Shown here in pieces: positions 1 to 41,536 of a DNA stretch of 41,536 nt (position 1 is the stretch's first letter; every line of letters starts with the position of its first letter). A program made the position numbers and the translations under genes. This DNA is from an uncultured Acidimicrobiia bacterium (GTDB taxonomy: Bacteria > Actinomycetota > Acidimicrobiia > Acidimicrobiales > CAIXPF01). A model generated the notes under the pieces. The model worked only from the letters and a program-made list of their open reading frames with translations, was not told where the DNA came from and did not search any database. The stretch covers positions 1 through 41,536 of the forward strand of contig CAIXPF010000197.1 of the NCBI GenBank assembly GCA_903921205.1, written 5' to 3'.

Positions 1-110
1 TCCAGGGTCGCGACCGCCACCACCCCGAGCCGGATGACGCCGGCGACGCCGGCGACGCCGCGCAGTAGGGTTCGCCCCCGACCGGCCGAGCCGCGGCCGG
101 CACGATGCAT
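1..110 (-). other. Possible 5' end of a divergent membrane or secreted protein gene (partial)
   Basis: On the minus strand an ATG at 110-108 opens a frame that stays open to the window edge (36 codons). It has an Arg/Gly-rich start (MHRAGRGSAGRGR) and then a hydrophobic stretch rich in Val, Ala, Gly and Leu, as in a signal peptide or first membrane helix. The competing reading is the last 21 codons of a plus-strand gene ending at TAG 66-68, which has an Asp/Ala/Gly tail. Both have high GC at third codon positions. The segment also holds a three-copy 9-bp repeat (gacgccggc) at about 46-70. The sequence to the left of the window would decide. Confidence 0.3.
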
Positions 111-124
111 CCCCGGGGGTTCGG

Positions 125-1042
125 ATGGACTTCGGTATCCACCTGCCGCAGCTCGGTCGCCAGGCGACACGGGCCAATCTCAAGAAGCTGGCGGTCCGTG
201 CCGACGAGCTGGGCTTCCACTCCGGCTGGGTGTCCGACCATGTCGCCTGGCCCGCGGCGACGCTGGAGTCGAAGTACCCCTACACCGACGACGGGTCCTT
301 CCCGGCGGGAGTGGACATGTCCTGGCTCGACCCGCTGGGCAGCCTGTTCTTCGTCGCTGCGGTCACCGAGCAGCTGCGGCTCGGGGTGACGGTGCTGATC
401 CTGGGCTACCGCTGGCCGATCCTGACCGCCAAGGCGTGGGCCAGCCTCGACGTGCTGTCCGAGGGTCGGGCCATCGTCGGGGTGGGCGTGGGCTGGATGC
501 GCGAGGAGTTCGAGGTCCTCGGCATGCCCTTCGACCACCGTGGCGCCCGGGCTGACGAGCAGCTCGATCTTTACCAGGCCTGCTTCACCCAGGACCGGCC
601 CAGCTTCGACGGGCGCTACTACCAGATCCCCGAGATCGGCTTCGCCCCCAAGCCGGTGCAGCAGCCGATGCCGATCTGGGTCGGCGGGGACACCGAGCCC
701 GCCTTCCGCCGTACCGTGAAGTACGGCTCGGCGTTCCACGCTGCGTTCCAGCCGATCGACGAGGTTGCCGCGGCCTGGGCCCGCATCGGCGAGCTGGCCG
801 ACGAGGCGGGACGGGACCGTTCGGAGATCACCCTCTCGATCCGGCTGTACCTCGATCCCGACGGGGCCATGGCGCCGGCGAAGTCGGTGTCGGGCTCCAC
901 CGAGCAGATGGCGGACACCATCGGTCGTTGGCGCGACATCGGCGTCGGGCACCTGCTGGTCGATCCGGTGGTACGGGGCGGGGTCGACGCCCGCATCGAG
1001 GCCATGGAGCACCTCATGACCGAGGTTCGGCCCCGCCTGTGA
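125..1042 (+). CDS. LLM-class F420-dependent oxidoreductase
   Basis: This 305-residue protein has the compact TIM-barrel signature of luciferase-like monooxygenase family flavin/F420 enzymes, closest in style to the Rv2161c group (TIGR03619). Visible blocks are an N-terminal MDFGIHLPQ strand, ELGFHSGWVSDHV near residue 35, a TEQLRLGVTVLILGYR block near 85-100, and LDVLSEGRAIVGVGVGWMREEF near 105-125. F420 rather than FMN is inferred from the family and the actinobacterial background. The ATG at 125 follows a G-rich stretch and places the first barrel strand at the N terminus as usual. The substrate is unknown. The gene is convergent with the phosphatase gene on its right and has no clear link to the polysaccharide locus. 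Confidence 0.85.
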   Translation: MDFGIHLPQLGRQATRANLKKLAVRADELGFHSGWVSDHVAWPAATLESKYPYTDDGSFPAGVDMSWLDPLGSLFFVAAVTEQLRLGVTVLILGYRWPILTAKAWASLDVLSEGRAIVGVGVGWMREEFEVLGMPFDHRGARADEQLDLYQACFTQDRPSFDGRYYQIPEIGFAPKPVQQPMPIWVGGDTEPAFRRTVKYGSAFHAAFQPIDEVAAAWARIGELADEAGRDRSEITLSIRLYLDPDGAMAPAKSVSGSTEQMADTIGRWRDIGVGHLLVDPVVRGGVDARIEAMEHLMTEVRPRL

Positions 1043-1112
1043 CCCGGCGGCGCGCTCGCCGGTCGCACCGGTCGCCGTACCCGACCGCCGCACCCGACCG
1101 CCGCACGTGCGG

Positions 1113-1826
1113 TCAGTGGGCGTTGAGCGGGTTGCGCTCGGTCTGCACGCCGGCGAGGTGGTGGTAGTCGTTGGCGCTGAGCACCACCCGCCGGTCGCCA
1201 CTCACCCGGATGGTGGTGATCGACGTGTGGTGGATGGCCATGACGGTGTCGACCCGGGCCTCGAAGCAGTGGGCGAGGTACGCGCCGATCACGCCGCCGT
1301 GGCAGGTGACGACCACCCGCTCGCCCGGGTGGGCGGCGGCGATGCCGTCGATGGTGGTGGTGACCCGACGGCGGAACGAGGCCGGGTCCTCGCAGTGCGG
1401 GTACGCGTCGTAGCGGCGCTCGCGGTGCGCCCGCGAGAAGATCTCGACCAGCTCGGCCTTCGTGTACACGTCGAGCAGGCGTTTGTCGCGGGGGAAGGAC
1501 TCCCACGGGTCGACCTCGCGGATCTCGTGCTCCTGGCGCGCATCGAGGCCGTGATGGCCGGCGATGGCCGCCGCGGTGTCGCGGGCCCGCTGCATGGTGG
1601 AGCAGTACACGGCGTCGATCGAGGTGGTGGCGAGGCGGGCACCCACCGCCGCGGCCTGACGCCGGCCGAGGTCGGTCAGCGGCGGGTCGTAGGCGTCGCC
1701 CATGGTCATGCCGTCGAAGAAGTACTGCTCGCCGTGACGGACCAGCAGCAGCTCGCACAGGCCGTCGAGGGAGGGCAGGAACGGGTTGTCGAGATCGACG
1801 CTGCGGACGCGGGCGGGTCGGTTCAC
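1113..1826 (-). CDS. Histidine phosphatase family protein
   Basis: This 237-residue protein is a branch-1 histidine phosphatase (phosphoglycerate-mutase-like). It shows the catalytic RHGE motif (R30-H31-G32), a TDLGRRQA block at 51-58, CSTMQRARDTA at 75-85, a likely general acid Glu in REVDPWE (about 104) and the second catalytic histidine in TCHGG (H176). I chose the GTG at 1826-1824, about 22 codons before RHG. The frame stays open far upstream, but that part is Arg/Pro-rich and lies opposite the kinase gene's C-terminal coding region. The gene lies downstream of the Wzz/BY-kinase gene on the same strand, 133 bp away with a hairpin between, so it is probably transcribed separately. Such enzymes act on phosphosugars, phosphoproteins or nucleotides, and the substrate cannot be read from the sequence. 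Confidence 0.85.
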   Translation of the reverse strand: MNRPARVRSVDLDNPFLPSLDGLCELLLVRHGEQYFFDGMTMGDAYDPPLTDLGRRQAAAVGARLATTSIDAVYCSTMQRARDTAAAIAGHHGLDARQEHEIREVDPWESFPRDKRLLDVYTKAELVEIFSRAHRERRYDAYPHCEDPASFRRRVTTTIDGIAAAHPGERVVVTCHGGVIGAYLAHCFEARVDTVMAIHHTSITTIRVSGDRRVVLSANDYHHLAGVQTERNPLNAH

Positions 1827-1866
1827 GGCCAGGAACCTACCCGTCCGGCGGCCCGGGCGACGCGAC

Positions 1867-1895
1867 GCTGCCCCCACCGTGGTGGTCGGGGCAGC
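1867..1895 (-). terminator. Hairpin after the Wzz/BY-kinase gene
   Basis: An inverted repeat GCTGCCCC / GGGGCAGC (8 bp arms at 1867-1874 and 1888-1895) has an inner CACC/GGTG pairing. It lies 65 bp beyond the kinase stop codon on the minus strand. No T-tract follows on either strand, so termination is plausible but not certain. Confidence 0.4.
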
Positions 1896-1959
1896 GGGTC
1901 GTCGTGGTGTCGGCCCGGTCGGTCGGCAGGGACCGCACTCGTTCCGGGCTCGGCGACCG

Positions 1960-3912
1960 TCAGCGCTTGGCTCCCTTGGTCTTGGCGGTGGCCTCGCCGG
2001 TGGGATTGCCGTCCTGGTCGATGCCGAGGTGCGCCCGGAGGTTGTCGAGCAGTGCCGGGTTGGCCGCCGGACCCGATCCCGCAGGGTTCGCCCCCGGGGT
2101 GCGGGCGGCCTTGGGCGAGGTGGCCAATGCCGGGGCCGGCGTCGGTCGCGACGCCGCTGCGGTGGTGCCGCCCGGCTTGCGGTTCGCCGGGGGCCTCGGG
2201 GCGGCCACCCGCGTGCTGGGGGCCGCGGCCACCGGTGACGGGTTGTGCCGGGGTGGGTTGGCTGCCGGCGCCGGGGCAGCGGTGCCGGTCTTGATGGCGG
2301 AAACCGGTGCGGCCGTGGCGGTGCGACGGCTCTTGCGGCTCCAGCGTCGCAGCCCACGCGTCGCCGTCGACCCGTGCGGCTCGTAGCCGTAGCCATAGCC
2401 GTAGCGACCGTGGCGCTGCTCGGTGGACTGGTTGAGCACGGTGCCGATCACCCGGGCATCGACATGGTTGAGCGATTCGAGCGCCCGGGTGATGTCGCGA
2501 CGGCGTGACACGCCGGCGGTGGTCACGAACAGCGTGCCGTCCACCGCCCGGGCGATGGTGAGGGCATCGGCGACGGGAAGCACCGGCGGTGCGTCGACGA
2601 TGACGGAGAAGCCCCGTTCGACGAGCTCCTGCAGCACCGCAGGGAAGGTCGGGACGTCGCTCGCCTGCTCGGTGGGCCACAGGAAGTCGGCGGCGTTCTC
2701 CGGGCTCGGCCCCGAGGTGATGACGAACAGGTCGGGGCACCCGGGTACCCGTTGCATGGCGGCGTCGAGGGCTGCGGTGCCGAGCATGACACTGGTCAGT
2801 CCGACCTCGTTCGGCAGGCCGAAGCGGTTGGCGATCATCGGCCTGCGCAGGTCGGCGTCGACGAGCACCACCGGGGTGCCGCTGCGGGCCATGGCCACGG
2901 CGAGGTGGCCGGCGACGGTGGACTTGCCCTCACCGGGCCGGCTGGAGGTCACCTGCAGGGTGCGCAACCCGCCACGAAGGCCGACGAACTGCACGGCGGC
3001 GCGCAGGTTGCGGAACGTCTCGCCGAGCAGCGAGGCCTGGAGTGGATCGGCGAGGTCGCCCGACATCCGGCGGGAGACCCTGGGGACCTGGGCGAGGGTG
3101 GTCGCAGCGCCGGTGACGCGCTCGAGGCCGTCCTTGGAGCGGACGCGGTCGTCGAGGTACTCGCGCAGCAACGCCAGCCCGACCCCCAGCATCAGGCCGA
3201 CCACGACGGCCAGGGCGGTCGTGCGCACCGGGGTGGGGCTGAACGGCTTCACCGGTTCGACCGCAGCCGACAACACCTGGGCGTTGGAGGCCGCGGCGAG
3301 GTCGCTCATCAGGTCCAGGCCGTTGGTGTACTGCTCGTAGAGGGCGATCTGACGGTCGAGGGCATCGCGCTGGGCGGTCAGCGTGGTGTCCTTCGGATCG
3401 AGGCGGGACCGCTGGGTCTTGAGCTCGTCGAGCTTGTCGCCGATGGCTCGCCGGGTGTTGGCCGAGCTGGCGACGATGCGCTGGCTGCGCAGGGCGATGA
3501 AGGTCTCGGCGTAGGTGTCCGCCGCCAGGGCGACCGCGTCGGGGCGGGACCCCACGGCGGTGAAGGTGAGCAGGTCGGCCGATTTCGACTGGCCGGCCAC
3601 GGTCACCCGCGACGCCCGGCCGAGCTTCTCGGCAACGGCGTCGGCCACGACCCGGCTGCGGGCGAAGACCAGCTCGTTCTCCAGCTGCCGGGCCACGTCG
3701 CGGACCTGGCTGGCCGTCGGGTCGAGGCTCTGGTTGGCGGTCTGGGCCGACATCAGGATCTGGGTCTGCGCCCGGTACTGCTTGGGCTGCGAGGAGGACC
3801 AGGCGAAGGCGATGGCCCCTGCGGCGACGGCGACGGCGACGATCAGCGGCCACCGGCGCCGGAGAACGCCCAGGTAGTCGGCCAGGGTCAACTCTGGCGA
3901 GTAGTGCTCCAC
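1960..3912 (-). CDS. Wzz-type chain-length regulator fused to BY-kinase (canonical)
   Basis: This 650-residue inner-membrane protein joins a Wzz/Cps2C-like polysaccharide co-polymerase to a bacterial tyrosine kinase. A first membrane helix (about 22-40) follows the LADYLGVLRRRWP start. A periplasmic coiled region and a second helix near 240-260 precede the cytoplasmic kinase. Kinase motifs are intact: Walker A SSRPGEGKST (K330), Walker A' DADLRRP (D352, D354) and Walker B VIVDAPP (D440). A tyrosine cluster RYGYGYGYEP (Y504, Y506, Y508, Y510) matches the autophosphorylated tails of BY-kinases. Unusually, about 140 Ala/Pro/Thr-rich residues follow the cluster and end in a less biased NPALLDNLRAHLGI segment. 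The GTG start at 3912 has AAGGAG ten bases upstream. It is divergent from cysC and most likely controls polymer length and export. Confidence 0.92.
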   Translation of the reverse strand: MEHYSPELTLADYLGVLRRRWPLIVAVAVAAGAIAFAWSSSQPKQYRAQTQILMSAQTANQSLDPTASQVRDVARQLENELVFARSRVVADAVAEKLGRASRVTVAGQSKSADLLTFTAVGSRPDAVALAADTYAETFIALRSQRIVASSANTRRAIGDKLDELKTQRSRLDPKDTTLTAQRDALDRQIALYEQYTNGLDLMSDLAAASNAQVLSAAVEPVKPFSPTPVRTTALAVVVGLMLGVGLALLREYLDDRVRSKDGLERVTGAATTLAQVPRVSRRMSGDLADPLQASLLGETFRNLRAAVQFVGLRGGLRTLQVTSSRPGEGKSTVAGHLAVAMARSGTPVVLVDADLRRPMIANRFGLPNEVGLTSVMLGTAALDAAMQRVPGCPDLFVITSGPSPENAADFLWPTEQASDVPTFPAVLQELVERGFSVIVDAPPVLPVADALTIARAVDGTLFVTTAGVSRRRDITRALESLNHVDARVIGTVLNQSTEQRHGRYGYGYGYEPHGSTATRGLRRWSRKSRRTATAAPVSAIKTGTAAPAPAANPPRHNPSPVAAAPSTRVAAPRPPANRKPGGTTAAASRPTPAPALATSPKAARTPGANPAGSGPAANPALLDNLRAHLGIDQDGNPTGEATAKTKGAKR

Positions 3913-3943
3913 AGCCGTGGATCTCCTTGCTCGGCGTCGGACA

Positions 3944-3949
3944 ACAGTA
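3944..3949 (-). promoter_or_regulatory. Candidate -10 of the Wzz/BY-kinase promoter
   Basis: On the minus strand TACTGT lies about 32 bp before the GTG start, with a weak -35 (ACGACA) 16 bp further upstream. A GGTAAC element (3970-3975) overlaps the -35 side. The 261-bp divergent region to cysC holds this promoter and the cysC promoter and no other gene. Confidence 0.4.
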
Positions 3950-4160
3950 GGGCGGGGTTTCGGGCTGTCGTTACCGCAGGACGGTGAACGCAGCGCCGCC
4001 GGACGGAGGCCGTGCCGTTGTGGTGGTCGGTCTCCCAGCAGGGTACGGACGCTCGGCCGGCGGGCAATCGGTCGAAAGCCCCGTACCCCAAGGCGAATGA
4101 CCGCGTCCACGGTGTCGGCAGGCAGCGGTCGTCGAGGGTCCCGTTCCGGTGGACCGGCCC

Positions 4161-4173
4161 TACACTTCCGGTC
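4161..4173 (+). promoter_or_regulatory. cysC: Leaderless-type promoter of cysC
   Basis: TACACT (4161-4166) is a good actinobacterial -10 box and lies exactly 7 bp before the ATG at 4174. No Shine-Dalgarno sequence precedes the start. This spacing is typical of leaderless actinobacterial mRNAs, where transcription begins at the A of ATG. No convincing -35 is visible. Confidence 0.55.
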
Positions 4174-4788
4174 ATGCCCGAACCGACGGCGAACATCCGC
4201 TGGCATGCCCCTGAACTGACCCGGGAGGAGCGCTGGGCCCGGGCCGGTCAACGCGGGGCGACCGTGTGGTTCACCGGCCTGTCGGGGTCGGGGAAGTCGA
4301 CCGTGGCAGCCGCGGTCGAGCGGGCCCTTTTCGATGCCGGCCACGTGTCGTACCTGCTCGACGGCGACAATGTCCGCTACGGGCTCAACGCCGGGCTGGG
4401 GTTCTCGCCGGAGGATCGTGACGAGAACGTACGTCGGTTGTCGGAGGCGGCGGCCCTGTTCGCCGATGCCGGCGTCGTCTGCCTGGTGTCGGCCATCAGC
4501 CCGTACCGCCACCAGCGGGCTGCGGCGCGCGCGGCCCATGAACGTGGCGATGTGGCGTTCGTCGAGGTGTGGGTCGCCACCCCGATCGAGGAATGCGAGC
4601 GGCGCGACCCCAAGGGGTTGTACCGCAAGGCCCGCAGCGGCGAGATCACCGGGTTCACCGGCATCGATGCCCCCTACGAGGCCCCCGAGGCGGCCGACCT
4701 CGTGATCGGCGGGGAGCCGACCCCGCTCGAGGTCCTCGTCGAGCGGGTGGTCGGCCTCCTCGCCGAGCGAGGGATCGTCAGCCCCTGA
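4174..4788 (+). CDS. cysC: Adenylylsulfate kinase (stand-alone CysC)
   Basis: This 204-residue protein phosphorylates APS with ATP to give PAPS, the universal sulfate donor. All family motifs are present: P-loop GLSGSGKST (K41), DGDNVRYGLNAGLGF near 60-75, DRDENVRR, ISPYRHQR near 107-116, RRDPKGLYRKARSGEI near 140-160 and GFTGIDAPYE. Length matches the usual 200 residues. The ATG at 4174 is chosen because it fits the family length and a leaderless -10 box; the frame is open further left but has no family sequence there. It is the only gene on its strand here and its last 11 bp overlap the end of the convergent cysN-cysC gene. With four sulfotransferases downstream, supply of PAPS for polysaccharide sulfation is the likely role. 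Confidence 0.95.
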   Translation: MPEPTANIRWHAPELTREERWARAGQRGATVWFTGLSGSGKSTVAAAVERALFDAGHVSYLLDGDNVRYGLNAGLGFSPEDRDENVRRLSEAAALFADAGVVCLVSAISPYRHQRAAARAAHERGDVAFVEVWVATPIEECERRDPKGLYRKARSGEITGFTGIDAPYEAPEAADLVIGGEPTPLEVLVERVVGLLAERGIVSP

Positions 4789-6715
4789 GGATGCCGCGCC
4801 GGCGCAGCAGGGCCACGATCTGTTCGACGCAGGCTGCGGTGTCGCGGCCGACGGTGTCGAGGGTCAGGTCGGCGTCGGCCGGCCGGTCGTAGGTGGCCGA
4901 AACGCCCGGGAACTGCGGGATCTCGCCCCGGTCGGCGGCCTCGTAGAGGCCTTCGGCGTCGCGCTCGCGGCACACGTCGAGCGGCGTGTCGACGAACACC
5001 TCGATGAACCGGTTGCGGCCGATCAGTTCCCGTGCACGCTCGCGCACGCTCGATTTCGGTGCGGCGAGGGCGCAGATGGCGATGATGCCCTGATCGTTGA
5101 GCAGACGGGCGATCTCCGCCGTACGGCGCGCGTTCTCGGAGCGCTCCTGGGCGCTGAAGCCGAGATCGCGGCTGATACCGAGCCGCATGTTCTCGCCGTC
5201 GAGGCGCACCGTGGTCCAGCCGGCGTCGAACAGGGTTCGCTCGAGGGCCCGGGCGATGGTGGTCTTCCCGGCTGCGGTGAGCCCGGTCAGGAACACCGTG
5301 GCACCGGCCTGATTGAGGCGTTGCTCGCGTTCGTCGATGTCGATCGAGCTCGAACGGCCGGTGATCCGACGGTTCGGGGTGGCGTCCCAGGCGTCGGTCG
5401 CGGGCAGCAGCATGCCGGCGGCGACCGTGGCGTTGGTCAGCCGGTCCACCAGGATGAACGAACCGGTGGTCCGGTTCTCCTCGTAGCCGTCGAAGAGCAG
5501 CTCCCGGTCCGAGCGCAGCGTGCAGCGGGCGATGTCGTTGAGGGCGAGCTGTTCCGCCGGCACCTGCTCGAGGGTGGTGATGTCGATGCGGTGCTCGATA
5601 CGGTCGATGGTGGTGTTCGAGTAGCGGTTGTTGTGCATCATGAGGAACGAGCGGCCGGTGGCCACCTCGTCCTCGGCCATCCACACCACGTTGGCCGCGA
5701 CGACGTGGCTTCGGGCCACGGTGTCGCCGCGGTGCACGATCACGTCACCGCGGGAGGCGTCGACCTCGTCGGCGAAGGTCAGCACGACCGAACGGCCGGG
5801 TCCGGCCTCGCGCAGGTCGCCGTCGAAGCTCACGATGCGCTCGACGGTGGTGGTGACCCCGGAGGGAACCACCTCGACGCGGTCACCGGGGCGGACGACC
5901 CCGGCGGCGACCGTGCCGGCGTAGCCCCGGAAGTCGAGATCGGGTCGTACGACCAGCTGCACCGGGAAGCGCAGCTGCTCGACGGTGGCCCGGGGGCGCA
6001 ACTCGACGTGCTCGAGGTGTTCCATGAGCGTCGGACCGTCGTACCAGTCCATCGCCTCGGACCGGTCCACCACGTTGTCGCCGTTGAGCGCCGACAGCGG
6101 GATGAACAGCGGGTCGGTGATCCCGACGCGATCGGCGATCTCGGTACGGTACGCGGCGCTGATGGTGTCGAAGACCTCCTGCGACCAGTCGCACAGGTCC
6201 ATCTTGTTGACGGCCACCACCACGTGGCGGATGCCGAGCAGCGCAGCGATGGAGCTGTGCCGGCGGGTCTGGGGCAACAGCCCCTTGCGGGCGTCGATGA
6301 GGATGATGGCCAGATCACAGGTCGATGCGCCGGTCACCATGTTGCGGGTGTACTGCTCGTGGCCGGGGGTGTCGGCGATGATGAACTTCCGCCTCGACGT
6401 GGAGAAGTACCGGGAGGCGACGTCGATGGTGATGCCCTGCTCGCGTTCGGCCTTGAGGCCGTCCATGAGCAGCGCCAGGTCGACCTGGTCGCCGGCATGA
6501 CCGTGGCTCGACGAGTCCTTGGCCACCGCGGCCAGCTGGTCCTCGTAGAGCAGCTTCGAGTCGTACAGCAGCCTCCCGATGAGGGTGGACTTGCCGTCGT
6601 CGACCGAGCCGCAGGTGAGCAACCGCAGCAGGTCCTTGTTCTGGTGCTCGTTGAGATAGGCGATGATGTCGGTCTCGATCAGATCCGACTGGTGGGCCCC
6701 ACCGGAGCTCGACAT
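4778..6715 (-). CDS. cysN: Bifunctional sulfate adenylyltransferase large subunit / APS kinase (CysN-CysC fusion)
   Basis: This 645-residue protein has a translation-factor-like GTPase (CysN) from about 20 to 450 and a CysC-type domain from about 465. CysN motifs are G1 GSVDDGKST (K42), DTPGHEQYTRNM and NKMDL, followed by EF-Tu-like beta domains. With CysD it makes APS from ATP and sulfate, driven by GTP hydrolysis. The CysC part keeps a P-loop (GLTAAGKTT, K484) and DGENMRLGISRDLGF. It departs from the family elsewhere: ISPYR is replaced by AAPKS, RDPKGLYxKAR by RDAEGLYEAAD, and GFTGIDxPYE by QFPGVSATYD. The fused kinase may therefore be weak or altered, with the stand-alone CysC doing the second step. 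The ATG start overlaps the cysD stop (TGATG), so the two are translationally coupled. Confidence 0.93.
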   Translation of the reverse strand: MSSSGGAHQSDLIETDIIAYLNEHQNKDLLRLLTCGSVDDGKSTLIGRLLYDSKLLYEDQLAAVAKDSSSHGHAGDQVDLALLMDGLKAEREQGITIDVASRYFSTSRRKFIIADTPGHEQYTRNMVTGASTCDLAIILIDARKGLLPQTRRHSSIAALLGIRHVVVAVNKMDLCDWSQEVFDTISAAYRTEIADRVGITDPLFIPLSALNGDNVVDRSEAMDWYDGPTLMEHLEHVELRPRATVEQLRFPVQLVVRPDLDFRGYAGTVAAGVVRPGDRVEVVPSGVTTTVERIVSFDGDLREAGPGRSVVLTFADEVDASRGDVIVHRGDTVARSHVVAANVVWMAEDEVATGRSFLMMHNNRYSNTTIDRIEHRIDITTLEQVPAEQLALNDIARCTLRSDRELLFDGYEENRTTGSFILVDRLTNATVAAGMLLPATDAWDATPNRRITGRSSSIDIDEREQRLNQAGATVFLTGLTAAGKTTIARALERTLFDAGWTTVRLDGENMRLGISRDLGFSAQERSENARRTAEIARLLNDQGIIAICALAAPKSSVRERARELIGRNRFIEVFVDTPLDVCRERDAEGLYEAADRGEIPQFPGVSATYDRPADADLTLDTVGRDTAACVEQIVALLRRRGILRG

Positions 6716-7653
6716 CAGAAGTACCCTTCCCGCTTCTTCTCTTCCATGGATCCGGACTGGTCGTAGTCGATGACCCGGCCCTCCCGTTCGGAACGGGTGG
6801 CCAGCAGCATCTCCTGGATGATGTCGGGCAGGGTCTGGGCGCTGGACTCGACCGCACCCGACAGCGGGTAGCACCCGAGGGTGCGGAAACGGATCGAGCG
6901 AAGCTCCGGCTCCTCGCCCGCCTCGAAACGGAACCGCTCGTCATCGATCATGATGAGGTTGCCGTCGCGCTGCACGACCGGGCGTTCGGCGGCGTAGTAG
7001 AGCGGCACGATCGGGATGGATTCGAGCCAGATGTACTGCCAGATGTCGAGCTCGGTCCAGTTGCTCAGCGGGAACACCCGGATCGACTCGCCCTTGTGGT
7101 GACGGCCGTTGTAGGCCCGCCACAGCTCGGGCCGCTGGTTCTTGGGGTCCCAGCGGTGGAAACGGTCCCGGAAGGAGAACACCCGCTCCTTGGCCCGGGA
7201 CTTCTCCTCGTCGCGGCGGGCGCCACCGAAGGCGGCATCGAAGCCGTGCAGGTCGAGCGCCTGCTTGAGGGCCTGCGTCTTCATGATGTCGGTGTAGTTG
7301 CGTGAACCGTGGTCGAAGGGGTTGATGCCGGCGGCGACCCCTTCCTGGTTGGTGTGCACGATCAGGTCGAGGCCGAGCTCGGCCGCCGTTCGGTCGCGGA
7401 AGGCGATCATGTCCCGGAACTTCCACGTCGTGTCGACGTGCAACAACGGGAAGGGGATGCGGCCGGGCCAGAAGGCCTTGCGGGCCAGGTGCAGCATCAC
7501 CGCCGAGTCCTTGCCGATCGAGTACATCATGACCGGCTTGTCGAACTGCGCCACGACCTCGCGCATGATGTGGATCGCCTCGGCCTCGAGCTCCTCGAGG
7601 TGGGTGATGTGGGCGGGGCCGGCGGCATCCGCCAGCAGAGCTTCAGCAACCAT
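6715..7653 (-). CDS. cysD: Sulfate adenylyltransferase subunit 2 (CysD)
   Basis: This 312-residue protein is the ATP-pyrophosphatase (PP-loop) subunit of ATP sulfurylase and forms APS with CysN. The [14 protein letters not shown]-loop is near residues 44-55, followed by [45 protein letters not shown] and [15 protein letters not shown], all close to the family standard. Length is normal and the C-terminal EEKKREGYF is the usual CysD ending. The ATG at 7653 has AAGGAAG just upstream. It is the first gene of a two-gene operon with cysN-cysC. No PAPS reductase or sulfite reductase is nearby, which favours a role in sulfation over cysteine synthesis, although a housekeeping role cannot be excluded. 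Confidence 0.96.
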
Positions 7654-7721
7654 GAAGCTTCCTTTCTGCCAGCAACTGGCGCGAACGGCCGACCGTGGTG
7701 GCCGTGTCGTCGATCGAGTCG

Positions 7722-7727
7722 AACGTA
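7722..7727 (-). promoter_or_regulatory. Candidate -10 of the cysD-cysNC operon
   Basis: On the minus strand TACGTT sits about 70 bp before the cysD start, with no strong -35. Two direct GCGACG hexamers at 7733-7738 and 7752-7757 flank the upstream side and could be an operator. The rest of the 219-bp divergent region to the GT4 gene shows nothing I can name. Confidence 0.3.
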
Positions 7728-7872
7728 CCTTTGCGACGAAACGGAAACAGTGCGACGTTCATCCCATGCCGCACAGTTGCCACCGTGAACCTACGAGTGG
7801 TTCGCTACTCCGCGTGAGGGTCGACGTGAGACTTCGGACAGGCCATTCGTCAGTACTTCCGGGCTCGGTCCG

Positions 7873-9099
7873 GTGACCGTGCGCGAGGCCGGACCCGTCG
7901 CTGCCGGAGGAGAACTGCACGTGCTGGTGGCGTCGCCGCCGGCACCCGTGTGGGGCGCCCAGCTGTACCTGCTCGACCAGGTCGAGCCGCTGCGCCAGCG
8001 CGGCATCGTCCTGACGCTGGCCAGCCCGGCCGACTCACCCTTCGCCGAGGAGTGGGTGGCGCGCGGCTGGCCGCTGGTCGAGCTGCCGTTGCGCCTGCAC
8101 GGCGGCCTGCGACGCGGCGACGGCAGCGACCGCCGGCCCGGACCCGTGGCCCTGGCGCTCGACGCCGTGGCGATGGTGCGCTCGGCCGTCCGTCTGGCCC
8201 GCACCGGCCGGCAGTTCGACCTGCTGCACTCCTACGCCCTGCGCTCCCACCTCGAGGTGGCCGTGGCCGGGCGCCTGGCCCGGCGTCCGTCGGTGCTCGA
8301 CCAGGTGAACATCGTCCGCCCCGGGATCGGCCGCCGGGTGCTGCGCGGCGTCGCCCGTCTGGCCTCGCTCACCGTGGCGAACTCGGCGGCCACCGCCGCG
8401 GTGGTGGGGGACCGGGCAGCGGTCTGGGTGATCCAACCCGGCATCGACCTGCACCGCTTCGCCCCGGGAGCGCCCGAACCGGGGTTGCGTGAGCAGCTGA
8501 CCTCCGACCCGTCGGCACCGCTGGTGGCCATCATCGGGCGGCTCGACGTGCGCAAGGGCATCCAGATCCTGCTCGAGGCGATGGCTCGGTTGCAGGGACC
8601 GGCCGCCGAGGCGCACCTGGTGGTGGTCGGTGACGCCGGGACCGGCCCGCCGGAGTTCGCCGCCGAGCTGCGCCGTACCGGGGAGGGCCTGCTGGGGGAT
8701 CGGGTCCGTTTCGTCGGGCGCCGCTCCGACATCCCGCAGATCCTGCGCAGCGTCGACGTGATGGTCAATGCCTCGAAGGCCGAGCCGTTCGGCCTGACGG
8801 TGCTCGAGGCGCAGGCGTGCGGCACCGTGGTGATCGGTACCGACGCCGGGGGCATCCCCGAGTTCGTCGAGCACGGGGTGACCGGCCTGCTGGTACCACC
8901 GTTCGAGGTGGAGCCGATGGCGGCGGCGCTCGAGCGGGTGCTCGGCGATGCGGCGCTCGTCGGGGCCATGACCGCCGAGGCGTTGCGGCGGGCCCATCCG
9001 GCCCGTGGCCTGGAAGCGCAGTACGACGAGCTCGCGGCCATGTACCGCTCGGTCGCCGCCGGTACCCGACGTCCGACGCCGCGGCCGTCGTTGCGGTAG
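7873..9099 (+). CDS. Glycosyltransferase family 4 protein
   Basis: This 408-residue GT-B fold enzyme would transfer a sugar from a nucleotide donor to a lipid-linked or growing glycan at the cytoplasmic face. The N-terminal half starts with LHVLVASPPAPVWGAQLYLL, the acceptor-side glycine loop. The C-terminal half has GRLDVRKGIQILLEAM near 220, a FVGRRSDIP block, and the donor-site E-x7-E motif in AEPFGLTVLEAQACG near 303-317. The GTG at 7873 is taken as start; a GTG two codons later is equally possible and no clear ribosome site is seen. It runs divergently from cysD and ends before a strong bidirectional hairpin. Its sugar specificity cannot be read from the sequence. Confidence 0.88.
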   Translation: MTVREAGPVAAGGELHVLVASPPAPVWGAQLYLLDQVEPLRQRGIVLTLASPADSPFAEEWVARGWPLVELPLRLHGGLRRGDGSDRRPGPVALALDAVAMVRSAVRLARTGRQFDLLHSYALRSHLEVAVAGRLARRPSVLDQVNIVRPGIGRRVLRGVARLASLTVANSAATAAVVGDRAAVWVIQPGIDLHRFAPGAPEPGLREQLTSDPSAPLVAIIGRLDVRKGIQILLEAMARLQGPAAEAHLVVVGDAGTGPPEFAAELRRTGEGLLGDRVRFVGRRSDIPQILRSVDVMVNASKAEPFGLTVLEAQACGTVVIGTDAGGIPEFVEHGVTGLLVPPFEVEPMAAALERVLGDAALVGAMTAEALRRAHPARGLEAQYDELAAMYRSVAAGTRRPTPRPSLR

Positions 9100-9125
9100 C
9101 GCCGGACATGCTTGGCCGGCCCGCC

Positions 9126-9152
9126 GGGGGCTGACCGATTCGGTCAGCCCCC
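9126..9152. terminator. Bidirectional hairpin terminator
   Basis: Perfect 12-bp arms GGGGGCTGACCG / CGGTCAGCCCCC surround a three-base loop. The hairpin lies between two convergent genes (GT4 ending at 9099 and the secreted protein ending at 9175). No T-run follows, as is common in GC-rich actinobacteria. Confidence 0.7.
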
Positions 9153-9174
9153 GTTCACGGTCAGCACGGCAGGA

Positions 9175-9912
9175 TCAGCAGCTGCTCGACCAGGTCTTGG
9201 GGCAGCCCTTCCAGGTTGCGGGCGGCTTCAGGGTCGAGCCCTGACGCACCATGATGAAGTCGATCGACATGCTGAACGGCAGGTGATTGTCGATGTCGGG
9301 GCGCTCGTAGCAGGTGGTGGCGCAGTTCCGGGTGTACATCAGCTTGCCGGTGACGGGGTCCTTGAGGAGCGGCCGGATGTCCGAAGCCTGCTGCGTGTAG
9401 TCCCACGAGCCGTTCTTCTTCCACCAGCTGCCGAAGCTGTTGATGTCGAAGTAGTAGGTCTTGTTGGTGGTGATGGTGGCCAGGGTGCCGTTCGAGCAGG
9501 TCTCCCAGTAGAACTTGATCAGTTGCCCCCCGGCGCTCGAGCGGTGCCGCCACATGCAGATGTGCAGCCACAGCGGCTTCGTGGACGGTTTGCCGCTCAC
9601 CACGACCCGCAGGTACGCCTTGCCGTCGCGGTAGTTCGCCGGGCTCAGGTAGTTGACCGGCTGGTTGGGCACAGGTCGGATGTAGCTGTCCTTCTGGGCG
9701 GTGCCGCTCACCGTGAAGATCGTCCGCTGCATCTCGGCCGGCACGATCGCCGCCTCCGGCACGGCCTCCGTCGGGGAGCCGGCCGGCGTCTCGGCCGGCA
9801 CGATCGCCGGCTCCGGCAGGGGTTCGGCGGAGGCCGCAGGGGCCGGGAACAGCGCCGAGGCGAGGAGGACGCCTCCGATGCCGGCAAGGGTGAGAACTCG
9901 TCGCAGTCTCAT
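9175..9912 (-). CDS. Secreted protein with unrecognised Trp/Cys-rich domain (copy A)
   Basis: This 245-residue protein has a classic signal peptide (MRLRRVLTLAGIGG, hydrophobic core, likely cleavage after SASA near 28-30) and a Pro/Ala/Glu-rich linker with a repeated AxIVPAE element. A globular domain follows from about 62. Landmarks are VNYLSPANYRDGKAYLRV, KPLWLHICMWRH, FYWETCSNG, WWKKNGSWDYTQQASDIR, DPVTGKL, NCATTCYE and HLPFSMSIDFIMV. The four cysteines shared with its paralogue (10228-10857) could form two disulfides; this copy adds WKGCPKTWSSSC at its end. I know no function for the domain. It also forms the C terminus of the GH26-like protein at 23409, so a role at the cell wall or on glycan is a reasonable inference. 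An AAGGCGG ribosome-site-like element precedes the ATG. Confidence 0.8.
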   Translation of the reverse strand: MRLRRVLTLAGIGGVLLASALFPAPAASAEPLPEPAIVPAETPAGSPTEAVPEAAIVPAEMQRTIFTVSGTAQKDSYIRPVPNQPVNYLSPANYRDGKAYLRVVVSGKPSTKPLWLHICMWRHRSSAGGQLIKFYWETCSNGTLATITTNKTYYFDINSFGSWWKKNGSWDYTQQASDIRPLLKDPVTGKLMYTRNCATTCYERPDIDNHLPFSMSIDFIMVRQGSTLKPPATWKGCPKTWSSSC

Positions 9913-9952
9913 GGTCAGCCGCCTTCAACGTATTACACACAACCCGCCGTGG

Positions 9953-9967
9953 GTTACGAAACGTAAC
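9953..9967. promoter_or_regulatory. Inverted repeat GTTACG-AAA-CGTAAC in the divergent promoter region
   Basis: Perfect 6-bp arms with a 3-base spacer lie 41 bp upstream of the copy A secreted-protein start. GTTAC/GTAAC pentamers recur in several other intergenic regions here (3970, 10965, 23309, 30021, 30190), so this may be a binding site for a shared regulator. No specific factor is assigned. Confidence 0.4.
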
Positions 9968-10032
9968 AATAGGACCGCTCCGCGGGGCTGGCAACACGCT
10001 TTACGTGGCCGAAACAAGCGGAAATCGACCTT

Positions 10033-10050
10033 TCGACGTCGAGACGTCGA
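10033..10050. promoter_or_regulatory. Inverted repeat TCGACGTC-GA-GACGTCGA
   Basis: Perfect 8-bp arms with a 2-base centre lie mid-way in the 315-bp divergent intergenic region 9913-10227, as expected for a dimeric regulator's operator. The arms themselves are partly palindromic (GACGTC), so a chance origin in GC-rich DNA is possible. Confidence 0.3.
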
Positions 10051-10133
10051 TCGATGCGGCGGCCTGAGCTGGGCCGATCGCCGTTCGCTGTCGACCGGCG
10101 GAGCCGGGCCAGATTTTTCGTTTCGACATGTGA

Positions 10134-10162
10134 TGACGAACGCTGTCCGGCCCCAGTAGGAT
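10134..10162 (+). promoter_or_regulatory. Candidate promoter of secreted protein copy B
   Basis: TGACGA (10134-10139) and TAGGAT (10157-10162) are separated by 17 bp and resemble a housekeeping actinobacterial promoter. Transcription would start near 10169 and give a leader of about 60 bases to the ATG at 10228. Confidence 0.5.
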
Positions 10163-10227
10163 CGATTGCATCGGCTCGGGGCGCGGCGGCGCGGCAGGTT
10201 GCCAACCGGGCGAAAGGCGGACATCCG

Positions 10228-10857
10228 ATGCGAACCCTGTTGCGTGCCGGCTTGGTAGTGGTGCTGACCGTTGGTGGCCTTCTCGTGCCCGGTGGCGCAG
10301 GGGCGGCCGAGCCGGTGTCGTCCTCTGCCCCCGCCCCCGAGGCGGCTGCACCGGCGCAGGCGCAGATCTTCTCCCACACGGCCCAGATCCGGACCGACCG
10401 CCACTTCCGTCCCGTCTTCACCCAGCCGGCCAACTGGGTGGCACCGGTCAACTACCGCGACGGGACGTCCTTCCTGCGGGTGAACGTGAGCGCAAAGCCC
10501 ACGACCAAGGCCCTCAACGTGCAGATCTGCCTGTGGCGGCACAACGGGCTGCAGAAGTTCTTCTGGGAGACCTGTTCGGACCTCGGCAAGACGATCACCA
10601 CCAACGGCAGCTACTACTTCGCACTCGGGGCACCCGGCAGGTGGTGGAAGAAGGCCGGCGGGTGGGACTTCACCAAGGCCGCCTCGGACATCCGGCTGAT
10701 GGTGATCGACCCCGTCACCAAGAAGCTGGTGCAGACGCAGCAGTGCGGTGCGAACTGCTACCCGGGCACGGCGATCCTGGCGCACCTGCCGTTCACCGTG
10801 AGCGCAGAGTTCATCGTCGTGGGGGCCGGTGCCCCGCCCACCGCGCCGGCGAGCTGA
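10228..10857 (+). CDS. Secreted protein with unrecognised Trp/Cys-rich domain (copy B)
   Basis: This 209-residue protein has a signal peptide (MRTLLRAGLVVVLTVGGLL, likely cleavage after GAGA) and a short Ala/Pro linker. From about residue 48 it has the same domain as the divergent copy A at 9175-9912. Shared blocks are VNYRDGTSFLRVNVSAKPTTK, LNVQICLWRH, FFWETCSD, a YYF strand, WWKKAGGWDFTKAASDIR, DPVTKKLV, CGANCY and HLPFTVSAEFIVV. The four cysteines (IC, ETC and the C-x3-C pair) are conserved; the C-terminal extension of copy A is absent. The ATG at 10228 has AAAGGCGG seven bases upstream. The pair appears to come from a local inverted duplication. Function is unknown; secretion and linkage to a glycosidase domain suggest an extracellular glycan-binding or wall role. 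Confidence 0.82.
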   Translation: MRTLLRAGLVVVLTVGGLLVPGGAGAAEPVSSSAPAPEAAAPAQAQIFSHTAQIRTDRHFRPVFTQPANWVAPVNYRDGTSFLRVNVSAKPTTKALNVQICLWRHNGLQKFFWETCSDLGKTITTNGSYYFALGAPGRWWKKAGGWDFTKAASDIRLMVIDPVTKKLVQTQQCGANCYPGTAILAHLPFTVSAEFIVVGAGAPPTAPAS

Positions 10858-11014
10858 CGGGGTTGCCCGGCGGCGATCTCCACCAGGTGCTGAATCGGGC
10901 CACTGCGGTGCGGGGGGTCGCCTCCCGCACCGGGATCGTTCTCGCAGGATGAGTACAACGGCCCGGTAACCCCGGCGGTCCTCGCCCGTAGCATTGGCGG
11001 GGTGACCGGCTTCG

Positions 11015-11974
11015 ATGGCGCGCAGCACCCCACGGGCGGGAGACATGCACGCGGCCGGGCCGGCGACGGTTCCGCCGTGGTGGGAGCGCTCGCCGGTGGT
11101 GCCTGACTTCTTCGTCATCGGTGCCTACCGGTGCGGCACGACCTCGCTGTACCGGTCGTTGCGCCAGCATCCGCAGATCTTCCTGCCGCTGGAGAAGGAG
11201 CCGAACTTCTACGCGGTCGACGGCAACCCCGACGCCAGCGACGTGCTGCGGTCACGCAGCACGGTGAGCGGGGCGGCCTACGACGCCCTGTATGCCGCAG
11301 CCGGCCCGTACGAGAAGACCGGCGACATCTCGCCCGAGTACCTCCGCAACCCGCGTGTCGCCCCGCGCCTGGCCCAGGTGGCGCCGAACGCCCCGCTCGT
11401 GGCGGTGCTGCGCAACCCCATCGAACGAGCCTGGTCGGACTATCTCCTGCACATCCGCGACGGCAACGAGCGCTGCGATCGCCTGCGTGACGCCCTCGCC
11501 GAACAGGCCGAGCGGCAGCTCGTCGACCACCGGGCCGGCCACTATCTCGACTCGGGCTTCTACGCCGCACAGCTGGCGCGCTACTACGCGCTGTTCCCCC
11601 GGTCCCAGGTCCAGGTGCACCTCTTCGAGGACCTGATGGCGGACCGGCAGGCCGTGCTCTCCGAGGTGTTCCGCCACGTCGGCGTCGACCCGTCCTTCGC
11701 TCCCGAGCCCGAGGCTGCGGTGAACGCCTCGGGCATCCCCGACTCGAAGGCGCTCGCAGCCGTGCTGCGCGCCCGCAAGGTGGTGCGGCCGCTGGTCAAC
11801 CGGGCGTTGATCGAGCGGGCCCGCCCCGCGTGGGAACGCTTCCTCAGCCGTCGCCTGCGCCGCCCGGTCCTCGACCACGACGACTGGGCGCTGCTGGCGG
11901 GCATCTACCACGACGACGTCCTGCGGTTGGGCGACCTGCTCGACCGCGATCTTTCCCACTGGCTGGTGAGGTAA
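11015..11974 (+). CDS. Sulfotransferase (Sulfotransfer_1/3 type), ST1
   Basis: This 319-residue cytosolic enzyme would move sulfate from PAPS to a hydroxyl of the glycan. The 5'-phosphosulfate loop GAYRCGTTSLYRSL is at 36-49 and the 3'-phosphate site LRNPIERAWSDYLLHI at 132-147 carries the usual RNPxxRAxSxY pattern. A FEDLMADRQAVLSEVFRHVG block follows near 208. The ATG at 11015 has GGGGTGA nine bases upstream; a shorter start at GTG 11099 (just before PDFFVIG) would also match the family. It heads the run ST1, ST2, flippase, GT2, ST3 with gaps of 4 and 11 bp and then overlaps, so co-transcription is likely. A possible -10 (TAGCAT) is at 10989. The acceptor is unknown. Confidence 0.9.
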   Translation: MARSTPRAGDMHAAGPATVPPWWERSPVVPDFFVIGAYRCGTTSLYRSLRQHPQIFLPLEKEPNFYAVDGNPDASDVLRSRSTVSGAAYDALYAAAGPYEKTGDISPEYLRNPRVAPRLAQVAPNAPLVAVLRNPIERAWSDYLLHIRDGNERCDRLRDALAEQAERQLVDHRAGHYLDSGFYAAQLARYYALFPRSQVQVHLFEDLMADRQAVLSEVFRHVGVDPSFAPEPEAAVNASGIPDSKALAAVLRARKVVRPLVNRALIERARPAWERFLSRRLRRPVLDHDDWALLAGIYHDDVLRLGDLLDRDLSHWLVR

Positions 11975-11978
11975 CCAC

Positions 11979-12602
11979 ATGCTGCTGTCCGAACAGCACA
12001 ACTACATCTACGTGCACGTGTACAAGGTCGCCGGCCAGTCCGTGAAGCTCGCCCTGCGGCGCTACCACTATCGCTACCTACCGGGACTGCGGACCCCGCT
12101 GGCCCATGTGCTGGAGTCGCCGCAGGCGTACACCTTCCGCAGCGTCGAGGCGCACAGCACCGCCGCCCAGCTGCGCGACTGGCTCGGTGAGGAGAAGTGG
12201 GACAGCCTCTACTCCTTCTCCTTCGTGCGCAACCCGTGGGACTGGCAGGTCTCGCTGTACCACTTCATCCAGAAGAACAAGTTCAACTACCAGCGTCGCC
12301 TGGTGTCCTCGATGTCCTTCGACGACTACATCCGCTGGCGGGTCGAGGAAGACCTGCACCAGCAGGGCGAGTTCATCTTCGATCGCCACGGCAAGCAGCT
12401 CGTCGATTTCGTCGGCCGCTACGAGAACCTGTCGGAGGACTTCCAGACCGTGTGCCGCCGGGTCGGGGTCCACGCCGAGCTCCCGCATGTGAACGCCAGC
12501 TCCCATGCCTCGTTCCGTAGCTACTACAACGACACCACCGCGGCGCTCGTCGCCGAGGCGTTCGCCCCGGACATCGAAGCCTTCGGGTATTCGTTCGAGT
12601 AG
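11979..12602 (+). CDS. Sulfotransferase (Sulfotransfer_2 type), ST2
   Basis: This 207-residue protein belongs to the short Sulfotransfer_2 group, related to carbohydrate sulfotransferases such as chondroitin and HNK-1 enzymes. The PAPS 5'-loop is YVHVYKVAGQSV (11-22), equivalent to the IPKTAGTS signature, with Val and Gln replacing Thr and Thr. The 3'-phosphate site is FVRNPWDWQVSLYHF (82-96), with the characteristic RNPWDW. Near the C terminus LVDFVGRYENLSEDF matches the family's F(I/V)GRxENL motif. It starts 4 bp after ST1, with GAGGT just before the ATG. Carbohydrate hydroxyls are the usual acceptors, which supports glycan sulfation. It is of a different subtype from ST1, ST3 and ST4. Confidence 0.9.
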   Translation: MLLSEQHNYIYVHVYKVAGQSVKLALRRYHYRYLPGLRTPLAHVLESPQAYTFRSVEAHSTAAQLRDWLGEEKWDSLYSFSFVRNPWDWQVSLYHFIQKNKFNYQRRLVSSMSFDDYIRWRVEEDLHQQGEFIFDRHGKQLVDFVGRYENLSEDFQTVCRRVGVHAELPHVNASSHASFRSYYNDTTAALVAEAFAPDIEAFGYSFE

Positions 12603-12613
12603 CTGCCGGGTCT

Positions 12614-14215
12614 GTGGCGTATCTCGTGCCAACCCCCGTGGGGAGCCCGTCCGAGGGCGACGACGACCGCGACGGCGTCTCGCCGCTCGACGTCGTCATC
12701 GCGCCCGTCGACGGTCCGCGTGGCGGTATGGGCAGCGCGGTGCGCTGGATGGGATCGGTGCAGGTCGGCACCCAGGTCATCCGGGTGCTCGGCACCGTGG
12801 GCCTGGCCCGGCTGCTCACCCCGGCCGACTTCGGCCTGGTGGCATTGGTCTCGGTGATCGCCGGCATGTTCGAGCAGGTGCTCGGCGACACCGGCACCAC
12901 CTCGGCACTGGTGCGCCACGACCGGCTGACCCAGCGGCTGGCCAGCAGCGTGCTGTTCTGGAATCTGATGGTCGGTGCCACCACCACGCTGTTCTTCGTG
13001 GTGGCCGCCCGTCCGCTGGCGACGTTGCTCGGCGACGTCGACGCCACCGGGGTGGCGCGGGTCATCGGTTGCCTGGCGTTCGTCAACGCCACCACCTACG
13101 TGCAGACCGGGCTGTTCCGTCGGACCCTGCAGTTCAAGAAGGTCGCCACCGCGAACCTGGTGAACGTCAGCGTGACGATGGGTGCGACCCTGGTGCTCGC
13201 GGCGCTCGGTTGGGGGGCGTGGGCGCTCGCGGTCGGCACCGTGACCGGCAGCGCCGCCGCGGCGGCGCTGACGTGGATCTGGTCGGACTGGCGGCCGAGC
13301 CTGCACTTCTCCTGGAACGACCTCACCCCGATCCGGGGTTTCAGCGCTCGCCTCAGCCTGCAGAACTTCTTCACCTATTCCATCCAGGTCGGGGACCGGT
13401 TCCTGGTGGGCCGCCTGCTCGGGGTGACCGACCTGGGCTACTACGGGATGGCGAACCGGCTGCTCAACTATCCGTTGCAGACCTCGGCGCAGACCTTCCG
13501 AGAGGTGGTGTATCCCAACCTCGCACGCATCAAGGACGACGACGAGGCCATGCGCACCACCTACCGGCGAACGGTCGGTGGCATCGCCCTGGTCATGGTC
13601 CCGCTGTGCCTGACCATCGCCGCGGTGGCCGGCCCGATGGTGCACGTGGTGCTGGGCAGGCAGTGGATACCGGCGATCCCGCTGATCTCCATCATCGCCG
13701 TGGTCGGTGCGCTGCAGTCGCTCACCACGACGACCGGGCCGATCTACATCGCCAAGGGCCGGGTGGATCTGTTGTTGCGGTGGAGCAGCTTCAGCTGCGT
13801 CGTGTTGCTCGGCTGCTACCTGGTCGGCGCCCGCTGGGGGGTGACCGGCGTCGGGCTGGGGTTCCTGGCCGGGATCACCGTGCTCACCTACCCGGCGTTC
13901 CGTATCCCGCTGCGGCTCATCGATGCCCGGCCGTCGTACCTGTTGGGGGCGGTCGCCGGCCCGGTGCTCTGCGCAGTCGCCGGCGCGGGTGCAGCATTCG
14001 CCACGGTACGGGCGTTCGCCGCTGCCGATCGGCCCGAATGGGTGGCCCTGCTGGCGGGGCTCGGGGTGTCGGGCGTGGTGACCGTCGGGCTGCTGGCGGT
14101 GTTGCGGCCCCCGGCCTGGCGCGACGGGCTGACGGTGCTGATGCGTCGGCGCCGTCCGCCCCGGCCGAGCCGGCAGGATCCGGTGGCCGACACCCCCGCA
14201 GCGGAGGAGCGATGA
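12614..14215 (+). CDS. Lipid-linked oligosaccharide flippase (Wzx/RfbX-like)
   Basis: This 533-residue polytopic membrane protein has about 12 hydrophobic segments in the style of MATE/MOP-superfamily polysaccharide flippases. Typical family features are VGLARLLTPADFGLVALVSVIAGMFEQ near residues 63-90, QVGDRFLVGRLLGVTDLGYYGMANRLLNYPLQ near 255-290 and the following AQTFREVVYPNLARI. It would move undecaprenyl-linked repeat units across the membrane. The GTG start at 12614 lies 11 bp after ST2; an internal ATG near 12731 could be used because the first 40 residues are acidic and not family-like. Its stop overlaps the next start (ATGA). The C terminus is an Arg/Pro-rich cytoplasmic tail. Confidence 0.9.
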   Translation: MAYLVPTPVGSPSEGDDDRDGVSPLDVVIAPVDGPRGGMGSAVRWMGSVQVGTQVIRVLGTVGLARLLTPADFGLVALVSVIAGMFEQVLGDTGTTSALVRHDRLTQRLASSVLFWNLMVGATTTLFFVVAARPLATLLGDVDATGVARVIGCLAFVNATTYVQTGLFRRTLQFKKVATANLVNVSVTMGATLVLAALGWGAWALAVGTVTGSAAAAALTWIWSDWRPSLHFSWNDLTPIRGFSARLSLQNFFTYSIQVGDRFLVGRLLGVTDLGYYGMANRLLNYPLQTSAQTFREVVYPNLARIKDDDEAMRTTYRRTVGGIALVMVPLCLTIAAVAGPMVHVVLGRQWIPAIPLISIIAVVGALQSLTTTTGPIYIAKGRVDLLLRWSSFSCVVLLGCYLVGARWGVTGVGLGFLAGITVLTYPAFRIPLRLIDARPSYLLGAVAGPVLCAVAGAGAAFATVRAFAAADRPEWVALLAGLGVSGVVTVGLLAVLRPPAWRDGLTVLMRRRRPPRPSRQDPVADTPAAEER

Positions 14216-15150
14216 CCCCGAACGATGCCGCAGTCAGCGTGGCGGTCTGCGTCCTGACCTACCGGCGGCCCCAGGGGCTGGCCCGGTTGCTCACCGCGCT
14301 GGCGCAGCTCGACGTGCGGCCGGAGGTCGGCGTCACCGTGGTGGTGGTCGACAACGACGCCGGAGGGTCGGGCGGGCCGACGGTCGAGGCCTCCCGGCAG
14401 GGCCTGCCCTTCCCCGTGGTCTACGTCGTCGAGGCGTCACGGTCGATCTCCATTGCCCGGAATCGTGCGGTACGCGAGGCCGGCGATGCCGACTTCGTCG
14501 CCTTCATCGATGACGACGAGTGGCCCGAGCCCGACTGGCTGGGTCAGTTGCTCGACAGCCGGCAGCAGACCGGGGCCGACATCGTCGCCGCCGGGGTCCT
14601 GCCGGTGTTCGAGTCCGACCCTGCGGCCTGGGTGGTGCAGGGCGGCTTCTTCGATCGTCGGCGCCACGACCACAACGAGGCGATCCGCTACGCCACCACC
14701 AGCAACGTGTTGATCCGCCGGGGGTGCCTCGAGGCGGTCGAGGGTCCCTTCGACGAGGCCTTCGGGCTGTCCGGCGGTGAGGACACCCATCTCTTCGCCC
14801 AACTGCGCGAGGCCGGCTGCTCGATCGTGTGGTGTGATCGCGCCGCGGTGCAGGAGCTGATCCCCGACTCGCGGGTGTCGGCCCGCTGGCTGCTGCGGCG
14901 CGAGTACCGGCGCGGCCAGACGCTCAGCCTGTCCTTGCGGGCCCGGGGGACGACCCCGCTGCTGGTGGTGCGCCGGGTGGGCAACGGCCTGGGCAACCTC
15001 GCGCTCGGCCTCGTCGGCACCGTCGCCGGCCTCCGGCACGGACGGGCCGGGGTGCTGAGCGGGGTGCGACGGATCAACTTCGGGGCGGGCATGTTGACCG
15101 GTCTCGCCGGGCTGCGACATCTCGAGTACAAGAAGGTGCACGGTGGCTGA
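14212..15150 (+). CDS. Glycosyltransferase family 2 protein (GT2a)
   Basis: This 312-residue GT-A enzyme has the nucleotide-binding start VSVAVCVLTYRRPQGLARLL, the VVVVDNDA strand, ARNRAV and the metal-binding DDD in FIDDDEWPEPDW (99-109). A GLSGGEDTHLFAQL segment near 187 carries the ED acceptor/base motif. The C-terminal 70 residues have a Gly/Leu-rich amphipathic part that may contact the membrane, ending in LRHLEYKKVHGG. It resembles GT2b (18974-20008) throughout, including that tail, so the two are paralogues. The ATG overlaps the flippase stop by 4 bp and has GGAGG upstream. The donor sugar is unknown. Confidence 0.92.
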   Translation: MTPNDAAVSVAVCVLTYRRPQGLARLLTALAQLDVRPEVGVTVVVVDNDAGGSGGPTVEASRQGLPFPVVYVVEASRSISIARNRAVREAGDADFVAFIDDDEWPEPDWLGQLLDSRQQTGADIVAAGVLPVFESDPAAWVVQGGFFDRRRHDHNEAIRYATTSNVLIRRGCLEAVEGPFDEAFGLSGGEDTHLFAQLREAGCSIVWCDRAAVQELIPDSRVSARWLLRREYRRGQTLSLSLRARGTTPLLVVRRVGNGLGNLALGLVGTVAGLRHGRAGVLSGVRRINFGAGMLTGLAGLRHLEYKKVHGG

Positions 15151-16138
15151 CCAGTTGATCGGACCGGATTCGACCTACGTGCGGCTCGCTGCCCGCGGCC
15201 TGGCCCGGGAGCTGATCTGGTGGGCGACCTGCCGCCACCGGCAGGGCCCGCAGCGCAACATCTGCCTGTTCGCCACCCGACGCGGCGGCAGCACCTGGGC
15301 GATGGAGATGATCGCTGCCAACCGCGGGATCCGGCCGATGAACCAGCCGTTCGAGACGCTCAGCCGCAACCTCACCCTGGCCCAGGCCTTCGAGATCCCG
15401 CGTTTCCCCCAGGGCCAGATCACCTCGTTGGGCGAACCGGAAGCGGCGATGCTGGGCAGCTACGTGCGCCGGATGTTCTCCGGCGAGCTCGTCGTCAACG
15501 CCCCCCTCCGGTTCTGGCAGACCGGCTTCGAGCGGGTGTCGAACCGTGTGGTCCTCAAGATCACCGACGCCAAGGCGGTCATCGGCTGGTTCGACGAGAA
15601 CGTCGACGCCGACATCGTCTATCTGACCCGGCACCCGGTGTCGCAGTCGTTGTCGTGCATCCGCAACGGTTGGACGCTGACCACCCGCTCCTACCTGGCC
15701 GACCCGCACTTCTGTGCTGCGTTCCTGGGTGCGGCAGAGGGCCGTTGCCGTGACCTGATGGACCACGGCTCCCCGCTCGAGCAGTGGGCGCTGAACTGGG
15801 CGGTGGAGAACGTCGCCCCGATGACCCTGCTGCCGGAGCGTCCCGAGTGGCTGCACCTGCGCTACGAGGATGCCGTGCTGCACGCCGAGCGCGAGCTGGC
15901 CCGGCTGGCGGGGCGGTTGGGGTTGCAGGACATGGACCGCATGGAGCAGGTCCTGCGCCGGCCGTCGGGGTCGTCGCGGCGGTCCCTCGGCGGGACGCGC
16001 GACGCGATCAAGAAGGGCGACCGTGCCGGTGCCGTCGACGGTTGGCGTGCGAAGGTCGGGGCCGAGGACCTCAGCCGCACGGCGGCGGTGCTCGAGCTGG
16101 TCGGCATCGATCCGAAGGCCGTGGTCGAACGCTGGTGA
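15143..16138 (+). CDS. Sulfotransferase, divergent, ST3
   Basis: This 331-residue protein carries a 5'-phosphosulfate loop FATRRGGSTWAMEMI (43-57), with RGGSTW in place of the more common KSGTTW, and a 3'-phosphate site YLTRHPVSQSLSCI (Y160 to I173) with R163 and S167 or S169 as expected ligands. WLHLRYEDAVL near 236 matches the family's RYEDL block. The GTG at 15143 overlaps the GT2a stop by 8 bp and has AGAAGG upstream, so it is coupled to that gene. It may therefore modify the sugar that GT2a adds, an inference from position only. The acceptor cannot be told. It is remote from ST1 and ST2 in sequence. Confidence 0.8.
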   Translation: MADQLIGPDSTYVRLAARGLARELIWWATCRHRQGPQRNICLFATRRGGSTWAMEMIAANRGIRPMNQPFETLSRNLTLAQAFEIPRFPQGQITSLGEPEAAMLGSYVRRMFSGELVVNAPLRFWQTGFERVSNRVVLKITDAKAVIGWFDENVDADIVYLTRHPVSQSLSCIRNGWTLTTRSYLADPHFCAAFLGAAEGRCRDLMDHGSPLEQWALNWAVENVAPMTLLPERPEWLHLRYEDAVLHAERELARLAGRLGLQDMDRMEQVLRRPSGSSRRSLGGTRDAIKKGDRAGAVDGWRAKVGAEDLSRTAAVLELVGIDPKAVVERW

Positions 16139-16286
16139 GCCGGCGAAACCGGTTCCGTCCGTTCGGCGGCGGAAAAGGGGGTCGGATGGCCGATAGTCAC
16201 CGACCGTGTGAGCGGCGAGGCTGAGGGTCCATGGCACGGCGCGCACAGGAATCGGACGTCCGACCGGAGAGCGATCCCGGCACCAG

Positions 16287-16299
16287 TACCCTCACCGTC
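16287..16299 (+). promoter_or_regulatory. Leaderless-type promoter of GT4b
   Basis: TACCCT (16287-16292) lies exactly 7 bp before the ATG at 16300, the same geometry as at cysC. No ribosome-binding site is present. It marks an internal transcription start in the plus-strand run, within the 161-bp gap after ST3. Confidence 0.5.
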
Positions 16300-17523
16300 A
16301 TGGCGGCTGCCCGGCGGGAGTCCTCCCTCATCGCCGTCCACGACTACTCGGGCCACCCGTTCCAGGTGCAGCTCAGCCGTGAGCTGGCGCGCCGTGGGTA
16401 CCGGGTGACGCACTACCACTGTCCGTCGTTCTCGACGCCCAAGGGCAAGCTCGAGCGTGACGCCCACGATCCGGACACCTTCCGGGTCGAGCCGGTGAAG
16501 CTGCGCCGGCCGTTCGCCAAGTACTCCGGGGCGCGACGGTTCTTCCAGGAGATCGAGTACGGCTGGCGGCTCGGCACCCGCCTACGGCGGCAACGCCCGG
16601 AGTTGGTGCTGTCGAGCAACACGCCGCTGCTGGCCGCCGCGGTCCTGCAGACCGTCCTGCTGGCCTCGCGAATCCCGGTGGTGTTCTGGCAGCAGGACGT
16701 CTACAGCGTGGCCATGGCCAACCACGCACGCAGCCGGCTGCCCCGCCTCGGCGGTGTCGTGGCCGCCGTGTTCATCGGGGTCGAGAAGCTGCTGCTGCGG
16801 ACCAGCCGCCGGGTCGTCACCATCAGCGCCGATTTCTCCGGCACCCTCGGCGAGTGGGGTATCGCCCCCGATCGGGTCGACGTGGTCGAGAACTGGGCCC
16901 CGCTCGACGAGCTGCCGGTACGTCCGCATCGCAACGCCTGGTCGCACCGCCACGGCCTCGACGACAAGAAGGTGCTGCTCTACTCGGGCACCCTGGGCCT
17001 CAAGCATGATCCGTCGTTGCTGCTGGCCCTGGCCGAGGACCTCGAGGACCGGGGCGACGTGCGGGTGGTGGTGGCCTCCGAGGGCCGGGGCGCCGACTGG
17101 CTGGCGGAGCACGGTGCGCACCTGAGCTCGTTGCTGCTGCTGGGCTTCCAGCCCTATGAGGACTTGCCCGACATGATGGCCTCCGCCGACGTGCTGGTGG
17201 CCCTGCTCGAACCCGACGCCAGTTGCTTCTCGGTGCCGTCCAAGGTGCTGACCTACCACTGTGCCGGCCGGGCGCTGCTCGCCGCCCTGCCGGCGGAGAA
17301 CCTCGCCGCACGCATCATCGAGCACGAGCACTCCGGCATCGTGGTGTCCCCGGCCGACCACGGCGCCATGGTCGCCGCCGGGCGGAAGCTCATCGACGAC
17401 GAGGACCTGTGCCGCTCGATGGGGGAGATGGCCAGGAAGTACGCGGTACGGACCTTCGACATCCACACCATCGGTGACCGCTTCGAGGCGATCATCGAGC
17501 AGGTGTCCGGCAGCCGTCGGTAG
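16300..17523 (+). CDS. Glycosyltransferase family 4 protein (WbuB/WcaI-like), GT4b
   Basis: This 407-residue GT-B protein starts SSLIAVHDYSGHPFQVQLSREL, the acceptor-domain glycine loop of WcaI/WbuB-type enzymes. It continues with ELVLSSNTPLLAAAVLQ near 105 and VVFWQQDVYSVAM near 127. The donor domain has YSGTLGLKHDPSLLLALAE near 233, a LGFQPYEDLPDMMASADVLVALLEP stretch and SKVLTYHCAGRALLAALP near 313. The classic E-x7-E is weak (EPDASCFSVPSKVL). I chose the ATG at 16300, not an upstream in-frame ATG at 16231, because a -10 box sits 7 bp before it and the domain begins there. Twelve bases separate it from the polymerase gene. Specificity is unknown. Confidence 0.88.
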   Translation: MAAARRESSLIAVHDYSGHPFQVQLSRELARRGYRVTHYHCPSFSTPKGKLERDAHDPDTFRVEPVKLRRPFAKYSGARRFFQEIEYGWRLGTRLRRQRPELVLSSNTPLLAAAVLQTVLLASRIPVVFWQQDVYSVAMANHARSRLPRLGGVVAAVFIGVEKLLLRTSRRVVTISADFSGTLGEWGIAPDRVDVVENWAPLDELPVRPHRNAWSHRHGLDDKKVLLYSGTLGLKHDPSLLLALAEDLEDRGDVRVVVASEGRGADWLAEHGAHLSSLLLLGFQPYEDLPDMMASADVLVALLEPDASCFSVPSKVLTYHCAGRALLAALPAENLAARIIEHEHSGIVVSPADHGAMVAAGRKLIDDEDLCRSMGEMARKYAVRTFDIHTIGDRFEAIIEQVSGSRR

Positions 17524-17534
17524 CCGGCAGCGTC

Positions 17535-18977
17535 ATGCACCGACCCTCCCTGCTGTTCCTGGCCATCGGTGGCCTCGCCCTGCTGTGGATGCTCGGGTGG
17601 TTCGTCCGGCTCGAACGTCGCAACGAGCGCCACACGATCTTCCTCGTCTTCGTCTCGGTGTACCTCGCCGAGGCGATCCTGGCGTCGCACTCCGCCGGTG
17701 TGGCCGTGGGCCTGCTGCGACCGCAGATCGCCGGTCAGGACTTCCGCCTGCCCGACGTGGTGATCGCCCTGGTGGTGGCGGCCCGGTTCCTCGGCCCCTC
17801 GAAGGGCGGTCGCATACCGTCCGGTGTCCTGCCGTTGTGCGCCTTCGGGGCCTGGTACGCCACCGCCGTGGTGATCGGCCTGCTCAACCAGTTGCCCACC
17901 TCCGAGGTGCTCTTCCAGGGCAAGGCGATCTTCTACGTCCTCGGTGCGGTCGTGGCCGCCGCCGGCGCCGACACCCGTCGGCTCGCCGAGCAGTTGGCGG
18001 TCCCCGCCGTGGTGCTCGCTGCCGTCGTCGCCCTCGCCGCCGTGCTGGGCTTCGTGGGCCGGAGCTTCGCCCTTTCGACGCCGGTGCAACGGTTCGATCA
18101 CCTCGGGGTGCTCAGCAACGACACCGCCTCGGCGTTGATCGTCATCGGGGGGCTGGTGTTGCTGGTCGAAGCGGTTCGGCCGCGCCGCCGCCTGGTGGTC
18201 GGGGTGGCCGGGATCGGGCTGCTCCTGGCCCCTCTGGCCGGTGACCACCGGGCCTCGTACCTGGTGCTGGCGGTCGTGCTCGGTGGCGTGGTCCTCGCCG
18301 TGCTGGGGCGCACCTGGACCCGTCGTTCGACGATCGGTCGTGCTGCGCTGATGCTGTCGATGAGCGGCGTGCTGGTCTTCGGCATGGCCGCGGCCGCCCT
18401 CACACCGCTCGCCGACGTGGTGGTGGCGCGCTTCGACACGGCGTTCGAGGGCGATGCGACGGTCCGCAGCGCCGAGTCCCGGGTGGAGCTCGCCCGCCGG
18501 GCGGTCGATCGGATCGCCGAGCACCCGATCATCGGTTGGGGTGCCGGCATGCAGGTCATCCGTACCGGTGAGTACGTCGACGAGGACTACGCGTCCGCCC
18601 ACAACCTGATGCTCGACCTGACGATGCGCTCCGGCTTGATCGGCCTGCTGCTGTTCCTGGTGGCACTGGTCAACACGGAGCGCATCGGGGTGCAACGCTG
18701 GCGCCGTGACGAGGACAACCGGACTGCGGCGGTCTGCCTGGCGGCGACACTGGGTGTTGCGGCGGTCGTGACCAAGGCGATGGTCGAGCCGGCGCTCGAC
18801 AAGTACCGGCTCAGCATGCTGGTCGGGCTGTGCGCCGGGCTCATCCTGTTCGCCGACCGCCGGCCCGTGGACACCACCACCACCGCCGAGCGCGCGGCGC
18901 GGCCCCCCTTGATCCGCCCGTTCCCGCCGCTGTTGGCCGACGCCACGGTCGCCGAGCCAGGAGTGTCACGGCCATGA
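17535..18977 (+). CDS. O-antigen polymerase/ligase-like membrane protein (Wzy candidate)
   Basis: This 480-residue membrane protein has about 11 predicted helices. The Wzy_C/O-antigen-ligase hallmark HNLMLDLTMRSGLIGLLLFLVAL is near 355-378, preceded by a long extracytoplasmic loop with RVELARRAVDRIAEHPIIGWGAG, a typical pattern for this family. It would join repeat units into polymer on the outer face of the membrane, or ligate glycan to an acceptor. The location beside Wzx, GTs and Wzz homologues supports polymerase. Its stop codon overlaps the next start (ATGA), and it starts 12 bp after GT4b. A short Pro/Arg tail is cytoplasmic. Confidence 0.88.
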   Translation: MHRPSLLFLAIGGLALLWMLGWFVRLERRNERHTIFLVFVSVYLAEAILASHSAGVAVGLLRPQIAGQDFRLPDVVIALVVAARFLGPSKGGRIPSGVLPLCAFGAWYATAVVIGLLNQLPTSEVLFQGKAIFYVLGAVVAAAGADTRRLAEQLAVPAVVLAAVVALAAVLGFVGRSFALSTPVQRFDHLGVLSNDTASALIVIGGLVLLVEAVRPRRRLVVGVAGIGLLLAPLAGDHRASYLVLAVVLGGVVLAVLGRTWTRRSTIGRAALMLSMSGVLVFGMAAAALTPLADVVVARFDTAFEGDATVRSAESRVELARRAVDRIAEHPIIGWGAGMQVIRTGEYVDEDYASAHNLMLDLTMRSGLIGLLLFLVALVNTERIGVQRWRRDEDNRTAAVCLAATLGVAAVVTKAMVEPALDKYRLSMLVGLCAGLILFADRRPVDTTTTAERAARPPLIRPFPPLLADATVAEPGVSRP

Positions 18978-20008
18978 ACAACGGGATCGCGACCACCACG
19001 GACGGCCGGCGTGCGGCCGGAACGACTTCGGCCGTGCACGAACGTTCACAGGACGAGGAGCCGACGAGCGAACCGATGCCCGCCGACGTCGCCCTGTGCG
19101 TGATCACCTTCCGCCGGCCCGAGGGCCTGGCACGGCTGCTCGATGCGCTCGGACGGCTCGAGGTGCCGGCCGCGGTGCGGCTGTCGGTCGTGGTGGTCGA
19201 TAACGATCCTGCGGGCAGCGCCCGTGCGGTGGTCGATGCTGCGGTCACCCCGCTGGCGCACCCGCTCCGCTACGTGGTCGAGCCGGCGCGGGGCATTCCC
19301 CTGGCCCGGAATCGTGCGCTGCAGGTGGCGTTGGAACTGCAGCCGCAATTCATCGCCTGGATCGACGACGACGAGCACCCCGAGCCGGACTGGCTGCGCA
19401 ACCTGTGGGAGACCCAGAACGCGACCGACGCCGACGTGGTGATGGGCCCCGGCGTGCCCTCCTTCGAGCCGGGAACCCCGGCGTGGATCCAGGAGCCGGG
19501 CCTGTTCGATCACGTCCACTTCCAGACCGGCCGGGACTTCCCGTACTTCTACGCCCGCACCAGCGGCATCCTCGTCCGGGCGTCGGTGGTCCCCGCAGAG
19601 CGCTTCGACGAACGACTGGCCCTCACCGGGGGCGAGGACCGGCTGTTCTTCACCCGGATCCACCGCGCCGGTGGCCGGTTCGTGTGGGACGACCGGGCCG
19701 TCGTGCACGATCACATCCCCCGCAGCCGGGCCACCTCGGGCTGGTTGATCCGCCGCTGGTACCGCACCGGCGTCACCCGCAGTCTCACCATGGTCTATCT
19801 CGACCGTCCCGGGGCGCTGCGCCGGGCGCGTCGGGTACTGGGCGGTCTGGCGATGGCCGGCGGCGGTCTGGTGCGCACCCTGGTCGGCGTGCGCCGCGGC
19901 CGTACCGAGGTGCTGCGCCGCTGGCGGATCGTCATGTTGGGCCTCGGTGCGGCGGCGGGCGCACTCGGCATTCGCTATGAGGAGTATCGCTCGGTCCATG
20001 GAAGCTGA
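18974..20008 (+). CDS. Glycosyltransferase family 2 protein (GT2b)
   Basis: This 344-residue GT-A enzyme is paralogous to GT2a at 14212-15150. After a 36-residue Thr/Glu-rich leader it shows VALCVITFRRPEGLARLLDAL, VVVVDNDPAG, RGIPLARNRAL, the metal-binding DDD in WIDDDEHPEPDW (129-140), LTGGEDRLFFTRI near 216, and the same C-terminal style ending in IRYEEYRSVHGS. The ATG at 18974 overlaps the polymerase stop by 4 bp; a downstream ATG (Met35) would remove the non-conserved leader. Its end overlaps ST4 by 11 bp, repeating the GT2-then-sulfotransferase order of GT2a and ST3. That suggests duplicated glycosylation/sulfation pairs. Confidence 0.92.
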   Translation: MNNGIATTTDGRRAAGTTSAVHERSQDEEPTSEPMPADVALCVITFRRPEGLARLLDALGRLEVPAAVRLSVVVVDNDPAGSARAVVDAAVTPLAHPLRYVVEPARGIPLARNRALQVALELQPQFIAWIDDDEHPEPDWLRNLWETQNATDADVVMGPGVPSFEPGTPAWIQEPGLFDHVHFQTGRDFPYFYARTSGILVRASVVPAERFDERLALTGGEDRLFFTRIHRAGGRFVWDDRAVVHDHIPRSRATSGWLIRRWYRTGVTRSLTMVYLDRPGALRRARRVLGGLAMAGGGLVRTLVGVRRGRTEVLRRWRIVMLGLGAAAGALGIRYEEYRSVHGS

Positions 20009-20954
20009 AGCCGGACAATCACCCGCCACGCCGACCGGGGCCGAACGGCCCGAGGTCATCTTCATCCTGGGCATGCTGCCGCGCACCGGCACGAACCATC
20101 TCGCCGACCTGTTCGAGTTGCACCGCGACGTGGCGGTGCTCAAGCCGGTCTTCGAGGACCACCTGGTCCGGTTCAGCCCGCTGCTGACCACCTACGTGGA
20201 CGAGGTGACCCGGCACTGGTCGCCCGAGTGGGAGGTGCCTGCCGACGAGCCGGCGAAGCTGCTGGCCGAGATCGGCGGTGGCGTGGTCCGTTGGATCCGT
20301 TCGCCGTACCCCGGCAAGACCGTCGTCACGAAGATGCCGAGGGTCGAGAACGTCGGCCGCTTCTTCGACCTGTTCCCGAACTGTGGCCTGGTGATCCTCA
20401 CCCGTGACGGTCGCAGCGTGGTGGAGTCGGGGGTACGCAGCTTCGACTGGCCCTACGAGTTCGCCTTCCGGATGTGGAACAACGCCGCGGAGGAGGTCCT
20501 GCGCTTCCGCGAGGCCAACGAGGACCAGCCCCGGCTGCAGATCGTGCGCTACGAGGACCTGATCGACGACGAGAGCACCGTCATGGCCCGCCTGTTCGGG
20601 GCGTTCGGCCTCGACCCGCAGGGGTTCAACCCGGCGGCGGTGGAGGAACTGCCGGTGCGCGGGTCGTCGCTGCTGGCCGAGAGCGGCTCGTTGCACTGGG
20701 ACCCGGTGGCCCGGCCCGACGGGTTCGATCCCCGGGAGCGTTGGCGGAGCTGGGACCAGCATCTGCACCGTCGGTTCAACGCCGTGGCCGGCGCCGCGCA
20801 GCAGGACCTGGGCTACGCGGTGGAGCCGAGCGCCGGTGGGGACTCGGTGACCGAGCGCGCCGCCTCGCTGCAGGGCTCTGCTCTCGCCCGCTGGCGGGAG
20901 ACCAAGGCCAGCCTGCGTCGGATGCGCCGCGTCGTGACCCGGACCTGGTGGTGA
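19998..20954 (+). CDS. Sulfotransferase, ST4
   Basis: This 318-residue protein has a PAPS 5'-loop FILGMLPRTGTNHLADLF (22-39), with RTGTNHL as in several carbohydrate and Stf0-like bacterial sulfotransferases, and a 3'-phosphate site VILTRDGRSVVESG (R136, S140). LQIVRYEDLIDDESTVMARLFGAFGL near 185-205 matches the RYEDL block. A basic C-terminal tail (RMRRVVTRTWW) may touch the membrane. I took the ATG at 19998, inside the end of GT2b, because it directly precedes family-like sequence; an upstream in-frame ATG at 19947 would add Arg-rich residues lying over GT2b. It ends the second tight gene run (GT4b, polymerase, GT2b, ST4). Confidence 0.87.
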   Translation: MEAEAGQSPATPTGAERPEVIFILGMLPRTGTNHLADLFELHRDVAVLKPVFEDHLVRFSPLLTTYVDEVTRHWSPEWEVPADEPAKLLAEIGGGVVRWIRSPYPGKTVVTKMPRVENVGRFFDLFPNCGLVILTRDGRSVVESGVRSFDWPYEFAFRMWNNAAEEVLRFREANEDQPRLQIVRYEDLIDDESTVMARLFGAFGLDPQGFNPAAVEELPVRGSSLLAESGSLHWDPVARPDGFDPRERWRSWDQHLHRRFNAVAGAAQQDLGYAVEPSAGGDSVTERAASLQGSALARWRETKASLRRMRRVVTRTWW

Positions 20955-21028
20955 CGGCGGTCCGAGGATGACGACGGTTCGGGATGACGGCGATCCGGTG
21001 ATGACGGGGACATGGACCAGGCGGCCCG

Positions 21029-21056
21029 TTGACGGCGTCGGACCGTTCGGTACGTT
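21029..21056 (+). promoter_or_regulatory. Promoter of the GT2c-GT4c pair
   Basis: TTGACG (21029-21034) and TACGTT (21051-21056) are separated by 16 bp, the best sigma-70-like match in the window. Transcription would begin near 21063, leaving a 33-base leader with GGAGG before the ATG at 21096. Three imperfect GATGACG repeats (20967, 20983, 21000) lie just upstream. Confidence 0.65.
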
Positions 21057-21095
21057 GGCGGAGCGGGCGATGGCACGGGCACGGAGGAACGGGCG

Positions 21096-21992
21096 ATGAC
21101 CACAGCACGGGTGTCGATCGGCCTGCCGGTCTACAACGGTGAGAACCTGGTTGCGGAGGCACTCGAGAGCCTGGTGAGCCAGACCTTCGAGGACCTCGAG
21201 ATCGTGGTCGCCGACAACGCGTCGACCGATCGGACCCTCGAGATCGTGCGCGAGTTCGCCGCACGCGACCCGCGGATCATCGTGTTGAGCAGCGACCGCA
21301 ACCGCGGTGCGGCGTGGAACTACAACCGGGTGCTCGATGCCTGCAGCGGGGAGTACTTCCGGTGGCAGGCCCACGACGACCGGGTGCTGCCGACCGCCAC
21401 CGAACGCTGCGTGCAGGCGCTCGACGACGATCCCGGAGCCGTTCTGGCCCATCCCTACACCCGGCTGATCGAGGCGTCGGGCCGGTTGGTGCGGGACTAC
21501 CCCGACGATCTCGGTGCGGTCGGTGACGACCCGGCCGCCCGGTTGCGTTCGACCGTCCAACGGCTCACGTACTGTCATCCGGTGTTCGGCCTGGTGCGCC
21601 GCGACGCGCTGCAGCGCACGGCGCGTATCGCCCCCTTCGTCGGGTCGGATGTGACGCTGCTGTACGAGTTGAGCCTGTACGGCCGCTTCGCCGTGGTGCC
21701 CGAGTACCTCTTCGTCGCCCGCCAGGCGAACTCGATCCGGGCCAACCCGACCAAGCGATCGCTGACCGCCTGGTTCGACCCGGACCGGTCGCGACGTCCC
21801 CCGGTGCCCGTCGACCATGCCTGGGCCACGGCCGTGGCGATCGCGCGTGCGCCGCTCGGCGGGGCCGACAAGGCCCGGTGCGCCGCGGTGCTGGCCACGG
21901 TGTGGCCGCAGGAGTACGGTCGGCGGGTCCGCCGTCGGCGCCGGCGTGAACGGCTCGCCGCCCAGCCGGCCGGCGTGAACCCCGCGGTCTGA
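21096..21992 (+). CDS. Glycosyltransferase family 2 protein (GT2c)
   Basis: This 298-residue enzyme is a classic GT2 of the WcaA/SpsA type. It has VSIGLPVYNGENLVAEALESLVSQTFEDLEIVVADNASTDRTLEI from residue 6, DRNRGAAWNYNRVLDACSGEYF near 68-88 and the metal motif as AHDDRV near 92-97. It is not closely related to GT2a or GT2b. The C terminus ends in an Arg-rich segment (RRVRRRRRRERLAAQ) likely to sit against the membrane. The start has a good GGAGG and its own promoter. The stop shares a base with the next gene's ATG (TGATG), so translation is coupled. Confidence 0.92.
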   Translation: MTTARVSIGLPVYNGENLVAEALESLVSQTFEDLEIVVADNASTDRTLEIVREFAARDPRIIVLSSDRNRGAAWNYNRVLDACSGEYFRWQAHDDRVLPTATERCVQALDDDPGAVLAHPYTRLIEASGRLVRDYPDDLGAVGDDPAARLRSTVQRLTYCHPVFGLVRRDALQRTARIAPFVGSDVTLLYELSLYGRFAVVPEYLFVARQANSIRANPTKRSLTAWFDPDRSRRPPVPVDHAWATAVAIARAPLGGADKARCAAVLATVWPQEYGRRVRRRRRRERLAAQPAGVNPAV

Positions 21993-23188
21993 TGGCGCCG
22001 CGGCGTTGCCTGTGGCTGTCGGCCGAGCTGCCGGAGCGGCCCCGCAACGGCGGGCATGTCTACTCGCGCGGGCTGCGCGAGGGGCTCGCTGCGGCCGGGA
22101 TGCGGGTCGAGGTGATGGGCCTCGGCCCCGATGACGGCGACGAGGGCCCTGGCGTCATTCGGCGTGCCGTACCCGGCGGTATGCGCCCGTGGTTCGGCAG
22201 CGTCGTCTCGCCGCTCCCCAACCTCAGCTACATGCCGGCCACCTCGGCCTATCAGCTGTCCGTCGACGTGGCGCGACGCGAGGGCGGCTGGGACTTCGTG
22301 GTGGTCGACCATCTGCAGATGGCCTGGGTGCCGAAGCGGTGGCCCGAGCTCGGCCTGGCCCAGGGCGGTGTGCCGTTGGTGTTCGCCACCCAGAACCACG
22401 AGGAGAGCGTGCGCCTCGCGGTGGCGGCGGGTCAGTCGCGGCGCTCCCCGAAGGGTGTGATCCTGCGGGCGGATGCCCGTAAGGCGGTGGCGTCGGAGCG
22501 CCGGATGGTGGCTGCCGCCGACCTGGTGACCGCCATCACCGATGCCGACGCCGAGGCGTTCGCCTCCGGCTCACCCGGTACCCCGGTGGTGGTGCTGCCG
22601 CCCGGCTACGTCGATCCCCGGGTGATGCCGGTTCCTGCGGCGGCACGGTCGCGCCGGGTGGCGATCGTGGGCAGCTTCGACTGGCATGTGAAGGCCGCGA
22701 ACTTCCGTCAGTTCGTCCGAGCGGCCGACCCGGTCTTCGCCGCGGCAGGGATCCGGCTCAGCGTGGTCGGACGGGTGCCCGACGACGTCGCGGCCGAGCT
22801 CGGTCCGTTGCAGGCGACGGAGTTGCTGGGCTGGGTCGACGATCTCGCGGCGGTGCTGGGGGACTGTCGCGTCGCCGTCGTGTCCGAACCGGACGGCGGC
22901 GGGTTCAAGATGAAGGCGCTGGACTACCTGTTCCATCACGTGCCGCTGGCGGTGACCCGGGGCAGCGTCGAGGGAATCGACCTCGCGGACGGGCGGGCCG
23001 TGGCCCGGGCCGATGACGCCGAGGCGCTGGCCCGGGCCATCGTCGCCTGCATCGACGACACCGACCGTCTCGACGCGGTGGCCGCTCGGGCCTATCGCTG
23101 GGCCGTCGACCGCTTCGACTGGGCGGCCACCGGGCTGGCGCTGGCGCAGGCGGTCGAGGACCGGTTCCTGGCCCGCTCGACGGCCTGA
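21992..23188 (+). CDS. Glycosyltransferase, GT4-like (GT4c)
   Basis: This 398-residue GT-B protein starts CLWLSAELPERPRNGGHVYSRGLREGLAAAGMRVEVMG, the acceptor domain of GT4-type enzymes. FATQNHEESVRLAVA near 130-145 is the equivalent of the THNxES motif. The donor domain has VAIVGSFDWHVKAANFRQFV near 223 and GGGFKMKALDYLFHHVPLAVT near 303-325, as in Glyco_trans_1_4-type proteins. It is more divergent than GT4a and GT4b. Translation is coupled to GT2c by TGATG. It closes the glycosyltransferase block; the next genes encode exported proteins. Confidence 0.85.
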   Translation: MAPRRCLWLSAELPERPRNGGHVYSRGLREGLAAAGMRVEVMGLGPDDGDEGPGVIRRAVPGGMRPWFGSVVSPLPNLSYMPATSAYQLSVDVARREGGWDFVVVDHLQMAWVPKRWPELGLAQGGVPLVFATQNHEESVRLAVAAGQSRRSPKGVILRADARKAVASERRMVAAADLVTAITDADAEAFASGSPGTPVVVLPPGYVDPRVMPVPAAARSRRVAIVGSFDWHVKAANFRQFVRAADPVFAAAGIRLSVVGRVPDDVAAELGPLQATELLGWVDDLAAVLGDCRVAVVSEPDGGGFKMKALDYLFHHVPLAVTRGSVEGIDLADGRAVARADDAEALARAIVACIDDTDRLDAVAARAYRWAVDRFDWAATGLALAQAVEDRFLARSTA

Positions 23189-23215
23189 TCCCACGCCGGG
23201 CCCGGTGCTTGCAGA

Positions 23216-23231
23216 CCGCCCTTCCGGGCGG
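23216..23231 (+). terminator. Small hairpin after GT4c, at the head of a structured 220-bp gap
   Basis: CCGCCC-TTCC-GGGCGG lies 28 bp after the GT4c stop and could end that transcript. The gap 23189-23408 also holds two more inverted repeats, TTCCCC/GGGGAA (23255-23273) and GCACCCC/GGGGTGC (23333-23354), and a GTTACC element at 23309. The latter hairpins may belong to the leader of the next gene. Confidence 0.4.
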
Positions 23232-23408
23232 CTGTCCGGCCGATTCCCGGCGCGTTCCCCACTATTGGGGGAATGGGAGTGGGTCCGGAGTCACGGAAGC
23301 ACCCCATCGTTACCCTGATTCCAACGGCATGCGCACCCCGGCTCGGAGGGGTGCACACCCGGTTCCTGCCCTCGGGCGGGGACGGCCGGCGGAAAAAGGC
23401 GGACAGGT

Positions 23409-25115
23409 ATGGGTCATCCCGACGGTGGACACGTCGAGTCGAGTTCCGGCAGCTGGCTTCGGACCGCCGGAAGGCGGTCGGCACGGCTGCTGGCGGTGGC
23501 GCTGCTGGCCGCAGGGGCGATCCTGGTGCAGACCGTCGTGGCCAATGGCGAGGAGCTTCCGACCCGCGAGCAGCCGGCCGGAACGCTCGGGATGCGGGTG
23601 AGTGGCGGCAAGTTCAGCCGGGTCCGCTTCGATGCCGCCGAACGGTGGCTCGGCCGTCCGATCTCCTGGACGACGTTGTTCGCCGACCGGGCGTCGCCCA
23701 CGGCGATGGTCGCCTCGGTCTGGGGCGAGATGGTCAACCCGGCCGGATCGCTGCCGGAGTTGGCGCGCCGTCTCGACGTGGTCATGACCGTCCCGCTGGC
23801 GTTCGGCACGGGTTCGTCCCGGGACGAGGCCGGCCGCGCGGCGATCCGGGCCAAGCTGCAGGAGACCGCAGCAGGGGCCTGGGACGAGCAGTACCGGGCC
23901 GTGGCCCGCAACCTCGCGGTCGGCGGGTACGGCGATGCGGTGATCCGACTCGGTCACGAGATGACCGGACCGTTCTACCCCTGGTCGTCGCAGGGCAATG
24001 CGGACGCGTACATCGCGGCGTTCCGTCACGTGCACGACGTGATGGCCGAGGTCGGGCCACAGCTGCGTTTCGAGTGGAACGCCGCCCGCAACACGTTCGC
24101 CGAGTTCGGGCCGCCGTCCTATCCCGGAGACGCCTACGTGGACGTGATCGGCATCGACACGTACTACAACCCGTTGAAGGGCGACCCGGTACCGCTCTCC
24201 GAGGACGTGTGGAACCGCCGGTACCTCAAGGTGCTCAACGCCCACCTGGCTTTCGCCAAGTCGCACGGCAAGCCGGTGAGCTACGCCGAATGGGCCACCG
24301 GCGGCGTGGACGACCCGACCTACGTCCAGCGGATGCGCGGCTGGTTCGCCTCGCTGCCCAACGCCGGCCCTGGTCGGCTGCTCTACCAGTCCTACTGGAA
24401 CGTGACCAAGGACCACTACGACCTGGCGCAGTTGCCCCGCAACGCCATGGCGTTCCGGGCGGCCTTCGGTGCGGCCCGCCCGTCGGGCCCCCAGAGCTTC
24501 TTCGCCGTCGAGGACGACGGTACCGACCCCGCCGGGACCCGACCGCCGCCGACGTGGACGTCCTCGCCCGCATCGACCACCGTGCCGCCTGCGACCACGG
24601 TGCCGCCTGCGACCACCGTGCCGCCGGTGACCACGACGATCGTCGGGGGAGCGGGTCCCCGCATCCTGCTCGATGACGAGGTGAGCCACAGCACCGAGCG
24701 GACCGTGGAGGTCCCGCTGGCCGATCCGATCGACTGGACGGGTCCGGCTTCACTTCGTGACGCCTCCTTCCGGGTCGGTGCCGAGGTGACCGATCGGCGC
24801 TACGACGGTCCGGTCGACCTGCAGATCTGCTTCTGGCAGGACGACCGTGCGGCCCAGGCATGCGCCCGGCCGGTCCGGCTCGACGGTGCCGTCACCCAGG
24901 CCGAACTCGCCCCGACCAGCGACTGGTGGACCGGCGACGGTTGGCGGTGGGACCGCCCTGCGGAGACCATCCGGGTGCTGTTCAAGGATCCCGAGACGGG
25001 CACGTTGCTGAACGAGCAACGGTGTGGTTCGGCGTGCTTCAGCCGTGGGGACCTGCCGGCTGGGGTCCTGCTGAGCGCCCGTGTCTGGGTGGTGGCCACC
25101 CCGGCCGCAGGCTGA
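23409..25115 (+). CDS. Exported GH26-like glycoside hydrolase with C-terminal Trp/Cys-rich domain
   Basis: This 568-residue protein has an N-terminal basic region and a membrane or signal segment (27-46). A (beta/alpha)8 domain of GH26 type spans about 55-365, with likely acid/base Glu184 in RLGHEMTGPFYPW and likely nucleophile Glu294 in YAEWATGG; VDVIGIDTYYN is also typical. GH26 members cleave beta-mannans and some beta-1,3/1,4-glucans or xylans. A Thr/Pro linker (18-bp DNA repeat) leads to a domain at about 420-568 that matches the secreted proteins at 9175 and 10228 (LQICFWQD, AQACARP, IRVLFKDPETGTLL, CGSACF). AAAAAGGCGG precedes the ATG. It probably trims or releases the locus's own polysaccharide, a role known for glycosidases in other exopolysaccharide clusters. 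Degradation of foreign mannan is the alternative. Confidence 0.85.
   Translation: MGHPDGGHVESSSGSWLRTAGRRSARLLAVALLAAGAILVQTVVANGEELPTREQPAGTLGMRVSGGKFSRVRFDAAERWLGRPISWTTLFADRASPTAMVASVWGEMVNPAGSLPELARRLDVVMTVPLAFGTGSSRDEAGRAAIRAKLQETAAGAWDEQYRAVARNLAVGGYGDAVIRLGHEMTGPFYPWSSQGNADAYIAAFRHVHDVMAEVGPQLRFEWNAARNTFAEFGPPSYPGDAYVDVIGIDTYYNPLKGDPVPLSEDVWNRRYLKVLNAHLAFAKSHGKPVSYAEWATGGVDDPTYVQRMRGWFASLPNAGPGRLLYQSYWNVTKDHYDLAQLPRNAMAFRAAFGAARPSGPQSFFAVEDDGTDPAGTRPPPTWTSSPASTTVPPATTVPPATTVPPVTTTIVGGAGPRILLDDEVSHSTERTVEVPLADPIDWTGPASLRDASFRVGAEVTDRRYDGPVDLQICFWQDDRAAQACARPVRLDGAVTQAELAPTSDWWTGDGWRWDRPAETIRVLFKDPETGTLLNEQRCGSACFSRGDLPAGVLLSARVWVVATPAAG
24575..24628 (+). repeat. Three 18-bp repeats encoding a Thr/Pro linker
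   Basis: Units begin at 24575, 24593 and 24611 and each encodes TTVPPA or a near match. They form the flexible linker between the GH26-like domain and the C-terminal Trp/Cys-rich domain. Copy number is likely to vary between strains. Confidence 0.8.
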
Positions 25116-25141
25116 CAACGCGTCGCGAGCCGCCACGGCCT

Positions 25142-25150
25142 TGCTAACGT
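25142..25150 (+). promoter_or_regulatory. Possible extended -10 promoter of the second GH26-like gene
   Basis: TGCTAACGT fits an extended -10 (TGN-TAACGT) and lies about 58 bp before the start at 25208. A near copy, TGCTAACGG, lies before the epimerase gene at 28900. No -35 is clear. Confidence 0.35.
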
Positions 25151-25207
25151 CAGGGGTGGGTCGAACGTCCTGCTCGTGTCAGCGAGACCGGGCGACGGTC
25201 GGCGGCG

Positions 25208-28200
25208 ATGCAGGCGGGCGGGCAGGCGATGCGGGAGCGGACTCGCGCGGGGATTGCGCGCAGGGGCGCGGTCCGGCGGTGGAGTGTTCGGGGTTCGGCG
25301 CTCGTCGTCGTCCTCGCCCTTGCCGTGGTGACCATGGCGACCGTGTCGGGTTCCCGTGCGGTCGACGCGGCCAGTGGCCCGGCGACCCTCGGGATGCGCA
25401 CGGCCGGCGGTTCGCCCACGGCGGAGCGCTTCGCTGCCGCCGAGGCCTGGTTGCGCCGTCCGCTGGCATGGACCGTGGCCATGACCGACCGGGACAGCCC
25501 GTCGGCCATGCGCAGCTCCACCTGGGCGCAGCTCGGACGGTCCGACGCGTTGCTGCCCCGCCTGGCGGACCGGCTCGACCTCGACCTGACCGTTCCGCTG
25601 GCGTTCGGCTCCGGCTCGGCCCGCGACAGTGACGGCCGGGCGGCGATCCGCGAGAAGTTGCTCGAGACCGCGTCCGGACGTTGGGACGCCGATTACGCCT
25701 TCGTGGCGGACATGCTCGCTGCGTCCGGCTACGGCGACGGCGTCGTCCGTCTCGGCCACGAGATGACCGGCCCGTTCTACCCGTGGTCCGCCCAGGGCAA
25801 TGGTGACGCCTACATCGCGGCCTTCCAGCACGTGCGCGACGTGATGCGGGCCGAGGCCCCGGGTCTGCGCTTCGAGTGGAATGCCGCCCGGAACACCTTC
25901 ATCGCCCACGGGCCCTCCGCCTATCCCGGGGACGACTACGTCGATGTGATCGGGCTCGACGTGTACTACGAGCCGACCAAGGGCGACCCGGTCCCGCTCG
26001 ACGACGCCGCATGGGCCCGGCGGTTCCAGCCGGTGCTGCAGGCCCACCTCGACTTCGCCGTGATGCACGGCAAGCCCGTCAGCTATGCCGAGTGGGCCAG
26101 CGGCGACATCGACGAGCCGCGCTTCGTCGAGCGGATGCACCAGTGGTTCACTGCCCTGCCTGCCGTCGGGCCGGGCCGGCTGCTGTACCAGTCCTACTTC
26201 AACGTGAACCGCTCGACCTACGACCTGGCGGGCTATCCCCGCTCGGCCTGGGCCTACCAGCGCCTCTTCGGGGTGGTCGCCGATGGCACGCCGATGTACA
26301 CCGGGACCGGGTCCGACGAGGTGCTGCACCTGTACCGCAGCGGTACCGAGATCGGGACGATGACCCTGGCGAGGGTGAGTTCCGCCGGAGACACCGTGGT
26401 CCGTCCCCGTGCCGCCGGGGTTGCCGGCGGGCCGGAACCTGCCGGGTTCCGTCTGGGTACGACCGAGCCGGTCCTGCTCGACCTGAGCACCACGGCGACG
26501 TACTCCGGTCCGATCTCGGTGTGCCTGCGCTTCGCCCCCGAGGGGTTCGACCCTGTGCAGACTCCCCAGATGCTGGCCGCCGACGGCACGACCGGAACCG
26601 GGGCGTGGGAGAACGTGACCCGTGCGCTCGACCGGGCCGGCGGCGTGGTGTGCGGGGCGCCGCCGAGCGTGGCGACGCTGGCGATCGGGACCGGCTTCGA
26701 CACCGCCCCGGATGCCGCCGACGTGGTCGCGTCGCTCGGCGAGGACACCGCAGCCGAACTGACCCTCCGGGCGACCGACCGCGACGGCGACGATGTCGTC
26801 TTCGAGGTCGGTGAGGCCTCCTCGGGCACGGTCGGGGTGCCGTCGCCGTCGACCTGCAGCGGCACCTATCCCCGGGTGTGCACCGCCACCGTGGCGTACC
26901 GGCCCGACGCCGACTTCTTCGGCGCCGACGGGTTCTCGGTGCGCGCCGGCGACGGCAGGGCGTGGTCGCACGCCGCACGGGTGTCGCTGCGTGTCGAGGC
27001 GAGCCCCGACCTGCCCCGGGCGAACGCCGGCGAGGTGCGCACCGCGGAGGACGCCGCTGCGGTGCTCTCCCTGTCCGGACGTGACCCCGACGGGGGGAGC
27101 CTGGCCATCGAGCTCGTGGACGGCCCGCAGCATGGATCGGTGGGGCTTGCCGTAGCGCCGTCGTGTCACACGGTGCTCGCCACGACCTGCACCGCCGAGG
27201 TGCGCTACGTCCCGGCTGCGGACTGGTCGGGGACCGATGCGTTCACCTGGGCGGCGCGCACGGTGACCGGTGCGGTGACCGCGTCCGTACCGGTGTTCGT
27301 CGAGCCGGTCAACGACGCACCGAGCTGTGCCGCGGTGACCCTCGGCGCCCCCGAGGACGGTGTGGGGGAGGTGCCGCTGCAGTGTGCCGACGTCGACGGC
27401 GATCCGCTGGGCTACCGGCTGGTGACGGATGCCGGGCACGGGTCACCGGCGATCGCCGGATCACAGCTGAGCTATCGGCCGCAGCCCGACTTCCACGGTG
27501 CCGATGCGTTCACCTATGCGGCCTTCGACGGGCTCGTCAGCTCGGTGCCGGCCACGGTGGGCGTCACCGTCGCCCCGGTGCAGGACGTCCCGCAGGCCGA
27601 CGATGTCCGGGCCACGGTCGTGGAGGACGTCGTGGGCCCCGTGGTGCTCGGGGGCACCGACGCCGATGGTGAGGCACTCGCCTTCGAGATCACCTCGCCG
27701 CCGACCCACGGCACGCTCGACCCGGTCGGCGCGCCGGGCTGCAGCGGGACCGGCCCGAGCGTGTGCCGGGCGTCGGTCCTCTACCGGCCGGAGGCGGGCT
27801 ACGACGGGCTCGACGCCTTCCGCTACCGGGTGAGCGACGGGATCGGCAGCTCGGAGGAGCGCACGGCGACGATCGAGGTCACCGCAGTGCTCGACCCGAC
27901 GACGCTCACGGCGGTGGTGCCGGCCGTCGATGCCGACGGCAACGGGTTCAGCACCGTCTCGGCCACGCTGGCCTCGCCCGATCCCACCTGTATCGCCGCC
28001 CAGTCGCTGCAGGTCGAGGCGTCCGCCGACGGCACCACCTGGACCGTGGTCGCCACCGCCCGTACCGGCGCCGACGGCCGGGCCGTGGCCGAGGTCGCAT
28101 TCGCACCCGGGGTGTTCGAGGTGCGGGTGCGTTTTCCGGGCAACGCCGGCTGCGCGGCAAGCCTCGACCGGTCCTCGCCGCTCGCCGTCGGCGTGCCGGG

Positions 28201-28699
28201 TGACCGCGTGCTCGGCGGCGGCTGGTACCGGTCGCCGCTGTCGTCGGTCGTGCGGGCCGGCTTCGGCGTCACCGTGCCGGGTCCGTCGGGTCTGCCGACT
28301 CCGGCGAGGTCCACCGCCACGTCCGGCGGTTCGCCCGGCGCGCTGCTGTGGATCCAGCCCGGCGTCCTCCGCCTGCGCAGTACGTCGATCGACACGGTCC
28401 GCCCGGCGCCGTCGTGCAACACGGCGCGCTATCGCCGCTGCACCGTGATCACCGGCAAGGCGCTGGTCTCCCGATGGCGGCCCGACGCAGCGGAACCGGA
28501 CGGCGGTACGTGGTCGGGCGGCACCGGTGTGGCCTTCACCGTCACCGTCGGCGACGGGGGCAGCGGCTCGAGCTGTGCCGGGGCCGTCTGCTCCCCGGTG
28601 GACCGACCGGACGGCTTCGCGGTGAGCGTGTCGCCCAAGCTGTTCAGCGGCCAGGGCACTCCGGCGATGCTGCTCGGCGGGTCGTTGTCGCTCGGCTGA
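25208..28699 (+). CDS. Exported GH26-like glycoside hydrolase with tandem cadherin/Ig-like repeats
   Basis: This 1163-residue protein has a basic start and a hydrophobic export segment (about 31-50). A GH26-like domain (about 57-365) clearly paralogous to that at 23409 has Glu185 in RLGHEMTGPFYPW and Glu295 in YAEWASGD as likely catalytic pair. A beta-rich linker region (370-495) and four cadherin/Big_9-like repeats follow (about 500-895), each with a DxDGD-type strand, a P-x-HG-type turn and a YRPxxxFxGxDxF-type strand. A fifth Ig-like unit (896-1000) and a C-terminal beta domain with several cysteines complete it. The Trp/Cys-rich domain of its neighbour is absent. Starts at 25208 and 25229 are both possible. 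The repeats probably hold the enzyme away from the cell surface; Asp-rich strands suggest calcium binding (inference). Confidence 0.85.
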   Translation: MQAGGQAMRERTRAGIARRGAVRRWSVRGSALVVVLALAVVTMATVSGSRAVDAASGPATLGMRTAGGSPTAERFAAAEAWLRRPLAWTVAMTDRDSPSAMRSSTWAQLGRSDALLPRLADRLDLDLTVPLAFGSGSARDSDGRAAIREKLLETASGRWDADYAFVADMLAASGYGDGVVRLGHEMTGPFYPWSAQGNGDAYIAAFQHVRDVMRAEAPGLRFEWNAARNTFIAHGPSAYPGDDYVDVIGLDVYYEPTKGDPVPLDDAAWARRFQPVLQAHLDFAVMHGKPVSYAEWASGDIDEPRFVERMHQWFTALPAVGPGRLLYQSYFNVNRSTYDLAGYPRSAWAYQRLFGVVADGTPMYTGTGSDEVLHLYRSGTEIGTMTLARVSSAGDTVVRPRAAGVAGGPEPAGFRLGTTEPVLLDLSTTATYSGPISVCLRFAPEGFDPVQTPQMLAADGTTGTGAWENVTRALDRAGGVVCGAPPSVATLAIGTGFDTAPDAADVVASLGEDTAAELTLRATDRDGDDVVFEVGEASSGTVGVPSPSTCSGTYPRVCTATVAYRPDADFFGADGFSVRAGDGRAWSHAARVSLRVEASPDLPRANAGEVRTAEDAAAVLSLSGRDPDGGSLAIELVDGPQHGSVGLAVAPSCHTVLATTCTAEVRYVPAADWSGTDAFTWAARTVTGAVTASVPVFVEPVNDAPSCAAVTLGAPEDGVGEVPLQCADVDGDPLGYRLVTDAGHGSPAIAGSQLSYRPQPDFHGADAFTYAAFDGLVSSVPATVGVTVAPVQDVPQADDVRATVVEDVVGPVVLGGTDADGEALAFEITSPPTHGTLDPVGAPGCSGTGPSVCRASVLYRPEAGYDGLDAFRYRVSDGIGSSEERTATIEVTAVLDPTTLTAVVPAVDADGNGFSTVSATLASPDPTCIAAQSLQVEASADGTTWTVVATARTGADGRAVAEVAFAPGVFEVRVRFPGNAGCAASLDRSSPLAVGVPGDRVLGGGWYRSPLSSVVRAGFGVTVPGPSGLPTPARSTATSGGSPGALLWIQPGVLRLRSTSIDTVRPAPSCNTARYRRCTVITGKALVSRWRPDAAEPDGGTWSGGTGVAFTVTVGDGGSGSSCAGAVCSPVDRPDGFAVSVSPKLFSGQGTPAMLLGGSLSLG
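26700..27890 (+). repeat. Four tandem cadherin/Ig-like repeats (protein level)
   Basis: Units of roughly 90-100 residues begin near 26700, 27010, 27310 and 27590. Each has an acidic first strand (GEDT, AEDA, PEDG, VEDV), a D-x-DGD- or DPDGG-type calcium-like loop and a Y-x-P-x-x-x-F/Y-x-G-x-D-x-F/FTY strand. They have diverged at DNA level, so this is an old repeat. Confidence 0.7.
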
Positions 28700-28899
28700 T
28701 CCGGACCCGCCCACCCGCAGCAGCGGCTCCGGGTGGACCGGTACAGGTGGACGGGTCCAGGCGGACGGGTACGGCAGGGCCCTTCGATGCCGGGTTGGGA
28801 GAAATGGTCCCTACCGCTGCGACGGGCCGATCCCTACGGTGGTGACACCTGCTCGCGCGGCGCTGAGCGAGGGGTCCGAGCGGACGAATCCGTCGGAAG

Positions 28900-28908
28900 T
28901 GCTAACGG
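28900..28908 (+). promoter_or_regulatory. Possible promoter of the epimerase gene
   Basis: TGCTAACGG resembles the extended -10 seen at 25142 and lies 45 bp before the ATG at 28954, which has a strong AGGAGG. The 254-bp gap 28700-28953 shows otherwise only short GGACGGGT direct repeats near 28740-28775. Confidence 0.3.
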
Positions 28909-28953
28909 TCGGGGACCGATCGGCCGAAATACTCCGTAGGAGGAACGATCACG

Positions 28954-29931
28954 ATGCGAGTTCTCGTTGCAGGCGGTGGCGGTTTCATCGGCGGGCATCT
29001 GGTCCGCCGGCTCTTGGACGAGGGCCATGCGGTTCGTGCCATCGACCTCAAGCCGATGGACGAATGGTGGCAGGTCCACCCCGGCGCCGAGAGCCTCGAC
29101 CGGTTCGATCTGCGCCGTCTCGGCCCGTGTGAGGCCGCCGTCGACGGGGTCGACCACGTGTACAACCTCGCGGCCGACATGGGCGGCATGGGGTTCATCG
29201 AGAACAACAAGGCCGCCTGCATGCTCAGCGTGATGATCAACACGCACCTGCTCGAGACCTCGCTGGCGGCGAACGTGCAGCGGTTCTTCTACGCCAGCTC
29301 GGCCTGCGTGTACGCCGCCGAGCACCAGACCGATCCCAACGTCACCGCACTGCGCGAGCAGGACGCCTACCCGGCCCAGCCGGAGGACGGCTACGGCTGG
29401 GAGAAGCTGTTCTCCGAGCGGATGTGCCGTCACTTCCGTGAGGACTTCGGCCTCGAGACCCGGGTCGCCCGCTATCACAACGTGTACGGCCCCAACGGCA
29501 CCTGGAAGGGTGGCCGTGAGAAGGCTCCGGCGGCGATCTGCCGCAAGATCGCCATGGCCGAGCTGACCGGTGACACCGTGATCGACGTGTGGGGCGACGG
29601 GCACCAGACCCGCAGCTTCATGTTCGTCGACGACTGTGTCGAGGGCACCCGACGGTTGCTCGACTCCGACATCATCGAGCCGCTCAACGTCGGCTCGTCC
29701 GAGCTGGTCTCGATCAACCAGCTGGTCGACCTGGTGGCCGACATCGCCGGCATCAGCGTGACCCGTCGTCACGACCTCAGCGCGCCGCAGGGCGTGCGGG
29801 GCCGAAACAGCGACAACACGCTGATCCTGGAGAAGATGGGCTGGGAGCCCTCGATCAAGCTGCGTGACGGCCTGACCCGCACCTACGACTGGGTCCGGGC
29901 CCAGGTCCGGGCGGAGCTGGCCCGGGTCTGA
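28954..29931 (+). CDS. gme: GDP-mannose 3,5-epimerase
   Basis: This 325-residue SDR enzyme is strikingly close to plant GME, which turns GDP-D-mannose into GDP-L-galactose and GDP-L-gulose. It has the NAD-binding GGGGFIGGHL start, AADMGGMGFIE near 74-83, FFYASSACVY (C118), YGWEK (Y147, K151), the GME signature TWKGGREKAPAA with K190, WGDGHQTRSFMFVDDCVEG and GVRGRNSDN. From memory of the Arabidopsis enzyme, the catalytic residues Cys145, Tyr174, Lys178 and Lys217 all align with a constant offset of 27, strong support for the same chemistry. AGGAGG precedes the ATG and a perfect terminator follows the stop. It would feed L-galactose or L-gulose into the locus's polymer. A different NDP-sugar epimerase is possible but less likely. 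Confidence 0.9.
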   Translation: MRVLVAGGGGFIGGHLVRRLLDEGHAVRAIDLKPMDEWWQVHPGAESLDRFDLRRLGPCEAAVDGVDHVYNLAADMGGMGFIENNKAACMLSVMINTHLLETSLAANVQRFFYASSACVYAAEHQTDPNVTALREQDAYPAQPEDGYGWEKLFSERMCRHFREDFGLETRVARYHNVYGPNGTWKGGREKAPAAICRKIAMAELTGDTVIDVWGDGHQTRSFMFVDDCVEGTRRLLDSDIIEPLNVGSSELVSINQLVDLVADIAGISVTRRHDLSAPQGVRGRNSDNTLILEKMGWEPSIKLRDGLTRTYDWVRAQVRAELARV

Positions 29932-29972
29932 CCCCGCCGGCGCGTGCTGCGCCGTCCACTCCGAGCACTCCT

Positions 29973-30008
29973 GAACACAGCCCGCCGGTTCTCCGGCGGG
30001 CTGTGTTC
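29973..30008 (+). terminator. Strong intrinsic terminator after the epimerase gene
   Basis: A perfect 16-bp stem (GAACACAGCCCGCCGG and its complement) closes a TTCT loop and is followed by TGTTT. It lies 41 bp after the epimerase stop and ends the upstream transcript before the giant surface-protein gene. Confidence 0.9.
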
Positions 30009-30412
30009 TGTTTCCGGTCCGTAACAATCCGGCGGCGCAGATCGGCGCCGGCCACCGGCACCCACGTTCGCGGGGTCGCAACCCGGCCGCCTACCGCCTG
30101 ATCCGCACGGTTCGTGTGGGCGACACCGCGTGTCGTGGTGGAACGTCTGCGCCGCGTGACCGCTGGACCGGTGCTGCCCCTCGCCGATCGTTACACCTCG
30201 TCATCTGACCCGATTCTGGTCTTTCGGCCCGACCGAGTTGGCTTTAGCTGGTCGGTACACTTCGGGGCAACTTCAGCCCGGCGGAGCGAAACCGGCGGGC
30301 GTTGACTTCGGTGTGCGGGCACCAGTGGGTCGGTTTCCCTGTATCGGCGGACGAGCCCGTCGTGGAGGATGGACCCGGTTCCACGGCGGGACAGCGATGA
30401 GGCGGACAGTTC
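30009..30412 (+). promoter_or_regulatory. 404-bp non-coding region upstream of the giant surface-protein gene
   Basis: I see no gene here. It holds GTAAC (30021-30025) and GTTAC (30190-30194) elements, a possible -10 TACACT at 30256-30261 without a clear -35, and AGGCGGACA just before the ATG. If transcription starts near 30268 the leader is about 145 bases; no known riboswitch was recognised in it. Confidence 0.4.
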
Positions 30413-33400
30413 ATGGCGACATTTGCGACCAGACGGTCGGCGCTCCTGCGTCACCTGGGCATGGCGGGTCTGGTACTCGCGGTGCTCAGCCTGTCGCTGA
30501 TCACCGCAGCGGTGAAGAGCGAGCCGGCCGGCGCGGGCATCTACTTCAACGACGTCGAGTACACCTACAAGGAGTACTGGGCCAGCCACGCCTCCTTCAC
30601 CGCCGGCTGTGGTGAGCATGCGGTCTCCGGCAGCAGCTGGTACGTCGAGCCGCTGAACTGCGCGAAGTCGATCACCCTCACCATCCCCGACAACGTGCAG
30701 GGCGCGATCGCCGCGGTGCTCTACGTCGACCTGTGGCGCAACGGCACCGCCCGCTCGGCGCGCCTCAACATCAACAATGGCCCGGAGATCCGCCCCGAGC
30801 GGGGCAGCCAGGACAGCCGTGACCCGTACACCACGCCGATCCCGTTGACGCAGCTCCGGCAGGGGGCGAACACCATCACCCTGCAGGAGACCACCGGTGC
30901 CTATCACCTCCATGACCTGATGGTCCGGGTGTACTACAGCCCCACCCAGCCGCTCATCGCCGGGCCGGGCAGCGACGTCACGCCGCCGAGCGGGTCGCTC
31001 GATCTCATCAGCGCCGGCGGCACCAACCGCACCCCGGCCGAGGGCGGGACCCTCAACGTCGACAACAACCAGATCACGCTGTCCGCCAGCGCCAACGACG
31101 CGGCCTATGTCGAGTTCCACGGCTACTACGACGGCTTCGACGAGGACAACGACGGCCAGACCCGCGACTGGCACAACTTCACCCGGAACAACTGGGGCCC
31201 GGGTGGGACGCTGGCCAAGGCGACCGGTGCCACCATCGGCCACATCGGCACCGACAGCGTTGCCCCCTACCAGGTGACGTGGAACCTCCCCGAGGTCAAG
31301 AACCAGCCCGGGGTAAAGTTCAAGGTGCGCATCGTCGACAGCGCCGGCAACGTGCGCGAGGCCCCGGGTGGTGTCTCGGCGCCGTTCACGCTCGCCAGGT
31401 CCTATCTGGTGGAGAACTACACGATCCCGAACTTCGACGACGCCGGCATGTTCTTCAACGGCACGGCGCCGCAGCTCGCGACGCGGGCCATCACGTTGCC
31501 GTCCGATCTCAGCAACGTCAGCCGCGCGTACCTCCTGGGCAACTTCTGGGGGAACCCGGGCATCTCGCTCAACGACAACACCTACTTCCGGGCCTTCACG
31601 AACTCGGAGGACACCTGGCAGACCTCGAAGCGCGAGCTCGCCGTCAGCCAGTTGAAGCCCGGGGTCAACACCATCCGGTACAGCTTCGTGCCGCCGGGGT
31701 TCGGCCAGCTGATCGAGAAGCCCGGCCCGATGGTGGTCATCCACCGCACCGCGCCGGCCGGCTCGCCGGCCATCACCACCCAGCCGGTGGCGACGGTGGT
31801 CAGCCAGGGCCGTCAGGCGACCTTCACGGCCACCGCGTCGGGAGCGCCCGATCTTGCCTACCAGTGGCGCAAGAACGGGGTGGCGATCCCCGGGGCGACC
31901 GACCTCTCCTACACGACCCCGCCGTTGCAGCCCGCCGACAGCGGCAGCGCCTACAGCGTGGTGGTGACCAACGGGCTGGGCTCGGCGACCAGCAGCGCGG
32001 CCAAGGCGACCGTGCTGCCGACCGGTGTGGCCACCGGGCCGTGGTGGAACGCCGGCTGGGATTTCCGGGTGCCGGTGACGGTCTCGCCCGGTGACACCGC
32101 CCGTACGAACAAGATGGTCGAGGTCCTGCTCAACTTCACCGAGCTGATGCGTACCGCCGGGAGCGGCGGGCCGAGCTTCGATCCCAACTCGGTGCGGGTG
32201 GTCGAGGTCGACGGGTCGGGCAACGTGATCGACGCCGACGTGGCCCGCCAGGTCGACCCGGCCGAGGGCTACGACGCCGCGACCAACGCCAAGGCCAACG
32301 TCATCTTCCTGATGACCGGCACGACGAACCCCGAGACGTCGCGCACGTATCACATCTACTTCGACAAGACGAGCAAGAACATCCCCGCCCCGACGGTGGC
32401 GCCGCTCGTCACGGTGACCGACAACGTGGTCGACCGGGGATTCCCGGCCTACCAGTTCAACGGCCAGGGATCGACCTGGGTGTACCACAAGGAGGGCGGC
32501 GGCTTCGCCAAGCTGCTCGACGCCCAGGGTCTCGACTGGATCGACTGGACGCCGGCGACCGGTGCCGCGGGTGACTACCGCGGGGTGCCCAACGCCGTCA
32601 TGCCCGGCAACGGCGGGTTCTTCCACCCCGGTCGTGCCGGCGCCGGCACCTCGAGGATCGTGTCGAGCGGCCCGTTGAAGATCACCATCGAGACCGAGAG
32701 CTCCGACAAGCTCTGGGTCGCCCGCTGGGAGGTCTACCCGACCTACGCCACCTTCAGCATGGTGCGGGCGGCCAAGCTCTTCTGGTTCCTCTACGAGGCC
32801 GTACCCGGCGGTACGTTGGACTTCAACGGCAACGACGTCGTGGTCCGCTCCGACGGCGTGTCGGTGAACATGGACGGGACCTGGCACACCGACCTCCCGG
32901 GCCAGGAGTGGGCGTACGTCGGCGACAAGGCCAAGGGCCGCTCCTTCTACGTGGCGCACCACCAGGACGAGGGCTCGGTCGAGTCGTACTGGTTGCTCCA
33001 GAACCAGATGCCGGTGCTCGGCTTCGGCCGCGGTGGCAACGCCCTGAACGAGTCCTTCCTCGATCCGACGGTCAACGGCCAGCCGCAGACCTTCACGGTG
33101 GGCCTGGTCGACTCGACCGACTTCTCGGTCGCCGGCAACGGCATCCGGGCGGCCTACCGGCCGCTCGTGCTGCAGACCGGTGGCGCCGAGTTCAACGGGG
33201 TGTTCACCGGGCTGCGCAGCGACGACTTCTCCAGCGGGTCGCTGAACCCGATGTGGACCGTCTACGACCCTGCCGGCGACACCGCCGTCAGCACCACCGG
33301 CACCGATGTGCAGCTCGCCATTCCCGGCGTGGGCACCCATGACCTGTGGACCGGCCGGAACAAGGCCCCGCGCCTGCTCCAGGCCGTGTCCAACGGTGAC

Positions 33401-36400
33401 CTCGGGATCGAGGCCAAGTTCAACTCGAGCCCGACGCAGCGCTTCAGCGGCCATGGCCTGGTGTTCCAGGCAGATGCCAACAACCTGATCCGCTTCGGGG
33501 TCGAGAACACCGGCACGACGACGCGGGCGACGGCCACGGTCATGGTCAACGGCCAGGCGCAGATGCTGCAGGCCAAGTACCTCGAATCCGGTGTTCCGCA
33601 GTACCTGCGGGTGCTCCGTACCGGGAACTCGTGGGTGTTCGGTCGCTCCTTCGACGGCGTCAACTGGATCAGCCTGCCGCCGGTGACCTTCTCCCTGGTG
33701 GTGAGCACCGCCGGCGTCTATGCGCTGTCCCACGGCACCCCCGGCCCGGCCTACACCGCGTCGCTCGACTACATCGAGAACTACGCCCAGGCGCCCATCG
33801 TCGATGACGCACCGAAGATGAGCAATGTCGTCATCACGCCGAAGGCCCACCGGGCCGTGGTCTCGTGGACCACCAACGTGCCGGCCACGACCACGGTGCG
33901 GCACGGCTCGTCGGCGCTCGTCACGAAGAGCGCCGAGGACGTCACGCCAACGACCAACCACCAGGCCACGGTGGACTTCCTGGCCTGCAACACGCCCTAC
34001 TACCTCCAGCCGGTCTCCGCGGCGGGCGGGGTGACGACGGAGGGCACGGTCACCCTGTTCACCACGACGGCGTGTCCCGAGGCGTTCTCCGACGATTTCT
34101 CGGGGCCGGTGGCCGATCCACGATGGACGAGCGTCGACCCGCTCGGCGACACCATGACCGCCCGTACCGGGACGAACGCCCTGTTCTCGATCCCGGCGGC
34201 GGTCGATCACAACCTCTACGCCGGCGCCAACCGGGCCCCGCGTCTGCGCCAGGACGGTCCCGAGGGGGACTTCTCCGTCGAGGCCAAGTTCGATTCGGTG
34301 CTCACCGCCCGCTACCAGATGCAGGGCATCGCCGTGGAGCAGGATGCCGACTCGTTCCTGCGGGTGGAGATCCACCACGACGGCACGGGTCCCAAGGCCT
34401 ATGTCGTCGCCGTGATCGACGGGTTGGCCACCACGCTGCTCAACCCGGTGACCTTGCCGGCGAGCACCTCGCACCATCTGCGCCTCGCCCGTGTCGGCAA
34501 CGCCTGGACCGTGCGCCACTCGGTGAACGGCACCACGTGGAACACCGTCGGCACCTTCGACCTGTCGTTGCGTTCGACCTACCTGTCCCCGTACATCGGC
34601 ACCACGTCCACCGGTGGTGCGTCGACGCCGGCGTTCGTGGGGTCGATCGACTACTTCTTCAACACGGCGACCCCGATCGTGCCGGAGGACGGCGGTGCCG
34701 GCCCGGACACCACTGCGCCGGTCATGAGCAGCATCGTCGCCACCAGCAACCCGGCCAATCCCCAGGAGGTGACGGTCACCTGGACCTCGAACGAGCTCGC
34801 CTCGAGCCGGGTCGAGTGGGGTCTGACGACCGCCTACAGCCTGCCGGTGGTGACCGACAACACCGCCGTGCTCGCCCACAGCGCCAAGCTGTCGCCGATC
34901 TCCTGCGGCAAGACCTACAACTTCCGGGTCGTCGGCAACGACGCCGCCGCCAATACGGGTGCGAGCGCGAACCAGACCTTCGTCGGCCCGGCATGTCCGG
35001 CCGGGCCCGTGTCCGACGACTTCAGCTCGGCGACGCTCAACCAGCGCTGGCTGGTGGTGGACAAGGTCGGCGACGGCACGGTCACCCAGTCCGGTGGCCT
35101 GCTCAAGCTGAAGGTGCCGGCGGCGTCCCGCCACGATCTGGCCCCGACCAACAGCAAGGCGCTCCGGGTCGTCGAGGCGATCCCCAACGCCGACCTCTCC
35201 GTCGAGGTGGGTTTCGAGTCGGTCGTCAACCTGCCGACCCAGATCCAGGGTCTGATGTTCGAGGCCGACAACGGGAACACGGTCCGCTTCGACCTGTCCT
35301 CGACGGGGACCGAGACCAAGGCCTACGTCGGACGTCTGAACGCCAGTGGTCTGACGCAGCTGGCCTATGTCACGGTGCCGGGCTCGTCGGCGAGCCAGTT
35401 GCGGGTGTCCCGGGTCGGTTCGGTGTGGACGTTCCGGCATTCCACCGACGGCACCACCTACACCACGATCTACAGCGGTGACCTCGGTGCCTTCGCCCCG
35501 TCCCGGGTGGGTCCCTTCGCCGGCAACGCCAACGCGGTGCTCGGTTCCGTCCCGCCGCACACCGCGGTGGTGGACTACTTCTTCAACTCGGCGTCACCCA
35601 TCGTGCCCGAGGACGGTGGCGCCGTCGGCGCCCCCGAGTTCGAGCTGTTCAGCGGCTCGTCGATGAACTTCGGCACGGTCGGCCTGACCCAGCCTGACAT
35701 CAACATCATCGGCCGGGTGACCGACCCCGACGGGGTGTCGTCGCTGACCTACAGCCTCAACGGGGCTGCGCCGGTCGCCATGGGCGTCGGGCCCGACAGC
35801 CGGCGTCTGACCACGCCCGGCGAGTTCAACGCCGCCATCCCGGCTGCGGGTCTGCAGGCCGGCCTGAACACGGTGACCCTGCGGGCGGTGGATGCGTACT
35901 CGCACGCGGCGACGACGACGGTCGAGGTGAACTGGACGCCGGGCAACACGTGGCCGATCCCGTACAGCGTCGACTGGTCCAACACCACGAACCTGCTCGA
36001 CGTGGTACAGCCGATCGACGGCCAGTGGGCCATCGAGGGCGACACGGTGCACAACACCGAGGTCGGTTACGACCGCATCCTGACCCTCGGCGACGACACC
36101 TGGAAGTCCTTCGAGGTCACCGTGCCGATCACGGTCAACTCGGTCGATCCGGCCGGCAACGCCCCGCCCAACGGTGGACCGGCCATCGGCTTCATCCCTC
36201 ACTGGAAGGGCCACGTCGACGCCGACTTCAGCCAGCCCCACTGGGGTTTCGCCGGCCAGCTCGGCGGGTGTGTCTGGTATCGCTACAAGGCCGACGGCAT
36301 CAGCGAACGCTTCGAGATCCGCGACTCACAGGCGGTGCTGACCGCACAGGACCTCAGCGGCAAGACGCTGACGGCAGGGGTCACCTACCTGTTCAAGATG

Positions 36401-38719
36401 CGGGCCGAGTCCACGGTCGGCAACGGTCCGCTCTATCAGCTGAAGGTCTGGCCGGCGAGCGATCCCGAGCCGACGCGTTGGGACGTGACCAGCCAGCTGC
36501 CGCCGGGTGGGCCCGATTCGGGCTCCCTGGTCCTGGTGGCGCATTACGTCGACGCCAGCTTCGGTGACATCTCCGTGACCAAGCTGACCGCGGCCACGCC
36601 GACCATCAGCCCCGCCGGTGGCACCTTCGCCGGTCTGTCCAAGGTCACGCTGACCGCCGAGACCCCGGGTTCGGAGATTCGTTACACGCTCGATGGTTCC
36701 GCTCCCGGGCCGGATTCGATGCTGTACACCGAGCCGTTCTTCCTGTCCCAGTCCACGGTGGTGCGGTCCAAGGCGTTCAAGGTCGGCAACGAGCCGAGCG
36801 CCGAGCGTCAGGCCACCTTCACCATCACCGCTGCACCGAACCGGGTGACGGACTCCTTGCGGGCCCTGTACCAGTTCAACGAGGGCGCCGGGACGACGGC
36901 GTACGACAGCTCCGGGGTGAGCCCGGCCGCGAACCTGCGGATCGAGTCCGGCTCGGTGAGCTGGCTGCCCTCGGGGGCGTTGCGGGTGAACTCGCCCTCG
37001 GTCATCCGTACCGCCGGGGATGTCGGCAAGATCAGCTCGGCCGTCGCCACCAGCGGGGCCTACAGCTTCGAGGCCTGGGTCGAGCCCAAGGACCTCACGC
37101 AGGGCCCTGGTGCCCTGGTCGGCATCGGTCCGATCTCCGGGACCGAGCGCAATGCGTCGCTCGCCCAGAACGGTGTCGACTACCGATCGGTGCTGCGGAC
37201 CGGGATGACCGGGGTCAACGGGTCCGCGCAGAGCGCGCTGGCTGCGGTGCAGCAGTCGTTGCACCACGTGGTGTTCACCCGGGACGGCTCGGGCAACACC
37301 AAGATGTGGATCGATGGTGTGCAGGTGGCCGGCGGCACCCAACGCGGGGTGCTGACCAACTGGAGCACGGCGTTCCGGCTCGGGGTGGCCGGCATCCCGA
37401 ACGGTACGGAATCGTGGCTGGGTGACCTCTATCTCATGGCGGTGTACAGCCGACCGCTCACCCAGTCGCAGGTGCTGCAGAACTTCCGGGCCGGGCCCTT
37501 CCCGCCGGTGGCCAACACCGCACCGGTGGTGGATGCCGGGCCGGCCGTGTCGATCCCGGTCGGCCAGAACGTGCTGCTCGACGCCACGGTGAACGACGAC
37601 GGCTTCCCCAAGCCGCCGAACGCCACGTCCGTCACCTGGTCGAAGGTGTCGGGCCCGGGCACGGTGACCTTCGTGTCGCCGAACGCTGTGGACACGCAGG
37701 CCTCCTTCTCGGCGGCCGGCTCCTACGTGCTGCGGCTCACGGCCTCGGACGGGGCGCTGAGCAGCTCCGACACCGTCGCTGTCACGGCCACTGCAGCCAT
37801 CACGACCGTTCCGAGCCCGGTCATCACGCCGGCTGCGGGCACGTACTACGGCTCCGTCGCCGTGACGATCTCCAACAGCCTCAGCGGCGCGGAGATCCGC
37901 TACACGACCGACGGGTCGGCGGTGACCGACGCCTCGCCGCTGTACACCGCGCCGATCACCCTCACCACCTCGGCGGCGGTACGGGCGAAGGCCTACAAGA
38001 GCGGGCTCACCGAGTCGGCGCAGGTCAGCGCGGCGTACACGATCGCGGCGGTGCCGCCCCGGGTCACCGACGGCCTGGTGGCGTTCTACGACCTCGACGA
38101 GGGCACGGGGTCGACCATCAAGGACACGTCGGGGGTGGGGACGGCGCTCGATCTGACGGTGGCCGACCCGACCCGTACCTCGTGGGTCGCCGGCGGCCTC
38201 CGGTTCGACCAGGCCACCGTCGCCCTGTCGCCCGGCAGCGGTGCGAAGGTGACCGATGCGGTCAAGGCGTCGGGTGCGATGACCATCGAGGCATGGGTGA
38301 CCCCGGCGAACGTCACGCAGAGCGGCCCGGCGATGATCGTCAGCATGGCGGGCACCTCGGCCAGGAACTGGGCGCTGGGCCAGAACGGCTCGAGCTACTC
38401 GACCAAGTTCCGGACCAGTACCACGACGGCCGACGGCGAGGTGGCCACGGCCACCGCCGGCGCCGCCGCCACGCGCCAGCACGTCGTCTACACCCGGGAT
38501 GCAGCCGGTGCCGTGCGCGTCTACGTCAACGGTTCCCTGGTCACGTCGCGGGCCCTGGCCGGCAACCTGTCGAGCTGGGTGTCGACGCAACGGCTCTCCT
38601 TCGGCGCCGATCGTGACGGGACGAAGCCGTGGCTGGGAACGATCTTCACGGTCGGCATCTACAGCCGTGCCCTTTCGGCGACCGAGGTCGGTCAGAACTT
38701 TGCCGCTGGTGAGGCCTGA
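30413..38719 (+). CDS. Giant modular exported protein with Ig, DUF2341-like, concanavalin/LamG, fn3 and chitobiase-C-like modules
   Basis: This protein has 2768 residues. An export signal or membrane segment spans about 17-36. Reading on: an N-terminal beta region, an Ig-like domain (about 452-536, WRKNGVAIPGAT), a DUF2341-like module (from 544, WWNAGWDFRVPV), and then three copies of a concanavalin-like module starting DDFS (937, 1227, 1536). Two fn3-like domains separate these copies (about 1130-1220 and 1430-1533). Next are a beta domain, a fourth jelly-roll (1846-2059), a chitobiase/beta-hexosaminidase C-like domain (2061-2139), LamG (2143-2363), PKD/Ig (2368-2461), a second chitobiase-C-like domain (2466-2544) and a final LamG (2546-2768). 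No LPXTG sorting signal or C-terminal anchor is seen. No catalytic domain is recognised, so adhesion to, or organisation of, the extracellular glycan is the likeliest role. Confidence 0.85.
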   Translation: MATFATRRSALLRHLGMAGLVLAVLSLSLITAAVKSEPAGAGIYFNDVEYTYKEYWASHASFTAGCGEHAVSGSSWYVEPLNCAKSITLTIPDNVQGAIAAVLYVDLWRNGTARSARLNINNGPEIRPERGSQDSRDPYTTPIPLTQLRQGANTITLQETTGAYHLHDLMVRVYYSPTQPLIAGPGSDVTPPSGSLDLISAGGTNRTPAEGGTLNVDNNQITLSASANDAAYVEFHGYYDGFDEDNDGQTRDWHNFTRNNWGPGGTLAKATGATIGHIGTDSVAPYQVTWNLPEVKNQPGVKFKVRIVDSAGNVREAPGGVSAPFTLARSYLVENYTIPNFDDAGMFFNGTAPQLATRAITLPSDLSNVSRAYLLGNFWGNPGISLNDNTYFRAFTNSEDTWQTSKRELAVSQLKPGVNTIRYSFVPPGFGQLIEKPGPMVVIHRTAPAGSPAITTQPVATVVSQGRQATFTATASGAPDLAYQWRKNGVAIPGATDLSYTTPPLQPADSGSAYSVVVTNGLGSATSSAAKATVLPTGVATGPWWNAGWDFRVPVTVSPGDTARTNKMVEVLLNFTELMRTAGSGGPSFDPNSVRVVEVDGSGNVIDADVARQVDPAEGYDAATNAKANVIFLMTGTTNPETSRTYHIYFDKTSKNIPAPTVAPLVTVTDNVVDRGFPAYQFNGQGSTWVYHKEGGGFAKLLDAQGLDWIDWTPATGAAGDYRGVPNAVMPGNGGFFHPGRAGAGTSRIVSSGPLKITIETESSDKLWVARWEVYPTYATFSMVRAAKLFWFLYEAVPGGTLDFNGNDVVVRSDGVSVNMDGTWHTDLPGQEWAYVGDKAKGRSFYVAHHQDEGSVESYWLLQNQMPVLGFGRGGNALNESFLDPTVNGQPQTFTVGLVDSTDFSVAGNGIRAAYRPLVLQTGGAEFNGVFTGLRSDDFSSGSLNPMWTVYDPAGDTAVSTTGTDVQLAIPGVGTHDLWTGRNKAPRLLQAVSNGDLGIEAKFNSSPTQRFSGHGLVFQADANNLIRFGVENTGTTTRATATVMVNGQAQMLQAKYLESGVPQYLRVLRTGNSWVFGRSFDGVNWISLPPVTFSLVVSTAGVYALSHGTPGPAYTASLDYIENYAQAPIVDDAPKMSNVVITPKAHRAVVSWTTNVPATTTVRHGSSALVTKSAEDVTPTTNHQATVDFLACNTPYYLQPVSAAGGVTTEGTVTLFTTTACPEAFSDDFSGPVADPRWTSVDPLGDTMTARTGTNALFSIPAAVDHNLYAGANRAPRLRQDGPEGDFSVEAKFDSVLTARYQMQGIAVEQDADSFLRVEIHHDGTGPKAYVVAVIDGLATTLLNPVTLPASTSHHLRLARVGNAWTVRHSVNGTTWNTVGTFDLSLRSTYLSPYIGTTSTGGASTPAFVGSIDYFFNTATPIVPEDGGAGPDTTAPVMSSIVATSNPANPQEVTVTWTSNELASSRVEWGLTTAYSLPVVTDNTAVLAHSAKLSPISCGKTYNFRVVGNDAAANTGASANQTFVGPACPAGPVSDDFSSATLNQRWLVVDKVGDGTVTQSGGLLKLKVPAASRHDLAPTNSKALRVVEAIPNADLSVEVGFESVVNLPTQIQGLMFEADNGNTVRFDLSSTGTETKAYVGRLNASGLTQLAYVTVPGSSASQLRVSRVGSVWTFRHSTDGTTYTTIYSGDLGAFAPSRVGPFAGNANAVLGSVPPHTAVVDYFFNSASPIVPEDGGAVGAPEFELFSGSSMNFGTVGLTQPDINIIGRVTDPDGVSSLTYSLNGAAPVAMGVGPDSRRLTTPGEFNAAIPAAGLQAGLNTVTLRAVDAYSHAATTTVEVNWTPGNTWPIPYSVDWSNTTNLLDVVQPIDGQWAIEGDTVHNTEVGYDRILTLGDDTWKSFEVTVPITVNSVDPAGNAPPNGGPAIGFIPHWKGHVDADFSQPHWGFAGQLGGCVWYRYKADGISERFEIRDSQAVLTAQDLSGKTLTAGVTYLFKMRAESTVGNGPLYQLKVWPASDPEPTRWDVTSQLPPGGPDSGSLVLVAHYVDASFGDISVTKLTAATPTISPAGGTFAGLSKVTLTAETPGSEIRYTLDGSAPGPDSMLYTEPFFLSQSTVVRSKAFKVGNEPSAERQATFTITAAPNRVTDSLRALYQFNEGAGTTAYDSSGVSPAANLRIESGSVSWLPSGALRVNSPSVIRTAGDVGKISSAVATSGAYSFEAWVEPKDLTQGPGALVGIGPISGTERNASLAQNGVDYRSVLRTGMTGVNGSAQSALAAVQQSLHHVVFTRDGSGNTKMWIDGVQVAGGTQRGVLTNWSTAFRLGVAGIPNGTESWLGDLYLMAVYSRPLTQSQVLQNFRAGPFPPVANTAPVVDAGPAVSIPVGQNVLLDATVNDDGFPKPPNATSVTWSKVSGPGTVTFVSPNAVDTQASFSAAGSYVLRLTASDGALSSSDTVAVTATAAITTVPSPVITPAAGTYYGSVAVTISNSLSGAEIRYTTDGSAVTDASPLYTAPITLTTSAAVRAKAYKSGLTESAQVSAAYTIAAVPPRVTDGLVAFYDLDEGTGSTIKDTSGVGTALDLTVADPTRTSWVAGGLRFDQATVALSPGSGAKVTDAVKASGAMTIEAWVTPANVTQSGPAMIVSMAGTSARNWALGQNGSSYSTKFRTSTTTADGEVATATAGAAATRQHVVYTRDAAGAVRVYVNGSLVTSRALAGNLSSWVSTQRLSFGADRDGTKPWLGTIFTVGIYSRALSATEVGQNFAAGEA
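33221..35620 (+). repeat. Triplicated concanavalin-like/fn3 module inside the giant gene
   Basis: Units start near 33221, 34091 and 35020. Each begins DDFS, continues with a W-T/L-V strand, a D-P/K-x-GDxxx strand and a RAPRLxQ/KALRVVE strand, and closes with SxDYxxNxAxPIV (the second and third with IVPEDGG). Fn3-like domains lie between them. The DNA has diverged, so recombination between copies is not obvious. Confidence 0.75.
36595..38719 (+). repeat. Duplicated chitobiase-C-like plus LamG pair in the giant gene
   Basis: The pair at about 36595-37500 recurs at about 37810-38719. Shared marks are TISPAGGTF versus VITPAAGTY, EIRYTLDGSAP versus EIRYTTDGSAV, ALYQFNEGAGTTAYDSSGV versus AFYDLDEGTGSTIKDTSGV, and MAVYSRPLTQSQVLQNFRAG versus VGIYSRALSATEVGQNFAAG. 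A PKD-like domain lies between them. Confidence 0.8.
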
Positions 38720-38805
38720 CGGCACCGGTGACCCGCAGCCCGGTCCGATCGGACCGAGCTGTGCGGCCACGTGTGTCGGGGGACGACCCGGGGCGCCATC
38801 CGAAC

Positions 38806-40296
38806 ATGCAATCCAGAGAGTGGGACATCGTGGACGTTGCGGAACTTCGCTACCTCCTGAGGCGCTACGCGCCGATCGGCATCGCCACGTTCGCCGTGTG
38901 CATGCTCTTGGGTATGGCCGCGGCCTATGTGCCGGCGCGGAGCTACGTGACGCACGCGACGGTCACGATCGAACCGGGTGGTCCATCCGGGCCGACCACG
39001 CCCACCACGGCCTCGGTGAGCCAGGTGAACTTCGCCCTGCCGGCGTTGCAGGAGCGGGCGTCGGCCCAGACCCTGAAGACCGCTGCGGCGGAGGACGTCC
39101 CGGAGGAGTTGCGGGATGAACCGGTGCGGGTCTCGGCGGTCGTGGAGACCAGCGTGCTCAAGATCACCGGTACCGGCCACTCGCCGGAAGCCGTGGCCGC
39201 CTATGTGAACGCCATGGCGCAGCGGCTCACCAAGGGGACCGACCCCCTCGGGGTCGTGCGGTTGACGGTCCTCGACCTCGCGGTGGTACCGACGAAGGCG
39301 GTGTCGCCCAAGGCCTCGCCGATCCTGTTCGCCGCGGCGGTCTTCGGCCTGATCAGCGCGGTGTTCGTTTGTCTGCTCCTGCGCCAGCTGCGTTCCGCGT
39401 CCGACCCCGAGACCCTCGTCCGTGAGCGATTCGGCGCCCCGGTGCTCGGGGAGATCCCGCGTCTGGGCACGCTGCGCAACGGTCGCGGCGTGGTCGTGTC
39501 CCTGCTCGATGCCGGTACGCCGCCGGAGCTGCGGACCGCGTTCGAGCAGGTGCGGACCAACCTCGAGATCCGTCTGGCCCAGCTGCACGGCACAGGCCTG
39601 GCGGTGGTCGCCGCCGATGCCGGCGTCGGATGTTCGACGGTGGCTGCCGGTCTGGGCTACTCGCTCGCCTCGGTGGGTCGCGAGGTGGTCCTGATCGAGT
39701 CCGATCTCCGGGTCCCGAGCCTGGCCAAGGTGTTCGGGGTGCCCGACGACCGTGGGCTCGGGGCCATGGCGGCGGAGGGTGCATCGGCCAGGCCGCTGGC
39801 CACGCAGTACGACGGTCTGCGGGTGTTGACCGCCGGCGAGTTGTCCGGTCGTGCGGCCGATGTGGTCAGCGCCAGCCTTCCCCGCGCCGTCGAGGAGTTG
39901 CGCGACGACGCTCGGCTGCTGGTGATCGACACGCCCCCGCAACGGGAGGCGCCCGAGGCGGCGTTGGCTGCGGCGTTGGCCGGTGCGGTGGTTCTGGTGA
40001 TCGGTCCGAAGCCGGTCGACCAGCTCGACGCGGCGGCCACGATCCGTCGACTGGAGGAGGCCGGCGTGGTCCTGCTCGGCGTGGTGGTCAACGGCGTGTC
40101 GATGCGCCGGTTCCGGCGCAATCACCGTGGGCGTCGCCCCGAGACGGCGCGGAGCTCGGTGTCGGTGGAGGAACTCGAGCGACGCCTCGCCGACGTCATC
40201 GAGGTCACCGACGGCACCGCGGACGACGATGGTGATTCGAGCGACGACGGCGGCGCCGAGCCGACCAACCTGACCGGGTTGACCCGCCGCCGCTGA
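38806..40296 (+). CDS. Wzz/BY-kinase homologue with degenerate kinase motifs (pseudokinase candidate)
   Basis: This 496-residue protein has the Wzz plus P-loop layout: VAELRYLLRRYAP, a first membrane helix (about 25-45), an extracytoplasmic segment, a second helix near 165-190 and a cytoplasmic MinD/BY-kinase-like domain. The nucleotide site is altered. Walker A reads ADAGVGCST with Cys276 in place of the essential lysine (codon TGT at 39631), and Walker A' reads LIESDLRVP with Glu298 for the first Asp. Walker B VIDTPP (D375) remains. The acidic C-terminal tail has no tyrosine. It is probably not an active tyrosine kinase but may still regulate chain length or the active kinase at 1960-3912. 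A GTG at 38830 is an equally good start and would begin right at VDVAELRYLL. A 14-bp-stem hairpin lies downstream. Confidence 0.88.
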   Translation: MQSREWDIVDVAELRYLLRRYAPIGIATFAVCMLLGMAAAYVPARSYVTHATVTIEPGGPSGPTTPTTASVSQVNFALPALQERASAQTLKTAAAEDVPEELRDEPVRVSAVVETSVLKITGTGHSPEAVAAYVNAMAQRLTKGTDPLGVVRLTVLDLAVVPTKAVSPKASPILFAAAVFGLISAVFVCLLLRQLRSASDPETLVRERFGAPVLGEIPRLGTLRNGRGVVVSLLDAGTPPELRTAFEQVRTNLEIRLAQLHGTGLAVVAADAGVGCSTVAAGLGYSLASVGREVVLIESDLRVPSLAKVFGVPDDRGLGAMAAEGASARPLATQYDGLRVLTAGELSGRAADVVSASLPRAVEELRDDARLLVIDTPPQREAPEAALAAALAGAVVLVIGPKPVDQLDAAATIRRLEEAGVVLLGVVVNGVSMRRFRRNHRGRRPETARSSVSVEELERRLADVIEVTDGTADDDGDSSDDGGAEPTNLTGLTRRR

Positions 40297-40360
40297 CACG
40301 CGTCGGTCCGGCGTCGTGACGGCGCGAGTGCCGGCACCGCAGCGTCGCTCGCTGATCGCC

Positions 40361-40391
40361 ACGAGCACCGGCCGGCTCGGCCGGTGCTCGT
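40361..40391 (+). terminator. Hairpin after the second Wzz/BY-kinase gene
   Basis: Perfect 14-bp arms ACGAGCACCGGCCG / CGGCCGGTGCTCGT enclose a GCT loop, 65 bp after the stop. No T-tract follows. It separates the polysaccharide locus from the Rrf2 gene. The remaining bases of the 291-bp gap show only the candidate Rrf2 promoter. Confidence 0.7.
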
Positions 40392-40574
40392 CGCGTCCGG
40401 CGGCCGAAGCGCTGTGGTGTCGGGTCCACGGGTATCGCTCGCATGATCTACCGGCCGGTTGGGTCCGTCGGGATCACCGCCACGCCGGGCGGGCGTGGCC
40501 TGGTGGATGCCGGCGCCAGGCCCCTGGGCGCGCCGTCCGGCTCGATGGTGCCGGGGCGCGGTCCCGGGTCGTGG

Positions 40575-40587
40575 CAGGATGCACGCC
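40575..40587 (+). promoter_or_regulatory. Possible leaderless promoter of the Rrf2 gene
   Basis: CAGGAT (40575-40580) lies exactly 7 bp before the ATG at 40588 with no ribosome-binding site. This is the same geometry as at cysC and GT4b, but with a weaker -10. Confidence 0.4.
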
Positions 40588-41046
40588 ATGCAGGTGACGG
40601 CGCGGGTCGACTATGCGGTGCGCGCGCTGCTCGAGCTCGCTGCTCGGCCCGGTCAACGCCTGACCCGGGACGAGATCGCCGAGGCCCAGGACATTCCCCG
40701 TCGGTATCTCGAGGTGGTGCTGAGCCAGCTGCGTATCACCGGTCTGGTCACGGGACAGCGTGGCGCCTCGGGTGGCTACACCCTGGGCCGGCCCGCCTCG
40801 CAGATCTCGGTGGCCGAGGTCACCCGGGCGGTCGACGGACCGCTGACGCTGGTCCAGGGGCAGCGCCCCGAGGACGTGTCGTACTCGGGCCCGAGCGCGC
40901 ACCTGCACGAGCTGTGGATCGGGTTGCGGGCGTCGCTGCGCGCGGTGCTCGAGTCGGTGACGATCGAGGACCTGCTCACCGGACGCCTTCCGGCGGCGGT
41001 GCAGGTCCTCGTCGATGATCCCGACGCCTGGGCCCCTCGCCGCTGA
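40588..41046 (+). CDS. Rrf2 family transcriptional regulator without Fe-S cysteines
   Basis: This 152-residue winged-helix protein shows all Rrf2 landmarks: VTARVDYAVRALLELA at the start, DEIAEAQDIPRRYLEVVLSQLRITGLV for the recognition region and RGASGGYTLGRPASQISVAEV for the wing. It contains no cysteine, so it cannot carry the Fe-S cluster of IscR, NsrR or RsrR. That leaves it in the CymR-like, cofactor-free part of the family. CymR controls cysteine and sulfur genes in Firmicutes. Placement beside a TSUP permease and a locus with high sulfate demand makes a sulfur-responsive role plausible, but this is inference. The ATG at 40588 fits the family length and a leaderless -10; the frame is open for 43 codons upstream without family sequence. 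Confidence 0.9.
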   Translation: MQVTARVDYAVRALLELAARPGQRLTRDEIAEAQDIPRRYLEVVLSQLRITGLVTGQRGASGGYTLGRPASQISVAEVTRAVDGPLTLVQGQRPEDVSYSGPSAHLHELWIGLRASLRAVLESVTIEDLLTGRLPAAVQVLVDDPDAWAPRR

Positions 41047-41143
41047 GCGGTGGGTGCGCGGCTGCCTGCGCTGATCGAGCACCGGCGCCGAATGCGGGGT
41101 CCGTGCCCGGCCGGTTGGCCGGTCGGCCCACCGTGGGGTCGGC

Positions 41144-41536
41144 CTAGGCGACCAGCGCCTGCTGGCGGCGGCGGCGACGGCGCAGCAGCGGCGGCTTCAC
41201 CGCAGCGAAGGTCACCGCGCAGGGAATCGTCAGGTAGGCGATCCAGCGGCTTCCGGGCAGGTCGGTCGTGCCGGCCAGTTCCCGGGTCTGGGTGAACAGC
41301 AGCAGGCCGGCGACGGCGAGGCCGAGCAGTCGGGGTCGGAAGAGACGGACCGCGTAGGCCGCGATCGGCGAGGCGACGACACCGCCGAGGAGCATGGCGC
41401 CGATCACGTCGAAGCGCAGGCCGTCCTTGCCCATGGTGCTGATGAGGCTGCCCGCCGCCACGAACGCCACGGCTACCTCGGCGGTGTTTACGCACCCGAT
41501 GGCATAGCGGGGTGGCACGCCGCGGTGCAGCAGGAA
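41144..41536 (-). CDS. TSUP (TauE/SafE) family permease, C-terminal part
   Basis: The last 130 residues of a membrane permease run off the right edge of the window. Visible are LHRGMPPRYAIGCVNTAEVAVAF, a Gly/Ser loop, GAMLLGGVVASPIAAYAVRLFRPRLLG and two more hydrophobic helices, the usual second half of TSUP transporters with the Gly-Pro turn pattern. A basic tail (RRRRRRQQ) is cytoplasmic. Family members move sulfite, sulfonates, thiosulfate or other sulfur anions. It is convergent with the Rrf2 gene. An ATG within the window (41518) is unlikely to be the true start because family-like sequence continues to the edge. Confidence 0.8.
   Translation of the reverse strand, partial: FLLHRGVPPRYAIGCVNTAEVAVAFVAAGSLISTMGKDGLRFDVIGAMLLGGVVASPIAAYAVRLFRPRLLGLAVAGLLLFTQTRELAGTTDLPGSRWIAYLTIPCAVTFAAVKPPLLRRRRRRQQALVA

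What the first reader, a model, noticed from the sequence alone, without database searches (positions are those of the whole stretch)
28954..29931. Plant-like GDP-mannose 3,5-epimerase inside a sulfation locus
The protein keeps the GME signature TWKGGREKAPAA and catalytic Cys118, Tyr147, Lys151 and Lys190, all at a constant offset from the plant residues as I recall them. GME is best known from plant ascorbate synthesis. Here it would supply GDP-L-galactose or GDP-L-gulose. With four sulfotransferases this suggests a polymer with sulfated L-galactose, chemically like algal galactans.
Basis: partly seen in the sequence, partly recalled or inferred. Interest (0 to 1): 0.75.

Follow-up and report, generated by a model that had tools for sequence, protein, structure and literature searches.

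The report
L-sugar enzyme in sulfated polysaccharide locus
An actinobacterium of the order Acidimicrobiales carries a bacterial version of the plant enzyme that makes activated L-galactose, built into a conserved gene cluster for a sulfated sugar polymer; the enzyme family is already known in bacteria, but its repeated pairing with sulfation genes appears unreported.

Summary
"Plant-like" misleads: bacterial GMEs are abundant, one was characterised in 2019, and this one nests among Acidimicrobiales sequences. The sulfation context is real: four sulfotransferases, a dedicated CysD and CysN-CysC, Wzx, Wzy, Wzz-like proteins, six glycosyltransferases and two GH26 hydrolases. The locus, with GME in the same place, is conserved in two congeneric genomes. 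It recurs rearranged in an Acidimicrobiales MAG, where GME is the best-conserved protein tested (72% versus 43-62%). Three other lineages of the order also have GME near sulfotransferases. Most likely GME feeds GDP-L-galactose (or GDP-L-gulose) to a Wzx/Wzy-assembled sulfated exopolysaccharide. Which L-sugar, and whether it is the sulfated residue, is untested. "Like algal galactans" is unsupported: nothing indicates a galactan, and GH26 is mainly a beta-mannanase family. The closest known locus is Actinoplanes wps-1 (2026), whose paper mentions no epimerase. Verdict: an ordinary enzyme in a new, conserved variant of a sulfated-polysaccharide locus.

The parts
28954..29931 (+). [quoted passage not shown] Ser116, Cys118, Tyr147, Lys151, Lys190, Arg220, Arg284
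29974..30007 (+). rho-independent terminator-like hairpin right after GME (stem of about 15-16 bp, loop UUCU)
   Evidence: sequence; MFE -38.6 kcal/mol, z -7.25
1960..4539 (-). Wzz/BY-kinase-like polysaccharide co-polymerase
   Evidence: PF02706 Wzz, PF13807 GNVR, ParA/CbiA
4778..6874 (-). CysN-CysC fusion (sulfate adenylyltransferase large subunit + APS kinase): PAPS supply
   Evidence: PF00009, PF22594, PF01583
6715..7653 (-). CysD (sulfate adenylyltransferase small subunit); a second CysD (53% identical) lies elsewhere in the genome
   Evidence: (PF01507)
7873..9099 (+). GT4 glycosyltransferase
10054..10857 (+). secreted-looking protein of unknown family; about 120 residues related to the C-terminus of the first GH26 protein
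11015..11974 (+). sulfotransferase 1 (PF13469)
11979..12602 (+). sulfotransferase 2 (PF03567)
12614..14215 (+). Wzx-type flippase
   Evidence: PF13440, E 4e-74
14212..15150 (+). GT2 glycosyltransferase
15143..16138 (+). sulfotransferase 3 (PF13469, weak by Pfam alone)
16231..17523 (+). GT4 glycosyltransferase
17535..18977 (+). Wzy polymerase (PF04932)
18830..20008 (+). GT2 glycosyltransferase (true start probably about 19060)
19947..20954 (+). sulfotransferase 4 (PF13469)
21096..21992 (+). GT2 glycosyltransferase
21992..23188 (+). GT4 glycosyltransferase
23409..25115 (+). secreted GH26 hydrolase; motifs GHEMTGPFYPW and SYAEWA (candidate catalytic Glu) retained
25208..28699 (+). second GH26 hydrolase with cadherin/Ig-like repeats
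30413..38719 (+). 2768-aa secreted multidomain lectin-like protein (LamG, DUF1349, PKD, CHB_HEX_C)
38728..40296 (+). second Wzz/ParA-like co-polymerase

Best explanation
The gene encodes a bacterial GDP-mannose 3,5-epimerase. By homology it oxidises GDP-D-mannose at C4 with bound NAD+ (Tyr147/Lys151/Ser116), deprotonates and reprotonates C5 and C3 with the Cys118/Lys190 pair (Cys activated by Arg284), and reduces C4 again, giving mainly GDP-L-galactose with some GDP-L-gulose and GDP-D-altrose. The L-hexose is then built by the locus's GT2/GT4 transferases into a repeat unit, sulfated in the cytoplasm by the four sulfotransferases with PAPS from CysD/CysN-CysC, flipped by Wzx, polymerised by Wzy under Wzz-like control, and trimmed or organised outside by the GH26 and LamG proteins. 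Shown here: gene, residues, locus content, conserved synteny. Inferred: catalysis, flux of the product into this polymer, identity of the L-sugar, and which residue is sulfated.
For: Full-length homology to plant GME (E about 1e-105 against 1e-28 for the next family) and a complete active site including the residues that separate GME from GDP-fucose synthase: Lys190 base and Arg284, where the synthase has His and Lys (PMC8787198). A bacterial GME about 50% identical to the Arabidopsis enzyme is proven active (PMC6678494). The whole locus, GME included, is collinear in congeneric G007 and G009 (over the stretch held for G007, whose contig starts at sulfotransferase 2) and recurs rearranged in MAG IP29b_bin.150 with all four sulfotransferases; GME is the best conserved protein there (72% against 43-62%) and about the most conserved in G009 (92%; CysD 94%). 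Sulfotransferases 2 and 3 were found in only 3 of 395 class genomes, the three that share this locus, while GME was found in 19. GME lies near sulfotransferases in 5 of 18 Acidimicrobiales loci against 0.5 expected. GDP-mannose supply is plausible: mannose-1-P guanylyltransferase-like and Gmd genes elsewhere in the genome. Elsewhere in bacteria GME's neighbours are mostly glycosyltransferases.
Against: GME lies between two secreted-protein genes, about 5.8 kb past the last glycosyltransferase, with its own 254-bp upstream gap and terminator, so it is probably its own transcription unit and could also serve other glycans. No GT in the locus can be assigned to GDP-L-galactose. Relative amounts of L-Gal, L-Gul and D-Alt cannot be read from sequence; BlmG-type enzymes are proposed to make L-gulose. 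Most GME-bearing relatives have no sulfotransferase nearby, so GME is not tied to sulfation. The three congeneric genomes count as one evolutionary event. The genome also has a second GME-like gene.
Confidence: 0.72

Rival explanations
1. GME serves a different product (another surface glycan or a small glycosylated metabolite, as with L-gulose in bleomycin or L-galactofuranose in A201A) and only sits beside the sulfation locus.
For: It has its own upstream gap and terminator; bacterial GMEs are implicated in antibiotic pathways (PMC6678494); carbamoyltransferases flank some bacterial GMEs.
Against: Its place is kept in three congeneric genomes and the gene stays with the same sulfotransferases, GTs, GH26 and LamG genes in a rearranged locus of a different MAG. 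No secondary-metabolite genes were found in the window.
Confidence: 0.15
2. The enzyme mainly acts as a single epimerase and supplies GDP-L-gulose (C5) or GDP-D-altrose (C3), so the polymer holds that sugar rather than L-galactose.
For: Characterised GMEs release all three products (PMC8787198); BlmG, a GME homologue, is proposed to make NDP-L-gulose (PMC6678494).
Against: L-galactose is the main product of the plant and Methylacidiphilum enzymes, and every residue of their mechanism is present here.
Confidence: 0.2
3. Misannotated GDP-L-fucose synthase or 4-epimerase rather than a GME.
For: NCBIfam's best hit is GDP-L-fucose synthase (E 5e-36), but 125 bits against a cut-off of 500; NCBIfam listed no GME model.
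Against: Base is Lys190, not the synthase's His; the Cys-activating residue is Arg284, not Lys; match to GME is about 75 orders of magnitude better in E-value.
Confidence: 0.03

Closest known systems
Methylacidiphilum fumariolicum GDP-mannose 3,5-epimerase (MfGM35E; PMC6678494)
   Same: Bacterial GME, about 50% identical to Arabidopsis GME; same Ser/Cys/Tyr/Lys/Lys/Arg set.
   Different: Its neighbourhood was read as LPS synthesis; sulfotransferases were not mentioned in the parts read. Its sequence could not be aligned here.
Arabidopsis thaliana GME (2c54/2c59/2c5a/2c5e)
   Same: 48.7% identity, identical TWKGGREKAPAA motif, all catalytic residues.
   Different: Plant enzyme of ascorbate and cell-wall synthesis; the window protein does not group with plants.
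Actinoplanes missouriensis wps-1 cluster (PMC13390465, 2026)
   Same: Actinobacterial Wzx/Wzy locus with sulfotransferases of different families, GH26, Wzz-like protein and an adjacent sulfate adenylyltransferase/APS kinase gene.
   Different: Two rather than four sulfotransferases, one GH26, GT26 and methyltransferase present; the paper does not mention an epimerase. Its sequences were not compared here.
Synechan (xss) cluster of Synechocystis 6803 (PMC8205485)
   Same: Wzx/Wzy-type sulfated exopolysaccharide locus with two sulfotransferases and eight GTs.
   Different: Product is rhamnose:mannose:galactose:glucose:sulfate; the paper mentions no epimerase.
BlmG (bleomycin) and the GME of A201A biosynthesis
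   Same: Bacterial GME-like enzymes supplying L-gulose or L-galactose (as described in PMC6678494).
   Different: Antibiotic pathways, not polymers; sequences not compared here.

Membership tests
GDP-mannose 3,5-epimerase (GM35E) | Full-length homology to characterised GMEs, better than to other NDP-sugar SDRs | tested here: met
   E 8e-105 and 2e-102 against 2e-28 for the next family
GDP-mannose 3,5-epimerase (GM35E) | GxxGxxG/A NAD motif and Ser...YxxxK triad | tested here: met
   G7, G10, G13; Ser116, Tyr147, Lys151
GDP-mannose 3,5-epimerase (GM35E) | Cys-Lys acid/base pair and Cys-activating Arg (separates it from GDP-fucose synthase) | tested here: met
   Cys118, Lys190, Arg284, invariant in 103/103; criteria from PMC8787198
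[quoted passage not shown]
   needs purified enzyme
GDP-L-fucose synthase | His as catalytic base and Lys activating the Cys; NCBIfam equivalog cut-off | tested here: not met
   Lys190, Arg284; 124.7 of 500 bits
Wzx/Wzy sulfated-exopolysaccharide locus (xss / wps-1 type) | Wzx, Wzy, Wzz-like, several GTs and sulfotransferases in one cluster | tested here: met
Wzx/Wzy sulfated-exopolysaccharide locus (xss / wps-1 type) | PAPS supply linked to the cluster | tested here: met
   CysD and CysN-CysC at 4778-7653; second CysD elsewhere
Wzx/Wzy sulfated-exopolysaccharide locus (xss / wps-1 type) | A sulfated polymer is actually made | not testable with these tools
   needs chemistry on cells
Algal-type sulfated L-galactan | Galactan backbone with sulfated L-galactose | tested here: inconclusive
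   no galactan-specific gene identified; GT specificities unknown; GH26 hints at beta-mannosyl or beta-glucosyl linkages

The most novel reading that the evidence does not exclude
Acidimicrobiales make a sulfated exopolysaccharide whose sulfated residue is L-galactose (or L-gulose) derived from GME: a bacterial route, independent of algae and animals, to sulfated L-galactose polymers, recurring in several lineages of the order.
Probability: 0.28. Interest if true: 0.65.

Novelty: new variant of a known kind. Interest (0 to 1): 0.45.

Why it matters
Sulfated polysaccharides were described as essentially cyanobacterial among bacteria (PMC8205485), with a 2026 genetic hint in Actinoplanes whose chemistry is unproven (PMC13390465). 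This locus gives a second, larger actinobacterial example with a dedicated sulfate-activation pair and adds a defined sugar prediction, an L-hexose from GDP-mannose, that composition analysis can check. It also strengthens the case that the sulfate adenylyltransferase/APS kinase gene beside wps-1, which those authors did not link to sulfation, supplies PAPS for the polymer.

Tried and rejected
Plant origin or plant affinity: rejected, as the tree places the protein with Acidimicrobiales and plants join only a long-branched second clade, flagged as a possible artefact. GDP-fucose synthase: rejected on residues and scores. The K of TWKGGREKAPAA as a plant marker: rejected, 8 of 103. General GME-sulfotransferase linkage across bacteria: not seen in 74 loci outside the set treated as Acidimicrobiales (local profiles built mainly from Acidimicrobiales sulfotransferases, so some may be missed), and no sulfotransferase family is among the 25 commonest at GME's immediate neighbours (only 25 of 114 families shown). 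GDP-mannose supply by the bifunctional ManC family TIGR01479: no match over cut-off; an Rv3264c-type homologue was found instead, itself under its model's cut-off. Structure prediction was not run: at 49% identity to solved structures the fold is not in doubt.

Full report
OBSERVATION. The ORF at 28954-29931 (+) is real: 325 aa, coding-like composition, ribosome site just upstream, and a strong terminator hairpin about 43 bases after the stop (29974-30007; MFE -38.6 kcal/mol, z -7.25). By sequence it is a GDP-mannose 3,5-epimerase: plant GMEs match at E 8e-105 and 2e-102, and the next family, GDP-L-fucose synthase, only at 2e-28. Aligned with Arabidopsis GME and about a hundred bacterial sequences, the Arabidopsis residues S143, C145, Y174, K178, K217, R243 and R306 are window S116, C118, Y147, K151, K190, R220 and R284, invariant in 103 of 103 rows; N203 is N176.

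NOT PLANT-LIKE IN ORIGIN. In an ML tree the window protein groups with congeneric copies and then an Acidimicrobiales MAG. [quoted passage not shown] PMC8787198) are those found here. The enzyme is therefore a new member of a known bacterial family.

ORGANISM. L068, titled 'uncultured Acidimicrobiales bacterium', lies in genome G006 with a GME match at C13:4195-5148 (502.8 bits); the same contig position and score appear for G353, listed as 'same order' as the window. I infer the order Acidimicrobiales.

LOCUS. From 1960 to 40296 the window holds: Wzz/BY-kinase-like protein, CysN-CysC and CysD (all minus strand), then GT4, a secreted protein, two sulfotransferases (PF13469, PF03567), Wzx, GT2, sulfotransferase, GT4, Wzy, GT2, sulfotransferase, GT2, GT4, two secreted GH26 proteins, GME, a 2768-aa LamG/DUF1349/PKD protein and a second Wzz-like protein. 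All four sulfotransferases have candidate PAPS-binding motifs. A second CysD (53%) elsewhere suggests that the window copy is dedicated to sulfation. Both GH26 proteins keep the HE and SYAEW motifs where the catalytic glutamates lie (catalytic assignment from general knowledge of GH26).

DOES GME BELONG TO IT? In congeneric G007 and G009 the locus is collinear with GME in the same place; in G009, GME is 92% identical against 81-88% for sulfotransferases, 74-84% for GTs and 67% for Wzy. In MAG IP29b_bin.150 (G001) the locus is rearranged but keeps all four sulfotransferases, Wzx, Wzy, GTs, GH26, LamG and GME; GME is best conserved (72% against 43-62%). That MAG has at least two further sulfotransferases and a CDP-glucose/epimerase/C-methyltransferase set near GME, so its polymer probably differs. 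Sulfotransferases 2 and 3 were found in 3 of 395 class genomes, exactly those with this locus, while GME occurs in 19. Further GME-sulfotransferase neighbourhoods occur in G020 (GME flanked by three sulfotransferases), G301 and G081. Counting one locus per lineage, 5 of 18 have a sulfotransferase nearby against 0.54 expected from genomic density (P about 1.5e-4). This test shows co-location but does not separate a specific GME-sulfation link from a general tendency of glycan genes to cluster; the 5 positives include the window's own genus, and the density counts PF13469 only. Among 74 other loci none was found, with the stated limits of the local profiles. The immediate neighbours of GME in those loci are mainly GT26, GT4 and GT2 glycosyltransferases and GDP-mannose dehydratase-like genes: GME is a general supplier for bacterial glycans, and in Acidimicrobiales some of these are sulfated.

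MECHANISM. Best reading: GDP-mannose (mannose-1-P guanylyltransferase-like gene on contig C22) is converted by GME to GDP-L-galactose with GDP-L-gulose and GDP-D-altrose as minor products; one of the locus GTs uses the L-sugar; sulfotransferases act on the lipid-linked repeat or its sugars with locally made PAPS; Wzx/Wzy assemble and export the polymer; GH26 and LamG proteins act outside. Catalysis, choice of L-sugar, the GT that uses it and the sulfated residue are inferred. The comparison with algal galactans is not supported; GH26 points, weakly, to beta-mannosyl or beta-glucosyl linkages.

KNOWN SYSTEMS. The nearest described locus is wps-1 of Actinoplanes missouriensis (PMC13390465, 2026): Wzx/Wzy, two sulfotransferase families, GH26 and an adjacent sulfate adenylyltransferase/APS kinase gene needed for sporangia, with no epimerase mentioned. 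Those authors knew of no characterised Wzx/Wzy cluster with GH26. The synechan cluster is the proven bacterial sulfated EPS (PMC8205485). Full-text searches of the open library found no report of GME or GDP-L-galactose in a bacterial sulfated exopolysaccharide; subscription papers are not covered.

VERDICT. Observation confirmed; interpretation partly supported; the enzyme is a known kind, and the GME-bearing sulfated-EPS locus is a new variant of a known kind. Interest 0.45.

Noticed in passing
G000 contig C122:26683-27612 (L089:9675-10628): Second GME-like gene in the same genome, about 49% identical to the window GME and 44% to Arabidopsis, in a separate clade seen in five genomes of the order; catalytic residues intact but nearby positions changed (At Q241->A, F245->Y, S308->F, D309->S). 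Its neighbours are SDR, ADH, MaoC, nitroreductase and roadblock/GTPase-type genes, not glycan genes; function unclear.
   Followed up: partly
L113:7880-12096 (G020): GME directly flanked by three sulfotransferase genes (PF13469/PF00685) in another family of the order, with GT4 genes, a sugar transferase and a GHL15 hydrolase nearby.
   Followed up: partly
window 10054-10857 and 23409-25115: The secreted 10054-10857 protein shares a domain of about 120 aa with the C-terminus of the first GH26 protein (25% identity, E 3e-13); no Pfam match.
   Followed up: partly
window 30413-38719: 2768-aa secreted LamG/DUF1349/PKD/CHB_HEX_C protein conserved with the locus in the three related genomes examined; possibly a polymer-binding surface protein.
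   Followed up: no
bacterial GME loci outside Acidimicrobiales: Commonest immediate neighbour of bacterial GME is a WecG/TagA/CpsF (GT26) glycosyltransferase (22 of 140 neighbours), suggesting that a GT26 enzyme may use the GME product; carbamoyltransferases flank four.
   Followed up: partly
G001:C41 (L093:13912-18806): Glucose-1-phosphate cytidylyltransferase, NDP-sugar epimerase and C-methyltransferase genes beside GME in the related MAG locus, suggesting an additional branched or deoxy sugar in its polymer.
   Followed up: no
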